Of a stretch of 39,739 nt of DNA, positions 1 to 39,739 are shown one piece after another. The stretch's first letter is position 1; every line of letters begins with the position of its first letter. The notes under the pieces are model-generated. The model saw only the letters and a program-made list of their open reading frames with translations. It was not told where the DNA came from and did no database searches. This DNA is from Acidocella sp. GTDB lineage: Bacteria; Pseudomonadota; Alphaproteobacteria; Acetobacterales; Acetobacteraceae. Position numbers and translations under genes: made by a program. The stretch covers positions 1 through 39,739 of the forward strand of contig NZ_JABEVC010000096.1 of assembly GCF_013044125.1 (NCBI RefSeq), read 5' to 3'.

Positions 1-2
1 AA

Positions 3-83
3 CGCATCGGCACGTTGCTCAACGAGTTCAAACCACAGGAATGCGCAAACTACTTCAAAAACTCAGGATACGCGTCAAATTAG
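3..83 (+). CDS. IS630-family transposase, C-terminal end (5' part outside window)
   Basis: The window opens inside a reading frame that ends in TAG at 81-83 and encodes about 26 residues ending RIGTLLNEFKPQECANYFKN..SGYASN. A tail of the type F-x-P-x-E-C-A-N-Y-F-x-x-x-G-Y is typical of IS630/Tc1-like DDE transposases, just after the catalytic domain. Only this tail is visible, so intactness of the element cannot be judged. IS630 elements insert at TA. A TA at 97-98 lies only 13 bases after the stop and could be the right junction of the element, next to the tonB stop codon. Confidence 0.72.
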   Translation, partial: RIGTLLNEFKPQECANYFKNSGYASN

Positions 84-95
84 GTGAAAGAGACT

Positions 96-839
96 CTAAT
101 CCGCGTCGATGCTGACAGCCGCCAGGCGGAAGTCCACCGCCACGGTTATCTGATAGGTGCGCCCGGCGAAGCCGGACGGCGGGGCAGGGTAGTGCGCGAT
201 CCGCGCATCTCTGAGCGCCGCCGCATCCAGCAGCGGAAACCCGCTCGAGCGCGTCAGCGCGATGTTGGAGACCACGCCGTTCAGATATGTGAATGTAAGC
301 TGCGGCGAGCCCGCCTCATGCGCCATCTGCGCGGACTGTGGGTAGACCTCGTTTGCATGTGCCTGTAGCGCTGCTTTGATCGCGGCGCTGAAAACGTCCA
401 CAGCGCCGGCGCTCGGCGCGGGCGGCACCACGGGCTGCGGCGGCACCGGCACCGGTGGCGGCTTAACGGCTTGCGGCGGCGTGGGCAACGTCTTGGGCAA
501 CGGCTTGGGCACAGGAACGTGCCGTACGACATGCCGCACCACATGATGCGCCGCGGGCTTTGGCGGCGGCGGCAATGGTTTGGCCACCGGCTGCACCACG
601 GGCTGAGCCACGGGCTTGGGCGGCACTGGCACTGGCGGCGCTGGTTTGGGGGCAGGCGGGGTGATAACCGAAAGCTTCACCACCGCAGGGGTTAGCGCAG
701 GCGTCTGCTTATGCGCCATTATCGGCATCAGCAGGCCAAGCGCTGCCAGCTCGAGCAGCAGCCCCACGCCCATCGCGGTGGCAAAGCGGAGGTTTCCGGT
801 ATCCGGGGTGAGCCAGGAGGAGTTCATTGTCTCAGACAT
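96..839 (-). CDS. tonB: Energy transducer TonB
   Basis: TonB spans the periplasm and passes proton-motive force from ExbB/ExbD to outer-membrane receptors. The product (about 247 aa from the ATG at 839) has one N-terminal membrane segment (LRFATAMGVGLLLELAALGLLM). A long Pro-rich spacer follows, with many PxP and KP repeats and an unusual HHVVRHVVRHV stretch. The C-terminal TonB fold follows (VYPQSAQMAHEAGSPQLTFTY..SSGFPLLDAAALRDAR..YQITVAVDF). The start is uncertain: TTG at 863 and ATG at 827 are in frame and none has a strong ribosome-binding site. It lies downstream of the receptor gene and near exbBD, which supports the role. The TAG stop (96-98) overlaps the probable end of the IS630 element, so the last residues may have been altered by insertion. 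Confidence 0.88.
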   Translation of the reverse strand: MSETMNSSWLTPDTGNLRFATAMGVGLLLELAALGLLMPIMAHKQTPALTPAVVKLSVITPPAPKPAPPVPVPPKPVAQPVVQPVAKPLPPPPKPAAHHVVRHVVRHVPVPKPLPKTLPTPPQAVKPPPVPVPPQPVVPPAPSAGAVDVFSAAIKAALQAHANEVYPQSAQMAHEAGSPQLTFTYLNGVVSNIALTRSSGFPLLDAAALRDARIAHYPAPPSGFAGRTYQITVAVDFRLAAVSIDAD

Positions 840-880
840 TTGTACCAAATCTATCGTTTTCAATATGACATTCTAACGCA

Positions 881-908
881 TCAAGGCCCGGCTTACGCCG
901 GGCCTTGA
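881..908 (-). terminator. Hairpin between receptor gene and tonB
   Basis: A perfect 12-bp inverted repeat (arms 881-892 and 897-908, loop ttac) lies between the receptor stop and the tonB start. It is GC-rich and has no T tract on either side. It could be a weak terminator, an mRNA-stabilising intercistronic hairpin or an attenuator that lowers tonB relative to the receptor. Confidence 0.55.
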
Positions 909-945
909 CTTACGCAGCCGTGGTTTCTCTAAACGGTCACAAACT

Positions 946-3255
946 TCAGAAGTTGATCGGCACTGAGAGTGAAACGAAGGCCGAGGTTCCGCCCAGCACA
1001 TAGTACCAGGTTTGGCCTGCCGCATCGGTGCCGTTGTCGAAGATCGCCTGCTTCTGATTGGTGATGTTGTCCACGTTCAACTTCACTCTGATCTGGCTCA
1101 GGTTCGGGTTGAGATGGTTGAACGTATAGCCCGCCGCGAGGTTGACGACGTTATACGGATTGTACCAGCCGCCCGGGGATTTGCCGACGGCCGGGCTGTT
1201 GGCATAAGCGCCGATCCCAGTTGTGCCGGAATACTCGCCGCCGGTCCACTGGTCGATCACCGAGCCATAGATGCCGTTCTTGTCGTAAATTACGCCGAAG
1301 TTGGAGGTGAATTGCGGCGCCTGGGTGATGTAGGCGTTGGTGGATGTCTTGAACGCCTGGTTATAGCCCGCGTTCGCAAACAGGCTGAGGCCGTTATCGA
1401 AGCTGTAGGTCGTGTCACCTTCGATGCCGCGATAGATCACGCCGCCGCGGTTGAAAAAGATCTTGTTGTTGCCTGAACCGCTATGGTCGATGTAGTTCTG
1501 GAAATGGATATTGTAGATATCCCCGCCCATCGCCAGATGCGGCCCCTGATAGGCAAAGCCGGTCTGGAAGTTGATGGTGCTTTCAGGCTTCACACTCTCG
1601 ATCGTAATATCGTTGGTATAGAAAGTGTTCAGGTTCGGCGCCAGGAATCCTTCGGCGGCCTGACCATAAACCGAGAGGTTCGGGTTGATGTCGTATTTCG
1701 CCTCGAAGGAGGGGAGCATTTTGTCGTAGTTGTGCTGGAAACCCTGCGGCGATTGTGTGGTCTGGTTGAAGGGTGCTTTCAACGCGCGCTTGAAGAAAGC
1801 GTATTTCAGACCGGCGGTTAGGGTCAACCCGTCAATCGGCTTGTAGTCCACCTGCCCATAAGGCTGGAAGGTGTAGAGCTGGTTATACTGCAAACGGTCG
1901 ATGGTGGGCCCGGTGCCATTGGCGAGATAGTTCGGCACGGCGCCCGCGTTCAGGATCACTTCCTGCTGGAAGCGGGTGTTCACCTGATGGTCGAACCACA
2001 GGCCGGTCTTGATATCGCCCCAGTCGAAATCCTTCTGCAAACGCTGGATGGTGCCGACCGAGCGGTAATCCATCTTCATCTGCTGGCCTGGAACGCCGGT
2101 GACAGCCGCGCCGCCCGGCGTGTAGGCAACCAGATTCGGAACCGCGCCGGCGGGCAGCGCCTGCCCGGGCAGGCCCTGGCCGTTGGCATCGGCGCCGTTC
2201 AGCCCGTGGTGGTAATAGCCATAGGTATAAATTTTGCCGTCATAGAGCCAGCCCGCACCAAAGTTAGACTGTACATCGATGTAATTCATATCGGTTACGA
2301 TATGGTCGGCGTTGTACTTGTTGTAGTTCTGCTGGGTTGGGTCGGTGCTGTTGGCGTAGTTCGAACCATAAAAAGCGAGCTGGTCCGAGGTCGTGCCGGT
2401 GGCGAAATTCTGGTATAATTTCTGGTAGTCGGTCATCAGCGTCACAGTGGTGTTGTCACCAACCGGGATCACGATTTTGCCGAAGAAATTGGTGCGTTCC
2501 TGTCCGGTGTTGGTCAGGCCGCCGTTGCTCTGAATGTGCTCAGCATCAACCACCGCCGCGGTGCCGTTGGCGGACTGGATGGAGCCGGTATCATAACGCA
2601 CGCCGCCCAGGTTGGTGTCATAGCTGCCCCATTCGCCATACGGCGTAATGGTGCGCGTCGCTGCCGGGTCGATGGTACGCAGCGAAATGGTGCCGCCGAA
2701 GGTGGCATCGCCCACGGTTTCCGCCGTGCCGGGGCCGCGGTCCACAATGGTCTGGCCGATCTGGCTGGCGGTGAAGAACGAGGTCGAGTGATGCGTGAAA
2801 TCGTTGGAGTCGCCAAAGGGGATGCCATCGAAGGTCACGTTGTACTGGCCATCGGAGAAGCCGCGGATGGTCGGGCCGTTGGCTTCCTGCAAACCGGGGC
2901 CGTTCGGGCTGATCGCCGAGACCGAAGGCGTGAGTTTAGCAATATCAGCGAAGCTCTGCGTGCCGATGAGCAGGTTCTCGATGGTCTTTTTGCTCACCAC
3001 CGAGGTCGGCTGCGTGGAGTTCAGCGGCGTCAGCGAGGGGGCTTCGTTCGGCGCGGTGCCGGGTGTGCTGGCGAGCAGCGCGGTATCGGCCGTGCCGGTG
3101 GCGAGCACGGCGCCGAGATCGAGGTTCACCGGCGCTGTGCTGGTTTGCGCATGCGCGGATGCGGTGGCAAGAACCAGCCCAGCCAGGGCGAATGCCAACG
3201 CCCGGTGCGAGGAGGCCCGGCGCAAGGCGCGCCGGAACGTGTTTGCGGAATTCAT
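946..3255 (-). CDS. TonB-dependent outer-membrane receptor
   Basis: This is a 769-aa ligand-gated beta-barrel receptor of the size usual for the family. A signal peptide is clear (RRALRRASSHRALAFALAGLVLATASAHA, cleavage after AHA). The plug domain follows (about residues 80-200: SFADIAKLTPSVSAISPNGPG, then IRGFSDGQYNVTFDGIPFGD, then VDRGPGTAETVGDATFGGTISL). The barrel ends in a terminal Phe (FVSLSVPINF), the usual signal for outer-membrane assembly. An AGGGG lies upstream of the ATG. The gene sits between exbBD and tonB, all on the minus strand, which indicates a dedicated energised uptake module. The ligand (siderophore, metal, cobalamin or carbohydrate) cannot be read from the sequence: no biosynthetic or periplasmic partner gene is present and I saw no convincing Fur box. 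Confidence 0.93.
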   Translation of the reverse strand: MNSANTFRRALRRASSHRALAFALAGLVLATASAHAQTSTAPVNLDLGAVLATGTADTALLASTPGTAPNEAPSLTPLNSTQPTSVVSKKTIENLLIGTQSFADIAKLTPSVSAISPNGPGLQEANGPTIRGFSDGQYNVTFDGIPFGDSNDFTHHSTSFFTASQIGQTIVDRGPGTAETVGDATFGGTISLRTIDPAATRTITPYGEWGSYDTNLGGVRYDTGSIQSANGTAAVVDAEHIQSNGGLTNTGQERTNFFGKIVIPVGDNTTVTLMTDYQKLYQNFATGTTSDQLAFYGSNYANSTDPTQQNYNKYNADHIVTDMNYIDVQSNFGAGWLYDGKIYTYGYYHHGLNGADANGQGLPGQALPAGAVPNLVAYTPGGAAVTGVPGQQMKMDYRSVGTIQRLQKDFDWGDIKTGLWFDHQVNTRFQQEVILNAGAVPNYLANGTGPTIDRLQYNQLYTFQPYGQVDYKPIDGLTLTAGLKYAFFKRALKAPFNQTTQSPQGFQHNYDKMLPSFEAKYDINPNLSVYGQAAEGFLAPNLNTFYTNDITIESVKPESTINFQTGFAYQGPHLAMGGDIYNIHFQNYIDHSGSGNNKIFFNRGGVIYRGIEGDTTYSFDNGLSLFANAGYNQAFKTSTNAYITQAPQFTSNFGVIYDKNGIYGSVIDQWTGGEYSGTTGIGAYANSPAVGKSPGGWYNPYNVVNLAAGYTFNHLNPNLSQIRVKLNVDNITNQKQAIFDNGTDAAGQTWYYVLGGTSAFVSLSVPINF

Positions 3256-3400
3256 TATTTAAAGCCCCTGTTTTATGATCGCGCCCGTCCCAATGCGAGC
3301 GCCGTCGTTACACGGGCTGGGCGATACTCTACCGCAGTGCAAAAAGCGGTGTCAGTTTCGCTAAGAATCCATGACCCTTTTGTTGCAGGCTGGCCGCGAT

Positions 3401-3436
3401 AAAAAACCCGCCGGACCATGTGGCCGGGCGGGTTTT
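3401..3436 (-). terminator. Rho-independent terminator after exbD
   Basis: A 10-bp stem (3403-3412 with 3427-3436, core cccgcc/ggcggg) is followed on the minus strand by six T residues (AAAAAA at 3401-3406 on the plus strand). It lies 25 bases after the exbD stop, so the exbBD transcript should end here and the receptor gene should have its own promoter within 3256-3400. Confidence 0.85.
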
Positions 3437-3460
3437 CTTAAGTCATAACTTTAAAAAAAC

Positions 3461-3871
3461 CTAACTTGCGCCTGGCGCCGGTTGGGCGGCGATACCGATA
3501 TCCGAAACCCCGGCCTTACGGGCGGCATCGATCACGCTCATGAAATCCTGAAATGGCGTGGTCTTGTCAGTGGCGATCGTCAGGTCGGTCTTGTCGGGCG
3601 CGCCGTCGGCCTGGAACATGGCCGTCAGCTGGTCAGGCGTCATCACCTGGTCCTTCACCTTGATCGTCCCGTCGGGCAGCACGTTCACGGTGAATTTCGG
3701 ATGCGGCAGCGTATCAGCCTGGCTGGAGGTCGGCAGTTGCAGGCTTACCCCGGCGTCGGGGATCATCTGCAATGTCACGATAACAAAGAACACAAGCAGG
3801 AACAGCATTACGTCGATCATCGGAATGATCTCGATGCGCGCCTTGCGGCGTTCGAAATAGCGCATTTTCAT
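3461..3871 (-). CDS. exbD: ExbD-type biopolymer transport protein
   Basis: This 136-aa inner-membrane protein partners ExbB in the proton-driven motor that energises TonB. It has a short basic cytoplasmic N-terminus (MKMRYFERRKARIEI) and one membrane helix, PMIDVMLFLLVFFVIVTLQ. The Asp of MIDVMLFLLVFF is the conserved protonatable residue. The rest is a periplasmic domain (SLQLPTSSQAD..FTVNVLPDGTIKV). The gene starts 4 bases after the exbB stop, so translation is probably coupled, and ends just before a strong terminator. TolR is the alternative, but no tol/pal genes are present and a TonB receptor and tonB follow. Confidence 0.92.
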   Translation of the reverse strand: MKMRYFERRKARIEIIPMIDVMLFLLVFFVIVTLQMIPDAGVSLQLPTSSQADTLPHPKFTVNVLPDGTIKVKDQVMTPDQLTAMFQADGAPDKTDLTIATDKTTPFQDFMSVIDAARKAGVSDIGIAAQPAPGAS

Positions 3872-3875
3872 CGGT

Positions 3876-4556
3876 TCAGGCGTTCACCAGCCGCGGGCTG
3901 GCCTGGGTCTTTGGCGCCGCGCCGCGCGAGGGCACCATGGGAGAACCGTCCGTGCGGTTCACGATCATCATCTTCATCGAGTCGAGCTGGTGCACGATCA
4001 ACTGCACCTGGTTGCTCAGGGCGTTGAAGCCGGTGAGCCCGAGCATGGCGATGAAAATACCAAACGCGGTGGCGACCAGCGCATCGGCGACGCCGCCGGT
4101 CACTTCGGCCGGGGCGTGGCCCGGCTGGGCCAGCACGTTAAAGGCGTGGAACATGCCGATAATGGTGCCAAACAGGCCGAGCAGCGGCGCCAGGGTTACC
4201 ACGGTGTCGAGAATCCACAGCCGGCGGTCAAGCATCGGGGCGATCAGCATGATCGACTCATCCAGCCGGTTGGCCATGCCCTCGGCATCGGCGGTGTCGA
4301 GATGGCGGATCGCGGTATCCAGCAGGGCGGCTTCCGGCAGGCTGCCCGCGGCGTGCAGCAGGCCCGTGAGGTCCTGGTGTGAGAGAGCGGATTTTTCGGC
4401 GGTTGCGCGGATGATCGACTTGCCGCGCAGGATTGTGCTCCGCAGCGACCAAGCGCGGTCGATCATAACGGCCAAGGCCACCAGCAGCAGCGTTGCCAGG
4501 ACATAGAGTACCCCATCCGAGTAGCCGGCGAGATAAATGATATACGCGATGCTCAA
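3876..4556 (-). CDS. exbB: ExbB-type proton channel (MotA/TolQ/ExbB family)
   Basis: This 226-aa inner-membrane protein forms the proton channel with ExbD. Three hydrophobic segments fit the family: about residues 13-32 (DGVLYVLATLLLVALAVMI), the pair around LWILDTVVTLAPLLGLFGTIIGMFHAF, and VADALVATAFGIFIAMLGLTGFNAL. The signature APLLGLFGTIIGM and the GGVADALVATAFGI segment are characteristic. The start is a TTG at 4556 preceded by AGGGG at a 9-base spacing. The segment 4557-4699 is a shared divergent promoter region with the DMT gene. The protein lacks the long periplasmic N-terminal extension found in some ExbB proteins. Confidence 0.92.
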   Translation of the reverse strand: MSIAYIIYLAGYSDGVLYVLATLLLVALAVMIDRAWSLRSTILRGKSIIRATAEKSALSHQDLTGLLHAAGSLPEAALLDTAIRHLDTADAEGMANRLDESIMLIAPMLDRRLWILDTVVTLAPLLGLFGTIIGMFHAFNVLAQPGHAPAEVTGGVADALVATAFGIFIAMLGLTGFNALSNQVQLIVHQLDSMKMMIVNRTDGSPMVPSRGAAPKTQASPRLVNA

Positions 4557-4699
4557 CTTTTTAACCCCTAATGTGTTTAGGTGGCCGATACATCAACTTG
4601 CCTTCCCGCAGTGTGATAGATTTGTGTCAGTAACGTTCTCCCGCGCGGCGGACCTTGTGGTTTTGCCCCGCGGGCGCCCTCGGGCTAAGACCTCACCGT

Positions 4700-5638
4700 A
4701 TGACTCACTCAACCGCCACCGAGGGGCGCGGAAAGATCCCTCCTGAGCTGGTTCTGGTATCTATCACCATGATCTGGGGCTTCACCTTTCTGGCCATCAA
4801 GCTGGGGCTGGCGCATGGCGGCGCCCTGGCGCTGGTGGGCCTTCGTTTTGCCATTGGCGCCGTGCTGCTCGTTGTCATCACCCGCCCGTCCTGGCCCCGC
4901 CTGGCGGAATGGCGCGCCGGATTTTTCATCGGCGCCTCGCTCTTCGCGGGCTATGCGCTTCAGGCCCAGGGCCTGACCGACATCGCCTCCAGCCGCTCGG
5001 CTTTTTTCACCGCTCTTTATGTGCCCCTGGTGCCAGTGCTGCAGTTGCTGTTGTTTCGCAAGCCCCCGGGGTGGAGCGGCCTGCTCGCCATCATCCTGGC
5101 ATTCGCCGGGCTTGCCCTGCTCGCGCATCCCAAGGGCGGCGTGTTCCGGCTTTCCCTGGGCGACATGCTGACCCTCGCCGCCGCGCTGGCCTGCGCGCTC
5201 GAGATCATTCTGCTCAGCCGCTATGCTCCGCGCTGCAATCCGCAGCGGCTGGCGATTGTGCAGATGAGCGTGGTGGCGGTGCTCAGCCTGGGCGCCAACC
5301 TGCTTACCGGCGCCGCGGTGCCCTGGGGCTACCCGCCGTTCTGGTACAGCACCATCGGCCTGGGAGCCGCCACGAGCGTCATCATGTTTGGTCAGGCCTG
5401 GGGGCAGGCGCACGTCCCGGCGCTGCGGGCCAGCGTTATCTTCGCCATGGAGCCGGTCTGGGCGGGGGCCGTGGGCGCCGTGGCGGGCGACCCGATGGGC
5501 CTCGCCACCATCGCCGGCGCCGGCATGATCGTGACCGGCATCCTGGCCGAGCCGTTCAGAAGGTTTTTGGCCCGCAAAGCCGCTCCGCCCGCACCTGCTC
5601 GGGCGGCGCGCCAAACCAGCGGCGGCACGCCCGGCTGA
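4700..5638 (+). CDS. DMT-family (EamA) transporter
   Basis: This is an inner-membrane metabolite exporter-type protein of the drug/metabolite transporter superfamily (312 aa from the ATG at 4700). Two EamA repeats are visible, each about five hydrophobic helices: PPELVLVSITMIWGFTFLAIKLGL opens the first and LGDMLTLAAALACALEIILLSRYAP the second. The motif VIFAMEPVWAGAVGAVAGD near the end is a strong family hallmark. An upstream TTG (4655) would add 15 non-conserved residues and is less likely. The substrate is unknown; amino acids or similar metabolites are common for the family. The last 83 bases overlap the 3' end of the AraC-type gene on the other strand. Confidence 0.9.
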   Translation: MTHSTATEGRGKIPPELVLVSITMIWGFTFLAIKLGLAHGGALALVGLRFAIGAVLLVVITRPSWPRLAEWRAGFFIGASLFAGYALQAQGLTDIASSRSAFFTALYVPLVPVLQLLLFRKPPGWSGLLAIILAFAGLALLAHPKGGVFRLSLGDMLTLAAALACALEIILLSRYAPRCNPQRLAIVQMSVVAVLSLGANLLTGAAVPWGYPPFWYSTIGLGAATSVIMFGQAWGQAHVPALRASVIFAMEPVWAGAVGAVAGDPMGLATIAGAGMIVTGILAEPFRRFLARKAAPPAPARAARQTSGGTPG

Positions 5639-6620
5639 ACGGACTCAGCTCGGCATAGCCCAACAACTGGCCGATGCCTGAGATCGAGAGATGCGGCAGC
5701 GACAAATAGCTAAGCGCCAGCGCCTGGCGCACTTGCTGCACGGCGTCTGAGTAGCTGAGGCCAAGCTCCCCCAGGCGCCGCTGCAAGGTCCAGCGGGCGA
5801 TGCCCAGCGCATCCGCCACCTCTTCCATGGGCGGGTATCCATCGGGCAACCGGGCGCGAATCTCTCCGCGCACGCGCTCAGCCAGCGGTACGGCCCCGCG
5901 CGGCAACCGGCGCATGCACGCCTCCGCCAGCAGGCGCGAGAACCTGCCCGCATCCGTGCCCGGCATCGCCCGGTTCAAATCGCGCGGGCGGAAGGCAATG
6001 GCATTGGTACGCTGGCCAAAATATACCGGCGCGCCAAATGTCTCCTCATGCTCGCCGCAATGCCCAGGGTTCGGATGCTCGAAATGCACCTCCTCGGGCA
6101 CAAACCCCGGGCCGAACGCATGCCGCAACAGGTTCTGGAACATCGCGATGGTCAGCTCCGCATCCTGGCGCCGGTCGAATATCCGCCAATCGAGAATCCG
6201 GTACTCCAGCCGCAGCAACCCGCTCTCGGCGCGTAAGCCTACCTGGCTGGCCTCCTGGTGCAGCGGAAACAGATCCACGAACTGGCGTAACGCGGTGCCG
6301 ATGGTGGGCGCGGCCAGCGCGACATCGCCCACCAGCCCGTGGCTGAAGGCCGGGAACTGCCGCCCATAGCGCAGTCCGAAACTGTCGCAGCGGGAAATTT
6401 TCGCAGCCCGCTCCATCATGTCCACATAGGCTGAAAGCGCCAGGCTGCCCTCGCTGGCGCCGTTCAGCCGGCTGGCATCAATCCCCGCCGGTCCCATTAC
6501 CCGGCCGGCATCCGCACCGATTTTATCAAGAAACGGCAAAAGTCCCAAAGTCGCCACCAGGGCGACCTGCGCGCACCCGCTCTGTTCAGCCTGGGTCTGT
6601 TCAGCCGGCTGGCTTATCAT
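5556..6620 (-). CDS. AraC-family transcriptional regulator
   Basis: This regulator is about 354 aa from the ATG at 6620, which has GGAG six bases upstream; an in-frame ATG at 6662 lacks a clear binding site. The N-terminal two thirds resembles the arabinose-binding-like sensor domain of AraC/OruR/ArgR-type regulators (DASRLNGASEGSLALSAYVDMMERAAKIS..FGLRYGRQFP). The C-terminal end carries two helix-turn-helix units (MEEVADALGIARWTLQRRLGELGLSYSDAV and ISGIGQLLGYAELSPFSRACRRWFGAPPEQVR), the PF12833 pattern. The gene is convergent with and overlaps the DMT transporter; regulation of that neighbour is plausible but unproven. The effector is unknown. Confidence 0.9.
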   Translation of the reverse strand: MISQPAEQTQAEQSGCAQVALVATLGLLPFLDKIGADAGRVMGPAGIDASRLNGASEGSLALSAYVDMMERAAKISRCDSFGLRYGRQFPAFSHGLVGDVALAAPTIGTALRQFVDLFPLHQEASQVGLRAESGLLRLEYRILDWRIFDRRQDAELTIAMFQNLLRHAFGPGFVPEEVHFEHPNPGHCGEHEETFGAPVYFGQRTNAIAFRPRDLNRAMPGTDAGRFSRLLAEACMRRLPRGAVPLAERVRGEIRARLPDGYPPMEEVADALGIARWTLQRRLGELGLSYSDAVQQVRQALALSYLSLPHLSISGIGQLLGYAELSPFSRACRRWFGAPPEQVRAERLCGPKTF

Positions 6621-6703
6621 TTCAAACTCCGCCCTTCGTCCCGGGTGCGGTGCGCATGGCATATCCCGAAGTTCGCAAGCTAAGCCGATAACGATCCGGC
6701 GTG

Positions 6704-6732
6704 CAACCCGCCCGGGATCACCGGGCGGGCTG
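6704..6732 (-). terminator. GC-rich hairpin downstream of the small secreted protein gene
   Basis: A perfect 9-bp stem (6707-6715 with 6721-6729, loop gatca) is extended by CA/TG pairs to 11 bp. It lies about 30 bases after the stop of the minus-strand gene at 6764-7069. No T tract follows, so it is either a Rho-assisted terminator or an mRNA 3' stabiliser. Confidence 0.55.
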
Positions 6733-6763
6733 CGTATCCGGCAGATTTTTAGGAGCTTTCTCT

Positions 6764-7069
6764 CTAATCGTCGTCGTTACCGCCGCCAAAGCCGACCACG
6801 ATTGCCGGTGGCGCGTAGTAAGCCGGGGGCGGGGCGTAATAGGCTGGCGCCGGTGGCGCATAATACTGGGGCCGTGGATAATACCCGCCGCCCCAACCGG
6901 CCTGCCAATGGTCTTGCCGGCCGTCATCGCCGCCGCGCTGCTGGTGGTGCCAGCCATCGCCGCCATGGTCGCGCCAGTCGTCGGCCTTGGCCGCCTGCGT
7001 CATTGCCAAGCCGATGCCCAGCGTCAAAGTGGCAATCAGAAGTTTAGTGCGCGTCGCAGTTGTTTTCAT
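6764..7069 (-). CDS. Small secreted Gly/Tyr/Pro-rich protein with YYAPP repeats
   Basis: This 101-aa protein has a clear signal peptide (MKTTATRTKLLIATLTLGIGLAMTQAAKA, cleavage after AKA) and GGAGGG seven bases upstream of the ATG. The mature part is low-complexity: a His/Asp/Gly/Trp-rich stretch (DDWRDHGGDGWHHQQRGGDDGRQDHW), then a repeat region (PQYYAPPAPAYYAPPPAYYAPP) and an acidic tail GGGNDDD. I do not recognise a defined family. Such short extracytoplasmic Tyr/Pro/Gly-rich proteins occur in alphaproteobacteria without known function. The His/Asp content could bind metal, but that is speculative. The gene is transcribed alone. Confidence 0.75.
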   Translation of the reverse strand: MKTTATRTKLLIATLTLGIGLAMTQAAKADDWRDHGGDGWHHQQRGGDDGRQDHWQAGWGGGYYPRPQYYAPPAPAYYAPPPAYYAPPAIVVGFGGGNDDD

Positions 7070-7168
7070 AAACCGGCCCTCCAGAGCTGATGTTTTCCAT
7101 TATGCGGAAAAACGGGTCAGCCTCGGGGCGGCATCAAGGCGCAAACAAGGCAGCGCGTTACAAAAAAT

Positions 7169-10100
7169 TTATGAAATTTCCGGCTCGCTCTTGCGTTCGC
7201 GCAGCAGCCAGAGCAGCACGGGGAGTGCCAGCAGGACCATGGGGAATTGGACGAGCAGTCCTGAGATGATGGCGATTGCGAGTGGCTGCTGCATCCCAGC
7301 GCCCTGGCCGAGGTCGAGCGCCAGTGGCAGCAGGGTGAGGATGGCGGCGAGCGTAGTCATGGCGATGGGCCGCAGGCGGTTGACGCTGGCGGCGATCAGC
7401 GCTGCGCGGGTGTCCATATCCTGCGCCAGATGATTGTATTCGCTGACAAAGAAAATCGCCATTTCGGTGGCGATGCCCACGATCATCGTCATGCCCATCA
7501 GCGCGGTGATGTTCAGCTCGATTCCGGTGAGCCACAGCCCGGTGAACACCGCGGTGGTGGAGAGCAGCGAGGTGCCCATGATCGCGAACACCAGCGAGAA
7601 CCGCTCATAGAGAAATAGCAGCAGCGCGAATTCCGCCAGCAATGCGGCGATGAACACGCGCATCAGCCCGGCGAAGGCGATCTGCTGCTGCTTATATAGC
7701 CCGCCCAGCGTGTAGGTGACCCCAGGGCCGAGCACGCCGGGCTTGGCCAGCGCGGTTTTCACATCCGCGATCACGCTGCCGATCCCCCGCCCGCTGATCC
7801 GCCCCGTTACCGCGACGATCTGCTGCAGGTTCTCGCGCGTGATCTCGGGTTGCCCGGCAGCGATGGAAAAACGGGCGATACTGCCAAGCGGCACCAGCTT
7901 GCCGCTGGGGGTGGCAATGGGAATTGCCGCCAGCGCATCGGTGTTCGCCTTGGCGCCGGGGTCGAGCTGCACGCGCACCCCGGTCTGCTGGTTCTGGCCT
8001 TCCAGCGTGGTCACCACGCTGCCGTTCAGCTGCGTATCCAGGCTGGCCGCCACGCTTGCCGGGTCCAGCCCCAGCATCGCCGCCCGCGCCGGGTCAACGT
8101 GGATTTCATACGCATCCCCCGCCGGGACGATGCCGTTTACCACCGAATTCACCCCCGCGATGCGGCCCAGCGCAGCGGCCACGCGCAGCGCCGCCGGCCC
8201 CAGCTGGCTCGGGTCCGCCGCCGCCAATTTCACCTCGATGGGCTGCGGCACCCCGGTCAGATCCCCGATCTCATCGCCCATCAGCTGATGCAAATCGGTA
8301 TCCACGCCGGGAACCTTGGCGGTGATCTGTTCGCCAAGCCGCTGCATCACGGCGTCGATCCCCGGCCGGGTGCCAACCGGGGTCAGCCGCACCACGATAT
8401 CGCCCTGGTTCGGCTCGTTCAGGTCGCCGCCAAACCCGGCCCCGATCCGCGTCGAGAAGCTCTCCACCGCCGGGTCGGCGCGCAAAATACCTTCCACCTG
8501 CGCGATCTCGCGTTGCGTCTCCCCCAGCGAGGTGCCGGGCGCGCTCTGGTAATCCAGAACGAACCCGCCTTCGTCGAGATTGGGCATGAAGCCGGTTTGC
8601 ACATGGTTGAAGGAAAGTGCCCCCACCACCAGCAGCCCCGCCACCGCGCCGCCGAGCAGGGCAGGGTGCCTGAACACCCGGGCCAGCAGCGCGCCATGGG
8701 TGCGCGTCAGCCAGCCGGGCTTGTCCATCTCCGGGTCGTGCCATTTGCTGAAATTGATTAACCGGCTCGCCAGCAGCGGCACCGCGAAGGCGGTGAGCAG
8801 CCAGGAGGCAAACAGCGTGGAGGCCATGGTGATGGAGAGCGCCTTGAAGAACGCCCCGGTCACGCCGGAGAGAAACCCCAGCGGCGCGAACACGATCAAC
8901 GTCGCGGCCGAGGAGCCGGTGAGTGGCGCCAGAAACTCCGCGCCATCGCTCAGAACCCGGTTCGCCACCGGCACCGCCCCCGGCTCATGGTCCGCCGCAT
9001 ATTGCCCGCTGGCACGGCGCGCCAGGTGCTCGATCATCACGATCACATCGTCGATCACCAGCCCGACCGAAGCGGCCAGCCCGCCCAGGGTCATGATGTT
9101 GAAACTCATCCCCAGCAGCGAGAGCACCAGCACCGCCGCCGCCAGCGAGGCCGGCACGATCAATACCGCCAGCAGCGTGATGCTCCAGCTGCGCAGGAAG
9201 AACAGCAGCACCAGCGCCGCCAGCCCTACCCCGATCAGGATCGCATCGCGCACCGAGCTCGCGGCCGCCACCACCAGCGTGCTCTGGTCATACCATTTGC
9301 TTAAGCGCACGCCGGGCGGAATCTGCGGCGCGAACCCCGCCAGCGCCTGCTCCACCGCATGCGCGATTGCGACCGAGTTGCTGCCCGGCTGCTGGAACAG
9401 CAGCACGGTTACCGCCTGTTTGCCGTCCGCCGAGACAGCGAAATACTGCGGTGTCACCCCTGCATGCACACGGGCGACATCCGAGAGCCGCAGCACGCCA
9501 TCCGGCCCGCCGCGCACCACGATATGCTTCACATCGTCCACCGTGTGCAGCGCATTGGCGCTCATCAGCAAATAGAGCAGGTCGTGGTCTTCCACCCTTC
9601 CCACTGATTGCAGCACATTCGCCGCCCCCACCGCCCTGGTCACATCCCCCAGCGTTAAATGAAACGCCGCCAGCAGATGCGGGTTCACATCAACCTCAAC
9701 CTCCGCCGTATCGCCGCCCTGCACCTGCACCCGCGCCATGCCGGGAATGGCCGAGAGCAGCGGCACGATCTGGTATTTCGCGAGGTCGCGCAATTTTACC
9801 TGGCTCACGCCGGGCGAGGTGAGGGCATAGGCCATGAAGGGGAATACCGTCGGGTCCATGCGCAGCACGGTATAGCTGGTGCTGGGCGGCAGGCTGGGCA
9901 GCAACTGCGCTACTGCGGCGTTCACCCCCAGCGTGGCGGCGGTCATATCCGCCCCCCAGCTGAAATCAATGATCATCTGCGCCGCCCCGCGTGAGGTCGT
10001 GGAAGTCACATCCACCACCCCCGGCACTGCGCGCACCGCCTGTTCCATCGGCTGCGTCACCTGCAGCATCATTTGCTGCGCCGGTTGGCTGCCGGTGCTT

Positions 10101-10246
10101 ATATTCACCCGCACGCGCGGAAACGCCGTCTGCGGAAACAGGCTGATCGGCAGCGAGAGCGCGGAGAGGATGCCGCCAAAGGCCAGGGCAGCCGCCGCCA
10201 GCAGCACCGAGCGGCGGTGCCGGTTCAACCAAAGTGCGAATTTCAA
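7169..10246 (-). CDS. RND-family efflux permease
   Basis: This is the inner-membrane proton-driven pump of a tripartite efflux system, 1025 aa, the usual RND length. The N-terminal helix (LNRHRRSVLLAAAALAFGGILSALSLPI) is followed by the first porter domain (FPRVRVNISTGSQPAQQMMLQVTQPMEQAVRAVPGVVDV). TM4 carries GLVIDDVIVMIEH with two adjacent Asp (D399, D400), the proton-relay pair seen in AcrB-type pumps, whereas CzcA-type metal pumps usually show a single Asp there. The second half repeats the layout (GFMPNLDEGGFVLDYQSAPGTSLGETQREI; MTMIVGIATEMAIFFVSEYN). The C-terminus ends in the last helix and a short tail. Its start overlaps the adaptor stop by 4 bases. The substrate is not predictable, but the paired Asp favours organic compounds over metals. 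Confidence 0.93.
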   Translation of the reverse strand: MKFALWLNRHRRSVLLAAAALAFGGILSALSLPISLFPQTAFPRVRVNISTGSQPAQQMMLQVTQPMEQAVRAVPGVVDVTSTTSRGAAQMIIDFSWGADMTAATLGVNAAVAQLLPSLPPSTSYTVLRMDPTVFPFMAYALTSPGVSQVKLRDLAKYQIVPLLSAIPGMARVQVQGGDTAEVEVDVNPHLLAAFHLTLGDVTRAVGAANVLQSVGRVEDHDLLYLLMSANALHTVDDVKHIVVRGGPDGVLRLSDVARVHAGVTPQYFAVSADGKQAVTVLLFQQPGSNSVAIAHAVEQALAGFAPQIPPGVRLSKWYDQSTLVVAAASSVRDAILIGVGLAALVLLFFLRSWSITLLAVLIVPASLAAAVLVLSLLGMSFNIMTLGGLAASVGLVIDDVIVMIEHLARRASGQYAADHEPGAVPVANRVLSDGAEFLAPLTGSSAATLIVFAPLGFLSGVTGAFFKALSITMASTLFASWLLTAFAVPLLASRLINFSKWHDPEMDKPGWLTRTHGALLARVFRHPALLGGAVAGLLVVGALSFNHVQTGFMPNLDEGGFVLDYQSAPGTSLGETQREIAQVEGILRADPAVESFSTRIGAGFGGDLNEPNQGDIVVRLTPVGTRPGIDAVMQRLGEQITAKVPGVDTDLHQLMGDEIGDLTGVPQPIEVKLAAADPSQLGPAALRVAAALGRIAGVNSVVNGIVPAGDAYEIHVDPARAAMLGLDPASVAASLDTQLNGSVVTTLEGQNQQTGVRVQLDPGAKANTDALAAIPIATPSGKLVPLGSIARFSIAAGQPEITRENLQQIVAVTGRISGRGIGSVIADVKTALAKPGVLGPGVTYTLGGLYKQQQIAFAGLMRVFIAALLAEFALLLFLYERFSLVFAIMGTSLLSTTAVFTGLWLTGIELNITALMGMTMIVGIATEMAIFFVSEYNHLAQDMDTRAALIAASVNRLRPIAMTTLAAILTLLPLALDLGQGAGMQQPLAIAIISGLLVQFPMVLLALPVLLWLLRERKSEPEIS

Positions 10247-11304
10247 TTCCCGGCTCCGCTCGCTATCCGCACCGCGGTGCCGTCATCGAGTTGATACGCC
10301 CCAATGGTGACCAGCGGCAGCGCCGCATTCAGCCCCGCCGCCGCCAATACGCTCTGCCCGCCCGCGTTGCCGAGCACCCGCACATCAACCCGGTGCGCGA
10401 TGTTGCGCGCATCGAGCTGAAATACGTAACTCCCTTGCGCATCGCTCTGCACCGCGTCGCGCGGCACCACATAGCCGTTCAGCTGGCCGGTGGTGATCAC
10501 CGCCGCCACCGGCGCGCCCAGCGGCAGCGCGCCGTGCGGGGCAAGCATCACATCCTGCAACCCGCTCTGCGGATTGGGCATCGCCGCCACCAGCGCGACC
10601 TGCCCGTCCACCACCGCGCCGCCATCGTTCAGCAGCGTGATTTTCGCCGTATCGCCGGGGAGGATACTGCCCGCCTGCGCCGGGGTCACACCCGTTACCG
10701 CCACCAGATGGCCGTTCTCGTCCAGCCGCAACAACCCGCTGCCCGCCGGCTGAATACTCCCCGGCGCCACCAGCACGGCGGCAACAACACCCGCGAACGG
10801 CGCCACGATCGTGCGCGTCCGCCCCGCCCCCGCGGCCTGCAACGCCTTAAGCGTGCCACTGGCATCCCCCACGGCCTGCTCGGCCGCCGCCAGATCCGCG
10901 TTCGTCGCCAGATGGCTCGCCAGCAACGCCGCCACATGCGCCCGCGCCGCTTGCGCCGCCGTCAGCGCATCGCGCGCCTTGCGCAGCTCCGCGACCGAGG
11001 GCGCATCCGCCGCCAGCGTTGCCAGCACCTGCCCGGCGGCCACACTTTGCCCCAGGCTCACCGCCACATTGCTGACAACGCCGCTGGCCTGCGTGGAGAG
11101 TGTTTGCTCCGCCCCCGGCCCGGCGGCCACGCTGCCATAGGCCGTCACGGTGGCGGGCAGGCTGCCGGGGGCAAGCTTCATGGTGTTCACCAGCACGCTC
11201 GGCGCCGCCGTTGCTGTGGCCACCGGGGTGGGGGCAAATACCCACCACGCGGCCCCGGCCAGTAACAGCAGGGGCAGGAGCATCCAGGGGCGAACAAACT
11301 TCAT
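10243..11304 (-). CDS. Periplasmic adaptor (membrane fusion protein) of RND efflux system
   Basis: This 353-aa HlyD/AcrA-type adaptor bridges the inner-membrane pump and the outer-membrane channel. An N-terminal membrane anchor (PWMLLPLLLLAGAAWWVFA) is followed by a barrel-sandwich segment (VTAYGSVAAGPGAEQTLSTQASGVVSNVAVSLGQSVAAGQVLATL). A short Ala-rich helical hairpin (about residues 100-150) comes next, and then the second lipoyl half (TIVAPFAGVVAAVLVAPGSIQPAGSGLLRL) and beta-barrel domains. It overlaps its neighbours by 4 bases on each side (11301-11304 and 10243-10246), indicating a translationally coupled operon. The helical hairpin is shorter than in AcrA. Confidence 0.9.
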   Translation of the reverse strand: MKFVRPWMLLPLLLLAGAAWWVFAPTPVATATAAPSVLVNTMKLAPGSLPATVTAYGSVAAGPGAEQTLSTQASGVVSNVAVSLGQSVAAGQVLATLAADAPSVAELRKARDALTAAQAARAHVAALLASHLATNADLAAAEQAVGDASGTLKALQAAGAGRTRTIVAPFAGVVAAVLVAPGSIQPAGSGLLRLDENGHLVAVTGVTPAQAGSILPGDTAKITLLNDGGAVVDGQVALVAAMPNPQSGLQDVMLAPHGALPLGAPVAAVITTGQLNGYVVPRDAVQSDAQGSYVFQLDARNIAHRVDVRVLGNAGGQSVLAAAGLNAALPLVTIGAYQLDDGTAVRIASGAGN

Positions 11305-12656
11305 GCGGCGGGTTCCATCGGCGCGGTGGCGATTGCTGGCAGGCCAACCCCGGTTAAGGTTTCCAGCGAGAGCCGGGCGGTCAATAATTGCACCCGCAGC
11401 GCAATCGCCTCGCGCGCGCGGCTGGTGGCAGCACTCTGCAACCCGGCGGCGCTGGCCGCATCCAGCGCCCCGCTGGCGAACGCGGCCCGCGCTTGCGCCG
11501 CGATTTTCGCCGCGGCTGCGGCCTGGATGTCAGCAGCGGCGCTCTCATTCTGCAACAGCGCGATGCGCGCCAGCAGCGCCCGCGCCCCGGCATCCGCGCT
11601 GGCCAGGCTGGCCTGAAACTGCGCGGCCAACTGTGCCCGCGTGGCGCTTGCCTGCGCGATGGCGCCCCGGTTGCGGTTGAACAGCGGCAGGCTCAGGCTC
11701 ACCTGCGGCCCGGCGCTCCACACATTGCTCGTGTCCCGCCCGCCGGTCGCGCCGATGCTCACGGGCAGAAACTGCGACAATATCGCCCCGCGCAGCTTCG
11801 CATCCGCCTGCTCGTAGCCAAAGCGCAGCGCGATCAAATCCGGCCGCCGCTGCGCCAGTGAGTTGATGGCGTCCTCGACCGCCGCCGGGTTTAGCGGCTG
11901 CACCGGGCTCAGCGCTACCGCCACCTCGGTGCCCGGCTGCAACCCCAGCAACGCGTCCAACTGGTCGCGGTCCTGGTCGCGCGTCTGCACCGCCGTGTTC
12001 AACGCGCCATCCACCGCCGCCAGATCCGCCATGCTGACCGATAGCGCCGCCACGGTGAGGTTATGCGCGGCCACCTGCGCCTGCGTCGCCGCGTTCACCC
12101 GCGCTAGCGCGTCATGGTCCGCCCGCAGCGTGGCCAGGCTTTGCGTATCGCCGTGCAGCATGATGCAAAGCTGCTCAGCCTGGCTGGCCACCTGCCATTC
12201 CTGCCATAATATCTGCGCGTTCACCTGCGCCAGCCCGGCCTTGGCCGCGCGGACATTCACCCGGTAGGTCACCAGTGCCGACACATCCTGGCTCAACCCC
12301 CCGGCCAGCGCCGGCATGCTTCCCGGCCCGCTGAGCAGCGCCGAAAACCCGGCGCTCAGCGAAGGATCCGGCACCAGCCCCGCGCTCAGCAAATCCGCCT
12401 CGCCCACGCCCCGCTGCGCCCGCGCCGCCACCAGATACGGATCGTTCAACACCGCCAGCGCCGCCACATCCGGCAGGCTCAACGCCCCGCCCAGAGGCAC
12501 CGCGCCGCCACCCGGCAACTGGTTGCGCAACCCGGAAACCGAGGCATGCAGAGAATCATGCAGAACAAGCGGCGCAGGATGATAAACCGCGCAGCCGGAG
12601 AGCCCCAGAAACAAGCCCGTTCTCAGGGCGATCCGATAGTATCGCGGCAAGCTCAT
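11301..12656 (-). CDS. Outer-membrane efflux lipoprotein (TolC/OprM-like)
   Basis: This is the outer-membrane channel of the efflux system and the first gene of the three-gene operon (451 aa from the ATG at 12656). The N-terminus MSLPRYYRIALRTGLFLGLSGC has a lipobox (LSGC), so Cys22 is probably lipidated. Two outer-membrane efflux repeats follow (LSLPDVAALAVLNDPYLVAARAQRGVGEADLLSAG and AINSLAQRRPDLIALRFGYEQADAKLRGAILSQFLP). Long Ala-rich helices match the TolC alpha-barrel. The frame stays open upstream to 12809, but those residues are basic and lack family features. Its promoter lies in the 146-base divergent gap with the Hsp70 gene. Confidence 0.88.
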   Translation of the reverse strand: MSLPRYYRIALRTGLFLGLSGCAVYHPAPLVLHDSLHASVSGLRNQLPGGGAVPLGGALSLPDVAALAVLNDPYLVAARAQRGVGEADLLSAGLVPDPSLSAGFSALLSGPGSMPALAGGLSQDVSALVTYRVNVRAAKAGLAQVNAQILWQEWQVASQAEQLCIMLHGDTQSLATLRADHDALARVNAATQAQVAAHNLTVAALSVSMADLAAVDGALNTAVQTRDQDRDQLDALLGLQPGTEVAVALSPVQPLNPAAVEDAINSLAQRRPDLIALRFGYEQADAKLRGAILSQFLPVSIGATGGRDTSNVWSAGPQVSLSLPLFNRNRGAIAQASATRAQLAAQFQASLASADAGARALLARIALLQNESAAADIQAAAAAKIAAQARAAFASGALDAASAAGLQSAATSRAREAIALRVQLLTARLSLETLTGVGLPAIATAPMEPAA

Positions 12657-12802
12657 ATGATCAGTGTGCCTCAAAGTTCCCGCGTACACTAACCCACCCG
12701 CCGCCCCCTTGTCACATATGACGGAACTGTCATCCTGCCTGGCCCTTGCGCCGCCGCGGCGTCTGCGCTTGAAGCCCTTCTCCTTGAACATTGGGCCCCT
12801 GA

Positions 12803-14071
12803 ATGACAAAGCTGATCGGTATTGATTTTGGCACCACCAACAGCGTGGTGGCCGTGCTCTCGCCCGATGGCAGCGTGCAGACCCGGCGCTTCGCCCTTGG
12901 CGCGGCGGAGTTTGACGTGTTCCGCACGGTGCTGTGCTTCTGGAGCGAGCAATCCAAAGGCCGCAGCCACATGCACCATGCCGCTGGGCCGCAGGCCATT
13001 GAGGCCTATCTGGACGACCCGCTCGACAGCCGGCTCATCATGTCGATGAAAACCTATCTTGCCCAGCACAGTTTCACCCAGACCAATATTTTTGGCCGCA
13101 TCTTCACCCTCGAGCAGATGATCGCGCTGTTCCTTCGCGCGCTGCTCGGGACCGGGCATGCCGGCGCGCACATCATCGCCGGCCGGCCCGTGCGCTTCGC
13201 CGGAGACTTCGCCGATGATGATTTCGGTGAGGCCCGCCTGCGCGCCAGCTACGCCGCTGCCGGTTTCCCCGCGATTGACGTGGCGCTTGAACCCCAGGCC
13301 GCCGGCTATCGCTTCACCCGCGGCCTCTCCGCCCCCGCCACCGTGCTGGTGGGCGACTTTGGCGGCGGCACCAGCGATTTTTCGTTGTTGCGCTTCACCT
13401 CCGGCGCCGCGCATCCGGTGGTCTCGCTCAGCCATAGCGGCATCGGCATCGCGGGCGACACCTTCGACTACCGCATTATCGACAACGTGGTCTCCCCGCA
13501 GCTAGGCAAGGGCGGCACTTATAAGGTCATGGGTACGGATTTGCCGGTGCCGGTGGAATATTTCTCCGGCTTCGCGCGCTGGCACCGGCTTTCGCTCATG
13601 CGCACGCCCCGCATCCTGCGCGACATCGAGGAAGTCGCCCGCGCCAGCGCCGACCCCTCGCGCCTGCGCAACCTGATTGCCCTGGTGCGCGATGAAGCCG
13701 GTTATCAGCTCTACCAGACTGTCAGCGCGCTAAAGGCTCAGCTCTCCAAAGCTCCAACGGCGCGGCTACACTTCGCGCATGAAAAACTGGTGATCGACAG
13801 TGAAGTCTCACGCGCTGATTTTGAATCCTGGATCGCCCCGGATGTGCAGCGTCTGGCCGCAACGGTTGATCAGGCGCTGGAGCGCGCGGGGGTTACGGTG
13901 GAGGAGGTCGACCGCGTTTTCCTCACAGGCGGTACATCGTTTGTCCCCGCGGTGCAGCGCATTTTCACCGAGCGCTTCGGCGCGCAGCGTATCTCGGCGG
14001 GGGGAGAATTCGTCTCGGTGGCCGAGGGGCTGGCGTTGATCGGCCGTGACCGGCTGGCCGCCGCGGCCTGA
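12803..14071 (+). CDS. yegD: Hsp70-family protein, YegD-like
   Basis: This 422-aa protein has the actin-like ATPase fold of Hsp70: phosphate-1 motif IGIDFGTTNSVVAV (residues 5-18), EPQAAGY at 163-169, phosphate-2 motif VGDFGGGTSDFSLLRF (183-198), and the adenosine motif DRVFLTGGTSFVPAVQRIF near residue 375. It is too short for a full DnaK peptide-binding domain and ends soon after the ATPase domain, as in the E. coli YegD group, whose precise role is poorly known. No DnaJ or GrpE gene is nearby. It is divergent from the efflux operon and convergent, with only 24 bases between, with the ABC ATPase gene. Confidence 0.88.
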   Translation: MTKLIGIDFGTTNSVVAVLSPDGSVQTRRFALGAAEFDVFRTVLCFWSEQSKGRSHMHHAAGPQAIEAYLDDPLDSRLIMSMKTYLAQHSFTQTNIFGRIFTLEQMIALFLRALLGTGHAGAHIIAGRPVRFAGDFADDDFGEARLRASYAAAGFPAIDVALEPQAAGYRFTRGLSAPATVLVGDFGGGTSDFSLLRFTSGAAHPVVSLSHSGIGIAGDTFDYRIIDNVVSPQLGKGGTYKVMGTDLPVPVEYFSGFARWHRLSLMRTPRILRDIEEVARASADPSRLRNLIALVRDEAGYQLYQTVSALKAQLSKAPTARLHFAHEKLVIDSEVSRADFESWIAPDVQRLAATVDQALERAGVTVEEVDRVFLTGGTSFVPAVQRIFTERFGAQRISAGGEFVSVAEGLALIGRDRLAAAA

Positions 14072-14095
14072 CCTCACCGCCGCGCCAGGCGCGCC

Positions 14096-14824
14096 TTATA
14101 CGACATGTTGCAGGAAATCCCGTAATCTTTCGCTCGGCGGGTTGGTCAGAAGCTCGCCGGGCTTGCCGTCATGCGCGATTTTGCCGCCCTCCATGAACAG
14201 CAGCCGCGTTCCGGCCTTGCGGGCAAATTCGATCTCATGTGTCACGATGACCATGGTCATGCCCTCTTCCGCCAGCGTCTGCATCACCTTCAGCACCTCC
14301 TGGCGCAATTCGGGGTCCAGCGCCGAGGTCGGCTCATCGAACAGCATTAGCTTCGGCCGAATGGCCAGCGCCCGGGCGATGGCGACGCGCTGCTGCTGCC
14401 CGCCGGAGAGCTCGGCGGGATAGTGGTTGGCGCGTTCCGAGAGGCCAACCTTCTCCAACAGGGCCAGCGCCAACTCGCGCGCCTCACGCCGCGTTGCCTT
14501 GCGCACGCGCATCGGGCCGAACATCACATTTTCGAGCGCCGTCATCTGCGGGAACAGATTGAACTGCTGAAACACCATGCCGGCTTCGAGGCGGATATTG
14601 CGGATATCGTTGCGTCCGCCTTTTACACTATATCCGTCGACACGGATGTCGCCGCCCTCGATTGATTCAAGGGCATTGATGCAGCGCAGCAGCGTAGACT
14701 TTCCCGATCCGGACGGGCCGATGACAACCACAACCTCACGGGGCATGATCTCAAGGTTGATGCCGTTGAATATTTTGTGCGGGCCAAAACTTTTCTGGAC
14801 ATTGGAGAATTCCACGATGCTCAT
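14096..14824 (-). CDS. Polar amino acid ABC transporter, ATP-binding protein
   Basis: This 242-aa cytoplasmic ATPase powers the importer encoded with it. Walker A is GPSGSGKST, the ABC signature LSGGQQQRVAIARALAI and Walker B LMLFDEPTSALD. The switch His is in MVIVTHEIEFARKAG. The form GKSTLLRCINALESIEGGDIRVDGYSV places it in the GlnQ/HisP polar amino acid group. The start overlaps the permease stop by 4 bases (ATGA), and it is the last gene of the operon. The exact amino acid is not predictable. Confidence 0.94.
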   Translation of the reverse strand: MSIVEFSNVQKSFGPHKIFNGINLEIMPREVVVVIGPSGSGKSTLLRCINALESIEGGDIRVDGYSVKGGRNDIRNIRLEAGMVFQQFNLFPQMTALENVMFGPMRVRKATRREARELALALLEKVGLSERANHYPAELSGGQQQRVAIARALAIRPKLMLFDEPTSALDPELRQEVLKVMQTLAEEGMTMVIVTHEIEFARKAGTRLLFMEGGKIAHDGKPGELLTNPPSERLRDFLQHVV

Positions 14825-15477
14825 AGGATCGGCATCCTTCTTTCAACATATTGCCAGAACAGGCCAACGGCACTGAGCATCACGAAATAGATCACGGCGA
14901 CAGCCGACCATATTTCGACAGCTCTGAAATTATCAGCGATGATTTCCTGGCCGGTGAAGGTTAGTTCGCTTACGCCGATCACCAGCAGCAGCGAGGTATC
15001 CTTTAGGCTGGTGATGCACTGGTTGCCCAAAGGCGGAATAAGCCGCCGGAATGCCAGAGGCCCCGTGATAAAGACCAGAACCTTCCAGAACGGCAGGCCC
15101 ATCGCCAGCCCGGCTTCGGTTAGCCCCTTAGAGATTGAGAGAAGCGAGCCTCGGACAATCTCGGCGACATAGGCGGAGGAGTTGATGGCAATGGCGATAA
15201 TGCCTGCCGTAACGCCTTGAATCCTGACATGCATAAGAATGGGCAGCGCAAAATAGATGAACATGATCTGCACGATGAGAGGCGTGCCGCGGATAAAGGC
15301 GACATAGACCTGCACCAGGGCATTAACCGGCATCGGCCCGAAAGCGCGCAGCATCCCAAGCAGCATGCCACCCGATATGCCGAGGATCAGTCCGATGGCG
15401 GCTATGAAAACGGTAAGCTCAGCCCCCTGCAATAACTGTGGGAGAGCCGCGATGACAGCAGACCAATCAAAGGACAT
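14821..15477 (-). CDS. Polar amino acid ABC transporter, permease
   Basis: This 218-aa inner-membrane permease of the HisM/GlnP type is probably a homodimer, since only one permease gene is present. The conserved segment AYVAEIVRGSLLSISKGLTEAGLAMGLPFWKVLVFI..PLAFRRLIPPLGNQCITSLKDTSLL contains the EAA loop that docks the ATPase. A GGGGAG site lies about eight bases upstream of the ATG. It is separated from the binding-protein gene by a stable hairpin. Confidence 0.93.
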   Translation of the reverse strand: MSFDWSAVIAALPQLLQGAELTVFIAAIGLILGISGGMLLGMLRAFGPMPVNALVQVYVAFIRGTPLIVQIMFIYFALPILMHVRIQGVTAGIIAIAINSSAYVAEIVRGSLLSISKGLTEAGLAMGLPFWKVLVFITGPLAFRRLIPPLGNQCITSLKDTSLLLVIGVSELTFTGQEIIADNFRAVEIWSAVAVIYFVMLSAVGLFWQYVERRMPIL

Positions 15478-15516
15478 TGGGTCTCTCCCCTGGCGAAAAC
15501 ATTGAAACCGGATCAG

Positions 15517-15544
15517 CCGGGCAGCCGGGTTACCGGCTGTCCGG
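15517..15544 (-). terminator. Intercistronic hairpin between binding-protein and permease genes
   Basis: Arms 15517-15528 and 15533-15544 form a 12-bp stem with one G-T pair and a gtta loop. No T tract follows. Such hairpins between a binding-protein gene and its permease gene usually protect the upstream mRNA or partly stop transcription, giving excess binding protein. Confidence 0.6.
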
Positions 15545-15552
15545 CCAAGGCG

Positions 15553-16320
15553 TTATTTGGGTTCGAACGCGGGCTGCATTCCGAACCATTTGATATATGT
15601 GGCCTTGTAGAATCCGTCAGCCGAAAGCTTCGACAACTCGGCGTTGATCTGCGGCACCAGCGGGCTGCCCTTCGGGAAGGCAATGCCGTAATACTCACCG
15701 CTTTCCATCGGCGGTGTCAGCACCCGCACCAGGCCCTTGCCGGCGGTGTTGGCATAATAGACCACATTCGGCGTGTCGTGAATCACGGCGTCCACGCGCC
15801 CCGCCTGCAAGGCCAGCAAGGCATCGTCAATATTGGGGAAGCTTACCATCTGGGCATTTTTTACATTGGCCTTCACCCAGTCGACTGTCGCCGTTCCGGT
15901 TTTAACGCCGATCTTTTTGCCAGCGAGATCCGCCGGCGAGGTGATCGCCGTGTCGTTCTTGGCGACAACCGCCGTCAGGCCGCTTGCATAATATGGCTCT
16001 GAGAAATCAATCACTTGCGCCCGTGCCGGGGTAATGGTTATGCCCGAAATCGCGACGTCGATGTTTTTGGTCTGCAGCGCCGGGATGATACCGCTGAAAT
16101 CCATCGGTTGCCATTTGAACTTCAAGCCGAGATCGCTGGCGATCTTGGTCCAGAGATCAATGTCAAATCCTTGTGTCTTTCCATTGTTGCTGAATTCAAA
16201 AGGCATAAATGAAACATCTGTGCCGACGGTGAGAACCTTCCCCTCGGCGAAAGAGGCTTTCGCACTACCTGTCAAAGCGAGCGCGGCGGTAAAAATTCCA
16301 AGGAGAAGCCGACGGCGCAT
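15553..16320 (-). CDS. Polar amino acid ABC transporter, periplasmic binding protein
   Basis: This 255-aa secreted binding protein is the first gene of the importer operon. It has a signal peptide (MRRRLLLGIFTAALALTGSAKASFA) and AAGGA about ten bases upstream of the ATG. The mature part follows the SBP_bac_3 pattern: TVGTDVSFMPFEFSNNGKTQGFDIDLWTKIASDLGLKFKWQPMDFSGIIPALQTKNIDVAISGITITPARAQVIDFSEPYY, then IGVKTGTATVDWVK and DAVIHDTPNVVYYA. The FDIDL and SGITITPAR..FSEPYY motifs mark the GlnH-like family. Ligand unknown; glutamine, glutamate or a related polar amino acid is likely. Confidence 0.94.
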   Translation of the reverse strand: MRRRLLLGIFTAALALTGSAKASFAEGKVLTVGTDVSFMPFEFSNNGKTQGFDIDLWTKIASDLGLKFKWQPMDFSGIIPALQTKNIDVAISGITITPARAQVIDFSEPYYASGLTAVVAKNDTAITSPADLAGKKIGVKTGTATVDWVKANVKNAQMVSFPNIDDALLALQAGRVDAVIHDTPNVVYYANTAGKGLVRVLTPPMESGEYYGIAFPKGSPLVPQINAELSKLSADGFYKATYIKWFGMQPAFEPK

Positions 16321-16878
16321 GTTAAGTATCCTTCCTGATAAATGTACAAAAAACGTTTAATATCGTGCAGCAACGGCGCCAGCAGGGAACAGTGGTCAGG
16401 AAGAGAGGATAAGCCAACCTGCCCGGGAGCACTTCGCGGACATTTCTTCCGCTCATTACTCTGCGTAACTTTCAAAAATCTGTCAAAATCTTTCTGCGAA
16501 GACGTGTGGCAATCCTGATGACCTTATGTCCGAGACCGGGATATGTTGAGGTTAAAAAAAATCATTCCCCATAAAGGGCCAGAATCAGTGGGATATGTCA
16601 ACGGGCCAGAACCGCTTGGACGCCGTGAAGATCAGCGGGGCGCCGCCCTCCTGGCCGGGGCGTGCTGCCGGCACGGAAACTGGAACGCGCCGGGTGAAAT
16701 GGACCAGAAAGCCCTGTTAACAATGGAGGGATTACCATGCCAGCCGGGATAAGTGAGGCTTGGGCCCGTTGTTTCAAAAAAAACCACCTAATTTACAAGA
16801 TTGTACGTGGAGCCTCTTTGTAACCAGCGAAATTAGTGGCAGTTTATCCTGGAGAGTTGGACGTAAGGAATAAATATC
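16321..16878. other. Gene-free stretch with possible insertion-sequence remnant
   Basis: About 560 bases without a convincing gene. The left part must carry the promoter of the binding-protein gene. Between about 16540 and 16740, three copies of gggccagaa/ggaccagaa occur at 16576-16584, 16603-16611 and 16701-16709. The first two are followed by similar sequence (tcagtggga and ccgcttgga). Such repeated motifs resemble the multiple terminal repeats of IS21-type elements, but no transposase reading frame is present. A 69-codon open frame at 16543-16752 has no recognisable features. A small palindrome near 16800 lies ahead of the TetR-type gene. Confidence 0.35.
16794..16805. promoter_or_regulatory. 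Candidate operator upstream of the TetR-type gene
   Basis: The palindrome TACAA-GA-TTGTA lies 74 bases upstream of the TetR-family start. A related half-site tttgtaa follows about 15 bases on. TetR regulators commonly bind such short inverted repeats near their own promoter. The evidence is symmetry and position only. Confidence 0.35.
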
Positions 16879-17556
16879 ATGCAACCATCTGGTGAAGCTG
16901 AAATTTTAGCGCCTGATCTGCAGTCGCAGAGCGGCCGGTCGCGCGACCCGGAGCGCACCAAACAGGACATTTTGGATGTGGCAACGGAGGAGTTTGCAGC
17001 CAAGGGCTATGCGGGCGGGCGGGTGGATGCGATTGCCGCCAGAACACAGACCACCAAGCGCATGATCTATTACTATTTCGGGAGCAAGGAATTGCTCTAT
17101 AGCTGTGTGCTGGCGCGCGCCTATCGCCGTATACGCCAGATCGAAGAGTATTTGGATCTGGACCGCCTTGACCCCGAAACGGCATTACGGCGGTTGGTGG
17201 AGTTTACCTTTGATTATCACGATGCGCATCCAGATTTCGTGCGCTTGGTGATGATTGAGAATATCCACAACGCCGAGTATGTAAAAAGCTCCGAGGAAGT
17301 ACGGCAGGCCAATCGGCCGGCGATTGTGATTTTAAAAAACCTTCTGGAACGCGGCCGCCGGGAGGGTGTTTTCAAACGCGAGATCGAGCCGGTTGATTTG
17401 CATCTCATGATCAGCGCTTTGTGTTATTACCGGGTTTCAAACCGCCATACATTCGGGACGATTTTCGACTGTGATCTTACTGATCCCCGCGTACGCGAGC
17501 GCCAACGCAGAATGGTTACGGATACAATCGCAAGTTTTCTACTGACGACGGACTAG
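16879..17556 (+). CDS. TetR/AcrR-family transcriptional regulator
   Basis: This 225-aa dimeric repressor-type protein has the classic N-terminal DNA-binding domain at about residues 27-75: RTKQDILDVATEEFAAKGYAGGRVDAIAARTQTTKRMIYYYFGSKELLYSCVL. The C-terminal ligand domain includes LRRLVEFTFDYHDAHPDFVRLVMIENIHNAEYV and DLHLMISALCYYRVSNRHTFGTIF, a form common among regulators of catabolic genes. AAGGA lies nine bases upstream of the ATG. It is convergent with the acyl-CoA dehydrogenase gene. Effector and targets are not predictable; the candidate palindrome upstream suggests autoregulation. Confidence 0.92.
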   Translation: MQPSGEAEILAPDLQSQSGRSRDPERTKQDILDVATEEFAAKGYAGGRVDAIAARTQTTKRMIYYYFGSKELLYSCVLARAYRRIRQIEEYLDLDRLDPETALRRLVEFTFDYHDAHPDFVRLVMIENIHNAEYVKSSEEVRQANRPAIVILKNLLERGRREGVFKREIEPVDLHLMISALCYYRVSNRHTFGTIFDCDLTDPRVRERQRRMVTDTIASFLLTTD

Positions 17557-17558
17557 AA

Positions 17559-17609
17559 CCGGATGACATGAGTTGGAATGGCTGTACGATTCCAACTCAT
17601 GTCATCCGG
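17559..17609. repeat. Perfect 21-bp inverted repeat after the TetR-type gene
   Basis: Arms 17559-17579 and 17589-17609 are perfectly complementary over 21 bp with a 9-base loop. It begins 2 bases after the TetR stop. There is no T tract. The stem is long for a simple terminator and only moderately GC-rich. It may still end the TetR transcript, but an insertion-element scar or MITE-like relic is also possible. Confidence 0.75.
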
Positions 17610-17677
17610 CTAATGTTGCGCAAAGATTGCGTAATGCCAAGGTTTTCAATATTGGAAATGAAGATAGGGGCGCGGCT

Positions 17678-17700
17678 GGATGCGATTTGACATCGCATCC
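17678..17700 (-). terminator. Hairpin downstream of acyl-CoA dehydrogenase gene
   Basis: A perfect 9-bp stem (ggatgcgat at 17678-17686, atcgcatcc at 17692-17700, loop ttgac) lies 41 bases past the minus-strand dehydrogenase stop. There is no T tract, so it is a candidate terminator only. Confidence 0.5.
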
Positions 17701-17741
17701 TTATGGGCGAGGGGCCAGCCTACTGGAACAGCGGCTCCAGA

Positions 17742-18911
17742 TCAGATTGTCCCGAACAGCGCCTCCCCGTGCTTTAACAGCCCCCGCGCAACGACAACCC
17801 GGTGAATTTCCGAAGTGCCGTCGAATATCCGGTAAATGCGTGCGTCACGGTACAGCCGCTCTATGGGCAGGTCTGCGCAGTACCCCATGCCGCCGAACAC
17901 TTGCACGGCGCGGTCAGCGACGCGGCCCAGCATCTCTGCCGCATAGACCTTGACCATGGAGATCTTTTCGCGCGGGTTTCCGCCGTTATCAATTTCCGTT
18001 GCGGCGTCGAGCACCATCCAGCGCGCAGCGTTGATCTCTATCGCGCTATCTGCGAGCATTTGCTGCACCAGTTGAAAATCGCCGATGGCCTGCCCAAATT
18101 GACGGCGCTGCTTGGCGTATTCGAGCATCAGATTCAAAAGCCGCGTGGCTTTGCCGACTGCGCGCGCGCCAACTTGCGCGAGCCGCACGCGCCCCAATGT
18201 TTCGAAGATCATCCGCAAGCCGCTCCCCGCCTCGCCCAGAAGATTTTCAGGCCCCAGAGCTACATCGTCGAAGGACAATTCAACATGGCTGGTGCCGGTC
18301 AATCCCATCATTTTTTGGTTCCGGCCAATGACGAAGCCCTGGCTTCCCTTATCCACCAGAAATAATGAAATGCCTTTTGCCCCAAGATCCGGATCGGTTA
18401 CGGCGGAGACAACAAAGAAATCGGAAAACTCACCGTCGCTGATGAAGTGTTTGGAACCGGTTAACCTCCAGCCATCTCCCTCGCGGACCGCACGGGTTTT
18501 CAGGCTCGCCGCATCGGACCCTGCTCCCGGCTCTGTGATGGCGATTGAAAAAGTCCGCTCTCCCCGAACCGCCGGCAACAGCCAGCGCTCACGCTGCGCG
18601 CCGCTGGCGCAGAGCAAAACCTCATACACATTGCCAAAAGCACGCCGGATGAGGATGTCCTTTGCGTGGCCGAACTGCTCCTCCACTAACATGGTCTCAA
18701 CCGCCGAAAGTCCGCCTCCGCCAAATTCTTCAGGAATATTCATGGCGTAAAATCCGTTCGCGCTTGATTTCTCGAAGAGCGCCTGGGCTTTTTCCGGTTC
18801 CAGATAGCCTTTTTCTTCGATTTCATCCTCAAGCGGCAGGAGTTCTTTCTCAACAAAGCGGCGAACGGATTCGACAAGCATCTTCTGCTCGGATGTCAAC
18901 TTCATATCCAT
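17742..18911 (-). CDS. Acyl-CoA dehydrogenase
   Basis: This FAD-dependent enzyme oxidises acyl-CoA to 2-enoyl-CoA (389 aa from ATG 18911, AGGA about 11 bases upstream; an ATG at 18938 is in frame but lacks a binding site). Conserved segments run in order: N-terminal helices (MKLTSEQKMLVESVRRFVEKELLP), middle beta domain (FSIAITEPGAGSDAASLKTRA..LTGSKHFISDGEFSDFFVV), C-terminal helices (KQRRQFGQAIGDFQLVQQMLADSAIEI; VQVFGGMGYCADLPIERLYRDARIYRIFDGTSEIHR). At the position usually holding the catalytic Glu (YEGTSEI) it has Asp364 (FDGTSEI), a variant found in a subset of the family. It is monocistronic and divergent from an IclR-type regulator. Substrate unknown; the nearby CoA-transferase and hydratase genes could make it part of one CoA-ester pathway. 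Confidence 0.92.
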   Translation of the reverse strand: MDMKLTSEQKMLVESVRRFVEKELLPLEDEIEEKGYLEPEKAQALFEKSSANGFYAMNIPEEFGGGGLSAVETMLVEEQFGHAKDILIRRAFGNVYEVLLCASGAQRERWLLPAVRGERTFSIAITEPGAGSDAASLKTRAVREGDGWRLTGSKHFISDGEFSDFFVVSAVTDPDLGAKGISLFLVDKGSQGFVIGRNQKMMGLTGTSHVELSFDDVALGPENLLGEAGSGLRMIFETLGRVRLAQVGARAVGKATRLLNLMLEYAKQRRQFGQAIGDFQLVQQMLADSAIEINAARWMVLDAATEIDNGGNPREKISMVKVYAAEMLGRVADRAVQVFGGMGYCADLPIERLYRDARIYRIFDGTSEIHRVVVARGLLKHGEALFGTI

Positions 18912-19371
18912 GTTAGCGTTTCCTAAGGTAGAATTCATTGTCTTGTAAGTCAGGGAAAGCGGGCTGCCGGTCCATTCGGGAGCTTCAGTTAGGCTCGGCC
19001 ATGACGTGCATCAGCGGTCTGAGTTCCAGCGATACCCAACGGGTGCTGAGCCTGCGCGGCAGCTTTTGGCAATCTTCCAGTGGTGCATTCCTTGCCGCTT
19101 GCCCCGCAACAATTCCAGCGCCCAAAGTGCGCGCGCCAAAAAACTTCCTGCCACCCTAAATCTCCACTTAAAAATAATGGAATCTGGTTCCAAAATGGAA
19201 TAATGTTCGTATTTTGTCAATGGTCGCGTTGGTGATGTGGGTCTCGCGCATGGGGGGAGCGCACAGATCAGGCAGGTGACGCCACAGCAGCCCGGCCGGC
19301 GGTGTGTGTGATAACTTCACGGGGGAGGCGATTTGCTCTCTTCCCTGGATGTGTGGGATGGAATCGTTGTC
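18912..19371. other. Divergent regulatory region, acyl-CoA dehydrogenase / IclR
   Basis: This 460-base stretch carries no gene I can support; short open frames here on both strands have no ribosome-binding site or recognisable motif. It is expected to hold both divergent promoters and contains an IclR-like palindrome at 19178-19192. The part 19000-19140 has gene-like GC content, and could be the remains of a decayed gene. Confidence 0.5.
19178..19192. promoter_or_regulatory. Candidate IclR-type operator
   Basis: The sequence TGGAA-TCTGG-TTCCA is a perfect 5-bp inverted repeat with a 5-bp spacer. It fits the outer positions of the E. coli IclR consensus TGGAAATNATTTCCA. A further tggaa half-site follows at 19196-19200. 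It lies in the gap between the acyl-CoA dehydrogenase gene and the divergent IclR-family gene, so it is well placed to control both. Confidence 0.55.
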
Positions 19372-20187
19372 ATGTCTTCTATTTTAGATCGTGCGTTAAA
19401 TATCGTGGAGATCCTCGCCAACAGTCCTGGCGGGTTACAGCTTTATGTCATCGCGGAACGTCTGGACATTCCGCGCAGCGCCGCGCACCGGTTGCTGGGC
19501 GAACTCGCCCGGCTTGGCTATGTTGAGCAGGATGAGATCACCACGCTGTATCAGTTGACGCTGAAGGTCGCTTCGCTTGGCCAGACTTATCTCTCGCTCA
19601 ATGGTATTCTCGACATCGCGCAGCCGGTCCTTGAACGGCTGGCGGAGAAAGCCGGTGAACTCGTGCGCCTGGGCATTGTCAATGATCATCGCCTGACGTG
19701 GATCGCCAAGGCGCAAGGGGCGCGCAGCGGCTTCCGGTATGACCCGGATGCGGGAATGGATGCGCATCTTGCCTCCACTTCAAGCGGCCATGCCTGGCTT
19801 GCCACAATGTCAGATGAGGAGGCGTTGCGGCTGGTCAGCCGTCAGGGGTTTGGCGATTCCGCCAAACTCGGCCCGAATGCCGCCATGACCGTGCAGGCCT
19901 TGCTTAAATGCCTCGCGCTGACGCGCCGGGATGGGTATGCGCTCAATCTGGAGAGTTCGGCACCCGGCCTGTCGGCCATTGCCGTCGCGATCCAGAAGCC
20001 GGGGACAACGCGTACGATTGGCGCGCTCAGCATCGCGGGGCCCGCCACGCGACTTTCCGAGGCGCAACTCCGCGCCCTGGCCCCCGAGCTGCGTGCCGCG
20101 GCGGGGGAACTCTCGGCTGCCAGCCTGGGGTCAAGCTATTTCGGCGGTGTCAGGCACCTTACCCGATCTGAAGAGGGGGCTGAGTAG
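19372..20187 (+). CDS. IclR-family transcriptional regulator
   Basis: This regulator is about 271 aa from the ATG at 19372. An in-frame TTG at 19333 preceded by GGGGGAGG would add 13 residues and cannot be excluded. The N-terminal winged helix (SILDRALNIVEILANSPGGLQLYVIAERLDIPRSAAHRLLGELARLGYVEQ) is typical of the family. The C-terminal effector domain (about residues 75-250) includes LVRLGIVNDHRLTWIAKAQGARSGFRYDPDAGMDAHLASTSSGHAWLATM and LSAIAVAIQKPGTTRTIGALSIAGPATRLSE. IclR regulators often control aromatic-acid, quinate or acetate catabolism (PcaR, PobR, QuiR). Targets are probably the divergent dehydrogenase gene and possibly the adjoining AroE/CaiB operon. Confidence 0.92.
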   Translation: MSSILDRALNIVEILANSPGGLQLYVIAERLDIPRSAAHRLLGELARLGYVEQDEITTLYQLTLKVASLGQTYLSLNGILDIAQPVLERLAEKAGELVRLGIVNDHRLTWIAKAQGARSGFRYDPDAGMDAHLASTSSGHAWLATMSDEEALRLVSRQGFGDSAKLGPNAAMTVQALLKCLALTRRDGYALNLESSAPGLSAIAVAIQKPGTTRTIGALSIAGPATRLSEAQLRALAPELRAAAGELSAASLGSSYFGGVRHLTRSEEGAE

Positions 20188-20220
20188 CTTTACATCAAAT
20201 CACTTTATTGGATGTAAAGC
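20187..20220. terminator. Hairpin between convergent IclR and aroE genes
   Basis: A 10-bp perfect stem, gctttacatc (20187-20196) with gatgtaaagc (20211-20220) and a 14-base loop, starts at the last base of the IclR stop codon. It sits between convergent genes and may act in both directions. There is no long T tract. Confidence 0.5.
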
Positions 20221-20260
20221 CATCATGCTCCCGGCGCCGGGATGCCCGGCGGATGGGGCA

Positions 20261-21091
20261 TTACGCCAGTTTGACGGTCATTTGATTGATCATCCCGGCC
20301 GTGTCCGGCCGGATGCCGCGCCACCAGGCAAAGGCTTCCGCGGCCTGTTCCACCAGCATGCCCACGCCATCGGCCAGGCGTGTTACGCCAGCTTCACGCG
20401 CCAGCCTCAGGAAGGGGGTGAGGCCCTTGCCGTATAACAACTCATAGGCCAGAGCCCCGGAGCGGAACACGCTGGTGGGTACGGGGGGTAACTCCTGGTG
20501 CAGGCTGGCTGAAGTGGCGTTCACCACCACGTCGTACTGGCCTGCGCGCTCGCCGGACAGGGCCTCGTACCCGGTGGCAATGATGGTGCCGTGAGACGCG
20601 AACTGTTCGCTGATCGCAATAGCCTTGGCCAGTGTGCGGTTAACAATGACCAGCTCTTCCGGCTGCTCGTGCAAAAACGGCAGCAGCGCGCCGCGTGCAG
20701 CCCCCCCGGCGCCCAGCAACAGAATGCGCTTGCCCCGCAACGCCACGCCGAGATTGGCCACGATGTCTCTTGTCAGCCCAAGCCCGTCGAAATTCTCGCC
20801 TTCGGCTTTGCCGTCCGCGAAATTCAGGCAATTCACCGCGCCGGCCAGCTGCGCGCCCGGCTTCAGCCTGTCGGCATAGGCAAAGGCGTCGAGCTTGAAC
20901 GGTGTGGTGATGTTCACGCCCATCCCGCCCGCGGCACGGAACGCATCGATTTCGGCGGCGAACCCGCCGAGCTTGCCCTCAATGGCGGTGTAGGTGAGGT
21001 TCTGGCCGGTTGCTTGCGCGAAAGCCGTGTGGATTGCCGGTGATTTGGTGTGCCCGATCGGGTTGCCGATAACGGCGTAGCGCGCGCTCAT
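20261..21091 (-). CDS. Shikimate dehydrogenase family protein (NADP-type)
   Basis: This 276-aa AroE homologue would interconvert shikimate (or quinate or a related cyclitol acid) and its 3-dehydro form. Visible features: substrate loop GNPIGHTKSP, catalytic Lys66 in NITTPFK, Asn87 in AVNCLN, catalytic Asp102 in ENFDG, nucleotide loop GAGGAA (127-132) and NRT (151-153), a motif typical of NADP binding. Deviations: the usual HSKSP is HTKSP, AVNTL is AVNCL and NTD is NFD, so it looks like a paralogue rather than the housekeeping AroE. It overlaps the CaiB-type gene start by 4 bases and is the last gene of an operon with CoA-linked enzymes, which argues for catabolism. A second AroE homologue lies at 27273. 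Confidence 0.88.
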   Translation of the reverse strand: MSARYAVIGNPIGHTKSPAIHTAFAQATGQNLTYTAIEGKLGGFAAEIDAFRAAGGMGVNITTPFKLDAFAYADRLKPGAQLAGAVNCLNFADGKAEGENFDGLGLTRDIVANLGVALRGKRILLLGAGGAARGALLPFLHEQPEELVIVNRTLAKAIAISEQFASHGTIIATGYEALSGERAGQYDVVVNATSASLHQELPPVPTSVFRSGALAYELLYGKGLTPFLRLAREAGVTRLADGVGMLVEQAAEAFAWWRGIRPDTAGMINQMTVKLA

Positions 21092-22320
21092 GTCAGTTGG
21101 TCCACGGCAGGCTCGTTATATAGCACGCCCTCGCGCACCAGGGCATCGATCTCGCCGGCGCTGTAGCCGAGCGCCTGGGCGATGCTCACATTATGCTGGC
21201 CCATCAGCGGGGCGGGGCTGCGCGGGGAGGTGTCGCAACCGGAGAAGCGGAACGGAAGGTTGGGCAGCTTCACCTTGCCGAGGACCGGATGGTCCTGCTC
21301 CACGATCATGCCGCGCGCGATCGTCTGGGGGTCGGCCAGAACCTCGTCGATCGTGTTTACCGGCGCGCAAGGCACGCCCGCCGCATCCAATGCCGCGGCG
21401 CAGGCGGCGCGAGAGGGCTGGGCCATGGTCCAGGTCCGGACATAGTCCAGTGCTGCGAGCCGGTTGGCGTTGCGATTCACCGAACCGTGGAAGCGTGTAT
21501 CGGCCGCCAGGGCCTCGCCGCCGATCAACCGCGCCAGCCGCTTCCATGCATCGTCCACCTGGGCGGCGATCACCAGATTGCCGTCCCGCGCCGGGAACAC
21601 GCCGTAGATGGTGGATTCGGACTGGTCATGGCCAGTTTGTACCGGGATCTCCGTACCCCCGCTCATGTAGTAGCACTGCACGGCGTAATCGTGGATGGAG
21701 ATCATGCAGTCGTACAACGCCATGTCGATGTGCTGCCCTTTACCGCTCGTGACACGGCCGAGCAGCGTCGCGCACACGGCGGCCACGCCGTGGATGCCTG
21801 TGTACATGTCCGCCACGGGAATGCGCAGCAGCGGCGGGGGCTCGCCCGGTACGCCAAGCTGCGCCAAGGCACCGCTGCGCGCTTCGGCGATCAGCCCAAA
21901 ACCGGGGCGGCCGCTATCAGGCCCGGTGTGGCCGTAGGCCGAGACCGAGCAATAGACGAGCTTCGGGTTAAGTTCCGAAAGCTGCTTGTAGCCGAGCCCG
22001 AGTTTCTCCAGCGCGCCGGGGCGGTAGTTTTCCACGAACACATCGGCGGTGGCGATGAGCTTGTGCATCAACGCCAACCCGCGCGGGTCTTTCAGGTCGA
22101 TGCAGAGCCCCTGCTTGCCCATGTTTTGTTGCAGGAAATAGCCGCTCTGGCCGTCCTTGATCATCGCGTGGGTGCGCCCGGCGTCGCCCTCCCTCGGGCG
22201 TTCCACCTTGATGACCTCTGCCCCCATGGCGGCAAGGCAGCGTGAGAGGAACGGTCCGGCAAGAAAATGACTGTAATCGATGACGCGAATGCCGGCGAGC
22301 GGCAGGTTTTGTTGGGTCAT
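21088..22320 (-). CDS. CaiB/BaiF-family CoA-transferase (class III)
   Basis: Class III CoA-transferases move CoA between carboxylic acids through an aspartyl-CoA anhydride. This 410-aa protein shows the family start (LAGIRVIDYSHFLAGPFLSRCLAAMGAEVIKVERP), DVFVENYRPGALEKLGLGYKQLSELNPKLVYCSVSAYGHTGPDSGRPGFG, and catalytic Asp171 in IPVADMYTGIHG. The C-terminal part has AALDAAGVPCAPVNTIDEVLADPQ. AGGAG lies eight bases upstream of the ATG. Its stop overlaps the AroE start, and it follows a MaoC-type hydratase gene. It probably activates the pathway acid as a CoA ester; donor and acceptor are unknown. Confidence 0.92.
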   Translation of the reverse strand: MTQQNLPLAGIRVIDYSHFLAGPFLSRCLAAMGAEVIKVERPREGDAGRTHAMIKDGQSGYFLQQNMGKQGLCIDLKDPRGLALMHKLIATADVFVENYRPGALEKLGLGYKQLSELNPKLVYCSVSAYGHTGPDSGRPGFGLIAEARSGALAQLGVPGEPPPLLRIPVADMYTGIHGVAAVCATLLGRVTSGKGQHIDMALYDCMISIHDYAVQCYYMSGGTEIPVQTGHDQSESTIYGVFPARDGNLVIAAQVDDAWKRLARLIGGEALAADTRFHGSVNRNANRLAALDYVRTWTMAQPSRAACAAALDAAGVPCAPVNTIDEVLADPQTIARGMIVEQDHPVLGKVKLPNLPFRFSGCDTSPRSPAPLMGQHNVSIAQALGYSAGEIDALVREGVLYNEPAVDQLT

Positions 22321-22335
22321 GGTTCTGCTCCTGGT

Positions 22336-22785
22336 TCAGGCGGTGGGCCGGCGCGGAATCATCAGCCGGTGCTCGCCCGTCTGCACGATCTCGCCATGCT
22401 GGTTGATGAGATCGGAGGGCAGGGTGAGAATGCCCCAGCCTGGGCGCTTCGCCTCGCGCTTGGTGCCGACACGGAATTTCACATGCACCGTATCGCCGAG
22501 CTTGATCGGCAGCTTGAATGCCCATTCCCAGCCAAGCGACATGCCTGGTACAAAGCGGTAGCCGGCGCGGGTCTTCAGCCCGTCGGCCAGAGAGAGGCCG
22601 AGCAGCCCGTGCGCCACGCGCGTGCCGAAGGGAGTGGTTTTGGCGTATTCCTCGTCCATATGCACCGGGGTGAAATCTCCGGTGAGCTCCGCATAGGCAT
22701 TCACCATCGCTTCTGTCACGGTCACGCCTGGGGTGGTGCATTGCGTGCCGGGGATGGCGTCGTCCCAATAAAGGTCTTCGGTCAT
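22336..22785 (-). CDS. MaoC-like (hotdog) dehydratase
   Basis: This hotdog-fold protein of the R-hydratase group (149 aa from ATG 22785, AAGGA ten bases upstream) would hydrate an enoyl-CoA or dehydrate a 3-hydroxyacyl-CoA. The hydratase-2 motif is present as YAELTGDFTPVHMDEEYAKTTPFG with catalytic Asp37 and His42; the usual Asn between them is Thr. An in-frame ATG at 22803 overlaps the upstream stop codon as ATGA and is an alternative start. It lies between the VOC and CaiB-type genes in one operon, consistent with CoA-ester chemistry. Confidence 0.88.
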   Translation of the reverse strand: MTEDLYWDDAIPGTQCTTPGVTVTEAMVNAYAELTGDFTPVHMDEEYAKTTPFGTRVAHGLLGLSLADGLKTRAGYRFVPGMSLGWEWAFKLPIKLGDTVHVKFRVGTKREAKRPGWGILTLPSDLINQHGEIVQTGEHRLMIPRRPTA

Positions 22786-22799
22786 TGTTGTTTCTTCCT

Positions 22800-23180
22800 T
22801 CATGCGCGCGGGATCACGGCGAGGGCGGCGGCAACCGCCCCGGGACGTTCTTCCTGTAGAATTTCTACCTCCAGCCCGCCGGGCAGGCGCAGCCAGTTCG
22901 GCCCGCGGGGCAAGGCCGTGACGCCCCAGGCTTTCGCCGCTTCCAGCACCGCCGCCTGGTCCTCGACAAAGATGCCAAGATGCATGAGCCGCCCTTCGGA
23001 GCCGGTGAAGTCTGGGTCCTCGGCCAGTTGCAAGCCGCCCAGGGTCCAGGCCTGGCGTGGCAGTTGGCCCGATGCGGGGATCTCCTCGCGGAGAGTCATG
23101 CCCAGCACTTCGCCAAAAAACCGGATGTGCCAGTCAATATCGGCGACTTTCAAAGCCACATGTTCCAGATAGGCGCGCAT
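22800..23180 (-). CDS. VOC-family (glyoxalase/dioxygenase superfamily) protein
   Basis: This is a small vicinal-oxygen-chelate fold protein, 126 aa from ATG 23180, which has GGAGG seven bases upstream. Two beta-alpha-beta-beta-beta modules are visible: LEHVALKVADIDWHIRFFGEVLGMTLREE and LMHLGIFVEDQAAVLEAAKAWGVTALPRGPNWLRLPGGLEVEILQEERP. Likely metal ligands are His7, His67 and Glu106. Family members include glyoxalase I, methylmalonyl-CoA epimerase and dioxygenases; an epimerase or isomerase on a CoA ester would fit the operon, but the reaction cannot be assigned. Confidence 0.82.
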   Translation of the reverse strand: MRAYLEHVALKVADIDWHIRFFGEVLGMTLREEIPASGQLPRQAWTLGGLQLAEDPDFTGSEGRLMHLGIFVEDQAAVLEAAKAWGVTALPRGPNWLRLPGGLEVEILQEERPGAVAAALAVIPRA

Positions 23181-23193
23181 GTTTGTTCCTCCT

Positions 23194-24135
23194 TCAGGCT
23201 TTGCCGGGATAATCGGTGCGGGCGAGTTCGATGCCTTTGACGCAGGCGGCCAGCGTGGCATTCACCGGCGTCGGCACGCCGGCGGCTTTGCCCCAGCGCA
23301 GCACGGCGCCGTGAATGAAGTCGATTTCGGTTTTCTGCCCCTTCTCCAGGCTTTGCAGCATCGAGGTCTTGAATTGCGGCGGCAGACCGGCGCGGGCTTT
23401 TTCCCAGGCTTCACGCGGCTCCGTAACCGAGAGCGCCACGCCATGGGCCCTCGCTACGTCCATGGCTTCGGCAATGGCCGCGAGGGCGGTTTCCTCCAGC
23501 GCGGGCAGGCTGTAGAGCCCGCCGTAGGTCAGGCGCGTGATGGCCGTGAGCGCGCCGCCGGCGACGTTCACCAGCAGCTTGTCCCACATCGTGCCCATGA
23601 TGTTGGACGAGACATGGGTGAGCAAACCGCCGGCATTCAGAACCTCGGCAATATCGCGCACGCGCTGTGTGGTTGTGCCGTCAAGCTCGCCGATGATCGT
23701 CTCCTTGCCTGCGATGCCTGCCCGTACCCGCCCCGGCGCGAGCCATACGCCCCCGACATAGGTTTTTGCGCCCAGCACCTGCGCCCGCCCGGCTACATCG
23801 GCGAGGATATCCTCATGCCCAAGCCCGTTTTGCAGGGACATCACCACCGTCTCCGGCCCGAGCAAGGTGCGGGCGGACTCGATCGCCGCCCGGGTGTCGA
23901 AGGATTTGACCAGGATGATGACGAGATCGGCAATACCGATCCCCTCGATCCGGCTGCGTGCCTGCACTACCACGCGGGTGGATACATCGCCCTCCAGCAG
24001 CTCCAGCCCGCGTTGGTTGATCGCTTCGATATGCGCGCGATTGCGGCCGGCGAGCCAGACATCCGCGCCGCCTCGGGCCAGTGCGCCAGCGATCGTGGAG
24101 CCCAGCGCTCCCGCGCCGATAATGCAGATTTTCAT
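23194..24135 (-). CDS. 2-Dehydropantoate 2-reductase-family oxidoreductase
   Basis: This is a 313-aa NAD(P)-dependent reductase of the ketopantoate reductase (PanE/ApbA) family, started at ATG 24135 with AGGAA about seven bases upstream. The Rossmann motif is MKICIIGAGALGSTIAGALARGG; SLQNGLGHED and MWDKLLVNVAGGALTAI carry the conserved Asn and catalytic Lys. It is the first gene of a five-gene operon with VOC, MaoC, CaiB and AroE genes, so a catabolic hydroxy-acid/keto-acid oxidoreductase role is more likely than pantothenate synthesis. The promoter lies in the 93-base divergent gap with the LysR gene. Confidence 0.88.
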   Translation of the reverse strand: MKICIIGAGALGSTIAGALARGGADVWLAGRNRAHIEAINQRGLELLEGDVSTRVVVQARSRIEGIGIADLVIILVKSFDTRAAIESARTLLGPETVVMSLQNGLGHEDILADVAGRAQVLGAKTYVGGVWLAPGRVRAGIAGKETIIGELDGTTTQRVRDIAEVLNAGGLLTHVSSNIMGTMWDKLLVNVAGGALTAITRLTYGGLYSLPALEETALAAIAEAMDVARAHGVALSVTEPREAWEKARAGLPPQFKTSMLQSLEKGQKTEIDFIHGAVLRWGKAAGVPTPVNATLAACVKGIELARTDYPGKA

Positions 24136-24178
24136 GCCGTTTCCTTGAATGACGGCGTGCGTTCTAGCGTTGAATGAA

Positions 24179-24197
24179 TTATGTAGGTGATACATAA
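24179..24197. promoter_or_regulatory. Candidate LysR-type operator, perfect 19-bp palindrome
   Basis: TTATGTA-GGTGA-TACATAA is a perfect 7-bp inverted repeat with a 5-bp spacer and contains the T-N11-A pattern of LysR regulators (T at 24182, A at 24194). It lies in the short gap between the LysR gene and the divergent operon, the standard position for autoregulation plus activation. Confidence 0.72.
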
Positions 24198-24228
24198 GAG
24201 GCAATTATGCTTATTGTGGATTGCAATA

Positions 24229-25203
24229 ATGAGCGAAGAAACCGGCCTGCTGGACGAAAAATTGCTGCGCCTGTTTGATGCGCTCTATGCGGCGCGCAGC
24301 GTCTCGCGCGCGGCTGTGCAACTGGGGCAGGCGCAGCCGACGGTCAGCATCTGGCTGCGCCGCTTGCGCGAGGCGCTGGGCGACCCGCTTTTTGTGCGCA
24401 CAGAGTCCGGCATGCTCCCCACGCCGCGGGCCGATGAGCTGGTGGGCACGGTGCGCGGCGCGCTGGAGTTGTTGCAGAAGCTCGCTGCCCCGCCGCCGCC
24501 CTATAATCCCGCGACCGATGCGCGGCGTTTCCGCGTCTGCATGACCGATGCGAGCCATGTGACGTTGCTGCCGAAGTTGCTTACCTATGTGCGCGAGGCT
24601 GCTCCCCTGGCCAGTGTGCAGGTCATGCGCATCGACGAGGATACCGGCGGGCTGCTGCAATCGGGGGCTGCCGATCTGGCGCTCGGGCTGATCCCGTCGC
24701 TCGATGCCGGGTTCTACCAGCAGGCGCTTTACACGCAGGATTGGGTCTGCCTGGTGAGGCCCGGCCATCCTCGGCTGGAGGCCGGGTTGAGCCGGGTTTC
24801 CTATGAGCGGGAGGGGCATGCGGGCATCACCTCTGGAACCGGCCAGGCGTTGCTGGAAGCCGCACTCGCGCGTGCCGGCGTGGTCCGTCGCTTGGTCCTG
24901 GAACTGCCGGGGTTTCTTGGGCTGCCGGCGATTATTTCCAGCACGGACCTCATCGCCACCTTGCCGCGGCATATTGGTGAAACACTGGCGCGCAATGCTG
25001 GGCTGCGGGTGCACGACTGCCCACTTCCCGTGCCGAGCTTCACTGTGAAGCAGCATTGGCATGCGCGCTACCACCACGACCCGGCCAATCGCTGGCTACG
25101 CCTGAGTTGCGCCAAGCTGTTCAAGCACCTGCCAGGCGAGGAAGAGTTGCGCGAAGTTCAGTCATCTGAAGGTTCGGGCCTCCTGGCGCCGCCGGGGGCA
25201 TGA
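24229..25203 (+). CDS. LysR-family transcriptional regulator
   Basis: This 324-aa regulator starts at ATG 24229; a GTG at 24187 is in frame but would begin inside the palindromic operator. The N-terminal winged helix is clear (LLRLFDALYAARSVSRAAVQLGQAQPTVSIWLRRLREALGDPLFVRTESGMLPTPRADEL). The PTVSIWLRRLR..FVRT..GMLPTPRA form belongs to the NahR/LinR/NodD group. The rest is the periplasmic-binding-protein-like effector domain (ARRFRVCMTDASHVTLLPKLLTYVREAAPLASVQVMRIDED). It is divergent from the five-gene AroE/CaiB operon and is the likely controller. The effector may be the pathway substrate or an intermediate. Confidence 0.93.
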   Translation: MSEETGLLDEKLLRLFDALYAARSVSRAAVQLGQAQPTVSIWLRRLREALGDPLFVRTESGMLPTPRADELVGTVRGALELLQKLAAPPPPYNPATDARRFRVCMTDASHVTLLPKLLTYVREAAPLASVQVMRIDEDTGGLLQSGAADLALGLIPSLDAGFYQQALYTQDWVCLVRPGHPRLEAGLSRVSYEREGHAGITSGTGQALLEAALARAGVVRRLVLELPGFLGLPAIISSTDLIATLPRHIGETLARNAGLRVHDCPLPVPSFTVKQHWHARYHHDPANRWLRLSCAKLFKHLPGEEELREVQSSEGSGLLAPPGA

Positions 25204-25210
25204 TGATGGA

Positions 25211-27076
25211 TTAATAGTGGCCTTGTTGGCGCAGGTTCGCCATCGCCGCGAGGCGAATCGGGGCGTTGTTCGCGCCGTAGCCCTGGTAGCCGTTGCGCTG
25301 CAGGAGTTCGAAGAAAAAGCGGCCGGAGAAATTCGGGGTGTAGGTATGCCGGAAATCTCCCTGTGCATCCGCGTCGTAGAGAATGCCGAGTTGTTCAAAT
25401 TTTGCCAGGGTCGCGCGATCAAGGCCAAAGCGAGCCCCGAGGTCTTCGTAATAATTGGCAGGAATTGGTAAGACCGGTATCCCGGCGGCGATGGCTTTTT
25501 GCGTTGCCGATATAATGTCCGGTGTGGCAAAGGCGACGTGATGCACGCCCGACCCGGCGGCTTGATTCACAAACAGGGACGTCTCCGTTGCGGGACTTTC
25601 GGAGATGTTGAGGGGTATCCGAATGGTTCCCGCCGTGTTCTTCATGGTACGCGAGCGGATCAGGCCGAAGCGATCGGCAAATTCGATTGTGGCCTCGGGA
25701 ATAAGGCCAAACAGGGTACGATAAAAAAGCACAAATCTATCCAGTGATCCCGGACTAAGAGCCTGGGTGATGTGGTCAATTTTAAGCGGCGTGCCGGGTT
25801 GGGTTCCGGTGAGCGGGAACAGCTCGAAATCCTGACGCCACATCCCGGCGGCGGCGGCGGGCTCTACGAGGTAGAGCAAGGAGCCGTTTGGCTCACGCAC
25901 GGCGGGAATGCGGTGTTCTCCGGGGCCGGTGCGTTCGGTCCAGGTTGGCGAGAGCAGAGCGGCTGCACGAGCCAGAGCGGGCGCGACCTGATCCACCTTG
26001 AGGGCAAGCGCGCAAACCGAAGGGCCGTGCAACGCAAAATGCTCCGAGGCGGCGCTATCGGGCTCGGCGTTGAGCACGATGTTCACCTCGCTTTGGCGAT
26101 ATAGGCTAACAGCTTTGGAGCGGTGGCGCCCGGCAAGGCGAAAGCCGAGCCGGCCGAGAACGATGGCGAGCTGCTCGGCGGCCTCATTGTCCACGGCAAA
26201 TTCGATGAACTCAAAGCCGTCTAGCGCTGGCGGTGGCGGCAGGTAGGTGCGCCCGGCCTCGGACTCAATCCAGATGAGTGAACGTAAACCGTCCAGAGCA
26301 AGGGGGCGGGGAGGGCTGGCGCGGAACTCGTTGTTAAAAATTTTCAGGCCGAGCGGCCCTTCATACCCGGCGCGCAGCGCGTCCCGCAAAAAGCCGATAA
26401 CGTCCAGGTCTCCTTGGCCAGGAAAATTGCGGTAATGCCGGCTCCAGGTGGCAATATCCAGGGTGAGGCGTGGTGCGTCGGCCAGTTGCAGGGAGAAAAT
26501 TTTATCCCCGGGAACGTCCTCGATCCCGGCCAGACTGCCGCCCGGTGCCAGGGTATGGAAGCTATCGAGGGCTAGCCCCAGGGCCGGGAGATTGACGGCT
26601 TTGACGATATCCCAGGCTTGCCGCCAGGATTTGACGTGACGCCCCCAGGCCAGGGCCTGATAGGCAATTTTGAGGCCCCGCTGCCCAGCGCGCTCGGCGA
26701 GCTGGGATAGGTCCGCCGCAGCGCGCGAGGGGTCACCCACCGCCGCTTCTTGGATGTTACTATATAAAAGGAGTTGCCTGGCCCCTAGTTCCGCCATGAC
26801 GTCGAATTTGCCTTCCGCACGGGCCAAATTCCGCGTCAGCGTAGCCTGATCCATACATTCGAAGTCCCGGAAGGGTTGGAGACTTAAGATACTGAGGCCG
26901 AGATCGCTGGCCAAATGGGCAACGTCCCGGGGCGTCCCATCGAAGCTCAGAAGGTCGGTCTCAAAAATTTCAACAGCATCGAACCCCGCCGCCGCCGCCG
27001 CTTCCAGCTTGTCAGGCAATGTTCCGCTGAGTGAGACCGTGGCGATGGATTTCTGCAGCGGGCTGAGAATGTTCAC
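25211..27076 (-). CDS. QuiC-type fusion: 3-dehydroshikimate-dehydratase-like domain + HPPD-like domain
   Basis: This 621-aa protein starts at GTG 27076, which has AGGAGG eight bases upstream. Residues 1-275 form a sugar-phosphate-isomerase-like TIM barrel; residues 285-621 are a 4-hydroxyphenylpyruvate-dioxygenase-like region. The arrangement matches QuiC1-type 3-dehydroshikimate dehydratases, which make protocatechuate from quinate or shikimate. The HPPD part keeps the 2-His-1-Glu iron ligands (His435, His513, Glu590) and the C-terminal FFFELLQRNGYQGYGANNAPIRL block. In the barrel, Asp171 and Gln197 are present, but the two Glu ligands expected in YEALAWG and LEIFND are Gln140 (YQALAWG) and Lys245 (LKIFNN). 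The dehydratase domain may therefore be weak, inactive or altered. It is divergent from the second AroE gene. Confidence 0.88.
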   Translation of the reverse strand: MNILSPLQKSIATVSLSGTLPDKLEAAAAAGFDAVEIFETDLLSFDGTPRDVAHLASDLGLSILSLQPFRDFECMDQATLTRNLARAEGKFDVMAELGARQLLLYSNIQEAAVGDPSRAAADLSQLAERAGQRGLKIAYQALAWGRHVKSWRQAWDIVKAVNLPALGLALDSFHTLAPGGSLAGIEDVPGDKIFSLQLADAPRLTLDIATWSRHYRNFPGQGDLDVIGFLRDALRAGYEGPLGLKIFNNEFRASPPRPLALDGLRSLIWIESEAGRTYLPPPPALDGFEFIEFAVDNEAAEQLAIVLGRLGFRLAGRHRSKAVSLYRQSEVNIVLNAEPDSAASEHFALHGPSVCALALKVDQVAPALARAAALLSPTWTERTGPGEHRIPAVREPNGSLLYLVEPAAAAGMWRQDFELFPLTGTQPGTPLKIDHITQALSPGSLDRFVLFYRTLFGLIPEATIEFADRFGLIRSRTMKNTAGTIRIPLNISESPATETSLFVNQAAGSGVHHVAFATPDIISATQKAIAAGIPVLPIPANYYEDLGARFGLDRATLAKFEQLGILYDADAQGDFRHTYTPNFSGRFFFELLQRNGYQGYGANNAPIRLAAMANLRQQGHY

Positions 27077-27272
27077 AGCTTGAGCCTCCTGATGTCTGGG
27101 GCGGATATGACAAAAATTAATAGCCGAAGATATTGCCCCTTGCAACGTACCAAAAAGTTAGTTAGTAAAGTGCCCGTAAAATGATAATTGGAACGCCCAC
27201 AAGTTGATGTTAACCTTGGCACTCTTTGTTGCAGTGCGGCATTTTGCTTAAAGATTACGAAAAGAGAGGCTG
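27077..27272. promoter_or_regulatory. Divergent promoter region, QuiC-type fusion / NAD-type aroE
   Basis: This 196-base AT-rich gap between two divergent genes must hold both promoters. Short repeated elements are visible (ttgcaac; ccaaaaagttagttagt), but I found no perfect operator palindrome. A sigma-54-like tggcac..ttgca at 27217-27233 has the wrong spacing and is not accepted. Confidence 0.4.
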
Positions 27273-28166
27273 ATGGCTCATATGAACGTCCCAAATCGTG
27301 ATGAGAAAACCCAGTCTATGAGCTTAGCTAATTCTGTACTTGTTGGTTTAATTGGGGAAGGGATTGGGCCGTCGCGCTCCCCCTTCATGCATGAAACCGA
27401 AGCCGCGGCGCTGGGGATCAAGCTGATCTATCGGCTGATCGACCTGCCGGTGCTGGGTCTCGATGTGAGTTCGCTTGAAGTCCTGCTGCACGCGGCGGAA
27501 TTGATGGGTTTCTCCGGCGTCAATGTCACGCATCCCTGCAAGCAGGCGGTTATCCCTTTGTTGGACGGTCTCTCTGATGAAGCGCGTGCGCTGGGAGCGG
27601 TTAACACGGTGCTGTTCCGTGAAGGTAAGCGGATGGGCCATAACACGGATTGGTTTGGTTTTGCCGAGGCTTTCCGTCTACGTATGCCGGGCGCATCGCT
27701 GGAGCGGGTGGTACAGCTGGGCGCCGGGGGAGCTGGTGCTGCGGTAGCGTACGCCATACTGAAAATGGGCGCAAAGCATATCGTGATTGTTGATGTTGAT
27801 CCTCAGCGTGCCGATGATGTGGTTCAAAAGTTTTCGGCCTTATTTGGCGCGGATCGAATTTCTGGCGCGGCATCCGCGGCGGAGGCGCTCATCGGCGCAA
27901 CCGGATTGATTAATGCAACACCAATCGGCATGGCGGCGCATCCGGGCCTGCCGCTTGACAGCGCCTTGCTGCGCCCGGATTTGTGGGTCGCCGAGGTTGT
28001 TTATTTTCCCCTGGAAACCGCATTGTTGAAAGCCGCGCGTGAAATTGGCTGCCGCACGGTGGACGGCGGCGGCATGGCGGTCTTCCAAGCGGCTGAAGCT
28101 TTCCGTTTGTTTACAGGAATCGTCCCGGATGCAGCCAGAATGCTGGCAAACTTCGCGGCGGAATAA
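27273..28166 (+). CDS. Shikimate/quinate dehydrogenase family protein (NAD-type)
   Basis: This 297-aa AroE-family dehydrogenase shows IGEGIGPSRSPFMHETEA at the substrate loop, catalytic Lys90 in NVTHPCK, Asn111 in AVNTV, catalytic Asp126 in GHNTD, and the nucleotide loop GAGGAG (150-155). After the second strand it reads IVIVDVDPQRAD, with Asp in place of the NRT motif, pointing to NAD+ rather than NADP+. NAD preference and the SRSPFMHE form fit catabolic quinate/shikimate dehydrogenases. It is divergent from the QuiC-type gene and followed by a porin and an MFS permease, so oxidation of imported shikimate or quinate is the most economical reading. The first ATG (27273) has AGAGG close upstream; ATGs at 27282 and 27318 are alternatives. 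Confidence 0.9.
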   Translation: MAHMNVPNRDEKTQSMSLANSVLVGLIGEGIGPSRSPFMHETEAAALGIKLIYRLIDLPVLGLDVSSLEVLLHAAELMGFSGVNVTHPCKQAVIPLLDGLSDEARALGAVNTVLFREGKRMGHNTDWFGFAEAFRLRMPGASLERVVQLGAGGAGAAVAYAILKMGAKHIVIVDVDPQRADDVVQKFSALFGADRISGAASAAEALIGATGLINATPIGMAAHPGLPLDSALLRPDLWVAEVVYFPLETALLKAAREIGCRTVDGGGMAVFQAAEAFRLFTGIVPDAARMLANFAAE

Positions 28167-28306
28167 AGATATGCGGGACATATATGTTCCGTGCAAAGAG
28201 ACGAACCAGTTGGTTTGTAACATGTCTGAAAATTCGAAAGTTATGGGTAATACCAGGGGCATGTGCCGCTCAAGCGGCTAAAAACACCTAAAGGGAGACG
28301 TATGTA

Positions 28307-29635
28307 ATGAATAAACTCAAGCAGTCGGCAACTCGTCTGGGATTGAAGGCAACATTATTGGCGGGCGGCGCCTTGTTTGCCGTTGCCGCGACAGCACACG
28401 CGCAATCAGGGGCCTCTCCGGCTTCGACCAATTTTTTTACCCGGCCGCTTATGACGGGTAACTGGAACGGCGCGCGGACAAAGCTCGAAGATACCGGAAT
28501 CACCTTTAATGGATTCTACGTAGGTGAATATGCCAACGGGGTCTCTGGCGGAAATCGCCAGGGCGGCGATTTCGCCGCGCAGTTCGGTCTTGGTATGGAT
28601 GTCGATCTCGGCAAGCTGGCAGGGCTGGAGGGCGCCAGTCTGCATTTCGCGGTCAACCAGCGCGTCGGCCGCAACACCTCGGCGGACTATATCGGCAACC
28701 GCCTTGCCGTGCAGGAAGTCTATGGCGCCGGCGAGACGCTGCGCATCGTGGAAATGAGCTATGAGCAGAAGTTCGATGATGGCGCTTTCGATACGAAAAT
28801 CGGCTTCTACCCAATGGGCAACGATTTTGCCGGAACCCCGCTGCTGCTGGATTTCCAGAACGTCGGTTTTTGTATCCATCCGCAGAACCTTCCGGCTTCC
28901 AGCGGCTGGTCTGATTATCCCACCGGCAAGTGGGGCGGGCGTATCAAATGGATGCCCACAACCAATTCTTACATCCAGGCCGGTGTGTACGACGTCAACC
29001 CAGGCTATTACGCCAAGGAAAACGGCATGAAGGTGAGCACCTCGGGCTCCACCGGCGCGCTGATCCCGGTCGAGGTCGAGTACACATCAGCTCTCGGCGC
29101 TGCCGGACTGCCGGGTCACTATAAGGCGGGCGTGTATTACGATACTTCGACCGTCAAAAATGCCGCCGATGTCACCGCTACGCAAAATGCCATGGAAACC
29201 GGCCGTTACGGTGGCTACCTGCTGGCGGATCAGATGATCTACAGTTTCGATGGCACACCAAAGCGCGGCCTGATTGCCTTCGCCCAGGTTTCCTATTCCG
29301 ATCCGCAGACCTCGGTGTATGAAAGCACCCTGGCCGGTGGCGTCGTCGCGCAGGGGCCGTTTGCCTCTCGTCCGAATGACTTCATTGCACTCGGTTATGT
29401 GCGCGCGGGGCTCAACAACCGGACGATCAACGCGAAGGAGCTCGCCTCACGCGGTACATTGTCGGGGCTGTCAAATGGTGAAGGCGTCGTCGAACTCGGC
29501 TATGGCCTGAAAGCGACGCCCTGGCTGCTAATTCATCCGAATGTGCAGTACATCACCGATCCGGGCACGTTCTCCTACAACAAGCACATGAAAAATGCTT
29601 GGGCGATTGGCCTGCAAACCAAGGTCTTCTTCTAG
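28307..29635 (+). CDS. Carbohydrate porin, OprB family
   Basis: This 442-aa outer-membrane porin has a signal peptide (LKATLLAGGALFAVAATAHA, cleavage after AHA) and GGGAG nine bases upstream of the ATG. OprB-type features are LMTGNWNGARTKLEDTGITFNGFYVGEYANGVSGG near the N-terminus, ETLRIVEMSYEQKF, and the C-terminal PWLLIHPNVQYITDPG..NAWAIGLQTKVFF ending in Phe. OprB porins admit sugars and similar polar molecules. The position between the NAD-type AroE gene and an MFS permease gene suggests entry of the same substrate. It is probably co-transcribed with the AroE gene, from which it is separated by 140 bases. Confidence 0.9.
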   Translation: MNKLKQSATRLGLKATLLAGGALFAVAATAHAQSGASPASTNFFTRPLMTGNWNGARTKLEDTGITFNGFYVGEYANGVSGGNRQGGDFAAQFGLGMDVDLGKLAGLEGASLHFAVNQRVGRNTSADYIGNRLAVQEVYGAGETLRIVEMSYEQKFDDGAFDTKIGFYPMGNDFAGTPLLLDFQNVGFCIHPQNLPASSGWSDYPTGKWGGRIKWMPTTNSYIQAGVYDVNPGYYAKENGMKVSTSGSTGALIPVEVEYTSALGAAGLPGHYKAGVYYDTSTVKNAADVTATQNAMETGRYGGYLLADQMIYSFDGTPKRGLIAFAQVSYSDPQTSVYESTLAGGVVAQGPFASRPNDFIALGYVRAGLNNRTINAKELASRGTLSGLSNGEGVVELGYGLKATPWLLIHPNVQYITDPGTFSYNKHMKNAWAIGLQTKVFF

Positions 29636-29646
29636 AAACGAACGAG

Positions 29647-29678
29647 GGCGCCTGGATCATGAGCCTGCTCCAGGCGCC
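29647..29678 (+). terminator. Hairpin between porin and MFS genes
   Basis: A perfect 10-bp stem (ggcgcctgga at 29647-29656, tccaggcgcc at 29669-29678, 12-base loop) lies just after the porin stop. No T tract follows. A partial terminator or mRNA stabiliser that keeps porin expression above that of the permease would fit. Confidence 0.6.
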
Positions 29679-29747
29679 TAATGCGGCGAGTGTGTTCAAA
29701 CATGACAACTCAGTTGTTTGCAGAATATCGCGAGGGAGAAATTTAAA

Positions 29748-31061
29748 ATGAATTCGACGACAACCGCTTCCACGTTATCCAGAGCGGGGGCAAAACCCCG
29801 GACAAGGGCACGCTTTGCCGTCCTGGCGCTAATCGCCGTTGTGACAATGGTAAATTATCTTGATCGTTCAGTGCTCGGCTTGGCCGCGCCAGCGATGGCG
29901 AAAGATCTTGGGTTTGCAGCGAGCAGTCTTGGGTTGATCTTCTCGGCCTTCGCATGGACGTATACCGCGAGTCAGATTCCGGGCGGTGTGTTTTTGGACC
30001 GGTTCGGAACCAAACTTACCTATGGACTCGCCATCATTGTCTGGTCCGCGATCACCTTCGCGCAGAGCATGGTTGGCGGCATGGGTGCCTTGCTCGCTTG
30101 CCGCTTTGGCCTTGGTGTTGCCGAAGCGCCTTGCTTTCCGACCAACGGCCGCATCGTGGGTATATGGTTTCCGCAGAAAGAGCGCGCGCGGGCAACCAGT
30201 ATTTATACAGTTGGGGAATATGTGGGTCTTGCATTCCTGAGCCCGATTCTTCTGTGGATTATGCACGTATGGAGCTGGCACGTATTATTCCTTGTTGTTG
30301 GCAGCTTTGGTATTTTGCTCGGCATTGTCCTGCTGGTCGCCTATCGCAACCCGCAAGAGAGCAAATGGGCCAATCAGGAAGAGCTGGATTACATCGAAGC
30401 GGGTGGCGGTCTTCAGCCGGTTAATGCCGACGCGACGGCTTTCTCTTGGAGTAATGTCCGTAAGCTGCTGGGGTACCGGCAGGTCTGGGGCGCATCCATC
30501 GGACAGTTTGCCGGCAACGCAACATTAGTGTTTTTCCTGACCTGGTTCCCGACTTACCTGGTGCAGGCGCGTGGCATGGGGTGGGTTAAGGAAGGCTTCT
30601 TCGTGGTGCTTCCATTTGCTGCGGGGGCGGTCGGTGTGCTTGTTGGCGGCGCTCTGTCGGATAAGTTGCTTAGCTGGACTGGCTCGGTGAATATTTCGCG
30701 AAAGACACCGATCATTGCCGGGCTATTGCTTGCTTCGACGATCATTACCGCTAACTACGTTAATAGTAATGCGATGGTGATTGCGATTCTGTCTCTTGCC
30801 TTTTTTGGCCAAGGAATGGTTGGGCTGGGCTGGACCGTTATTTCTGACATCGCACCGAAAAATCTAATGGGCCTTACGGGAGGCATCTTCAACGCAATGA
30901 CCAATCTCGCAGGTATCGTCACCCCGTTGGCCATTGGATACATTGTTGCTGAAACACATTCGTTTGCTGGAGCCTTGTCCTTTGTCGGTGTCGTCGCATT
31001 GATTGGCGTATTTTCGTACATCTTCGTTCTCGGTGATATTAAACGTATCAACTTGGATTAG
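29748..31061 (+). CDS. MFS transporter, anion:cation symporter (ACS) type
   Basis: This inner-membrane importer is 437 aa from ATG 29748, which has GAGGGAG upstream. Twelve hydrophobic segments are visible. Early motifs are VNYLDRSVLGLAAPAMAKDLGF and the motif A-like GGVFLDRFGTKLTYG; RFGLGVAEAPCFPTNGRIVGIWFPQKERARATSIYTVGEYVGLAFLSPI is diagnostic of the ACS subfamily that carries organic anions such as hexuronates, galactonate and aromatic acids. With the porin and AroE genes next to it, a quinate/shikimate-type acid is a reasonable substrate guess. It is followed by a strong hairpin. Confidence 0.92.
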   Translation: MNSTTTASTLSRAGAKPRTRARFAVLALIAVVTMVNYLDRSVLGLAAPAMAKDLGFAASSLGLIFSAFAWTYTASQIPGGVFLDRFGTKLTYGLAIIVWSAITFAQSMVGGMGALLACRFGLGVAEAPCFPTNGRIVGIWFPQKERARATSIYTVGEYVGLAFLSPILLWIMHVWSWHVLFLVVGSFGILLGIVLLVAYRNPQESKWANQEELDYIEAGGGLQPVNADATAFSWSNVRKLLGYRQVWGASIGQFAGNATLVFFLTWFPTYLVQARGMGWVKEGFFVVLPFAAGAVGVLVGGALSDKLLSWTGSVNISRKTPIIAGLLLASTIITANYVNSNAMVIAILSLAFFGQGMVGLGWTVISDIAPKNLMGLTGGIFNAMTNLAGIVTPLAIGYIVAETHSFAGALSFVGVVALIGVFSYIFVLGDIKRINLD

Positions 31062-31100
31062 GAGCATCTCCGAAAAAGCACATATTCTGAATTGTAGATG

Positions 31101-31138
31101 CCAGCGCTTTAGCTAGCTCGATTTCGCTAAAGCGCTGG
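31101..31138 (+). terminator. Terminator-like hairpin after MFS gene
   Basis: A perfect 13-bp stem (31101-31113 with 31126-31138, 12-base loop) lies 39 bases after the MFS stop. There is no T run directly after it. It probably ends the AroE/porin/MFS transcript. Confidence 0.7.
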
Positions 31139-31261
31139 TAGATAAACTAGATGTTGTGAAGAGGTATCGGATGTGACTAGGCAGACGATACAAAAAAATT
31201 TTTGAAAAAAGATAGATTGGCGTGATCTTGAAGAAGCAAAACTGCAAGGCGGCGAAGCATG

Positions 31262-31297
31262 ATACTTTTAAGTATTAGAACCAACCGGAATATTCCG
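31262..31297. promoter_or_regulatory. Two palindromes upstream of the isomerase gene
   Basis: ATACTT-TT-AAGTAT (31262-31275) and CGGAATATTCCG (31286-31297) are both perfect inverted repeats, 10 bases apart. They lie 50-85 bases ahead of the isomerase start and just after an A/T-tract region near 31190-31210. They are well placed as operators for the start of the AT-rich cluster. Confidence 0.45.
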
Positions 31298-31346
31298 ACG
31301 GTATGACGGAACAAAGATTATCAACGAATAGAACATCGAGTAAACC

Positions 31347-32177
31347 ATGACAATTCAGTATTCCTTGGCCCACTTAACCGTGCTTGGGTGTCCGACGCCA
31401 GAAATGGTTTATATCGCGGCGCGAGCAAGCTACGATTATGTTAGCCCGCGGCTTATTTATATGGGGCTTCCGGGAGAGCCAAACTATGCGCTGGCGGATA
31501 ATCCAGCAATGCTGCGGCAGACCAAACGTGCGCTGAGCGAGACGGGGGTTAAGGTGCATGACATAGAATTGGCACGGATATATGACGATATGCACCCGAC
31601 AAAATATCTGCCCGCCATGGAGGTTGCGGCGGAACTTGGCGCCAAGGCAGTGTTGTCGAGCATCTGGACCGAGAACATTAATTACGCGAAAGAAAAATAT
31701 GCAAAGATTTGTGAGCTCGCGCAACCTTTTGGCTTAACCGTTGATCTTGAGTATGTGCCGATATCAAGCATAAACAATCTTGCAAAAGCAGTGGATGTTC
31801 TGCGTGCAGCAAAACAAAAAAATTCAGGACTTTTGATAGATATGCACCATTTTCATCGTGCGGGGGACAGGGTAGAGGACCTGGACCTTCTTCCGCGTGA
31901 ATGGTTTCACTTCATACATTTATGCGATGCTAGCGCGGAGGTACCACGGGATCGTGCCGAGATGACCCGCATCTTGCGTGAGGAGCGGCTATATGTTGGT
32001 GATGGTGGGATTGATGTGGCAGATATCTTGCGGCATATCCCAACAAAAATTTATTCTATTGAACTGCCGAACCTCGCCCAAGCCAAGGCGATTGGTTACG
32101 CGGAGCATGCGTTCCGCTGTATCGAATCAGCAAAGCGATATATCGCAAAACATGGTCTCGAAAACAATTCACATTAA
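31347..32177 (+). CDS. Sugar phosphate isomerase/epimerase-family TIM barrel (AP-endonuclease-2 fold)
   Basis: This 276-aa metal-dependent TIM-barrel protein belongs to the xylose-isomerase-like superfamily, which includes IolE, IolI, hydroxypyruvate isomerase and QuiC/AsbF-type 3-dehydroshikimate dehydratases. The four expected metal ligands are all present: Glu135 (VDLEYVP), Asp165 (LLIDMHH), His191 (FIHLCDA) and Glu239 (YSIELPN). The usual GEGxxD loop reads VGDGGIDV. It is the first gene of the AT-rich cluster and is followed 71 bases later by a CaiB/BaiF gene. Dehydratase or isomerase action on a cyclitol acid or keto-sugar is inferred. It could supply the activity apparently lost from the QuiC-type fusion. 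Confidence 0.85.
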   Translation: MTIQYSLAHLTVLGCPTPEMVYIAARASYDYVSPRLIYMGLPGEPNYALADNPAMLRQTKRALSETGVKVHDIELARIYDDMHPTKYLPAMEVAAELGAKAVLSSIWTENINYAKEKYAKICELAQPFGLTVDLEYVPISSINNLAKAVDVLRAAKQKNSGLLIDMHHFHRAGDRVEDLDLLPREWFHFIHLCDASAEVPRDRAEMTRILREERLYVGDGGIDVADILRHIPTKIYSIELPNLAQAKAIGYAEHAFRCIESAKRYIAKHGLENNSH

Positions 32178-32248
32178 GATCTGCTCTGCATTCCGCAGTT
32201 GGATGCCACGGCGGCTGTTCATGAAGAAACAAAATGGAGGCAACAACT

Positions 32249-33451
32249 ATGCCAAGTGCACTTAAGGGGATCCGGGTATTAGATCTGACCAATGTCCTGG
32301 CAGGACCGTTTTGTGCATACCAATTGGCGCTTCTTGGTGCCGAAGTAATCAAGGTCGAAGTGCCTGGCCTTGGCGATCTGGCACGCCAATTAGGTGCTGA
32401 TGCTGATCTGAATGCGCGAAAAATGGGATCTTCATTTCTTTCTCAAAATGGTGGAAAGAAGTCAATTACGATAAATTTGAAATCCAAAGAGGGCCGGGAG
32501 GTACTACTGCGCTTGGTGGCATCGGCTGATGTGCTTGTGGAAAATTTTCGTCCCACCGTTATGGAACGCCTCGGTTTAGGCTATAATAAGCTTAAAGCGG
32601 TTAATCCGCGGCTTGTCTATTGCGCGATTTCAGGGTTCGGCCAGGATGGCCCGATGCAGAGCTCGCCGGCCTACGACCAAATTATCCAGGGGCTGTCTGG
32701 TGTCATGAGCATCACAGGTGATGCGCGGTCGGCGCCTCAGCGCGTTGGCTATCCCGTAGCGGACACGATAGGAGGCATTACGGCTGCCTTTGCGATAGCG
32801 GCTGCACTGGTGAGACAAGTGCGTTCTAGTGAAGGTGACTTCATCGACGTGTCGATGCTGGACTCAACCATTGTGACAATGGGGTGGGTCATATCAAATT
32901 TTCTCATCGCAGGAAAAGAGCCAAAGCCAATGGGGAATGAAAATTTTACAGCTGCTCCTTCTGGTACGTTCCGTACTGGCCATGGGCTTATCAATATTGC
33001 CGCAAACAAGCAGGAACAGTTTGAGGCTTTGGCGAAGATCATTGGGCGCGAAGACATAATTTCAGATCCAAGGTTTTCCGAGAGAGAAACAAGGAAAGTA
33101 AACCGAACGGCGTTAACGGTTGAGATTGAGCAGGCCCTGAGTAAAAAAACGGCTGTAGAGTGGGAAGATATTCTCTCGTCAAATAACATTCCAGCCGGCC
33201 GGGTACTTACCGTGCCTGAGGCACTTGCGCATCCACAAGTAGGTCACCGGCACTTGCTCGCCCATTTCGATACTGTGCCCGGGGTAGACCGTCCTATTGA
33301 CGTAGTGCGAACAGGATTTAAAATGTCAAGCGGTGACCCTGATGTTACAATACCGCCACCACAACTCGGTGAGCATTGCAACGATATTCTCGCTGGTATT
33401 GGATATTCACATGAAGAAATAAAGCATTTGCGGGAGGTAAAGGCAATCTAA
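32249..33451 (+). CDS. CaiB/BaiF-family CoA-transferase (second copy)
   Basis: This 400-aa class III CoA-transferase starts at ATG 32249 with GGAGG eight bases upstream (an ATG at 32234 is in frame but overlaps that site). Motifs: LKGIRVLDLTNVLAGPFCAYQLALLGAEVIKVEVP, DVLVENFRPTVMERLGLGYNKLKAVNPRLVYCAISGFGQDGP, catalytic Asp172 in YPVADTIGGI, and SSNNIPAGRVLTVPEALAHPQV. It is clearly different from the copy at 21088 and has AT-richer codon use, so it is not a recent local duplication. It probably makes or uses a CoA ester in the same pathway as the flanking isomerase and ThDP enzyme. Confidence 0.92.
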   Translation: MPSALKGIRVLDLTNVLAGPFCAYQLALLGAEVIKVEVPGLGDLARQLGADADLNARKMGSSFLSQNGGKKSITINLKSKEGREVLLRLVASADVLVENFRPTVMERLGLGYNKLKAVNPRLVYCAISGFGQDGPMQSSPAYDQIIQGLSGVMSITGDARSAPQRVGYPVADTIGGITAAFAIAAALVRQVRSSEGDFIDVSMLDSTIVTMGWVISNFLIAGKEPKPMGNENFTAAPSGTFRTGHGLINIAANKQEQFEALAKIIGREDIISDPRFSERETRKVNRTALTVEIEQALSKKTAVEWEDILSSNNIPAGRVLTVPEALAHPQVGHRHLLAHFDTVPGVDRPIDVVRTGFKMSSGDPDVTIPPPQLGEHCNDILAGIGYSHEEIKHLREVKAI

Positions 33452-33459
33452 CTGTGAAA

Positions 33460-33497
33460 GACACAAATCATAATTTCTTTGTGTCGTTTCCTTTTTT
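33460..33497 (+). terminator. Rho-independent terminator after second CaiB-type gene
   Basis: An 8-bp stem, gacacaaa (33460-33467) with tttgtgtc (33478-33485), is followed by gtttccttttttg, a usable U-rich tract. It lies 9 bases after the stop codon. Its presence suggests that the ThDP enzyme gene has its own promoter in 33498-33636. Confidence 0.72.
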
Positions 33498-33636
33498 GAT
33501 GATTAGAATGTCAAAAACTGTTTAAATTGGATTCTGTGGTCGAAGGCTTTCAGGGGCATGGAAATCCAAGCTAGAGACGATGGTTGTATAAACAGTCATT
33601 AGCCAGATTAATCGAACATGTAGTTGGGAAAACAAA

Positions 33637-35397
33637 ATGAAGAAGCTTATTTCACATCAGCTTGTGAACTACCTCGAAGAACGCGGAGTTGAACATATTT
33701 TCGGACTTTGCGGTCACACCAATATCGCTGTGCTGTCCGCTTTGGAAAATAGCAAGATTCGATTCATTAATACACGTCATGAACAGATCGCCGCGCATAT
33801 AGCCGATGGCTATGCACGTGCGAAAAAGCGGACTGCAGTTCTTCTGAGTCATCTTGGTCCGGGCCTGACAAACGCCGCGACAGGGGTCGCCAATGCGGCA
33901 CTAGATTCCATTCCGATGGTTGTTATCGCGGGAGACGTACCAAGTCATTATTTTGGTAAGCATCCTCATCAGGAAATAAATCTTCATGCAGATGCGTCGC
34001 AATGGGAGGTCTATCGTCCATTCGTAAAGCGGGCATGGAGGGTCGATCGTCCGGATCTCTTCCCGGAAATTCTCGAGAAGGCGTTTCAGCTCGCAGAAAG
34101 TGGCCGGCCGGGGCCGGTTCTTGTGTCAGTGCCGATGGATATTTTTTCCATGGAGGTTGACGTATCTTTGTTCGATCGTCAAAAAAGCCATACGCGGGCG
34201 CTAAATAAGCCGTCCATTGGTGATGACACAGCACGCAACATAATTAAAGCATTGTTGGATGCAAAAAATCCTGTGATCTATGCCGGTGGCGGAGTTATTC
34301 TTGCTGATGCCGCAGCAGAACTTAAAGCAATGGTTGATCATTTGAATATTCCAGTCGCCCATTCCCTGATGGGCAAGGGCGTTTTGCCAGATGATCATGA
34401 TTTTACGCTTGGAATGACTGGTTTCTGGGGGACGCAATTTGTAAATGATCAATGCTTGAAGGCAGATGTGGTTTTTGGTCTTGGGACTCGATTTGCTGAA
34501 GCAGATTGTAGTTCGTGGGAGTCAGAATACACCTTCAATATTCCCGGAACTAAACTGATTCATATCGATATAGATCCGTCTGAGATCGGTAGAAACTATC
34601 CGGTGTTGATTGGCGCGGTGGCGGACCTCAAGCAGGCGCTAATTGTATTAAATCGGGTGGCGCGCGAAATGCTGCCGCAGGGGCGAAAGAATGATGCTCT
34701 GCGTCAAGAGATTGCGGCGTACCGGAGGGAGTTCGTTGCGGGCAATCAAAAAGCCGTTAACGACGACAGCTTTCCGATGATGCCAGAGCGAATTCTCTCG
34801 GTAACGCGTAATGCATTGCCCAGGAATGCCTTTATTACAACTGATGTTGGATGGAACAAAAACGGTGTTGGGCAACAATTTCCGGTCTATGAGCCTGGCT
34901 CGATTTTGACGCCGGGTGGCTACGCCACGATGGGGTTCGGTGCGCCGGCTGCTCTTGGTGCGAAGCTGGCCTGTCCTGATCGTGTTGTCGTGTCACTCGT
35001 TGGTGATGGTGGCTTTGGCCAGAATCCCGCATTATTAGCGACAGCAGTAGAAGAAAATATTGCGGTTGTTTGGATTGTGATGAACAACTATTCATTCGGC
35101 ACAATCGCCGGATTGGAAAAAGCGCATTATGGTACGACATTCGGCACCATGTTCCGAAAGGACGGGAAGCCTTATCAAGCGGATTTCGCGGCTGTTGCAC
35201 GTGCCTATGGCGCCGAAGGCGTTCAAGTGAAGTCGGCTGAAGAATTCTCGGATATTCTTGAACGGGCAATAAAATCGAACAAGCCGTTTGTTATCGATGT
35301 TGCCATGCGTAATAATCCTGTGCCGACGTCAGGGCATTGGAACATTCTCGACATCTATTCACCGCAGGGGAATGTTTCACATGTCAGTGTTGAGTAA
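33637..35397 (+). CDS. Thiamine-diphosphate-dependent enzyme, acetolactate-synthase-like
   Basis: This 586-aa ThDP enzyme has the three-domain layout of the acetolactate synthase/pyruvate oxidase group: PYR domain (1-170) with catalytic Glu49 in NTRHEQIAAHIADGYAR; central domain (about 195-335, DAKNPVIYAGGGVILADAAAELKAMVDHLNIPVAHSLMGKG); and PP domain (about 385-545) with the ThDP motif from GDG (456-458) to NN (483-484). No acetolactate synthase small subunit gene is nearby, so a biosynthetic role is unlikely. Related enzymes include IolD, which opens a cyclic diketone in inositol breakdown, and sulfoacetaldehyde acetyltransferase. With an isomerase-type gene and a Gfo/Idh gene alongside, carboligation or C-C cleavage in a catabolic pathway is inferred; the substrate is unknown. 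Confidence 0.88.
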   Translation: MKKLISHQLVNYLEERGVEHIFGLCGHTNIAVLSALENSKIRFINTRHEQIAAHIADGYARAKKRTAVLLSHLGPGLTNAATGVANAALDSIPMVVIAGDVPSHYFGKHPHQEINLHADASQWEVYRPFVKRAWRVDRPDLFPEILEKAFQLAESGRPGPVLVSVPMDIFSMEVDVSLFDRQKSHTRALNKPSIGDDTARNIIKALLDAKNPVIYAGGGVILADAAAELKAMVDHLNIPVAHSLMGKGVLPDDHDFTLGMTGFWGTQFVNDQCLKADVVFGLGTRFAEADCSSWESEYTFNIPGTKLIHIDIDPSEIGRNYPVLIGAVADLKQALIVLNRVAREMLPQGRKNDALRQEIAAYRREFVAGNQKAVNDDSFPMMPERILSVTRNALPRNAFITTDVGWNKNGVGQQFPVYEPGSILTPGGYATMGFGAPAALGAKLACPDRVVVSLVGDGGFGQNPALLATAVEENIAVVWIVMNNYSFGTIAGLEKAHYGTTFGTMFRKDGKPYQADFAAVARAYGAEGVQVKSAEEFSDILERAIKSNKPFVIDVAMRNNPVPTSGHWNILDIYSPQGNVSHVSVE

Positions 35398-35423
35398 GGA
35401 TGGAATAGGTAAATAAAAAAATC

Positions 35424-35485
35424 GCTCTGTGTTGAGAAAGTTATGTTACTTTCGAGACACGGAGCATTTCTTGTGCTTTTTAATT
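35424..35485 (+). terminator. Probable terminator after ThDP enzyme gene
   Basis: An imperfect inverted repeat (35424-35441 with 35448-35465, broken by a 4-base internal loop) is followed by a T-rich stretch (tttcttgtgctttttaattt). It lies 27 bases past the stop codon. The hairpin is weaker than the others in this cluster. Confidence 0.5.
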
Positions 35486-35587
35486 TTCACAATATAAACG
35501 TTGATCTTTCTCAAATCATCGCACTTGTTCTTCTTAGAAGAGAAGGTCTTATGTCTCAGTCATAAACCAAACATAGAGAATGGATTC

Positions 35588-36643
35588 ATGGCGTATCGGA
35601 AAGCTAAAATCGCAGTAGCGGGAGCGGGATATATCGGCCAGGCGCACATTGCAGTTATCCAAGCCAGCCCTAATGCCGAGCTATCGGCGATTGTTGATCC
35701 CACTGAAAACGCCAAAATTTTGGCTAACAGCGCTGGCGTAGCATATTATCCATCTCTCGAAGCGTTGTTATCTGATGTGAGTCCAGATGGACTGGTTTTG
35801 GCGACGCCAAATCAACTTCATGTGGTTCAATCGTTGCAGTGTTTAGCATCAGGTGTTCCAATTCTTTTAGAAAAACCGATTGCTACGACTGTTGCTGAGG
35901 GGGAAAACTTGGTTAGGGCGGTTGCTGAAACCGGCGGAAAAATTTTGGTTGGACATCACCGTGCGCATAGCCCGATTATGGCAAAAGCCAGGCAGGTTGT
36001 GGAATCTGGTCAGCTTGGCCGGCTTGTGGCGGTTATGGGCAGCGCGATGTTTTATAAGCCAGACCATTATTATGAAGATGCACCATGGAGACGGGAGATT
36101 GGTGGTGGGCCAATTTTACTTAACATGATTCACGAAATTCATAATTTGCGTATGCTGTGCGGCGATATTATCGCGGTTCAAGCATTCGCCAGCAATGCGG
36201 TAAGGCGTTTCTCTGTTGAAGATACTGTTGCGATTAACTTGCGTTTTAGCAGTGGTGTTTTAGGTACTTTTCTTTTGTCTGATACGGCTGCGTCTGCGCA
36301 CAGTTGGGAGCTGACATCTCAGGAGAATAAGGCTTACCCAACTTATAACGATGAGGATTGCTACGTTATCTCAGGCACGAAAGGAAGTTTGTCCGTGCCG
36401 ACTATGCGCCTTAAGACCTACCCTAGGAATGAAGATCGTTCCTGGTGGAAAGAGTTTGAGGTAGGCAAGGTTGGCCTCGTACGCGACGACCCGTTAAAAC
36501 ATCAAATTGAGCATTTTGTAAAAGTGATACATGGTGAAGCGCTGCCATTGGTTAGCGCATTAGATGGGCTTTTAAACTTGCGTGTTACAATGGCTATTGA
36601 TGAGGCAGCCCGGACGGGCAAGATTGTAAATGTTGAGACATAA
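35588..36643 (+). CDS. Gfo/Idh/MocA-family NAD(P)-dependent oxidoreductase
   Basis: This 351-aa dehydrogenase is taken from ATG 35588; the open frame upstream to 35501 has no family features. The Rossmann motif is KIAVAGAGYIGQAH, and the catalytic-region motif EKP is at residues 95-97 (ILLEKPIATT). The second domain has GGGPILLNMIHEIHNLRMLCGD with His182 at the catalytic His position; the Asp that often precedes it by four residues is Leu here. Family members oxidise sugars, inositols and related polyols. It lies between the ThDP enzyme and the dehydroquinate-dehydratase-like gene (24 bases apart), suggesting oxidation of a cyclitol or sugar-acid substrate. Confidence 0.9.
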   Translation: MAYRKAKIAVAGAGYIGQAHIAVIQASPNAELSAIVDPTENAKILANSAGVAYYPSLEALLSDVSPDGLVLATPNQLHVVQSLQCLASGVPILLEKPIATTVAEGENLVRAVAETGGKILVGHHRAHSPIMAKARQVVESGQLGRLVAVMGSAMFYKPDHYYEDAPWRREIGGGPILLNMIHEIHNLRMLCGDIIAVQAFASNAVRRFSVEDTVAINLRFSSGVLGTFLLSDTAASAHSWELTSQENKAYPTYNDEDCYVISGTKGSLSVPTMRLKTYPRNEDRSWWKEFEVGKVGLVRDDPLKHQIEHFVKVIHGEALPLVSALDGLLNLRVTMAIDEAARTGKIVNVET

Positions 36644-36667
36644 AACACAAAAAAGGAGAAAAATATT

Positions 36668-37117
36668 ATGAAAATTCTCATGCTTCATGGCATTAACCAC
36701 AATATGTTTGGTAAGCGAGACCCCAAGCAATATGGGACCATTACCCTCGCGGAGATTGATGACCAGTTACAGAAGCTTGGCCAGGAGCTTGGGGCTGAGG
36801 TGGTCAGCTATCAAACTAATAATGAAGGAGAGATGTGCGAACGAATCCATGCCGGCTATAGCGAGGGGGTCGATGCCGTATTAATTAATGCGGGTGCATG
36901 GACTCATTACAGCTACGGAATCCGGGATGCATTGGCTATTCTGACAGTGCCGATCGTCGAGCTTCATATGTCGAATATCCATGCGCGGGAGAAGTTCCGG
37001 CACCATTCGGTATTTGCCGAAATTGCCTTGGGACAAATTTCTGGATTTGGCCTTGAAAGTTATTTTCTGGCGCTCCGTGCCGCGATCTCGGCGATTAAGG
37101 CCAAAAAAGCCGGGTGA
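36668..37117 (+). CDS. Type II 3-dehydroquinate dehydratase-like protein (divergent AroQ)
   Basis: This 149-aa protein has the length and fold pattern of dodecameric type II dehydroquinase, which dehydrates 3-dehydroquinate to 3-dehydroshikimate. By alignment from memory with the M. tuberculosis enzyme, the active-site set is kept: Arg17, Tyr22 (KRDPKQYG), Asn74 and His80 (INAGAWTH), His100 (VELHMSNIH), Arg107 and Arg111. The usual signature NGPNLNLLG is, however, HGINHNMFG, NPGAYTHTS is NAGAWTHYS, and NHEGE is NNEGE. The chemistry may be conserved while the substrate pocket differs. AAGGAG lies nine bases before the ATG. It follows the Gfo/Idh gene by 24 bases, so a catabolic role on quinate-like acids is likely. 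Confidence 0.88.
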   Translation: MKILMLHGINHNMFGKRDPKQYGTITLAEIDDQLQKLGQELGAEVVSYQTNNEGEMCERIHAGYSEGVDAVLINAGAWTHYSYGIRDALAILTVPIVELHMSNIHAREKFRHHSVFAEIALGQISGFGLESYFLALRAAISAIKAKKAG

Positions 37118-37395
37118 GCAGAGAAAAGAGACGGATTTGGTTAAGGCGGTGTAGCCGCATGCTGTTCGGGGGGGGGGCTATTGGCGTGCGAATCAGAAGC
37201 CCGCATATGACACGTTGTCGGGCAAGTATATAACGCACTAGATGGTTAGTACTGGACAGTTGTAAAAAATGGCTGTAGAAATGGGGGGTGACGAAAAGAC
37301 TGCAAGGGTTTTGTAAAAATACACGCTTCACTTCGTTGCCTGCTTCAGGATAAATTTGGCTATCTAGCTCTACATAAAAATTTGGAGGAAATATA
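37118..37395. other. Gap between AroQ-like and ABC binding-protein genes
   Basis: This stretch has no gene I can support. It contains a run of ten G residues (37168-37177), an A/T-rich right half that probably holds the ABC operon promoter, and a good ribosome-binding site (ggagg at 37384-37388) close to its end. No strong terminator hairpin was found after the AroQ-like gene. Confidence 0.5.
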
Positions 37396-37401
37396 ATGTA
37401 A
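37384..37401 (+). promoter_or_regulatory. Ribosome-binding site with start-stop codon pair (ATG TAA)
   Basis: GGAGG (37384-37388) is followed at a 7-base spacing by ATG (37396-37398), and the next codon is TAA (37399-37401). This ATG is in frame with the binding-protein gene, ten codons before the TTG at 37426. It therefore looks like the original start with a nonsense codon at position 2, or else a minimal start-stop element that controls downstream initiation. The stop precedes the 8-A run, so a miscounted homopolymer would not remove it. Confidence 0.8.
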
Positions 37402-37425
37402 AAAAAAGTTAAAAACACAGGTTTA

Positions 37426-38649
37426 TTGAAGCTGCGCCGCCGGCATCTGCTGGGAAGTGTCGCTGGTGGGGCTGCGGTTTCGGCGCTTGCAATGCCGCAT
37501 GTTGCTCGCGCGGTAGAGCCAATTCGGATTGGCCTGCTGGAAGCTAAGCAGGGTCCGATTGCTGAACAGTCGCAGTATCTCCAGCGGGGCACGTTTCTCG
37601 CCATGGAGCAGATGGGCAACGAATTACTCGGCCGCCCAGCTGAGATTATTTGGGACGATGAGCCGTCGGCCCAGGCGGCTGGACAGAATGCGTTGCAATT
37701 GATTCAGCAGAATAAAGTGGTGGCGATGTTGGGCGGTGCACTCAGCAACTTCGCTCTTGCGGAAGAAGCCATCGCGGGTCAGTATAAGGTTCCGTTCCTC
37801 ATCAACAATGGTGCGGCTGAAGAAATTACAGGAACCAAGTGCAATCCGTATACTTTTCGGTTGCAGTCGCCAGTGCCGGTGCAGGCGGCGGCGATGCTGC
37901 CATATCTCGAAAATATCGGTAAGCGGTGGTATTTCCTTTCGGCTTCTTATGCGTATGGTCAGGATATCGTCAACAACTTTAAGTCGTTACTGAAAGGTAT
38001 CGGCGGAACTATTGTTGGTGACGATCAGGTTCCGGTGGGAACGTCCGATTATAGTGCATATATTCTTAAAATCCGCGAGGCGCAGCCTGACCTGGTTATT
38101 GGTGGCCTGACGTCGGGAGATTTGTCGAGTTTTCTGAAGCAGTGGAAGGACTTCGGGATGAGCGGCAAGATTCCCTTCACTGAGATTGGTGTGGGTGACC
38201 CTGATCTCTGGGCTGTTGGTAAGGATAATATTGCCGGTATTTATACGACGATGTGGTGGTATAAAGATCCGAATAATTCCCCGGCGGACAAGGCCTTCGC
38301 TGCGGCCTATGAGAAAAAGTATAATGCTCCCGCGGCAGATAAGGCATGGATGGGGTGGTATTCTGCGCGGATTATGTTCGAGTCCATTAACAAAGCCAAT
38401 TCAACAAACCCTGACGCAATCGTAGAAGCATTGTACAACTGGTCTGAACTGGATGGTGGCATTAATGTACATTTTGATCGCTGGGATAACCAGTTGATCC
38501 ACCGGTTGCTCGTTGTCGGGATTAAGAAGCATATCCCGAACCAGTGGGATTATTTTGATGTTCTTCAGTCTGTTCCGAGCAACGATGCCGAGGCTGCTGT
38601 AGCCTTTGGAACGCAGGCTCAAAGCGCCTGCCATATGACACCGCTGTAA
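37426..38649 (+). CDS. Branched-chain-type ABC transporter, substrate-binding protein (start uncertain)
   Basis: This periplasmic binding protein of the LivK/urea-amide type is 407 aa if started at TTG 37426, which has only a weak AGG upstream. It carries a twin-arginine-like signal (LRRRHLLGSVAGGAAVSALAMPHVARA). The mature part shows EPIRIGLLEAKQGPIAEQSQYLQRGTFLAMEQMG, VVAMLGGALSNFALAEEAIAGQYKVPFLINNGAAEEITG and a typical two-lobe pattern (PDLVIGGLTSGDLSSFLKQWKDFGM). The better placed ATG at 37396 is followed at once by TAA in frame, so translation must use the TTG or reinitiate, or else the gene is weakly expressed or newly mutated. LivH- and LivM-type permease genes follow. Ligand unknown; organic acids and aromatic or amide compounds are common for this class. 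Confidence 0.85.
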   Translation: MKLRRRHLLGSVAGGAAVSALAMPHVARAVEPIRIGLLEAKQGPIAEQSQYLQRGTFLAMEQMGNELLGRPAEIIWDDEPSAQAAGQNALQLIQQNKVVAMLGGALSNFALAEEAIAGQYKVPFLINNGAAEEITGTKCNPYTFRLQSPVPVQAAAMLPYLENIGKRWYFLSASYAYGQDIVNNFKSLLKGIGGTIVGDDQVPVGTSDYSAYILKIREAQPDLVIGGLTSGDLSSFLKQWKDFGMSGKIPFTEIGVGDPDLWAVGKDNIAGIYTTMWWYKDPNNSPADKAFAAAYEKKYNAPAADKAWMGWYSARIMFESINKANSTNPDAIVEALYNWSELDGGINVHFDRWDNQLIHRLLVVGIKKHIPNQWDYFDVLQSVPSNDAEAAVAFGTQAQSACHMTPL

Positions 38650-38673
38650 GGAATAGCGGCTAAGGGAAGTTGT

Positions 38674-38706
38674 TTCGCACCATCCTGTTATCCAGGGTGG
38701 TGCGAA
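38674..38706 (+). terminator. Hairpin between binding-protein and LivH-type genes
   Basis: A 14-bp stem with one G-T pair (38674-38687 with 38693-38706, loop ttatc) is followed by tttcttcagttct. It lies 24 bases after the binding-protein stop. It probably causes partial termination, giving more binding protein than permease. Confidence 0.72.
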
Positions 38707-38737
38707 TTTCTTCAGTTCTAAAGGAGAAAAATTTACC

Positions 38738-39607
38738 ATGTGGGACATGATGCTGCTTCAGATAGGCAATGGCATGGCACTTGGCTTTTTATATGTGCTT
38801 ATTGCTCTGGGCTTGTCGATTATTTTTGGTCTGCTGGGTATCGTTAATTTCGCGCATGGTGTCTTTTTTGCCCTCGGCGCCTATTTTTCGATAACGCTTT
38901 TTGGGGTGATGGGGTGGTGGGGCATACCTGTTGCCATTGCCCTGGTAGGCGTTATTGGCATGCTTACGGAGGTTGTATTGATCCGGAGGCTCTACGATAA
39001 AGATCCTCTTATCAGCTTGATCGTGACGTTTGCGTTCTCACTTTTGGCTGAGGCCATAATCCGTACATTGTGGGGCCCGGTTGGTCAGCCGTTTGATGCA
39101 CCGGATGCATTGAACGGTGTTTTGATCTGGGGGCCATTTGTTATTGCGACGTATCGACTCGCGGTAATGATTTTGGTTATCGTAATTCTGGCAGCGCTTT
39201 GGGCATTTTTGCAGTTCACACCGTTTGGACGGATTTTGCGCGCAGGTAGCCGTGATCCAGGAATGGTTGGTGTTTTGGGGATAAATTTACCCCATGTTTT
39301 AACGGGTACTTTTGGTTTGGGCTGTGTCCTGGCTGCGATTGCTGGATCTCTGGCAGCTCCGCTTTGGAGTGTGACCCCGAGCATGGGAGAGGCGGCGATT
39401 ATGCCTGCGTTTGTGATTGTGACAATTGGGGGGCTTGGCTCCTATGTTGGCGCGATTGTAGCAGGCTTGCTGGTCGGTTTAGTTCAGTCTTTAGCGGTCC
39501 AGTTTGTACCGGAGGCTTCCACGGCTGCTATGTATGTTCTGATGGCGTTGGTTTTGCTTGTCCGGCCGCGCGGCTTGTTTGGTGAACGGTGGGAGCGCTT
39601 TGAATGA
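38738..39607 (+). CDS. Branched-chain-type ABC transporter permease (LivH family)
   Basis: This 289-aa inner-membrane permease has AAAGGAG upstream of its ATG. The N-terminal pattern GMALGFLYVLIALGLSIIFGLLGIVNFAHGVFFALGAYF is the LivH hallmark. The loop FGRILRAGSRDPGMVGVLGINLPHV corresponds to the ATPase-docking region, and MPAFVIVTIGGLGSYVGAIVAGLLVGLVQSL is conserved near the C-terminus. The stop overlaps the next start as ATGA. ATPase genes would be expected beyond the window. Confidence 0.94.
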   Translation: MWDMMLLQIGNGMALGFLYVLIALGLSIIFGLLGIVNFAHGVFFALGAYFSITLFGVMGWWGIPVAIALVGVIGMLTEVVLIRRLYDKDPLISLIVTFAFSLLAEAIIRTLWGPVGQPFDAPDALNGVLIWGPFVIATYRLAVMILVIVILAALWAFLQFTPFGRILRAGSRDPGMVGVLGINLPHVLTGTFGLGCVLAAIAGSLAAPLWSVTPSMGEAAIMPAFVIVTIGGLGSYVGAIVAGLLVGLVQSLAVQFVPEASTAAMYVLMALVLLVRPRGLFGERWERFE

Positions 39608-39739
39608 AAAATTTGGCAAAAAATCCGGTTGTTATCACGGCCATCGTACTTCTGGTGCTGACGCTGATCGCCCCAAGCTTGGGGTTTCCCATTAGCAAGC
39701 TTACTGAAATAATTATTTATACGCTTTATGCTCTCGGTG
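39604..39739 (+). CDS. Branched-chain-type ABC transporter permease (LivM family), 5' part
   Basis: The reading frame starts at ATG 39604, overlapping the LivH-type stop by 4 bases, and stays open to the end of the window (45 codons). The product begins MKNLAKNPVVITAIVLLVLTLIAPSLGFP and continues SKLTEIIIYTLYALG, a membrane start like that of LivM proteins. Position and overlap support the assignment; the rest lies outside the window. Confidence 0.85.
   Translation, partial: MKNLAKNPVVITAIVLLVLTLIAPSLGFPISKLTEIIIYTLYALG

Follow-up and report, generated by a model that had tools for sequence, protein, structure and literature searches.

The central finding of this analysis is a gene cluster that recurs around a thiamine pyrophosphate (TPP)-dependent enzyme. 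In other genomes, the set comprises the TPP enzyme, a second TIM barrel (TIM2), an acylating aldehyde dehydrogenase, a citryl-CoA lyase and a two-domain fusion resembling QuiC, a 3-dehydroshikimate dehydratase. The fusion studied here comes from Acidocella sp. and lies in a window of 39 739 nucleotides, which is the whole stretch of contig NZ_JABEVC010000096.1 that was analysed (Table 1). In total, 21 genomes contain both a relative of the TPP enzyme (at least 64% identity) and a QuiC fusion, namely this genome, the named loci L059 and L064, and 18 genomes of a one-family sample (f23). At least two of the four dehydratase ligands are replaced in 20 of these 21 fusions, the exception being L152, in which none is replaced. 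The HPPD triad (HHE) is likewise present in 20 of the 21, the exception being L059, which has Tyr for the first His. A preliminary description of the window had suggested that the first domain is dead or changed in function and that the HPPD-like half is the conserved activity, and the comparison of these sequences supports that suggestion; the gene cluster was not part of that description.

Table 1. Features of the window. Residues of the fusion are counted from the GTG at 27076.
Feature	Position	Strand	Evidence or remarks
QuiC-like two-domain fusion, 621 aa	25211..27076	-	Stop-free open frame; GTG start at 27076
C-terminal HPPD-like domain, residues 283-605, including His435, His513 and Glu590	25262..26230	-	PF14696, PF00903
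N-terminal TIM-barrel (dehydratase) domain, residues 7-275	26252..27058	-	PF01261; 5hmq alignment
Codon AAA, Lys245 (QuiC1 Glu239)	26342..26344	-	5hmq alignment, codon read
Codon CAA, Gln197 (QuiC1 Gln191), kept	26486..26488	-	5hmq alignment, codon read
Codon GAT, Asp171 (QuiC1 Asp165), kept	26564..26566	-	5hmq alignment, codon read
Codon CAG, Gln140 (QuiC1 Glu134)	26657..26659	-	5hmq alignment, codon read
AGGAGG, ribosome-binding site of the fusion gene	27085..27090	-	Read directly; 8 bases before GTG
AroE-type shikimate/quinate dehydrogenase	27273..28166	+	NF009201, 429 bits (cut-off 235)
OprB-family porin	28307..29635	+	PF04966; 81-88% to L030/L029
MFS transporter, nearest the galactonate-transporter subfamily	29718..31061	+	PF07690; TIGR00893, 388.8 bits (under cut-off 395)
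Second TIM barrel (TIM2)	31347..32177	+	PF01261
CaiB/BaiF CoA-transferase of the cluster	32234..33451	+	PF02515; 63-73% to L059, L064, L129
TPP-dependent enzyme (acetolactate-synthase type), cluster marker	33637..35397	+	PF02775/00205/02776; 64-81% in 21 other genomes
Gfo/Idh/MocA dehydrogenase, probably belonging to the cluster	35501..36643	+	PF01408; ~40% relatives in several of the clusters but absent from others
ABC substrate-binding protein, probable uptake	37426..38649	+	PF13458; homologues beside intact QuiC in L037, L038
ABC permease, probable uptake	38738..39607	+	PF02653; homologues beside intact QuiC in L037, L038

The fusion gene had been placed correctly in the preliminary description and is encoded on the minus strand. 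Domain profiles identify a xylose-isomerase-like TIM barrel joined to an HPPD-like domain, which is the architecture of QuiC/QuiC1 enzymes. Among solved structures, QuiC1 of Pseudomonas putida (PDB 5HMQ; E 2e-190) comes closest, with 49-50% identity and an alignment that covers residues 7-617 and is gap-free in the first domain. A predicted model of the fusion (34 alignment rows; pLDDT 91.8, pTM 0.91) superposes on 5HMQ with a TM score of 0.90-0.91 over about 629 columns. Against the NCBIfam model NF042435 the fusion scores 713.8, under the cut-off of 1200; the scores of four relatives that keep all ligands and lie outside the cluster are 556-760, so this cut-off does not separate the two kinds of protein.

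In the cited passages of one study, QuiC1 and QsuB share ten active-site residues, including E134, D165, Q191 and E239 (PMC7442255). The list maps onto the fusion at +6 and corresponds to R70, L103, Gln140, L142, D171, H174, Q197, S212, R216 and Lys245. Eight of the ten are unchanged, and the two that are replaced are metal ligands: E134/D165/Q191/E239 of QuiC1 read Q, D, Q and K in the fusion, and the equivalents of R64, L97, L136, H168, S206 and R210 are all retained. The preliminary description had stated that Gln140 and Lys245 take the place of metal-site Glu residues and that the other two ligands, Asp171 and Gln197, are intact. Both statements are borne out by the 5hmq alignment, in which Glu of QuiC1 stands opposite each replaced residue and no other Glu of the fusion fills the two places. 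Further, neither Gln nor Lys occurs at these two positions in 80 named QuiC loci. The equivalent Glu, Asp and Glu are described, in the portion of the source used here, as coordinating the metal and as conserved in AsbF, Qa-4 and QsuB (PMC9324987); measured against these three dehydratase classes, the fusion is thus without two of the three acids.

At both positions, 12 relatives examined have GAG or GAA, except for a Gly codon in L064, so the CAG and AAA of the fusion are each one or two base changes away. Columns invariant across 77 ligand-intact QuiC proteins, which serve only to define these columns, were also compared. The fusion differs at five of 51 such columns in the first domain (C105Y, E140Q, S243G, E245K and D249N) and at none of 28 in the HPPD domain. 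Since the five changes fall in two regions, sequencing error is unlikely as their cause. The ligand loss is not a stray mutation. Nine other QuiC fusions were found in Acidocella, all with E, D, Q and E, and the broken site is confined to this genome among the ten QuiC-bearing genomes of the genus. No second QuiC was detected in the same genome at E 0.001. Sequence comparison makes a strong case that the N-terminal domain has ceased to act as a metal-dependent dehydratase of 3-dehydroshikimate.

The HPPD-like half presents a different picture. Its His435, His513 and Glu590, described earlier as an intact HPPD-type iron site, were confirmed by multiple alignment and constitute the 2-His-1-Glu triad of HPPD-type Fe(II) dioxygenases. 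In pairwise alignments six actinobacterial loci seemed to lack Glu590, but this was not borne out by the multiple alignment. Bacterial HPPD (1CJX, 9QMF) and this domain have the same triad, 31-33% identity and a TMt of 0.83-0.89. Unlike bacterial HPPD, the domain is fused to a barrel and scores 173.1 against TIGR01263, under the cut-off of 277; the fusion is therefore not classed as HPPD itself. In the cited passages of two reports, the role of the HPPD-like half of two-domain dehydratases is given as unknown or considered structural (PMC7442255; PMC9324987). The fusion probably works as an HPPD-like dioxygenase.

Conservation also favours the HPPD-like half in the f23 fusions, 17 of which have a mean pairwise identity of 44.7% in the first domain and 61.9% in the HPPD-like domain. 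The corresponding values are 66.1% and 54.4% for 24 other, mostly alphaproteobacterial, QuiC rows and 86.5% and 81.8% for 46 actinobacterial QuiC rows; the three groups differ in depth and only the order within each is comparable, and this order is reversed in the f23 fusions. A similar shift was sought in the plain identity of the Acidocella fusion against L029 and was not found (77.0% versus 78.3%). Among columns invariant in eight Acidocella rows, the fusion differs at 19 of 171 in the first domain (11%) and 11 of 186 in the HPPD domain (6%), and leave-one-out controls with L035 and L036 differ at 4.5-5% and 6.5-8.8%, respectively. As these controls also change such columns, only the family-wide invariant set is taken as the main evidence. 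Against the two nearest relatives, dN/dS is 0.06-0.08 in both domains, with dS of 1.7-2.3, near saturation, so the ratio mostly reflects older constraint. The gene is not visibly decaying.

To the right of the fusion, the AroE-type dehydrogenase is 74% identical to the AroE beside the intact QuiC of L030. AroE-type matches occur in 63 of the 80 named QuiC loci, and such a gene often lies near QuiC whether or not the TPP cluster is present. The G+C content is 0.53 at 16-18 kb, 0.56-0.67 between 18 and 30 kb, and 0.48-0.50 from 30 kb on. The TPP enzyme was not found in 40 other genomes, 24 of them from the same genus, and this genome alone has it among the 25 of its genus searched. The low G+C content and this absence together suggest that the TPP-enzyme region was imported. 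A citryl-CoA lyase is encoded on another contig of the same genome (C179) together with two aldehyde dehydrogenases, and scores 434.6 bits against NF004864 (cut-off 261).

Elsewhere, three of the 80 named QuiC loci have broken sites: L059 and L061 (Steroidobacter) and L064 (an alphaproteobacterial metagenome-assembled genome). Beside QuiC, both L059 and L064 encode relatives of the window's CoA-transferase (63-65%) and TPP enzyme (72-73%). Within the stretches examined of the 80 loci, relatives of the TPP enzyme, the CoA-transferase and the citryl-CoA lyase at 50% identity or more were found in just two, L059 and L064, and not in any of the 77 intact ones; 66 of the 80 have at least 5 kb on both sides, and the sequence of L061 stops too soon to judge. 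In a phylum sample, the TPP enzyme (E <=1e-150) is present in five of 398 genomes, this one included, and in the f23 sample it is present in 18 of 295. The latter family is probably Rhodobacterales, judging only by the nearest named plasmid relatives of one f23 fusion, which are 48-49% identical.

All 18 of these f23 genomes have the genes for TIM2, the acylating aldehyde dehydrogenase and the TPP enzyme next to one another. Citryl-CoA lyase is found in the stretches examined of 16 of the 18, and in G157 it lies beside QuiC on another contig. The stretches examined of L152 and L153 contain no citryl-CoA lyase and instead an HMG-CoA-lyase-like gene; HMG-CoA lyase and citryl-CoA lyase act on the same type of bond. 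AroE-type matches occur in six of the 18 f23 stretches and the CoA-transferase in none. The acylating aldehyde dehydrogenase scores 472.6, under the SauS cut-off of 600. Azoarcus KH32C has a plasmid version in which the two QuiC halves are separate genes, and an AroE-type dehydrogenase and a type I dehydroquinate dehydratase lie beside the TPP enzyme. Its HPPD-like protein has the triad H-D-E (Asp for the second His), and its barrel reads E-D-Q-D (Asp for the last Glu) with Gln in place of His168. More distant relatives of the TPP enzyme (~52%) occur in two other genera. That of Nonomuraea is accompanied by the lyase and CoA-transferase and has an intact QuiC 9 kb away; for Streptomyces, the 48 kb examined contain no QuiC. 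Together with L152, these two cases limit the association with broken sites to TPP relatives of at least 64% identity, and even there the rule is not strict.

The ligand patterns in the cluster fusions vary (QDQK, QNQA, LNQG, EGHE, GNLE, ENHE and others), and five of the proteins (L134, L162, L163, L164 and L255) have gaps at barrel pocket positions. All five TPP genomes of the phylum sample are among the 69 (of 398) with a QuiC match at 1e-60, and all five have broken sites. Another 67 QuiC sequences were examined, of which one is broken (L255) and comes from a TPP genome, G157. The remaining 66, from 64 non-TPP genomes, keep the ligands except for Q197H in L223; seven of them have Gln for the second HPPD His, L254 is partial, and L256 is a 277-aa barrel without a second domain. 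The two halves thus fail separately: QuiC sequences from outside the cluster keep the dehydratase site and in some cases lose the iron site, and inside the cluster the picture is almost the opposite. Fisher's test on this sample gives 9e-8, or 5e-7 with L223 counted as broken, values that ignore kinship although four of the five TPP genomes belong to one family.

Kinship was considered with a 94-row tree of the HPPD-like domain, built by quick search. Up to six changes of the cluster label are seen on it, and the starred branches force at least four. The origins are this fusion, L064, L059, the main f23 clade, L152 and L153, the last on a long branch of unsure place. The broken state also needs six changes when L223 is counted as broken. 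Four independent pairs were available; in two to four of them (mean 3.5) the broken state went with cluster status, and in none did it go the opposite way. With so few pairs, a sign test is not significant (median p 0.25).

The best reading of these observations, which we consider fairly probable, is that the fusion has lost dehydratase activity and its HPPD-like domain serves a non-aromatizing route from quinate or shikimate to citryl-CoA; the gene content is as observed, and the route is our inference from it. In this route, the AroE-type dehydrogenase would form a 3-keto acid, either dehydroquinate or dehydroshikimate that is rehydrated to dehydroquinate. The HPPD-like domain, which is the only recognizable oxygenase of the cluster, would use Fe(II) and O2 to cleave the C3-C4 alpha-hydroxyketone of 3-dehydroquinate. 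A dehydrogenase acting at C5 may then yield 4-carboxy-4-hydroxy-2-oxoadipate. Carbon 1 of quinate bears OH, COOH and two CH2 groups, which is the skeleton of citrate, and it is for this reason that C3-C4 cleavage followed by C5 oxidation would give this acid. Decarboxylation of this acid by the TPP enzyme would give citrate semialdehyde. Citryl-CoA would then be formed by an acylating aldehyde dehydrogenase, or by an aldehyde dehydrogenase together with the CoA-transferase, and split by citryl-CoA lyase into acetyl-CoA and oxaloacetate. Protocatechuate would be avoided, and the steps would draw on established chemistry. Hydrolytic cleavage of a cyclic dione by an IolD-like TPP enzyme was also considered and ranked lower, as it would leave seven carbons and no citryl-CoA; sequence matches do not discriminate such a role of the TPP enzyme.

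An undescribed aerobic pathway may be proposed more tentatively, in which an HPPD-like ring-cleaving dioxygenase acts on a hydroaromatic alpha-hydroxyketone, a TPP decarboxylase and an acylating dehydrogenase lead to citryl-CoA, and recruited QuiC fusions repeatedly lose the dehydratase. No account of this cluster was found in titles and abstract openings of the open-access literature, where absence does not amount to being unpublished. Searches for citryl-CoA lyase with shikimate and thiamine pyrophosphate, or for quinate degradation with citryl-CoA, similarly returned no open-access papers. Several observations stand against the best reading, namely the intact site of L152, the Tyr of L059, the separate Azoarcus halves, the Nonomuraea and Streptomyces loci, the varying gene set and the score of the acylating dehydrogenase below the SauS cut-off.

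An active dehydratase would drain substrate of the proposed route into protocatechuate. No intradiol dioxygenase (PF00775) was found in this genome, and its two LigB-family proteins (117 and 110 bits) are over the family cut-off but lower-scoring. With such a drain, loss of the dehydratase would be expected once the cluster had been acquired. Among the nine intact-QuiC genomes of the genus, four have PF00775 and five have LigB matches above 200 bits, which together makes eight genomes with one or both. PF00775 is also missing from G009 (A. aquatica) and G015, the nearest intact relatives, so its absence alone proves little; both have LigB proteins of ~270 bits on the contig of the intact QuiC. 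In addition, seven LigB matches in G736 (the Steroidobacter genome of L059) and one at 227 bits in G377 indicate that a missing protocatechuate dioxygenase is not a general rule. This context refers to the PF00775 and LigB families only.

A protocatechuate route needs the lost dehydratase unless TIM2 replaces it, which makes TIM2 the source of the main rival explanation. According to this alternative, the dehydratase step has moved to TIM2, an AsbF-like E-D-H-E barrel, the HPPD-like domain acts on protocatechuate, and the barrel of the fusion is redundant. Such a role would suit the E135, D165 and E239 of TIM2, putative metal ligands that are invariant in 20 of 20 sequences, this genome's included, as well as its constant place next to the TPP enzyme set in f23 and its absence from all 80 named QuiC loci. 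Action of the HPPD-like domain on protocatechuate has also been proposed, although QsuB left protocatechuate unchanged (both in the cited passages of PMC7442255). The latter result does not bear on another substrate. Further, L059 and L064 are broken, yet no TIM2 was found in their stretches; TIM2 and the QuiC-type barrel of Azoarcus share ~21% identity over 173 residues; and redundancy would leave the co-occurrence of dehydratase loss with citryl-CoA lyase unexplained. We regard this alternative as unlikely. Less probable still is that the HPPD-like domain is solely a structural or oligomerization module, as proposed for QsuB, which without this domain showed less oligomerization and a lower product yield in cells (cited passages of PMC7442255). 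A broken dehydratase would leave nothing to stabilize, yet the iron triad is kept in all but one of the cluster fusions, and in f23 the HPPD-like half is the more conserved one. This reading appears very improbable.

Ordinary decay of a gene that has become useless in this lineage and is turning into a pseudogene could account for the two replaced ligands, the three further conserved residues changed with them and the larger share of changed Acidocella-invariant columns in the first domain. However, the reading frame is intact and preceded by a good ribosome-binding site, the family-invariant residues of the HPPD domain are untouched, dN/dS is low in both domains (with dS near saturation) and the same pattern is seen in up to six lineages, so that decay is quite improbable. 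We give about the same small weight to a barrel that is not dead and has acquired a different reaction, its metal site being changed or missing. The pocket residues R70, L103, L142, H174, S212 and R216 are kept, and the fold of the barrel-bearing fusion is well predicted (pLDDT as above), but the cluster proteins have no common replacement of the ligands and five have gaps in the pocket.

Compared with known systems, QuiC1 of P. putida (5HMQ) has the architecture of the fusion and the same HPPD-like iron triad, and six further pocket residues agree. The fusion differs from it in having Gln and Lys for two metal-binding Glu, and in a genome that carries the TPP enzyme and citryl-CoA lyase of the recurring set. 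Similarly, QsuB from Corynebacterium glutamicum is of the same class (cited passages of PMC7442255) but, unlike the fusion, has all ten dehydratase site residues and proven activity. The protocatechuate 4,5-cleavage pathway has an intermediate in common with the proposed route, since 4-carboxy-4-hydroxy-2-oxoadipate is described, in the part of the source cited, as the substrate of its last enzyme (PMC5065237). Unlike that pathway, the proposed route would involve no aromatic ring, and a TPP-dependent decarboxylation would replace the aldolase split.

The cluster fusions amount to a natural experiment in several lineages, in which the known half of the protein was destroyed and the other half kept, nearly always with the same gene set. 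The pattern predicts a substrate class and a product, and it opens the function of the HPPD-like half to direct test. If the pathway is true, it would be a new way for plant acids to enter central metabolism, and the name dehydroshikimate dehydratase would be wrong for these fusions. In that case, the HPPD-like half of QuiC enzymes would gain a function.

The HPPD-like site was altered in several QuiC proteins encoded outside the cluster. In seven of these (L202, L203, L210, L223, L242, L244 and L251), the second HPPD histidine (His513 in the window protein) is replaced by glutamine. Six retain intact dehydratase metal-site residues, and the seventh, L223, also carries Q197H in this site. A single-domain form was found at locus L256 (genome G432), where a 277-aa QuiC barrel without the HPPD-like domain has all ten site residues.

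Variation was also seen around the TPP enzyme. Both stretches without citryl-CoA lyase in one sampled family, f23 (L152 and L153), contain an HMG-CoA-lyase-like gene. A related TPP enzyme (51-52% identity) is encoded on a Streptomyces plasmid (L130, L259), together with a CoA-transferase, citryl-CoA lyase and AroE. This gene set is adjoined by a PQQ-dependent dehydrogenase, of the kind expected for quinate oxidation; QuiC was absent from the 48 kb of this plasmid examined.

Further window features and a related region of the Azoarcus KH32C plasmid
Feature	Location	Relation
Second AroE-type gene with CoA-transferase, MaoC, VOC and PanE-like genes	window 20261-24138	adjoins QuiC-like fusion
Acyl-CoA dehydrogenase	window 17742-18938	79% identity to plasmid neighbour of TIM2 (second TIM barrel)
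IclR regulator	window 19333-20187	46% identity to plasmid neighbour of TIM2
Plasmid counterpart region, adjoining its TIM2	L129 33027-36248	matches window 17742-20187

The gene group with the second AroE-type gene is apparently a further catabolic operon. Because the acyl-CoA dehydrogenase and IclR regulator resemble neighbours of TIM2 on the Azoarcus plasmid, sequence similarity hints at a larger block common to the window and this plasmid.
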